IMG/VR virus record: IMGVR_UViG_3300010389_000164
Coordinates: 1 to 21,312 of that record
Reading direction: 5' to 3' (one strand)
From: a virus
DNA length: 21,312 nucleotides
This document shows, one piece after another, positions 1 through 21,312 of the stretch; the first letter of the stretch is position 1, and each line of letters starts with the position of its first letter. Made by a program: the position numbers and the translations under genes. Below the pieces are notes generated by a model, which saw nothing but the letters and a program-made list of their open reading frames with translations, ran no database searches and was not told the DNA's origin.

Positions 1-2
1 AG

Positions 3-467
3 GGTGGCAAGGTCCGTGTTATGGCCGTCAACCACTCCGAGGGTGACGACCGCCTCGCTTCCGTTCTGGCTCGTCTCGAGGAGCTCGAGGCCGCCAACGC
101 CCGCCTCCGCGAGCAGGCCGAGTTCGCTGAGCGTCAGGCCAACCGCATGCGCCTGGAGCAGTTCGCCGAGGGCCTGTACGAGACCGGCAAGCTGACCGAC
201 GCCGTCGTCCGCATGGATGAGCTCGTCGACTACATGGAAGGCCTCGAGTACGGCACGCTCGAGTTCGCCGAGGACGAGACCGCCGCCAGCCCGCTGATGA
301 AGATCCTGAGCAATCTACCCTCGCAGGTGTGCTTCGAGGAGATCGCTGGCGGCGAGGTCGTGGTATCCGACGAGGCGCTCGATCCCCACGAGAAGGCGCT
401 CAAACTCCAGAAGGAAGAGGGCATCGAGTACGCCGAGGCTCTGAAGCAGGTCCTCTACTCGGCCTGA
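3..467 (+). CDS. Mu gpI-like protease/scaffold protein, C-terminal part (5' partial)
   Basis: The frame is open from the window edge, so this is probably the C-terminal end of a larger protein; the first ATG in frame is at 21, with only a weak AAGG upstream. What is seen: a Glu/Arg/Ala-rich amphipathic coiled-coil stretch (residues ~10-45 from that ATG), then a segment of the form FAEGLxExGKLT...ELVxYMEGLE...SPLxxILSxLPxQVxFEE. That arrangement matches what I recall of the C-terminal scaffold half of Mu gpI-type head proteases, where the coiled coil scaffolds the capsid and is cut after assembly. The catalytic protease half, if present, would lie upstream. The next gene begins 4 nt after the stop. 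The position just before capsid genes supports the call. A stand-alone scaffold starting at 21 is the alternative. Confidence 0.55.
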   Translation, partial: GGKVRVMAVNHSEGDDRLASVLARLEELEAANARLREQAEFAERQANRMRLEQFAEGLYETGKLTDAVVRMDELVDYMEGLEYGTLEFAEDETAASPLMKILSNLPSQVCFEEIAGGEVVVSDEALDPHEKALKLQKEEGIEYAEALKQVLYSA

Positions 468-471
468 TCAG

Positions 472-1191
472 ATGGAGCTCCTGACGTTCATCGGTCAGGC
501 GGCCAAGCGCAAGGACGACTACACTGAGCGCGCCGAGAGCTTGGCCGAATCCACCGGCTCCCTCGAAAAGCTGGAGGAGGAGATGGATGGGAGGGCGAGA
601 GCCCTCTCCAGAAAGCTCGCCTTCGGCAAAATCACGTTCTCGGAATTCCAAAGGGCCGTCGCTGAGGACACGCTAGTCAGCTCGCTGGCAGCCGTGAAAC
701 TGGGCTACGGCCGCGACTCTGGCCTTACCGACTCGGCATACGCCGAGACGATGGGCGCCATGCAGTACCTCTGGAAGTTCTTCGAGGACATTAAGAGGGC
801 GCTCGAGGAGGGTAAAATCGAATACGGCTCGGCCGAGCAAGACTTCGCTGACGCCGAGGAGATAGAGGACGACATCCTCGACGAGATACCCGAATCCGCC
901 CTGTCGCCCACGCCTGGCGCCTCGATTCCAGCTACGTGGGGCGGCGTGAGGGCGCGGCTCGTCCGGTACCTTGTGACCCCCGCCTATCGCTGGTTCAACG
1001 CCGGTAGGATGGCCCGACGCAGGGAGACCGGCGCGACCGAGATGCGCCGAAGAGCACGTAGCGACAAGCGAACGTGCGCCGACTGCCGGGAGTACGACTC
1101 CGCAGGCTGGCAGCCAATAGGCAGCCTCCCAGTCCCCGGCACCCGCTGCAGATGTCACGACCGTTGCAGGTGCGTGCTAGAGTTCCGTTAG
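472..1191 (+). CDS. Mu gpF-like minor head / head morphogenesis protein
   Basis: 239 aa. The N-terminal half is helical and charged, with a 'LAFGKITFSEFQ' segment reminiscent of SPP1 gp7/Mu gpF head morphogenesis proteins. The C-terminus carries the family's diagnostic cluster: a basic helix (RRRARSDKRT) followed by CADCREY and, about 25 residues later, a dense CRCHDRCRC just before the end. In this family such a C-terminal Cys/His cluster is thought to bind zinc. These minor capsid proteins sit near the portal and help head assembly or DNA packaging. It is short for the family (Mu gpF is larger), so the N-terminal part may be reduced. It starts 4 nt after the scaffold gene, indicating translational coupling, and precedes the decoration and capsid genes. 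Family call fairly firm; exact role inferred. Confidence 0.65.
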   Translation: MELLTFIGQAAKRKDDYTERAESLAESTGSLEKLEEEMDGRARALSRKLAFGKITFSEFQRAVAEDTLVSSLAAVKLGYGRDSGLTDSAYAETMGAMQYLWKFFEDIKRALEEGKIEYGSAEQDFADAEEIEDDILDEIPESALSPTPGASIPATWGGVRARLVRYLVTPAYRWFNAGRMARRRETGATEMRRRARSDKRTCADCREYDSAGWQPIGSLPVPGTRCRCHDRCRCVLEFR

Positions 1192-1256
1192 CGGGTAAAT
1201 CGTAACAAAGAGAACCCCTAACGGGGCCAGATTGAAACCCTTTCGCCAACAATAAA

Positions 1257-1700
1257 ATGGCTTCTCCCGTCTACGGCAAGCAGTACATCCGCTTCGCCGA
1301 AACCTTCCAGGTCGCCCAGGGCACCGCTGTCAACCAGTTCCGCGTTGTCGAGCTGGCCTCCAGCCCCGGCTCCCACCCTCCTCTCCTCGTCGAGGAGTCC
1401 AACGGCGGCGCCGCCGTCGGCGTGGCCCAGTTCTCCCTGGCTGACAACTCCCCCGCCACCGGCTTCGCCACCGACGAGGTGCGCATGCTGAGCGTCGCCA
1501 CCAGCGGCCTGCTGCTGGTCGAGGGCGACGGCACCCTGGCCGCCAACGACATCGGCACCGCCCTCGAGGTGATCGCCGGTGGTAAGGCCTCCGACGCCGC
1601 AACCGTCGGCTCCACCGCTGTGACCGTGAACGGCACCACCCCGATCATCCGCGACGTGCTGGACATCGGCGGCGTGCAGTACGCTCTGGTGAGCTTCTGA
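1257..1700 (+). CDS. putative capsid decoration/stabilisation protein
   Basis: 147 aa, small, beta-rich, Gly/Ala/Val/Thr-rich, with no membrane segment or enzyme motif. It lies directly upstream of the major capsid gene, the usual place for head decoration proteins, and its composition and size are like the DUF2190/gpD-type group. Codon use is very strongly biased to C-ending codons (GCC, ACC, AAC, GTC), as in the capsid gene, suggesting a high-copy protein. There is no clear Shine-Dalgarno sequence before the ATG; the 65-nt gap upstream ends in an A-rich run (aacaataaa). Decoration is inferred from position, size and codon bias rather than from a specific motif. Confidence 0.5.
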   Translation: MASPVYGKQYIRFAETFQVAQGTAVNQFRVVELASSPGSHPPLLVEESNGGAAVGVAQFSLADNSPATGFATDEVRMLSVATSGLLLVEGDGTLAANDIGTALEVIAGGKASDAATVGSTAVTVNGTTPIIRDVLDIGGVQYALVSF

Positions 1701-1753
1701 TCTTCCTAGGCCTTGGCTTCGGCTTCACCGTGTAAGCCCAGGGCCGTCTCTAA

Positions 1754-1770
1754 CCTTCTGCAGAAGGAGA
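1754..1770 (+). promoter_or_regulatory. Shine-Dalgarno of the capsid gene inside a palindrome
   Basis: AGAAGGAGA (1762-1770) lies 10 nt before the ATG at 1781 and is a strong ribosome binding site. Its first part belongs to a perfect 14-nt palindrome, CCTTCTGCAGAAGG (1754-1767), which could fold as a 5-bp hairpin (CCTTC/GAAGG, loop TGCA) and hide part of the site. The hairpin is small, so a regulatory effect is only a possibility. Confidence 0.6.
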
Positions 1771-1780
1771 CTTAAAGTCA

Positions 1781-2836
1781 ATGATGAATCTTCGTGACAC
1801 CTACGGTGGTGTCGATCCTATTCTAACCACGCTGGCGCAGGGCTTCATGCTGCCCGAGACCAGCATCGCCAACTTCATCGCCCCCGTGGTGGACACCCCC
1901 ACCCGGGCCGGTAAGATCCTGCGCTTCGGCAAGGAAGCCTTCGCGATCCAGGACTACCGTCGCGCATACGGCACCAACATCCCCGCCGTTCAGAGCCGCT
2001 TCGACACTGACGCTTACGCGCTCGAGCAAGAAGTGATCGCTTGGGAACTCCCCGAGGAAGTGATCGAGAACGCCGGTGAGGGCCCCGCTCAGGTCGACCT
2101 GCGCGCCATCGAGACCCGCAACGCGATGTCTCGCCTGATGAACAGCTACGAGGTGACCGTCGCCAACGCCGTTAGCACCACCGCTAACTACGAGGCCGGC
2201 GTGATCTCCTCCGGTGGCACCCTGGGCCTCGGCTATGCCGACTGGGCAGCCTACGCGGCTGACGCTAGCACCATCGGCATCAGCGCCGGTGCAGCCCACT
2301 GGGGCGCGACTGGCAACAACCCGATCATCGACGTGCTCAACTGGAAGCGCGCCGTGTCCAACCAGATCGGCATCCGCCCCAACAGCGCCGTGATCGGCAC
2401 CGCTGTGTTCGACAGCCTGCTGACCAACGCCGCGATCCTGGACCGCATCCAGTTCACCACGGCCGACTCGATCGACGTGGACGTCCTGGCCCGCTACTTC
2501 GGTCTCGAGCGCGGTATCCGCGTTGCCGAGGGTCGTCAACTCTCAGACGACGGCACGCTGACCCCCGTGTTCCCCGAGAACGCCGTGCTGCTGTTCTACA
2601 GCCCGCTGGCCGCCTCTGAGTCCGTGATGCCTGCCGGTGGCGCTAACGCCGCTACCCCCGCCTTCGCTTACACCTACCAGCTGACCGGCACCCCCGCCGT
2701 TCGTCCTGAGTACTACATCCGTGAGCGTCGTGTGGTTCGCGCTGAGATCACCGTCGAGCGCGCTGTGAACATCACCGGCCTCGGCGCCACTGGTGGATTC
2801 GGTTCTGGCTTCTACATCGACGACGTGTTCGCCTGA
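1781..2836 (+). CDS. major capsid protein, HK97-fold type
   Basis: 351 aa. The N-terminus 'GGVDPILTTLAQGF' followed by 'IAPVVDTPTRAGKILRFGKEAF' is typical of HK97-fold major capsid proteins of the Mu gpT-like/cyanophage-like class: a short N-arm, then the 'FP.V.V....G.I..F.k' strand of the E-loop region. The middle has the long helix with 'RLMNSYEVTVANAVST' and a P-domain-like 'NPIIDVLNWKRAVSNQIGIRPNSAVIGTAVFD'; the end is beta-rich with 'RRVVRAEITVERAV'. It forms the icosahedral shell. Size is normal for the fold and no long N-terminal delta domain is present, agreeing with a separate upstream scaffold. ATGATG tandem starts follow a strong ribosome binding site; codon usage is the most biased in the window. 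Gene order scaffold, gpF-like, decoration, capsid supports the call. Confidence 0.8.
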   Translation: MMNLRDTYGGVDPILTTLAQGFMLPETSIANFIAPVVDTPTRAGKILRFGKEAFAIQDYRRAYGTNIPAVQSRFDTDAYALEQEVIAWELPEEVIENAGEGPAQVDLRAIETRNAMSRLMNSYEVTVANAVSTTANYEAGVISSGGTLGLGYADWAAYAADASTIGISAGAAHWGATGNNPIIDVLNWKRAVSNQIGIRPNSAVIGTAVFDSLLTNAAILDRIQFTTADSIDVDVLARYFGLERGIRVAEGRQLSDDGTLTPVFPENAVLLFYSPLAASESVMPAGGANAATPAFAYTYQLTGTPAVRPEYYIRERRVVRAEITVERAVNITGLGATGGFGSGFYIDDVFA

Positions 2837-2857
2837 TCCTTCTTTAATCTCACCCCT

Positions 2858-2865
2858 AAAGGAGG
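2858..2865 (+). promoter_or_regulatory. Strong Shine-Dalgarno of tail tube gene
   Basis: AAAGGAGG is close to a full match to the 16S anti-SD and ends 6 nt before the ATG at 2872. It lies in the 35-nt gap after the capsid gene and fixes the start of the tube gene. Confidence 0.8.
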
Positions 2866-2871
2866 ATCCTG

Positions 2872-3294
2872 ATGCCTATTCTCGTACCCATTCCAAAGTC
2901 AGCCTTTATCGTTACCATCTCTGGGATGGAAACGATTTGGACGACCTTCTCCGGGATCTCGGATACGGCTGAGAGTGGTCAGTACGCTAACGCTACTGGC
3001 AACAGGATCTATAAAGTCGTAGGCCCCCGGTCTGTCGACGATGTAACCCTCTCCGCCCCGTACGATCCGGCGCTTGCATCTGCCATCGAGCAGATCTGGC
3101 TCAATTACAACTGTGAGTTCATCACGATCACGATCCAGCCGACCACCTGTAACGGCACCAACAACAACGGTTCCGCTTACACCCTGAACGGCTGTCAGCT
3201 CCAGCAGCTGACCGTGGCTGAGATGGACCGCGAGTCCGGCGACGTCGGCACCATCGAACTGGTGTTTACCGTCAACTCCTGGACGCGCGCCTGA
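2872..3294 (+). CDS. tail tube protein, gp19-like
   Basis: 140 aa, the usual size for a contractile-tail inner tube subunit. The N-terminal pattern 'FIVTISGMETIWTTFSGIS' followed by 'GQYANATGNRIYKVVGPRSVDDVTLSAPYDP' matches the T4 gp19/tube fold: first beta-strand, 'F..isG', then a loop with a GNR-like motif and 'VTL' strand followed by an Asp. The C-terminal strand 'GTIELVFTVNSWTRA' fits the last strand of the barrel. It would polymerise into hexameric rings of the inner tube. It follows the capsid gene and is followed by a terminator; the sheath gene normally paired with it is absent here. The fold is probable; a different Hcp-like ring or terminator protein remains possible. Confidence 0.65.
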   Translation: MPILVPIPKSAFIVTISGMETIWTTFSGISDTAESGQYANATGNRIYKVVGPRSVDDVTLSAPYDPALASAIEQIWLNYNCEFITITIQPTTCNGTNNNGSAYTLNGCQLQQLTVAEMDRESGDVGTIELVFTVNSWTRA

Positions 3295-3320
3295 TACAGG
3301 ACGCAAACCATCAACCTCTG

Positions 3321-3346
3321 GCCCCGCTTCGGCGGGGCTTTTCTTT
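3321..3346 (+). terminator. Rho-independent terminator after head/tube block
   Basis: A perfect 7-bp stem GCCCCGC/GCGGGGC (3321-3327 / 3332-3338) closed by a stable C(TTCG)G tetraloop, followed by a T-rich tract TTTTCTTTT. It separates the head/tube genes from the baseplate block. Confidence 0.92.
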
Positions 3347-3350
3347 TGCT

Positions 3351-3369
3351 TCGGGGTAAGACACCCCGA
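3351..3369 (+). promoter_or_regulatory. Second hairpin in leader of baseplate operon
   Basis: A perfect 7-bp inverted repeat TCGGGGT/ACCCCGA (3351-3357 / 3363-3369) with loop AAGAC, placed just after the terminator T-tract and ending 19 nt before the ATG at 3389. No T-run follows on either strand, so it is not a second classical terminator; it could be a 5' leader structure or RNA-end stabiliser. No convincing -35/-10 pair was seen in the 94-nt gap. Confidence 0.35.
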
Positions 3370-3388
3370 GAACACCTACACGCTAGGC

Positions 3389-3820
3389 ATGGCCAAAACC
3401 CTTTTCGGGCCTGGTGTCATCGTCACCTCCCAGTGGCTGAACGGCGCGCGAGACATAAAATTCGACGGGGCCGACCTCGACTGGCACTATCCCCCTCTCA
3501 ACGCGAGCGACATCCAGCGGGGAGGGGAGGGAGGCCTCGACAACGTATACGTCACGCTCAACACCGACCAGACGTACGGCTCCACGCCGATCGTCGGCCC
3601 GAAGAGCTTCATGGGCCCGGTGGCGTTTGGCGATCAGGCCAACACCAATCCTAACTACGCTCCCCTCTCCTGGAATACGAACGCCAAGTTCAACCAGGGC
3701 GGCACTGAGCAGAATTTCCTCACCAAGTACTCGCAGCTCACTGACGCCGACGTGGTCACGAAGGCAGTCCTCACCGAGCGCATTGCTAACTTCCCGATCG
3801 TAGACGAAGGCTCCTTCTGA
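3389..3820 (+). CDS. small structural protein, first gene of baseplate block
   Basis: 143 aa, no enzyme motif. The start 'LFGPGVIVTSQWLNGARDIKFDG' followed by 'DLDWHYPPLNASDIQ' looks like small tail/baseplate proteins I have seen beside cyanophage baseplate genes, but I cannot name the family. The C-terminus 'DADVVTKAVLTERI' followed by 'PIVDEGSF' parallels the C-termini of the products of 6900-8570 and 8554-8760 (TKxYVD-like segment, then a terminal DxGxF/Y). The Shine-Dalgarno is poor (TAGG just before the ATG). The stop overlaps the next start as TGATG, so the next gene is probably translationally coupled. Likely a virion component of the baseplate or an adapter for fibres; function unknown. 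Confidence 0.6.
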   Translation: MAKTLFGPGVIVTSQWLNGARDIKFDGADLDWHYPPLNASDIQRGGEGGLDNVYVTLNTDQTYGSTPIVGPKSFMGPVAFGDQANTNPNYAPLSWNTNAKFNQGGTEQNFLTKYSQLTDADVVTKAVLTERIANFPIVDEGSF

Positions 3821-6800
3821 TGCCCCAGTACGCTCCGCTCCCCAACATCGATCTCGATCCGCGCAATGAGACCGAGCTCGTGGCAGCCGCGGCGCAGAGG
3901 GTCTTCGAGGCGTCTGGTTCCACGATCAACGACTTCTCGGCCGGCTCGCCGATCACCGCCCTGCTCGAGGGTCAGGCATTCGCCCAGGCTGAATTCCTGC
4001 AGTTCGCGAATCAATTCCCCGAGTCCGTTCTCGTAGAGTGGATCGGGCCGTTTCTTGGCGCCCAGAGGCGCGCCGGCGCGGGTTCCACTGTGACTCTGGA
4101 ATTCACCATTGCGCCACGCGATCGTGAGTTCGTCATCTTCCCGGGATTCGAGGTATCCTCGGACTCTAACCTGACGGGCGGTCAGGCTATCACTTTCATC
4201 ACGACGGACCGGATCACCATTCCGGCCGGCGAGAGCACGGGCCAAGGCGTCGCGGTATCGCTGCTGAAGGGCGTGGCGATGAACGTCGCCCCGAATACCA
4301 TCACAAGGGTACTCACCAATCTCGATGGCATCCAGGGCGTCAATAATCCCGATTCAGCATTTGGCGGAGAGGACCCCGAGCTGCTAGATGAGGTCAAGGA
4401 GCGCTTCTTTACGCTCATCCGCCGCCGCAATCCGGTCTCCGCTGAGGATTGGCAGAGCTTCTTCGAGGATGCCCTCGGCGCTGGTGCGCCTGTTAACGTG
4501 CTGCCGCGCCGCTCAGAGAAGGAAGTCTATCGGTACGAGGCGGACTACGTCACCTCGAATCCGTCCGTATCATTCTTCGCACTCAATCCCGACGGCTCCC
4601 CACTGACTTTGGCGCAGCGCAACGGGCTGCAGAACCTGATCAAATTCAGCCTGCCGATCGAATTTACGGGCAACGTCTACTCGATGGAGGTCGACGATGT
4701 TGACATTGAGCTGACTGTCGCCTACGACCCCGCTAAGAACTACGCTACCGATCTGCGTAATTTCAGTCGCACCGTTCGCGACAGCATGTTCGGGATCATG
4801 ACGCCCAACGCGGTATTCCCGATCAGCTATGCGCCGTCCGTGTCCGATGTCGAAGGTGCGCTGACGACCAGCTTCCCGGCCGTGCTCGGCTCGGGCAATC
4901 AATTCGTAGATCCCGATATTGAGGCGATCTACGCGTACTACACGCCGCGGAACATGTCCTCGGCGACCTTTACTCGTGTCGTTCCAAAGCCGTTCGTAAC
5001 CGATTTCTCGCTCAATCAGAACGACCTTGTTGTTGATGCGACGGGGGTTGAGCAGAGGTTCTACGCTGTGGCCAATAGCTTCAATCCTGTCACCGGCTCT
5101 AAGGGGTATCACGCGAATCTAGGCGATCTGACTCTGATTATCATCAAAGATCTGACCGCATCAACATATAGCACTGGTGATGTAATTAGTCTTGGTATTG
5201 AAGCCGATGCGACCCTGCATGTGGTGCTGGCTCCGTTTACATATAACGCCAGGAAGACGATCCCTCAACTAGTGGAAGAGGGCCTCTTAAGTGAGGCTAA
5301 GGAATTCAGTGAGTTCCTTGTCAATACTCCCTACACCACCACTGACGCCCTGGGGCGCTATAATCCACAGCTGATTGAATTTCAGCGTGGTGATACGGAC
5401 TTCGAGACATTCGAGCCGCGTAATCCAGCTGGTGTGCCCCCTACAAAGCGCGCCGGATGGCCTGTGTGGGTCGTCGCGCGCGATTTCACGCGGGTGACCA
5501 ATACGACCAACCTGTCCACAGCGCAAGCACAAGGGTTGGTTTCCACCAATTCCGAAGAGGTTCTACTACTCGAGCCCGGGGTTGAGTATCTTGCCGGTCA
5601 ATACGTATCGACCCCCTCGCCGGAGGAAGCTCTCCTGCGCTCGATTTTGGCTGAGGTATGCTACACCGATGTCCTTCGCGGTGCGTCGAAAGTGTACGCG
5701 AAGGTCCTCAATTCATTCACCTTCACCCTCGGTACTGATCAGACTTACAAGGAAGAAATCGACGGCCTGGTGGCTGCTGGTGTCATCGAAATTATCGATG
5801 TGGTAGACTTTGTCGATTGCGCAGGAAGATCCTCCTTCAAAGATCGCCCGTTCCGCTATGAGGCCCGCTTCCGCATCGGCGAGTACATCAGATATAGGCC
5901 GGAAGGTGGCTTTGATGCTCGGCAGCTCGAGGAGTGCTTCAGGGAGTCCGCCACCTGTCCGACGCTATCCTCCGGTTGCAAGCGCCTGATCGAGCAGAAT
6001 CTACCACTGCCGTCCTACTATTATGTGCTCCGTGACTTCACGCCGAATACCTCGAGCGTAGAAGAACTGGTAGCGCAGAATCTCATCATTGAGGTACCAT
6101 CAACCTATTTCTTCACGAAATACGCGGTGACGGCCCGCACATCGACGGAGCTTGTCGATCTCAACACAATTTCCACACTCATGGTGGCTGACGGCCTCAT
6201 CGAGAGCACGAATGATCTCGTGATCGGGGATAATGTCACCCTTCGTGACGTGTCGGGACGTGATGTCCGAATCTACTTCTGGACTGGGGAGGGCTGGTCT
6301 GTTGATATAGGTGGCATCCCAGTCTACCGGGATATGTTCCGATTTGCGCCTGGCGACGCAGCTTCCTTCCGCAGCGGTAGTGTTGTCCGCCAATATGAGG
6401 CAACTCAGCACATTACGCCCATTCTTGACCTAGAAACCTACTTTGATAACGGTGTCTTCATTGCGTCGGAAAAGACGGAAAATATCAAATATGTCGATCC
6501 TCTTTACCATTACGAGGATGTTGTTGCGGATGTGACTGATAAGCAGGCTCGCTTTTATCGGGCTATCCGATCCTTCACGCCCCCGTCCACAGTTACGACA
6601 TGGGTCGGCCCCGATCAAGAAAATAATGAGCGCACCGAGGAAATCTTCGGTAATTTGCTTAAATTCGTTGTGCGCGCGGAGGGGCAGCAGAACATCTTCT
6701 CTCGCCTCGGCCCGCAAGTATCCACGACGAAGCTTGGCTCGACCAATATCAAGTTGCGCTCGCAAGCCAACAAAAATCCCGAGAATAATTTCGTTTGGGA

Positions 6801-6903
6801 GTCCACCGATTCCTCGTTGATTCCACCCCAACTTTCTTTCTTCACGGGGACGCAATTCCAGTTCAGGCCAGTAAATTACGGTAGCGGCACGCTTGCGCTA
6901 TGA
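3820..6903 (+). CDS. baseplate J/gp6-like protein with long C-terminal extension
   Basis: 1027 aa. Residues ~1-390 match the Baseplate J (Mu gp47/T4 gp6) layout: N-terminal helices ('NDFSAGSPITALLEGQAFAQ'), a beta-domain with 'GSTVTLEFTIA...FPGFEVSSD' and 'TDRITIPAGES', then 'NTITRVLTNLDGIQGVNNPDSAFGGEDPE' and the helical 'KERFFTLIRRRNPVSAEDW'. The G-V-NP...GG.D.E block is highly characteristic. gp6-type proteins form the inner ring of the baseplate wedge. The family is normally ~350-660 aa, so residues ~400-1027 are an extension. It contains degenerate repeats of the form [F/Y]Yxxxxx-FTP followed by LVxxGLI, near residues 414, 549, 625, 734, 768, 860 and 912. Codon usage is more AT-tolerant than in the capsid gene. 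It overlaps the next gene by ATGA. Confidence 0.78.
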   Translation: MPQYAPLPNIDLDPRNETELVAAAAQRVFEASGSTINDFSAGSPITALLEGQAFAQAEFLQFANQFPESVLVEWIGPFLGAQRRAGAGSTVTLEFTIAPRDREFVIFPGFEVSSDSNLTGGQAITFITTDRITIPAGESTGQGVAVSLLKGVAMNVAPNTITRVLTNLDGIQGVNNPDSAFGGEDPELLDEVKERFFTLIRRRNPVSAEDWQSFFEDALGAGAPVNVLPRRSEKEVYRYEADYVTSNPSVSFFALNPDGSPLTLAQRNGLQNLIKFSLPIEFTGNVYSMEVDDVDIELTVAYDPAKNYATDLRNFSRTVRDSMFGIMTPNAVFPISYAPSVSDVEGALTTSFPAVLGSGNQFVDPDIEAIYAYYTPRNMSSATFTRVVPKPFVTDFSLNQNDLVVDATGVEQRFYAVANSFNPVTGSKGYHANLGDLTLIIIKDLTASTYSTGDVISLGIEADATLHVVLAPFTYNARKTIPQLVEEGLLSEAKEFSEFLVNTPYTTTDALGRYNPQLIEFQRGDTDFETFEPRNPAGVPPTKRAGWPVWVVARDFTRVTNTTNLSTAQAQGLVSTNSEEVLLLEPGVEYLAGQYVSTPSPEEALLRSILAEVCYTDVLRGASKVYAKVLNSFTFTLGTDQTYKEEIDGLVAAGVIEIIDVVDFVDCAGRSSFKDRPFRYEARFRIGEYIRYRPEGGFDARQLEECFRESATCPTLSSGCKRLIEQNLPLPSYYYVLRDFTPNTSSVEELVAQNLIIEVPSTYFFTKYAVTARTSTELVDLNTISTLMVADGLIESTNDLVIGDNVTLRDVSGRDVRIYFWTGEGWSVDIGGIPVYRDMFRFAPGDAASFRSGSVVRQYEATQHITPILDLETYFDNGVFIASEKTENIKYVDPLYHYEDVVADVTDKQARFYRAIRSFTPPSTVTTWVGPDQENNERTEEIFGNLLKFVVRAEGQQNIFSRLGPQVSTTKLGSTNIKLRSQANKNPENNFVWESTDSSLIPPQLSFFTGTQFQFRPVNYGSGTLAL
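5059..6640 (+). repeat. Degenerate protein repeats in the J-like extension
   Basis: The encoded copies share an aromatic-rich strand (FYAVANSFNP, VWVVARDFT, VYAKVLNSFTF, YYYVLRDFTP, FYRAIRSFTP), and some are followed ~15-20 residues on by a helix-like LVxxGxI (LVEEGLL, LVAAGVI, LVAQNLI, MVADGLI). Spacing is irregular (about 35-180 residues) and DNA identity is not kept, so these are old repeats. The pattern resembles small carbohydrate-binding beta-modules but this is not proven. Confidence 0.5.
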
Positions 6904-8570
6904 CGGAGGTTCTTCCACAGTCCCAGATCGGACCGGTCAAGACGACGCTTTTCACCGAGACCGAACCCGTCGTAAAGTTCCTCAACCCGGACGCGGCTCG
7001 TGTCATTGGCACTCTGCCCGTTCCAACTGTTTGGGGCAGAGCAAGCGGCCGGCCTATTTATGATAGGCTGCCCGCCATAAGTGGCTCCTACGTCACGGAT
7101 TTCACCAATGGTGAAACGGTCAAGATTTATATCGCCGACCAGAATAGGGCATTGGGCCCGGGTACCCTGCAGGTCGGTATTTGGGACCGTGATTCTGGCA
7201 TTCTCGTTATCCAAAGTGGCACGCTAGTTTGGCAGAATGGTCCCGTTGATGTTCAGGCACTGGCCATCAAACTTTCCGCTCTCGAGAACGGTAACGGCCT
7301 ACAGGATGGTGAGTACCAGGTTGGCTACACACTGAGATTCGACCCGGATACAAGCCCAAAGTACAAGGAATACAAGGTAGAGGACTACTCCCTTGCCGCC
7401 AGCGCAACAATCTACGGCGCGACTGCCGCGGCTGAGCAGTACCCGGTGGAAGTTGCTTTTACCGATGAGATAGACACCAGCTGGAGGCCGTCGGATACCG
7501 GCTATGTTGGGGGTTATGACGATGGGCAGTCGCTCATTTTGGATTTCACCGAGCCGTGCAAAGCGGAGCGATTTCTATTGACGGCCTCAGCGGTCGAATA
7601 CGCCACGGCAAAATGTTCCATCTATTGGTCCGACGACGCCATCATTTGGCATCTTGACGATAAGGTCTGGGAGCCGAAGAGCGGCCAGTGGGATATGACT
7701 ATTTCCGAACAAACCAAGCACCGCTATTGGAAGCTCTTTTTCTGGTCTGGCATCGTAGATGTTCAGCAGTTTGCCTATACCGGCACAGCGTTATATGCGG
7801 ACGAACGTCGCACCGGGGCCGTTACTGTTGCCGAGCCATATCTTGATGAGTTGTATGCCGAAATTGAGAACGCTCACATTCAATTAGCAACAATCGAAGT
7901 AAGAGACAATCTCATTGTACGTGTCGAGGACTATCGTTTATCGCAGATCACTTATGATCAATATCAACCTGTAGCCTCCTGGCTCACATCCTTCCAGGAT
8001 ACGTCTATCAGGAAGTATTTTACGGATATCGAGAAGTATGCCGAGCGGTGGATGGCACCGCCGACCGCGTGCTACGGCATCTATGACGAGCTACTCGAGG
8101 AAGATACCTTCGAATTGGGCTCCGATCTCGACTATCCGAGATTGGATCTGCCATCGCGCGTCAGCTTGGAGGCAGGTTACTACTTCACCTACGATGACAT
8201 CGATATACAGATCGACGGCGAGCAGAACTTCTACGCCAACCCTGTTCTGCTTAATATCCCGACTCCCGAGATAACCACAGAATCTGGTGTGGCGATCGGC
8301 ACCACGGACGGAAAGGCCATCACGATCGACCGGCCCATGTCGACCATGATGTACTCGCTCAAGGGTAAGAGTGACTCACTGGGCCTCGCGACCAACCCCG
8401 GAGATGTTCAGATCCAGGGCGACGAGGTCACCGTATACAGATCCTCGAACCGGATCGAGCCCTACCACGTGACGAACGTAGCCGGGCCCGAAGACGACAG
8501 CGACCTGTCCACGAAAGCGTACGTGGACGCGGCCCTCATCGTGAATATGGACAATGGCGCATACGATTGA
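6900..8570 (+). CDS. baseplate/tail structural protein with discoidin-like domain
   Basis: 556 aa. Residues ~183-305 look like an F5/8-type C (discoidin) jelly-roll: 'SLILDFTEPCKAERFLLTAS', then 'SIYWSDDAIIWH' and 'HRYWKLFFW...VQQFAYTG', the strand order expected of that fold. Such domains bind sugars or stabilise fibre networks. Residues ~320-410 are mostly helical. The C-terminus has 'VTNVAGPEDDSDLSTKAYVD', a tail-fibre-type segment, and ends in MDNGAYD. It overlaps the upstream J-like gene by 4 nt (ATGA) and the downstream 68-aa gene by 17 nt; the next ATG lies inside the codons for the terminal D-N-G. Its place after the gp6-like gene is compatible with a gp7-like wedge role, but sequence alone does not establish that. 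Confidence 0.65.
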   Translation: MTEVLPQSQIGPVKTTLFTETEPVVKFLNPDAARVIGTLPVPTVWGRASGRPIYDRLPAISGSYVTDFTNGETVKIYIADQNRALGPGTLQVGIWDRDSGILVIQSGTLVWQNGPVDVQALAIKLSALENGNGLQDGEYQVGYTLRFDPDTSPKYKEYKVEDYSLAASATIYGATAAAEQYPVEVAFTDEIDTSWRPSDTGYVGGYDDGQSLILDFTEPCKAERFLLTASAVEYATAKCSIYWSDDAIIWHLDDKVWEPKSGQWDMTISEQTKHRYWKLFFWSGIVDVQQFAYTGTALYADERRTGAVTVAEPYLDELYAEIENAHIQLATIEVRDNLIVRVEDYRLSQITYDQYQPVASWLTSFQDTSIRKYFTDIEKYAERWMAPPTACYGIYDELLEEDTFELGSDLDYPRLDLPSRVSLEAGYYFTYDDIDIQIDGEQNFYANPVLLNIPTPEITTESGVAIGTTDGKAITIDRPMSTMMYSLKGKSDSLGLATNPGDVQIQGDEVTVYRSSNRIEPYHVTNVAGPEDDSDLSTKAYVDAALIVNMDNGAYD

Positions 8571-8760
8571 GACAGTTTCCGCGGATGTCCAGGTGACTGG
8601 CATCCTCGACATGCGCACCAACCGGATCACGGGCCTCGACCTGGATCTGGACTTCTATCCGCAATTGCCAGAGGACGGAGCGAGCAAGAAGTACGTGGAC
8701 TTCAAGAAGAATGAGATAATCGAAGCACTGCCTGTTCTCGTCAACAACGGGACGTTCTGA
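8554..8760 (+). CDS. 68-aa fibre-adapter-like protein
   Basis: A very small protein consisting almost entirely of a tail-fibre-type motif: 'ILDMRTNRITGLDLDLD' then 'DGASKKYVDFKKNEI' and the terminus VLVNNGTF. The NRITGL...A(S/T)KxYVD pattern is common in phage fibres, where it marks a short beta-strand followed by a coiled-coil trimer segment. Its C-terminus parallels those of the genes at 3389 and 6900. It overlaps the upstream gene by 17 nt and is followed 4 nt later by the giant gene, with no independent Shine-Dalgarno, so it depends on coupled translation. It is probably real, because the protein motif is specific and the spacing tight. Likely a trimeric linker in the virion. Confidence 0.65.
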   Translation: MAHTIETVSADVQVTGILDMRTNRITGLDLDLDFYPQLPEDGASKKYVDFKKNEIIEALPVLVNNGTF

Positions 8761-8764
8761 AGCG

Positions 8765-11700
8765 ATGCCGCGCCAGATATTCGACGTCGAGCAGTACGAA
8801 CTCCGCGGTACGCTACCGCAGACGTACACTGAGAGCCAGAAAAATACTCTCAATAAGGTCGTTTCGCGCGTAAACGGCCAGCTGGACTGGACCGCCCAGC
8901 TCCTCGGTTTCAACGGCCCGAGATACTGGGGCTCGCCGTCTGTAGACGCAGAAGGCAACTATCAATTCGTTGGTCTACCTCAGACCGTTTCTGAAAAGCG
9001 CGCTCTGCAGACAGGCGCTTTCGGCATTTACAATAAAGACAAGCCCTACGAGTCGTGGCCCGCCCCGTTCAATAGGAAGGCTGTAGGCGCATCCGCTGAT
9101 TTCACCTTCTCTATCGAAGATCGCGATGGCCAGGTGGCAGTCTGGCCATTCGGGCAGGACCGCAATTTCACCTTCGAGAAGTCGCCCTTTCTGGTCATTG
9201 GCGGCGCATACACCTTCGACCAGCTCGTCGATGTGTCCGTCTTCGGCGCAGACCCGGAGTCTGTCGAGGTCATCCAGGATATCGATCAGCGAGTCACGCG
9301 AGTCCGGATACTTGACGACGCGATCCAGTTCATCGCTGTCTATCTCGAAGGCAGCGACGCTAAGCCTTTCACCTTTTCGACTCGCAATTGGGTTGACCCT
9401 TCCGATTGGGAAGACGACCAGGTCCGCGAACAATTCCTAGGCGCATGGGGCAGTAAGGGTAATCAGCTGTCGATGCACTTTGCATTTGACGCACTCGATC
9501 TGCACGGCTTCAACGAGGTTGAGGCACTTTCGCTCGATAAGATTACCGGATCTCTTACGATTTCGGATCTTCTGGGCCTAATCGGTTTGAAGCCGGGGCC
9601 GATGTCTGCGTTGGTCTCAGCCCCGTACTCGTTCGAAGTAGAGGGCTGCGAGGTATCCGGCCCGTTCAGCCCGTCTGTTGAGTTTGAATCGACATCAGCA
9701 ACACTCCAGACCAACGATTTCCTCGACATTACCTCAGAGGATGGGCGGCTGATCGCCTCCGACGAGGGCTCCTGCGGGGTGCAGGATTACATCTTCATGC
9801 TCACGGACGGTGACGACGGTACCGGGGGCGGCTCGGAATTTGACAATGGCTTCTTCCCCGATGAGGGGAATGTAGCCTGCTTCTCAGATAACGGGACATT
9901 CGAATTACCGGGCTCCGTCACCGGCGAGCTCAACAACGGTGTCTACGAGCTGACCGGCGATTTTCCGATCGAGGCCAACGGCATCTACGATCAAAATCCG
10001 CTGTCAATCTGCCAGAACGACCCGGACACTACGCCAACGGGCCTGCTATCAAACGGCGAATATCCGGGTGATTATTTCCCGAATCCTGCCGGGACCGTGG
10101 ATAATGATGGCACCTACGACATCAGCATCGAGCAGCTGATGACGGAGGATCTCAAGCTTATTTCCGCCAACAATGAGTCGTTTGACTATAGCGGCTGCTA
10201 TGCGGAGCCGGCCGAGGCGTATGGCGTTTGCGACACATGCGATTACACCCTCACGCTCAGGCAGACCTACGACAGTGATCCTAATGGCTTAGCGACCGAC
10301 CCTGGGCCTGAGACTAGCATCCCGATCGGTCTTAATGGCTTCATGCGTGATGCCGAGATAGATTGCGGCATTGACAACGGTGGCTTCGAGGATAATATCC
10401 TCACCAATTTCTACCTTGACCGGGCGCGCACGGTTCTGTGGGAGGACATCGTTCCGGTCAATTCCTTCACCGTTGAGACACGCGATAGCGGTACATTTAC
10501 AATCCAAGAGCTGGGCGGCTTTTTTGAATTTCTTGCCCGTAACCAGTTCGTGGCTATTCCGCCCCCGGCCAACTCGTTTAACGGCGGTCTGATTGATGAT
10601 GGCTCGTACGGGGACTTGAACCCGAATGCGCTGACCAAATTTGATTTGAATCTGCCTGACCAGGACATCACCGGCGGAATTCGCGACTATGGTGATCTCT
10701 CGCCGGCTGTTGGCACGACCGCGTGGGATTTTGGTGTCGTCTACCAGGTGCCGTTCGACGGCGTGGTCGACCAACAGATCGGTGAATACGCGATCTACGA
10801 TGGCATCTACGATCAAGACCCGGCGCTCAATTGCGACACTCCGCAGGCGCCCGAGATCGACATCAATTACTTTGACCTGGTTGTCGATATATTTGGCGAG
10901 CCAGGACCAATTCTAATTTCCGATTCCGGAGTAGGGAATGAGATCGTATTGACCGCCGCTGATGACGATGAGTTCGGTTACGACGGCCTCACGATCGCTT
11001 TCGACGGTTTAGAACTGGCTCAGCTGGCATTTGACTACGAGGCAAAGACCCCATTCGCGATGACCGAGTTTCCTTCTGTGGAGTGGGTTGTCGATTTGCA
11101 GCTCGATAACGGCACATTCTACCCTGTCTCGGATCAGGGCGCCTGGATGGGCACTGACGACGGCGATTTCGAGGACCGCATGGAGTTCGTCCGCGTCGGC
11201 ACCATCGCGTCGATCTTTGATTCGGAGCAGGAGGCCATTGGCCTGGAGTTCAAGGGCGGTCTGCTGACCTTCGATGACGGGGAATTCGACGAGCTTGTTG
11301 AGCCAAATTGCGATTTCGAGGGCGGGAGCCCATGCGCGCTTGTTGATGGCGGTGTCTTTGTTGAGGGTCTTGACGCGACCGTTGCCAATACAAATTGCTT
11401 CGAGGAATGCGGCAAGATCGACAGCGGCGATTACAAATTCTTTGGCTATGTACCGCCGGCAACTCCGGTCATTGACGGCCAGGGGTCACGCACCATTCCC
11501 GATTCCTGCACACTTTACGATAACTCAACCTACGATCGTGCACCACGTCCCGATGCGTCTGGGGAGGGGTATTTCTCCTGCACCACCTACGACAACTCGG
11601 TCTACCCATTCACTGGTATTTACGACTGCAATCTGGAGGAATGGGGCGAGTTCGGGCTCAGCCCGGCCGGTCCCCGGGTCGATCAGGGCGAGTATACCGA

Positions 11701-13882
11701 CTCATCGTTCCCGGAAAGCTGCGCGCCTTGCGGCCCGGTGGAGCCCGGTTTTGATTGCTATATCAATAATGGCACGCTGGAAAACTTTGCCCCGGGCGCA
11801 CTGGCCGACGAGGGTTTCTACGACAACGCTTTCGAGATCTGCGAGCCCTGCGTCGTGGAGGTAGAGTCTACGGTTCCATGCTACGTGCCACCGGTCCGCA
11901 TCCGCCTCGACCGGGCCATCTACGCCAACCCCCTCTGGAAGTTCAATCCCTCGGTGGTCAACGCCGAGACGCCGCTACGCGTTTGGAAGAACCACGTGCT
12001 TTCTGTCGTCGACGATCGCTCAGACGAGATCACCAACGAGAACGTCGGCGATTTCCTGGAATCGAAAGCCTATCACAATTCCTTTGTCGCGGATCACAAT
12101 ACTGGCCCAGAACGGGAGAATTCTTATCGGTATTTCGTGCGCCTTCCCGCCGAATACTCACGCAATAGCCGCCAGTGGAACAAGGCGACGAATATCGTCA
12201 GCTCCTACGGCTATTTCTCCTCGGTGTACCCACTGGCCGACACCGCTGTACGCCCGTACGACATCCGCCCGTACCTGTACGACGACGTCTATTGCCAATG
12301 CGCTGAGGATCTGCCGGATTACGCCGTCTTCTACCAGGAGGACTACCTCGTCTCATCCGTCAAAACCGCTCGGATTGACGCCCAGGCCGGCTTCCAGGAG
12401 TCGAACATCAGCTTCGAGAATGCGGCCGAAGTATTCCCATTCGCAGCCGGCCTGATCGTCAATTACGATCCATTCGATGAGCGCGAGATCCGCAATCAGG
12501 ACGGGGAGTGGGCCGGCACGTACTTCAAGTGGCAACGCCGCGGCCCGCTTACCGGCTATCTCATCACGGATGTCCTCGACAGTAAACTGCGGGCCGTCGA
12601 GCGCGGCGAGGAGCCCGAAGGCGATTACTCGTTCATCAAGGCGCCCAACACTGAGTTCCCCGATGATACCGACGTCGCGAACTTCGCGAATTACACGGTC
12701 GCCTACGCTTACTTCACCGCCGACCTATCGGCGGCTGACGAACCAGTATTCGACCCGACCGTCAAATACAGCTGGCGGGAGTGCAACATTCCGAAATGTG
12801 ACGACGGGACGCCCGTCTTCGAGACAGACATCACGGGCATCGAAATCCTCACCGAGGACGGCTTCAATCTCGGTCTGGGCGGAGCTCCTGTCTATGTTGA
12901 GAGCGCGGTCGAGTCTAACACGGCCTACCTTCTCAATAGGTGTGAGAAGTTCGTCGCGCCGCAGATCGATATCGAGCAATTCCTGGACAATCCGACGCCG
13001 GCCCCACGCAAGCGTTCGGGCACCCCGCCTGCTGCACCTGGAACGCCGACGATCACATTTGATCCACCTGGCGGCTCAGGCACGCTTTCTGGAGCAGTTA
13101 AGTTAACTGGCACCCTGACTAATGCCTCTTCGGTCGAGGTTCAGATCGGGCTGTTTGTCAGATCGGCTACCGTGAATACGGATGGCACCTGGGAGTACGC
13201 GATGACGCCAGCGGACTTTGCCGAATTTGTTCGAGTGGCGACGCCATCGGGGCAGTTCGTGTTACAAGCTACGGCTCTATCTGATACCCCCGGTCTGACC
13301 GCTACGGCCCGGGTTAATGCGCTGCTTGCGTTGCCAACCAATCGCAATCGAACTTTGGTTGCGGTCATCGACGAGAACCAAGGTGCTGTTGGCTGGTCGA
13401 ATAACCCGACATACCACGGCCCCCTGCCGGATGTTGAGACCGCTTGGCAGCAGTTCCGTGATAAGTGGCCCGATCGCTCGTTCTATCTGCTCGAGCCTTA
13501 CGGCGGGTGGGGCGGATTCTCGACTGAGATGCCCGATGGCACTGAGTCCAGGATCAAGATTCCCGATCAGTTCATCGACGAGGTGGTCGAGGGCACGAAG
13601 ACGTTCTACACCCACGTCAATCGCGACTACGGCCAGGCTAAGGACGCGTCCGACTGGTACACGCTCATCAACGGTGACGCGCTGCCAGAAGGAGCAGAAA
13701 TCGCTCTGTTCGTGGACAATTCTGGAAGCCTCACGACCGCTCAGGTCCAGGCGTCCTACGATCTCTTCCTCGAGAAGCTCGCCGAGCGCAATATCGGCAT
13801 AATTGTGGTGGAAAACCGTAACGAAGACTGGATCGGGCCGTTCATGGGCGATCTATTCGGAGACGAAGAGCCGGTAGACTAA
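8765..13882 (+). CDS. giant tail/baseplate structural protein, Ig-like and vWA-like C-terminus
   Basis: 1705 aa, the largest gene here. Residues 1-~350 are mixed beta with no domain I can name. Residues ~358-1025 are acidic and Cys-rich and hold ~20 copies of [D/N]-[D/N/G/S]-G-x-[F/Y]-[D/E] (DNGFF, NNGVY, DDGSY, DNGTF, DDGEF, DSGDY, DQGEY and others), several preceded by Cys. Residues ~1040-1400 are another beta-rich part; ~1409-1428 form a Pro-rich linker; ~1428-1515 look like a bacterial Ig-like domain. The end (~1520-1705) has 'RTLVAVIDENQG' and then 'IALFVDNSGSLTT', a DxSxS MIDAS-like motif at D1651, followed by a helix and 'IGIIVVENRNEDW'. I recall similar vWA-like ends in cyanophage structural proteins. 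It lies between baseplate and spike genes, so tail tip or long fibre is likely. No Shine-Dalgarno; coupled to the 68-aa gene. Confidence 0.7.
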   Translation: MPRQIFDVEQYELRGTLPQTYTESQKNTLNKVVSRVNGQLDWTAQLLGFNGPRYWGSPSVDAEGNYQFVGLPQTVSEKRALQTGAFGIYNKDKPYESWPAPFNRKAVGASADFTFSIEDRDGQVAVWPFGQDRNFTFEKSPFLVIGGAYTFDQLVDVSVFGADPESVEVIQDIDQRVTRVRILDDAIQFIAVYLEGSDAKPFTFSTRNWVDPSDWEDDQVREQFLGAWGSKGNQLSMHFAFDALDLHGFNEVEALSLDKITGSLTISDLLGLIGLKPGPMSALVSAPYSFEVEGCEVSGPFSPSVEFESTSATLQTNDFLDITSEDGRLIASDEGSCGVQDYIFMLTDGDDGTGGGSEFDNGFFPDEGNVACFSDNGTFELPGSVTGELNNGVYELTGDFPIEANGIYDQNPLSICQNDPDTTPTGLLSNGEYPGDYFPNPAGTVDNDGTYDISIEQLMTEDLKLISANNESFDYSGCYAEPAEAYGVCDTCDYTLTLRQTYDSDPNGLATDPGPETSIPIGLNGFMRDAEIDCGIDNGGFEDNILTNFYLDRARTVLWEDIVPVNSFTVETRDSGTFTIQELGGFFEFLARNQFVAIPPPANSFNGGLIDDGSYGDLNPNALTKFDLNLPDQDITGGIRDYGDLSPAVGTTAWDFGVVYQVPFDGVVDQQIGEYAIYDGIYDQDPALNCDTPQAPEIDINYFDLVVDIFGEPGPILISDSGVGNEIVLTAADDDEFGYDGLTIAFDGLELAQLAFDYEAKTPFAMTEFPSVEWVVDLQLDNGTFYPVSDQGAWMGTDDGDFEDRMEFVRVGTIASIFDSEQEAIGLEFKGGLLTFDDGEFDELVEPNCDFEGGSPCALVDGGVFVEGLDATVANTNCFEECGKIDSGDYKFFGYVPPATPVIDGQGSRTIPDSCTLYDNSTYDRAPRPDASGEGYFSCTTYDNSVYPFTGIYDCNLEEWGEFGLSPAGPRVDQGEYTDSSFPESCAPCGPVEPGFDCYINNGTLENFAPGALADEGFYDNAFEICEPCVVEVESTVPCYVPPVRIRLDRAIYANPLWKFNPSVVNAETPLRVWKNHVLSVVDDRSDEITNENVGDFLESKAYHNSFVADHNTGPERENSYRYFVRLPAEYSRNSRQWNKATNIVSSYGYFSSVYPLADTAVRPYDIRPYLYDDVYCQCAEDLPDYAVFYQEDYLVSSVKTARIDAQAGFQESNISFENAAEVFPFAAGLIVNYDPFDEREIRNQDGEWAGTYFKWQRRGPLTGYLITDVLDSKLRAVERGEEPEGDYSFIKAPNTEFPDDTDVANFANYTVAYAYFTADLSAADEPVFDPTVKYSWRECNIPKCDDGTPVFETDITGIEILTEDGFNLGLGGAPVYVESAVESNTAYLLNRCEKFVAPQIDIEQFLDNPTPAPRKRSGTPPAAPGTPTITFDPPGGSGTLSGAVKLTGTLTNASSVEVQIGLFVRSATVNTDGTWEYAMTPADFAEFVRVATPSGQFVLQATALSDTPGLTATARVNALLALPTNRNRTLVAVIDENQGAVGWSNNPTYHGPLPDVETAWQQFRDKWPDRSFYLLEPYGGWGGFSTEMPDGTESRIKIPDQFIDEVVEGTKTFYTHVNRDYGQAKDASDWYTLINGDALPEGAEIALFVDNSGSLTTAQVQASYDLFLEKLAERNIGIIVVENRNEDWIGPFMGDLFGDEEPVD
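9838..11850 (+). repeat. Array of ~20 DxGxF/Y peptide motifs
   Basis: Short motif copies spaced ~10-80 residues apart inside the giant protein, e.g. FDNGFF, SDNGTF, NNGVY, ANGIYD, DNDGTYD, DNGGFED, DDGSYGD, YDGIYD, DNGTF, DDGDFED, DDGEFDE, DGGVF, DSGDY, YDNSTYD, YDNSVY, DQGEY, INNGTL, DEGFYDN. Codons differ between copies, so conservation is at the protein level. Confidence 0.75.
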
Positions 13883-13888
13883 ACGAAT

Positions 13889-14572
13889 ATGGGCAGAAAC
13901 CTCGAGCAGTTCGGCAAACTGCTGAACAATTACAATCAGGCCTCTCAATACGCACGCGATAACGCCGGGACCCTAAAAGAGACCGCAGGTCGTGTGATAG
14001 ACGTCGAAGATCCCGAGGAGATGGGCAGGATCCGGGTAGTGCTACGAGAAGTCGACCCGAAGTACCTCGAAGAGAACGGCCTCCCGCAGGGCGGCGCGGC
14101 GGAGACAGAGAGCGACTGGATCAACCCGTTCCCGGCCTTTAAGGGCAAGCAGCCGAAATCCCTGCTCGAGAAGCGGGTGAAGATCATGCCCTCCCAAGGC
14201 GATCCAAACAAGATGATCTTCGGCGACGTGCTGTACGACATCGACGATGATCCGACGATCAAGGAGATGCCGAACACGTCAAATATGACGCGGCTCCCCG
14301 TGTATAAGACGGACGAATTGCCGCCGGCGACTAAGGAAAATGTCGGGTGCGTCATAGTCGAGGAGGCAGGGCCGAACGGCAATGACTGGCTCATGGTCTG
14401 CCTGAAGCGCTACGGCGACTACAAGTGGGTGAGGCACATCGATCGCCTGCACTACCACGACGGCCAGCTGCCTGATAATGACCCGGGCGATAATTCTTCC
14501 AACGATACTCAGAACCGCACTTGGGACGCGGTGACCGAGACGACGAACGACGAGAAAGAGGGCACCGACTGA
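13889..14572 (+). CDS. baseplate spike/hub protein with gp5-like OB-fold
   Basis: 227 aa. 'AGRVIDVEDPEEMGRIRVVLREVDP' (residues ~33-57) is the characteristic first hairpin of the T4 gp5/gpV OB-fold: G.V.DV.DP...GR.RV. It continues with 'WINPFPAF', 'LLEKRVKIMPSQGDPNKMIFGDVLYD' (to ~120), matching the strand with a GDP.....G turn. A second small beta part follows ('NVGCVIVEEAGPNGNDWLMVC', 'YKWVRH') and an acidic, Asn/Thr-rich, probably disordered tail from ~190. OB-fold hub proteins sit at the tip of the tube and carry the membrane-piercing spike. Here neither a lysozyme domain nor a visible beta-helix follows, so the needle may be supplied by another protein. It starts 6 nt after the giant gene, with no clear Shine-Dalgarno. 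Confidence 0.7.
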   Translation: MGRNLEQFGKLLNNYNQASQYARDNAGTLKETAGRVIDVEDPEEMGRIRVVLREVDPKYLEENGLPQGGAAETESDWINPFPAFKGKQPKSLLEKRVKIMPSQGDPNKMIFGDVLYDIDDDPTIKEMPNTSNMTRLPVYKTDELPPATKENVGCVIVEEAGPNGNDWLMVCLKRYGDYKWVRHIDRLHYHDGQLPDNDPGDNSSNDTQNRTWDAVTETTNDEKEGTD

Positions 14573-14614
14573 TCCATCGGGTAAATCCAAAGGGACAGAC
14601 CGTCCGACCGTGAC

Positions 14615-15766
14615 GTGCGCACAGAGTACGCGGTAGACCCGGACGACGTCACCTCCTCGGCCCGGGTCGCCTGGTGGGAGTCCCTCCCGCTGAACGACGC
14701 CGAGCCATACGAAACAGCCGCCTGGAAGTACACCCAGACGGTCATCGAGGTGACAGAGGAGTCCGACGAGCCAGGCTCGATGGGCGACCAGGACGACCTG
14801 GACGTCGAGGGTGTAGCCTGGTGGGAGACTATTGGCGGTGAAGGGCCCAAGCCCTACGAAGCTGCGGCCTGGGCGTATGTCTCGGCAGTAATCTCCGAGG
14901 TAGAAGACGCCTGCGGCGATACTACTCTCGCGGACGGGACGCCCCTACCGCCGGACCTCGAGTGTCCAGCGGACGAATGGTGGGCGACTTTAGGCGGGGA
15001 GGGGCCGAAGCCGTACGCTACTGCCACATGGCAGTACCTGTTCGATTCGGATCTCCTGTTCGAGATCGTCGCCATCTCGACCACCGAACTCGCCTCTCTC
15101 GACGAGGGCATCATCGGAGGGGGAGGTGAGCAATCGTCATACGATGCTGGCCTGTTCGGGTCGTCCCCGGGAATCCTCATCGACGGCGTCTTTTACACCA
15201 CGACCGGGTACGGCATAGAGGTGAAGCGCACATTCGCCGAAATTAAAGTCTACGACTCGCTCGCGTCGTCACCGGGGCCGCTCCCGCTGATCACGCAGCC
15301 CGTCGGTAATTTGGCCACAGAGCCAAACGGCGGCGGGGACGTTGTCCTCCTCGACCCGTCCACATTGGGTGATACCGATCTCGGCACGGACCCATTTGAA
15401 GTCCAGCTCGAGACCGACATCCCGCCCCTAGAATCGCAGGAGATTCTGATCAACGGTGGTGGATTCGACGGATTCGCGATCGAATTCCAGCGATTGTCAA
15501 ATAAAGCGGATGATGTGCCGCCTGGTCAGCTGCTCGGGCAAGTCAATTACGAGATATTTGGCTCGGTCGCGACAATTACGTCGTGGGATCACTACAACTG
15601 GGAGGATGACACTCCCATCCGCAGGGCGGTGCTCGCGATGCTCAATGGTCTCCCCGACGAGGTGATCGAAGTCCGCGTGCTCGACGACCCCACGGCGCTC
15701 TGGCAGTCCTTGGGCTTCAACAGGGCGTACAAAGGCGACCCGTACATTCACTATTTCCCGGGCTGA
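14615..15766 (+). CDS. structural protein: triple WW repeat plus GNAT-like domain
   Basis: 383 aa. The start is GTG at 14615, the first start codon after the in-frame stop at 14582; AAAGGGA lies ~20 nt upstream, further than usual. Residues 18-142 have three repeats of WWxxLGGEGPxPYxxAxWxY (WW at 20-21, 69-70 and 122-123). The middle part (~145-270) is beta-rich and glycine-rich. Residues ~276-383 resemble a GNAT acetyltransferase fold: 'GFAIEFQRLS', 'GQVNYEIFGSVATITSWDHYNWEDD', helix 'RRAVLAMLNGLP', strand 'VIEVRVLDD', helix 'PTALWQSLGFNRAYKGD' ending in YIHYF. The R/QxxGxG/A loop that binds acetyl-CoA is not visible (EDDTPIRRAV instead), so activity is doubtful. The surrounding baseplate genes suggest a virion protein. 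Confidence 0.65.
   Translation: MRTEYAVDPDDVTSSARVAWWESLPLNDAEPYETAAWKYTQTVIEVTEESDEPGSMGDQDDLDVEGVAWWETIGGEGPKPYEAAAWAYVSAVISEVEDACGDTTLADGTPLPPDLECPADEWWATLGGEGPKPYATATWQYLFDSDLLFEIVAISTTELASLDEGIIGGGGEQSSYDAGLFGSSPGILIDGVFYTTTGYGIEVKRTFAEIKVYDSLASSPGPLPLITQPVGNLATEPNGGGDVVLLDPSTLGDTDLGTDPFEVQLETDIPPLESQEILINGGGFDGFAIEFQRLSNKADDVPPGQLLGQVNYEIFGSVATITSWDHYNWEDDTPIRRAVLAMLNGLPDEVIEVRVLDDPTALWQSLGFNRAYKGDPYIHYFPG
14666..15040 (+). repeat. Three tandem ~50-residue WW/GGEGPxPY repeats
   Basis: Copies at residues ~18-50, 67-99 and 120-142. Copies 2 and 3 share GGEGPKPY exactly but differ at several silent sites; copy 1 has diverged (LPLNDAEPYETAAW). The repeat unit is aromatic-rich and helical after the Pro-Tyr. 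Confidence 0.85.
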
Positions 15767-15769
15767 CGA

Positions 15770-16813
15770 ATGGCCGCTCCGCAACTCTCAGAAGCTATCG
15801 TCAGGGACCAGACCAAGATTCGTCTGGTGTTCGACCAGGCGCTTGACGGCACGATTGCGGTGCCGGTCACCTGCTTCCAGATCAATTACGGGAAGATCCC
15901 CATCGTCGACCGGAAGTACGTCGACACCAATGAGCTCGAGCTCATCCTCGGCCGCAATCTGACGCCTGGCGACAAGATATTCCTCAACTACACGCCGCCA
16001 GAGGATGTCAACCTGGCGCTACGCGCGCCGGTCAAGGCGAATGCGAGTGTGGCGACGATCCGCCGTAACGTTGTCCGGGCGCTGTTCAAGTTCCCATGCC
16101 GCAACTTCCTGAAGATCAGCGAGTCGGGTGAGGGCTGGGAGGCTGATTCCAACCTGGGAGCCTACGCTGACGGTGCCCCATATTCGAGGCGTGATCGCCC
16201 CGCCAATCCGCGTTCAGCCGGAGTTGACGATTTCGTGATGGCGTACGGCCTGAAGGAAGCGATTCAGATCACGAATATCGACGACGCGGACGCGACGCAG
16301 CCGAACGAGGTGCGCCTGATGATGGCGATCCAGGACGCCAACGCCCTGATCGACTCCTACATCAACCAGTCGACGAAGGCCGGTAAGCTGCTCGTTAGCT
16401 CTAACCGCCGCCGCACATCGCTGATCATCGCGCGGTATTACCTCGACACCGTGCGCCGCCGGGAGGACGTCCTCAAGGACTACGAGCGCTGCATCAAGGA
16501 GCTCGAGGCCGCGACCACATACAACATGGCGGTCAGGCCGGACTCCGAGATGGCAATCAACTCGCCTGCTGGACTCCTGCGGTCCTGGCGCGTGCCGCAA
16601 TACTACAATGGTGTCAGCGGCAAGGGTCTCAGCGGCTGGTGGACCGATTCCGCTGGCGATCTTGTGCGCGATTGGCGCTACAACCGGATCAACGCCGAGG
16701 TCAACAACAACGATCAGAACTGGCGCGCTCAGCCTACTAATGAGGGCCGCACTCCCGAGCAGCCCGCAGACGACGCCGCGACGATCGTGTCCGGCAACTC
16801 CCAGTCCTCGTAA
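15770..16813 (+). CDS. SwmB-like domain fused to gp36/DUF1320-like head-tail protein
   Basis: 347 aa. Residues ~5-80 ('KIRLVFDQALDGT' to 'NELELILGRNLTPGDKIFLNYTPP') match the Ig-like SwmB/flagellar-associated repeat: V.L.FdeaLd...F.V followed by L.L...l..GD.v.l.Yt.P. That repeat is known from the giant SwmB protein of motile Synechococcus. Residues ~150-250 match DUF1320 (Mu gp36-like): 'FVMAYGLKEAIQITN', 'MMAIQDANALIDSYI', 'IARYYLDTVRRREDVLKDYERCIKELE'. gp36-type proteins act at the head-tail junction. The last ~90 residues are polar and Asn/Gln-rich. The order SwmB then gp36 in one chain is unusual, as is its place among fibre genes. It starts 3 nt after the preceding stop. Confidence 0.7.
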   Translation: MAAPQLSEAIVRDQTKIRLVFDQALDGTIAVPVTCFQINYGKIPIVDRKYVDTNELELILGRNLTPGDKIFLNYTPPEDVNLALRAPVKANASVATIRRNVVRALFKFPCRNFLKISESGEGWEADSNLGAYADGAPYSRRDRPANPRSAGVDDFVMAYGLKEAIQITNIDDADATQPNEVRLMMAIQDANALIDSYINQSTKAGKLLVSSNRRRTSLIIARYYLDTVRRREDVLKDYERCIKELEAATTYNMAVRPDSEMAINSPAGLLRSWRVPQYYNGVSGKGLSGWWTDSAGDLVRDWRYNRINAEVNNNDQNWRAQPTNEGRTPEQPADDAATIVSGNSQSS

Positions 16814-16819
16814 CGACAG

Positions 16820-17236
16820 ATGGCCCTCAATTTCCCTTCTAATCCCGTCAACGGCCAGATCTATACCGTCGGCGACCAATCCTGGCAGTACAGTAACGCT
16901 ACAACGAGCTGGAATGTTGTCTCCCAGGCGCAAGCTCTCGGGCCGGTCTATATCGGGTCCCTCCCGCCGTCTATCGCGGTTGAGGGGGATCTTTGGTGGA
17001 ATTCAAATAGCGGCCAGCTGTACATCCGCTACGTTGATATCGACGGCGGTCAGTGGGTCAGCGCCACTGTTAACCCGCCCGTCACCAGCCTCGACTCAGG
17101 TGCTGTTATTGACGCGATCCTGAGCGAGCTGACCGAGTATTCCGACCAGGCTGCGGCTGTCGCCGGCGGTGTTCCGTCCGGAGGTTTGTATAAGGTAGCC
17201 GGTGCCGGCGTAGGCGCTATCCGTGTGGTGGTCTGA
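16820..17236 (+). CDS. small tail-fibre-type protein
   Basis: 138 aa. The N-terminus 'LNFPSNPVNGQIYTVGDQSWQYSNATTSW' is the beta-hairpin 'FP..P..G......G..W.y....W' seen at the start of many phage fibre and adhesin proteins. A second copy-like hairpin follows: 'EGDLWWNSNSGQLYIRYVDIDGGQWV'. The C-terminal part 'YSDQAAAVAGGVPSGGLYKVAGAGVGAIRVVV' resembles the ends of cyanophage structural proteins with AGGVPxGGLY. No enzyme or membrane motif. It lies 6 nt after the SwmB-gp36 gene and 12 nt before the next fibre gene. Most likely a tail fibre connector or short fibre. Confidence 0.65.
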   Translation: MALNFPSNPVNGQIYTVGDQSWQYSNATTSWNVVSQAQALGPVYIGSLPPSIAVEGDLWWNSNSGQLYIRYVDIDGGQWVSATVNPPVTSLDSGAVIDAILSELTEYSDQAAAVAGGVPSGGLYKVAGAGVGAIRVVV

Positions 17237-17243
17237 TAGGAGA
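17237..17243 (+). promoter_or_regulatory. Shine-Dalgarno of 224-aa fibre gene
   Basis: TAGGAGA directly follows the stop of the upstream gene and ends 5 nt before the ATG at 17249. It is one of the few clear ribosome binding sites in the tail block and decides the start. Confidence 0.7.
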
Positions 17244-17248
17244 ACTAG

Positions 17249-17923
17249 ATGACCCTCGCGACGATCCAGAACCTACGAACGTTCAACGCGGGAGAGCATC
17301 CGACCGACCTAGAGCCCGGCCAGATAGCTTTCAACCTGTCGCAGGACAATTTCGATCTGGCCAACTCCAACGCGAACATTTACATGTACGTTGGCAATCA
17401 ATCGGACCTGCGGCTCGACGAGGGCGGCGCGGTGTTGGTTGAAGGCGGAACCCCGGGTAAGGGCTGGGTCAGGTACAGCCTGCGGAATGTCCGTGTTGAT
17501 GGTGATACCATCTCCGGTAACCTGAATGTTGTGGGGGCTAGCGTAAAAATAAGCAGATCTGCGTCCGACTACGCGGAGCTCGTTATTCCGAAGGTTTCCG
17601 ACTCGCCGCTGTCCAGCTCCAATGTTGGCTCGGTCAGATGGAATGAGACATTTGGCAAATTGCAAGCGTGGAATGGGTCTAAGTGGGACAATACCACTAA
17701 AGTAACCGTTTCCGACACGGCTCCGCCAGATCCTTCGCACGGTGACATGTGGCTGACCGTGCTTCCGGTTCCCAACTTCTACGTGTACGTTGTGCCAACA
17801 ACGGGCCCAGCCTCGTGGGTCTCGGCCAGCAGTGGTGGTGGAACCACGGCTCTTCAGCCCGGCAATGGCGTCACCGCCAACGCCTCCAACGAGATTGACA
17901 TCATCGACCAAGGACCCTTTTAA
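17249..17923 (+). CDS. tail fibre protein (224 aa)
   Basis: The N-terminus 'IQNLRTFNAGEHPTDLEPGQIAFNL' has the fibre adapter pattern R....P..L..G[E/Q][I/L]A.N., also present in the genes at 17930 and 20114, though the rest differs. Two trimer-type beta hairpins follow: 'GSVRWNETFGKLQAWNGSKWDN' and 'VTVSDTAPPDPSHGDMWL' (the common 'P....GD.W' fibre motif). The C-terminus is DIIDQGPF, matching the DxGxF/Y ending seen elsewhere in the cluster. It is short for a host-binding fibre, so it is probably an intermediate or side fibre. It is followed 6 nt later by the large fibre. Confidence 0.65.
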   Translation: MTLATIQNLRTFNAGEHPTDLEPGQIAFNLSQDNFDLANSNANIYMYVGNQSDLRLDEGGAVLVEGGTPGKGWVRYSLRNVRVDGDTISGNLNVVGASVKISRSASDYAELVIPKVSDSPLSSSNVGSVRWNETFGKLQAWNGSKWDNTTKVTVSDTAPPDPSHGDMWLTVLPVPNFYVYVVPTTGPASWVSASSGGGTTALQPGNGVTANASNEIDIIDQGPF

Positions 17924-17929
17924 CAAGCC

Positions 17930-18533
17930 ATGGCAGTCAAGATTCAACATCTTCGCTCAGATGTAGCGAACAAGAGGCCAACAGGCGCGGGTCTGTTGGA
18001 CGGCGAGCTCGCGCTCAATATCGATAGCGGCACCCCCGGGGCATTCTTCAAGGACGAGCTCGGTGCCGTCGTTAAAGTTGGCCCCGCTGAAGTGGGCAGC
18101 ACGGCGCCAAATGCGTCCCCAGCCTCCGGCGGCTCGAGCGGCAATACGACCGGCGAATTCTGGTTCGACACCTCTAACGCCGGCGGCAATAGCCTTGCCG
18201 CGCTGAAAGTCTATAATGGATCATCCTTCGCCTACGTTGGCAAGGTGACCATCGGTAGTACCGACATTGAGCTTGGCGCAGCCGCGACGACCACCATCTC
18301 CGGCCTATCTGCTCTGACCTCCGCAGATATCAATGCCACGACGTCTGTCGATCTGCAGAACCAGGCCGACCTGCGCTTCTATGAGGCGACCGCGAATGGT
18401 ACCAATTACGTCGGTTTCCAAGCGCCCGCTGACATCTCGTCCGATGTCCTCTGGACCCTGCCTTCCGCGGACGGCACCGCTAACCAGGTCCTGACGACCA
18501 ACGGCTCGGGCACCCTGAGCTGGACCGAGGCAC
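17930..18533 (+). repeat. Fibre N-terminal adapter module, copy 1
   Basis: About 200 residues aligning along their length with the product of 20114-20693. Landmarks in both: KRPT, GELxLN, GTPGxFF, GAVxKxGPxEVGxTAPNASPA, TTIGSTxIxLGA or equivalent, YEATANGxNYVGFxAP, SDVxWxLP, ANQVLxTxGxGxLxW. DNA identity is only moderate, with many silent changes, so the duplication is not recent. Confidence 0.85.
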
Positions 18534-20029
18534 GCACCAACGACATCACCCAGGGCGACACCAGCGTCACGGTCACCGACACCGGCTCGGACGGCACCGT
18601 CACCTTTGTGACCGATGGCTCTACCCGCTGGACGATGAGCAACGCGGGCCACTTCTTGCCCGGCGCCGACTCGACCTACAACATCGGTGCCAGTGGTAAC
18701 GAGGTCAGCAATATCTACGTCGACACGCTGAACGTCGGCGCGATCACCGCCAGCGGCGATCTGACCCTGAACGGCAACGTCGACCTCGGTAACGCGACCA
18801 GCGATACCGTGACCTTCACGGCGCGCGTCGACTCCGATGTGCTTCCCTCCGTCGACAATTCGTTCGACCTGGGCTCTGCAGCTAATCGCTGGGCCGAAGT
18901 CCGAGCTGTCACCCTATACGGTACAGTCAACGAGGTCACCGTCGTCAAGTCGATCACCGGCGACAGCGGCACCGCGACCCCAACGTCCCAGACCTTCAAG
19001 ATCTCGGGCGGCACCGGCCTGACCTCCACAGCGGGCAGCCAGACTGTCACGATCGACCTGGATAACACGGCCGTCGCCGCGGGCTCCTATGGCTCCGCCT
19101 CCGCGGTCCCGACCTACACCGTCGACGCTCAGGGCCGCCTGACCGCCGCCGCGAACGTTACGATCGATATCCTGCACACGCAGGTCTCTGACTTCGACTC
19201 CGGCGTCCAGACCAACCGCCTCGACCAGATGGCGGCTCCGACCGCTTCGGTCTCGCTGAACAGCCAGCTGATCACCAACCTGCTCGACCCTGTCAGCGCT
19301 CAAGACGCGGCGACCAAGAACTACGTCGATCAGGTCGCGCAGGGTCTCGATGTCAAGGCCTCTGTCCGCGCGGCAACGACCAATAACGTCACCCTGAGCG
19401 GCACCCAGACGATCGACGGTGTGGTGCTTAGCGCTGACGACCGCGTGCTGGTCAAGTCTCAGACCTCGCAGGCTGAGAACGGCATCTATCTGGTCAAGGC
19501 CGGTTCCTGGGTTCGCTCTAATGACGCCGATACGTGGGACGAGCTGGTCTCCGCGTTCGTCTTCGTCGAGAGCGGCACCACCAACGCCGACAACGGCTAC
19601 GTCTGCACGGTCGACCCGGGCGGCACGCTTGGCTCCACGAACGTTGTCTGGGAGCAGTTCTCCGGCGCTGGTCAGATCACCGCTGGTGACGGCCTCAGCA
19701 AGAGCGGCAACACGCTCAACGTCAACCCCGACTCCCGCGCCTCCGGCACCAAGTCGATCGCAATCGTCAGCGACGAGGTGCGCATCGACGCCGCCTACGT
19801 CGGCCAGACGAGCCTTACTACGCTCGGCACGATCACGACCGGCACCTGGAACGGCTCGATCATCGGCCTCGCCTATGGCGGCACCGGCGTGAGCAACGCC
19901 TCGATCACCCAGAACTACGCGTTTCTCGGCCCCAACACCGGCGGCGCAGGTGCTCCGTCCTGGCGCGAGATCCTCACCAGCGACATCGCCCCGGTCACGG
20001 GCGGTAGCTTTGACGCTGGCACGTACTGA
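17930..20029 (+). CDS. large tail fibre / adhesin (699 aa)
   Basis: Residues 1-~200 are an adapter region shared with the 20114 gene ('HLRSDVANKRPTGAGLLDGELALN', 'GTPGAFFKDELGAVVKVGP', 'FYEATANGTNYVGFQAP', 'LPSADGTANQVLTTNGSGTLSW'). Residues ~220-320 hold beta repeats of the type 'NIGASGNEVSNIYVDTLNVG' and 'DLGSAANRWAEVRAVTL', typical of fibre shafts. 'DPVSAQDAATKNYVDQVAQGLDVKASVRAAT' through 'ENGIYLVKAGSWVRSNDAD' is a widespread fibre module. The end has 'TLGTITTGTWNG...YGGTGVSNAS' and finishes GGSFDAGTY. This is probably the main receptor-contacting fibre or its proximal half. Codon usage shifts at ~18440-18480 from mixed to almost purely C-ending codons, a possible mosaic junction. There is no Shine-Dalgarno; it is coupled to the previous gene (6 nt). 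Confidence 0.75.
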   Translation: MAVKIQHLRSDVANKRPTGAGLLDGELALNIDSGTPGAFFKDELGAVVKVGPAEVGSTAPNASPASGGSSGNTTGEFWFDTSNAGGNSLAALKVYNGSSFAYVGKVTIGSTDIELGAAATTTISGLSALTSADINATTSVDLQNQADLRFYEATANGTNYVGFQAPADISSDVLWTLPSADGTANQVLTTNGSGTLSWTEARTNDITQGDTSVTVTDTGSDGTVTFVTDGSTRWTMSNAGHFLPGADSTYNIGASGNEVSNIYVDTLNVGAITASGDLTLNGNVDLGNATSDTVTFTARVDSDVLPSVDNSFDLGSAANRWAEVRAVTLYGTVNEVTVVKSITGDSGTATPTSQTFKISGGTGLTSTAGSQTVTIDLDNTAVAAGSYGSASAVPTYTVDAQGRLTAAANVTIDILHTQVSDFDSGVQTNRLDQMAAPTASVSLNSQLITNLLDPVSAQDAATKNYVDQVAQGLDVKASVRAATTNNVTLSGTQTIDGVVLSADDRVLVKSQTSQAENGIYLVKAGSWVRSNDADTWDELVSAFVFVESGTTNADNGYVCTVDPGGTLGSTNVVWEQFSGAGQITAGDGLSKSGNTLNVNPDSRASGTKSIAIVSDEVRIDAAYVGQTSLTTLGTITTGTWNGSIIGLAYGGTGVSNASITQNYAFLGPNTGGAGAPSWREILTSDIAPVTGGSFDAGTY

Positions 20030-20062
20030 CGAGCGCGAACACTCACAATCTGGGTAAGTCAC

Positions 20063-20088
20063 GGGGGAGCTAAATAGCTCCCTCTTTT
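20063..20088 (+). terminator. Rho-independent terminator after the large fibre
   Basis: GGGAGCTA/TAGCTCCC (20065-20072 / 20075-20082) forms at least a 6-bp GC-rich stem (the inner pairs are limited by the small loop), followed by TCTTTT. It lies in the 84-nt gap between the 699-aa fibre and the 249-aa paralogue, ending the long tail transcript or lowering read-through. Confidence 0.85.
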
Positions 20089-20113
20089 CGTAAGCCCCTA
20101 CATAGGGCCGAGC

Positions 20114-20693
20114 ATGGCAATCAATTTCCTGCTGAAGAGGTCGTCCGTCGCTAGTAAGCGACCGACCGCCGCTCAGCTAGACATAGGCGAGCTCTCGCTG
20201 AACTACGACCAGGGGACACCCGGTCTCTTTTTCGAGGACGACGCGGGCGCGGTCCGGAAGATCGGCCCGACGGAGGTCGGCGGCACGGCGCCCAACGCTT
20301 CCCCGGCCGGCCAGTCCGGCAACAGCATCGGCGAGATGTGGCTGGACAACTCCGGCACCGCACTGCTGAAGACCTGGGACGGCTCGGCTTGGAAAGTAGC
20401 CGGTGCTACGACGATCGGATCGACCTCCATCGCGCTTGGCGCGACGTCGACCACGCTCGCCGGCCTGACGTCGGTGACCTCTACGAACATGACGGTTTCG
20501 ACGGCGCTGGGCCTGTCAAACCAGGCGGAGACGAGATACTACGAGGCGACAGCCAACGGCTCCAATTACGTTGGCTTCAAAGCACCGTCTAGCATCGGCT
20601 CTGACGTCATCTGGGTGCTGCCAAACGGCGACGGTATTGCTAATCAGGTTCTGAAGACCGATGGAGCCGGAAACCTCGGGTGGGCGACCCAAA
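20114..20693 (+). repeat. Fibre N-terminal adapter module, copy 2
   Basis: Paralogous to 17930-18533; see the landmarks there. This copy is slightly shorter, with deletions in the region after NASPA and at the Gly/Asn-rich turn. Confidence 0.85.
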
Positions 20694-20863
20694 CCGGCGG
20701 AGGTGGCGGCGGCGATTACGGGCAGAGCATAAAAGCCGTCTCCTCCAACACGACAATTCCTACAACAGCCGGCTACAATCAGTGTGCGTTCTACACACTC
20801 GATATCAACACAGGCGTTACCCTCACTATCTCCACCGGAGAAGTGTTCACCATCTACCCGTAA
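20114..20863 (+). CDS. tail fibre paralogue with shared N-terminal adapter (249 aa)
   Basis: Residues 1-~192 are a paralogue of the first ~200 residues of the 699-aa fibre, including the KRPT, GELSLNYDQGTPGLFF and YEATANGSNYVGFKAP landmarks. They are followed by a GGGGGG linker and a different ~45-residue C-terminal domain ('IKAVSSNTTIPTTAGYNQCAFYTLDINTGVTLTI' ending GEVFTIYP). That domain looks like a small beta cap. AGGG (20104-20107) may serve as a weak ribosome binding site. The gene follows a terminator, so it could have its own promoter, though none was recognised in the gap. It is likely a short fibre or a decoy/alternative tip attaching at the same virion site as the large fibre. Confidence 0.7.
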   Translation: MAINFLLKRSSVASKRPTAAQLDIGELSLNYDQGTPGLFFEDDAGAVRKIGPTEVGGTAPNASPAGQSGNSIGEMWLDNSGTALLKTWDGSAWKVAGATTIGSTSIALGATSTTLAGLTSVTSTNMTVSTALGLSNQAETRYYEATANGSNYVGFKAPSSIGSDVIWVLPNGDGIANQVLKTDGAGNLGWATQTGGGGGGDYGQSIKAVSSNTTIPTTAGYNQCAFYTLDINTGVTLTISTGEVFTIYP

Positions 20864-20877
20864 CTCACTGAACAATC

Positions 20878-21189
20878 ATGGCATACGGAACACTCCGCGC
20901 GGATACAATCGAGAGCTCCGCCGGCCTCACGCTCGGCACAATCTCGAGCGCCACTTGGAACGGAGGCACAATCAGCGGCCAGTACGGCGGCACCGGGGTC
21001 AATAACTCAGGTAAAACTATCACACTAGGCGGCAACCTGACAACCTCCGGTGCCTATGCGTGTACGCTCACGCTGACCGGCGCGACGAACGTGACCCTCC
21101 CGACGAGCGGCACGCTCGCGACCACGGCCCAGGTGTCCTCGACCGCGAAGGCCACTGCCATCGGCCTTGACTTCATCTTCGGCTTCTGA
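20878..21189 (+). CDS. small tail-fibre module protein (103 aa)
   Basis: It starts 'AYGTLRADTIESSAGLTLGTI', then 'ATWNGGTISGQYGGTGVNN' and 'TITLGGNLTTSGAYACTLTLTG', then 'TNVTLPTSGTLATTAQV', a set of motifs widely found in phage fibre ends. The segment TLGTI..xTWNG...YGGTGVxN also occurs near the C-terminus of the 699-aa fibre (19820-19891), so one module has been reused. It ends AIGLDFIFGF without an obvious tip domain. It is 14 nt after the paralogue and has no clear Shine-Dalgarno. It may be a stand-alone fibre segment or a remnant of a split fibre. Confidence 0.6.
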   Translation: MAYGTLRADTIESSAGLTLGTISSATWNGGTISGQYGGTGVNNSGKTITLGGNLTTSGAYACTLTLTGATNVTLPTSGTLATTAQVSSTAKATAIGLDFIFGF

Positions 21190-21200
21190 TCTGATACGCC

Positions 21201-21312
21201 ATGCCAACACAGGTACAGTTCAGGCGGGGGACGACGTCCGAGAATCTGGCATTCGCCGGGGCCCCGGGCGAGATCACCGTCGACACGACCATCAACACCG
21301 TCCGCGTGCACA
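21201..21312 (+). CDS. Mtd/fibre-like protein, N-terminal 37 codons (3' partial)
   Basis: The ATG at 21201, 11 nt after the previous stop, opens a frame that runs off the window edge. The first residues read MPTQVQFRRGTTSENLAF, then AGAPGEITVDTTINTVRVH. The pattern VQFRxGTTxxxxxFxGAxxEITVDTxxNTVxVH is what I recall from the N-terminus of the Bordetella phage tropism protein Mtd and of many fibre proteins, where it forms a small trimeric beta-prism base. Codon usage agrees with the preceding genes. The receptor-binding part is outside the window. Whether it has an Mtd-like variable C-type lectin end cannot be judged here. Confidence 0.65.
   Translation, partial: MPTQVQFRRGTTSENLAFAGAPGEITVDTTINTVRVH

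Follow-up and report, generated by a model that had tools for sequence, protein, structure and literature searches.

The window, by which we mean the whole stretch of DNA analysed here, is an IMG/VR virus record of 21,312 bases. Its genes are collinear with those of a relative, G001 (149,878 bp), and more distantly with those of Synechococcus phage S-CBWM1 (Aokuangvirus).

Five tagged proteins in the window

Five of the 18 proteins encoded in the window end in h-[DN]-x-G-x-[FY], while the rate at which this motif occurs internally predicts about 0.035 such endings (P about 2e-10). We name these proteins w3389, w6900, w8554, w17249 and w17930. A sequence-only reading of this DNA had reported the endings VDEGSF, MDNGAYD, VNNGTF, IDQGPF and FDAGTY at these genes, preceded in the first three proteins by a TKxYVD-like segment, and we found all of this to be correct. 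In w6900 one residue (D) follows the motif, and in w8554 N takes the place of the motif's D. The relevant features, all on the + strand, are:

3752-3799, + strand: helical DVVTKAVLTERI segment preceding the w3389 tag (AF2 helix at 119-133, low confidence)
3800-3817, + strand: tag VDEGSF of w3389, a 143-aa protein (3389-3820); D and G identical in all 36 homologues
8547-8567, + strand: tag MDNGAY plus D of w6900, a 556-aa protein (6900-8570); kept in 13/13 clade homologues
8554-8739, + strand: fibre-stem module (TGILDM..NRITGL...GASKKYVD) of w8554; profile match to PDB tail fibres
8740-8757, + strand: tag VNNGTF of w8554, a 68-aa mini-fibre (8554-8760); kept in 12/13
9839-11821, + strand: array of 15 [DN]xGx[FYW] motifs in the giant protein (8765-13882); motifs more conserved than linkers
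17903-17920, + strand: tag IDQGPF of w17249, a 224-aa protein (17249-17923); conserved among homologues
20009-20026, + strand: tag FDAGTY of w17930, a 699-aa fibre protein (17930-20029); conserved among homologues, next gene 84 nt away
20114-20863, + strand: untagged fibre protein following the 17249/17930 pair; same N-terminal fibre domain as w17930

The w8554 family contains a tail-fibre stem module (TGxLDMxxNxIxxL...AxKxYVD) and, in profile searches of the PDB, matched the tail fibres 23sh_r (E 0.002) and 8vbx_R (E 0.057). The w3389 profile had no match in the PDB. AF2 models of w3389 (pLDDT 49.6, low confidence) and of the first 1100 residues of the giant protein (pLDDT 33.9) were too poor to use. 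We also considered the tyrosine corner of the immunoglobulin fold (DxGxYxC) as a source of the motif, and rejected it because the motif occupies the last residue or two of all five proteins; no Ig-domain Pfam match to the tagged window proteins was found. The baseplate J-like protein (3820-6903) carries a strongly conserved C-terminus of its own, NYGxGTLAL, which persists to about 34% overall identity.

Conservation within the clade and beyond it

About 130 related loci came from scans that used the capsid protein and w3389 as queries. The tag was found at the C-terminus in 26/26 homologues of w3389, 13/13 of w6900, 12/13 of w8554, and 5/5 each of w17249 and w17930, counts that refer to related proteins and not to independent samples. 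In G001, 5 of 174 genes are tagged, and these are the five orthologues of the tagged window genes. The sequence-only reading had proposed comparing terminal with internal occurrences and looking for free loss of the ending among homologues; terminal enrichment proved strong, and the ending was conserved.

The tag was retained despite indels and one exchanged C-terminal body. Homologues of w3389 in the window's clade all end in D[EQ]GxF, one of them with two extra residues, and in group B relatives, at 43-46% identity, the exact ending is VDNGTY or VDNGEY. Neither D nor G varies anywhere in the 36-row w3389 alignment, and the L060 homologue, whose C-terminal body has been replaced, still ends in VDGGSF. 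The w6900 homologues range in length between 462 and 558 residues, with the tag terminal in all 13 that have the tail domain; this domain is absent from L045 and from groups B and C. In group C (S-CBWM1-like), the w3389 homologues continue for about 24 residues beyond DNG[IVF]Y, so there the motif need not stand at a free C-terminus. This extension is itself a conserved tail with the pattern C.NYS......VICP (L146, L148-L170 and S-CBWM1, L007:35740-36285), and no other protein of S-CBWM1-like phages was found to carry its C.NY...ICP pattern.

Some relatives have exchanged the fibre cassette and with it lost the tagged fibres. In one clade member, L203 (G021 C38), different, untagged fibre genes stand in place of the 17249/17930 cassette. 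The L203 contig comes from a bacterial MAG, where it probably represents mis-binned phage DNA; a search of genome contigs returned only two additional MAG contigs, both from the window's clade.

The ending is not confined to this clade but recurs in unrelated aquatic phages. In the unrelated Achromobacter phage Motura, a chance match, a minor tail protein of fibre type ends in LPLLDEGTY (L204:5206-6426). Searches with the w17930 C-terminus and the Motura protein retrieved loci in which 40 of 633 ORFs were tagged, where 1.3 were expected, and about a dozen of these loci had two adjacent tagged genes. The tag is carried by about 20 further IMG/VR contigs. In marine T4-like phages a short protein (phrog_13853) and the fibre that follows it (phrog_15769) both end in [IL][DN]GG[TSN][FY]; profile matches in the named phages confirmed the two families, which are both PHROGs of unknown function. 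This pair adjoins an L-shaped-tail-fibre-assembly gene in P-SSM2, P-HM1, S-CAM9, Methylophilales phage Melnitz and Pelagibacter phage Mosig, and the examples of P-SSM2 and P-HM1 bear out the earlier suggestion that some cyanophage proteins have similar endings. S-T4, Sf-CH8, S-SKS1 and DSL-LC03 have one tagged protein each. Across 80 further IMG/VR loci, the tag was present on 27/27 distinct short proteins and 46/46 fibres and on 0/247 other ORFs. The 140 distinct tagged ends, attached behind unrelated protein bodies, give the consensus [ILV][DN][GNE]G[TSN][FY].

The position of fibres in the gene order was also associated with the tag. All 13 GELA-type fibres that precede another fibre are tagged, while the 15 untagged ones sampled precede none (Fisher p 0.002, for a sample that is not independent). 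This distribution fits a joint on non-distal segments.

Codon-level signals and the giant protein's motif array

The last codons of a gene may also serve the start of the next, and we asked if the ending could be a by-product at the DNA level, with the Shine-Dalgarno sequence or start codon of the following gene written into it. Such signals do occur. The w3389 ending contains the string AAGG 9 nt upstream of the next ATG, and AAGG is present in all 23 clade w3389 endings; the ATG (8554) of the w8554 gene lies inside the w6900 motif, an overlap retained by every relative examined in which both genes occur; and a Shine-Dalgarno-like string is present in 54 of the 88 tagged ends near a next gene. 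On the other side, group B w3389 endings are free of Shine-Dalgarno sequences, for 52 of the 140 distinct tagged ends, some of them at the ends of contigs, no gene start was detected within 40 nt, and of 68 tight gene pairs that hold a Shine-Dalgarno string in their final seven codons only 5 have the tag and 63 do not. A Shine-Dalgarno sequence requires neither the D nor the aromatic residue, and none of the 247 other ORFs in the T4-like loci ends in this way. Synonymous codon changes were seen at the D, G and F of the tag. Nucleotide signals bias the codons but do not create the motif. The Shine-Dalgarno and overlap explanation describes a real influence on codons that is insufficient for the motif, and we consider it very improbable as the origin of the ending. 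The overlap itself spans 17 nt (8554-8570), within which the w6900 tag (AAT GGC ...) is dual-coded with the start of the 8554 gene (ATG GC...).

The motif is also arrayed inside the giant protein, as the sequence-only reading had noticed. The 1705 residues contain 15 matches, compared with a mean of 2.5 and a maximum of 9 in 2000 composition shuffles, and the array also holds degenerate units such as YDNSTY. Clade giants have 5 to 17 motifs each where the gene is covered. Conservation at the motif positions is mostly 0.54-0.64, against mostly 0.32-0.49 for their neighbours, with G sometimes replaced by S, A, E or T. The giants of groups B and C are without the array, and the w6900 homologues there lack the tagged tail, so that the array and the w6900/w8554 tags co-occur. 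Group B nevertheless keeps the w3389 tag, which means that the array is not a required partner of that tag, and we rejected strand addition to the array as its sole role. In the stretches of T4-like phages examined, where fibres are tagged, no giant-type array was seen. The idea that the giant is the strand-addition partner of these endings was therefore not supported.

The C-terminal domain of the giant (13445-13882) has a DNSGS (MIDAS-like) motif and is similar to the ends of virion structural proteins from cyanophages. The G001 sequence is unrelated after residue 1524, so the giant's end looks like a swappable host-contact module.

A putative assembly joint

Altogether, h-[DN]-x-G-x-[FY]-COOH is a real, terminal ending that is conserved at the protein level and recurs on several distinct proteins within one virion. 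We put at about 0.5 the probability that it is a linear tag under selection at the C-terminus of fibre-type and baseplate proteins in tailed phages, acting as an assembly joint. The preceding module, presumably trimeric, would fold first; the short hydrophobic-turn-aromatic tails would then project and plug into a putative common socket, for which the candidates are an adaptor, a baseplate protein or the N-terminal domain of the fibre segment that comes next. Non-distal pieces would carry the tag and the distal piece would not. In the Aokuangvirus-like clade, the internal copies might let the giant bind the socket repeatedly, or might mimic the socket. From its distribution among sequences, we infer that the tag has a docking or assembly-joint role. 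The common docking or assembly signal suggested by the sequence-only reading is well motivated; strand addition to the giant is unsupported. It is a tentative extension of this idea that the endings form a C-terminal ‘plug’ code, by which many tailed phages might fix unrelated virion proteins to one socket, with the giant of one clade presenting tandem copies.

The main rival to an assembly joint is an intrinsic cap, in which a trimer would seal its stem or last hairpin on the three-fold axis with its three aromatic ends and no second protein would take part. The tagged proteins are fibre-type, the motif alternates hydrophobic, turn and aromatic positions, and the S-CBWM1-like proteins run on past it, all of which would suit a cap. 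However, the same six residues stand behind unrelated bodies, the many copies in the giant sit in a region with no predicted fold, and distal fibres belonging to the same N-terminal family lack the tag and manage without it; we regard a cap as unlikely. Improbable, in our judgement, is recognition of the ending by an assembly chaperone or quality-control factor, with no structural joint in the virion. A single tag on several proteins would fit a single chaperone, and the L-shaped-tail-fibre-assembly family is found among the neighbouring genes, but chaperones known to act on fibres, Pam3 gp25 among them, attach to distal fibre domains and to no terminal hexapeptide (PMC9608196), and internal arrays in a virion-type protein would be unexpected. 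The motif is short and degenerate, which could invite a reading as chance or as a functionless leftover of repeat expansion in the giant protein; the window P of about 2e-10 refutes this statistically, conservation across divergent families speaks against it as well, and we give it almost no weight.

Common to different virion proteins of marine and freshwater phages, such a six-residue ending would show which proteins connect to one another in the baseplates and fibres, still largely unmapped, of abundant cyanophages and pelagiphages, and would provide a sequence handle for assigning many ‘hypothetical’ proteins of fibre cassettes. It would also suggest a small portable attachment peptide.

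Among known phages, the closest likeness is the marine T4-like pair (PSSM2_117/118 and PHM1_092/093), an adjacent small protein and large fibre that are both tagged and located in the fibre region, as are w17249 and w17930. The proteins nevertheless differ, since w17249 matches PHROGs other than phrog_13853 and w17930 has no profile match to phrog_15769. T4-like phages have one or two tagged proteins, and tagged baseplate proteins were not found in the sampled loci. The PDB fibres 23sh_r gp9 and 8vbx_R gp47 contain a DAATKAYVD stem module, the segment that precedes the tag in w8554, but extend far past it, and neither is known to carry the tag at its end. A text search of the open-access literature, with most subscription papers outside its scope, found no description of the motif, and we know of no precedent for a hexapeptide common to several virion proteins. 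In the cyanophage Pam3, the dedicated chaperone gp25 acts on the distal part of the trimeric fibre gp24 (PMC9608196); it binds distal fibre domains, and a C-terminal hexapeptide tag is not described there. In the sheaths of contractile tails, terminal strands are exchanged between subunits (‘handshake’ strands), for example in Milano gp20 (PMC10811340). That exchange is specific to the sheath and involves no hexapeptide common to different proteins, but the likeness in principle, that one virion protein is completed by a terminal peptide from another, gives an assembly joint of this kind a precedent.
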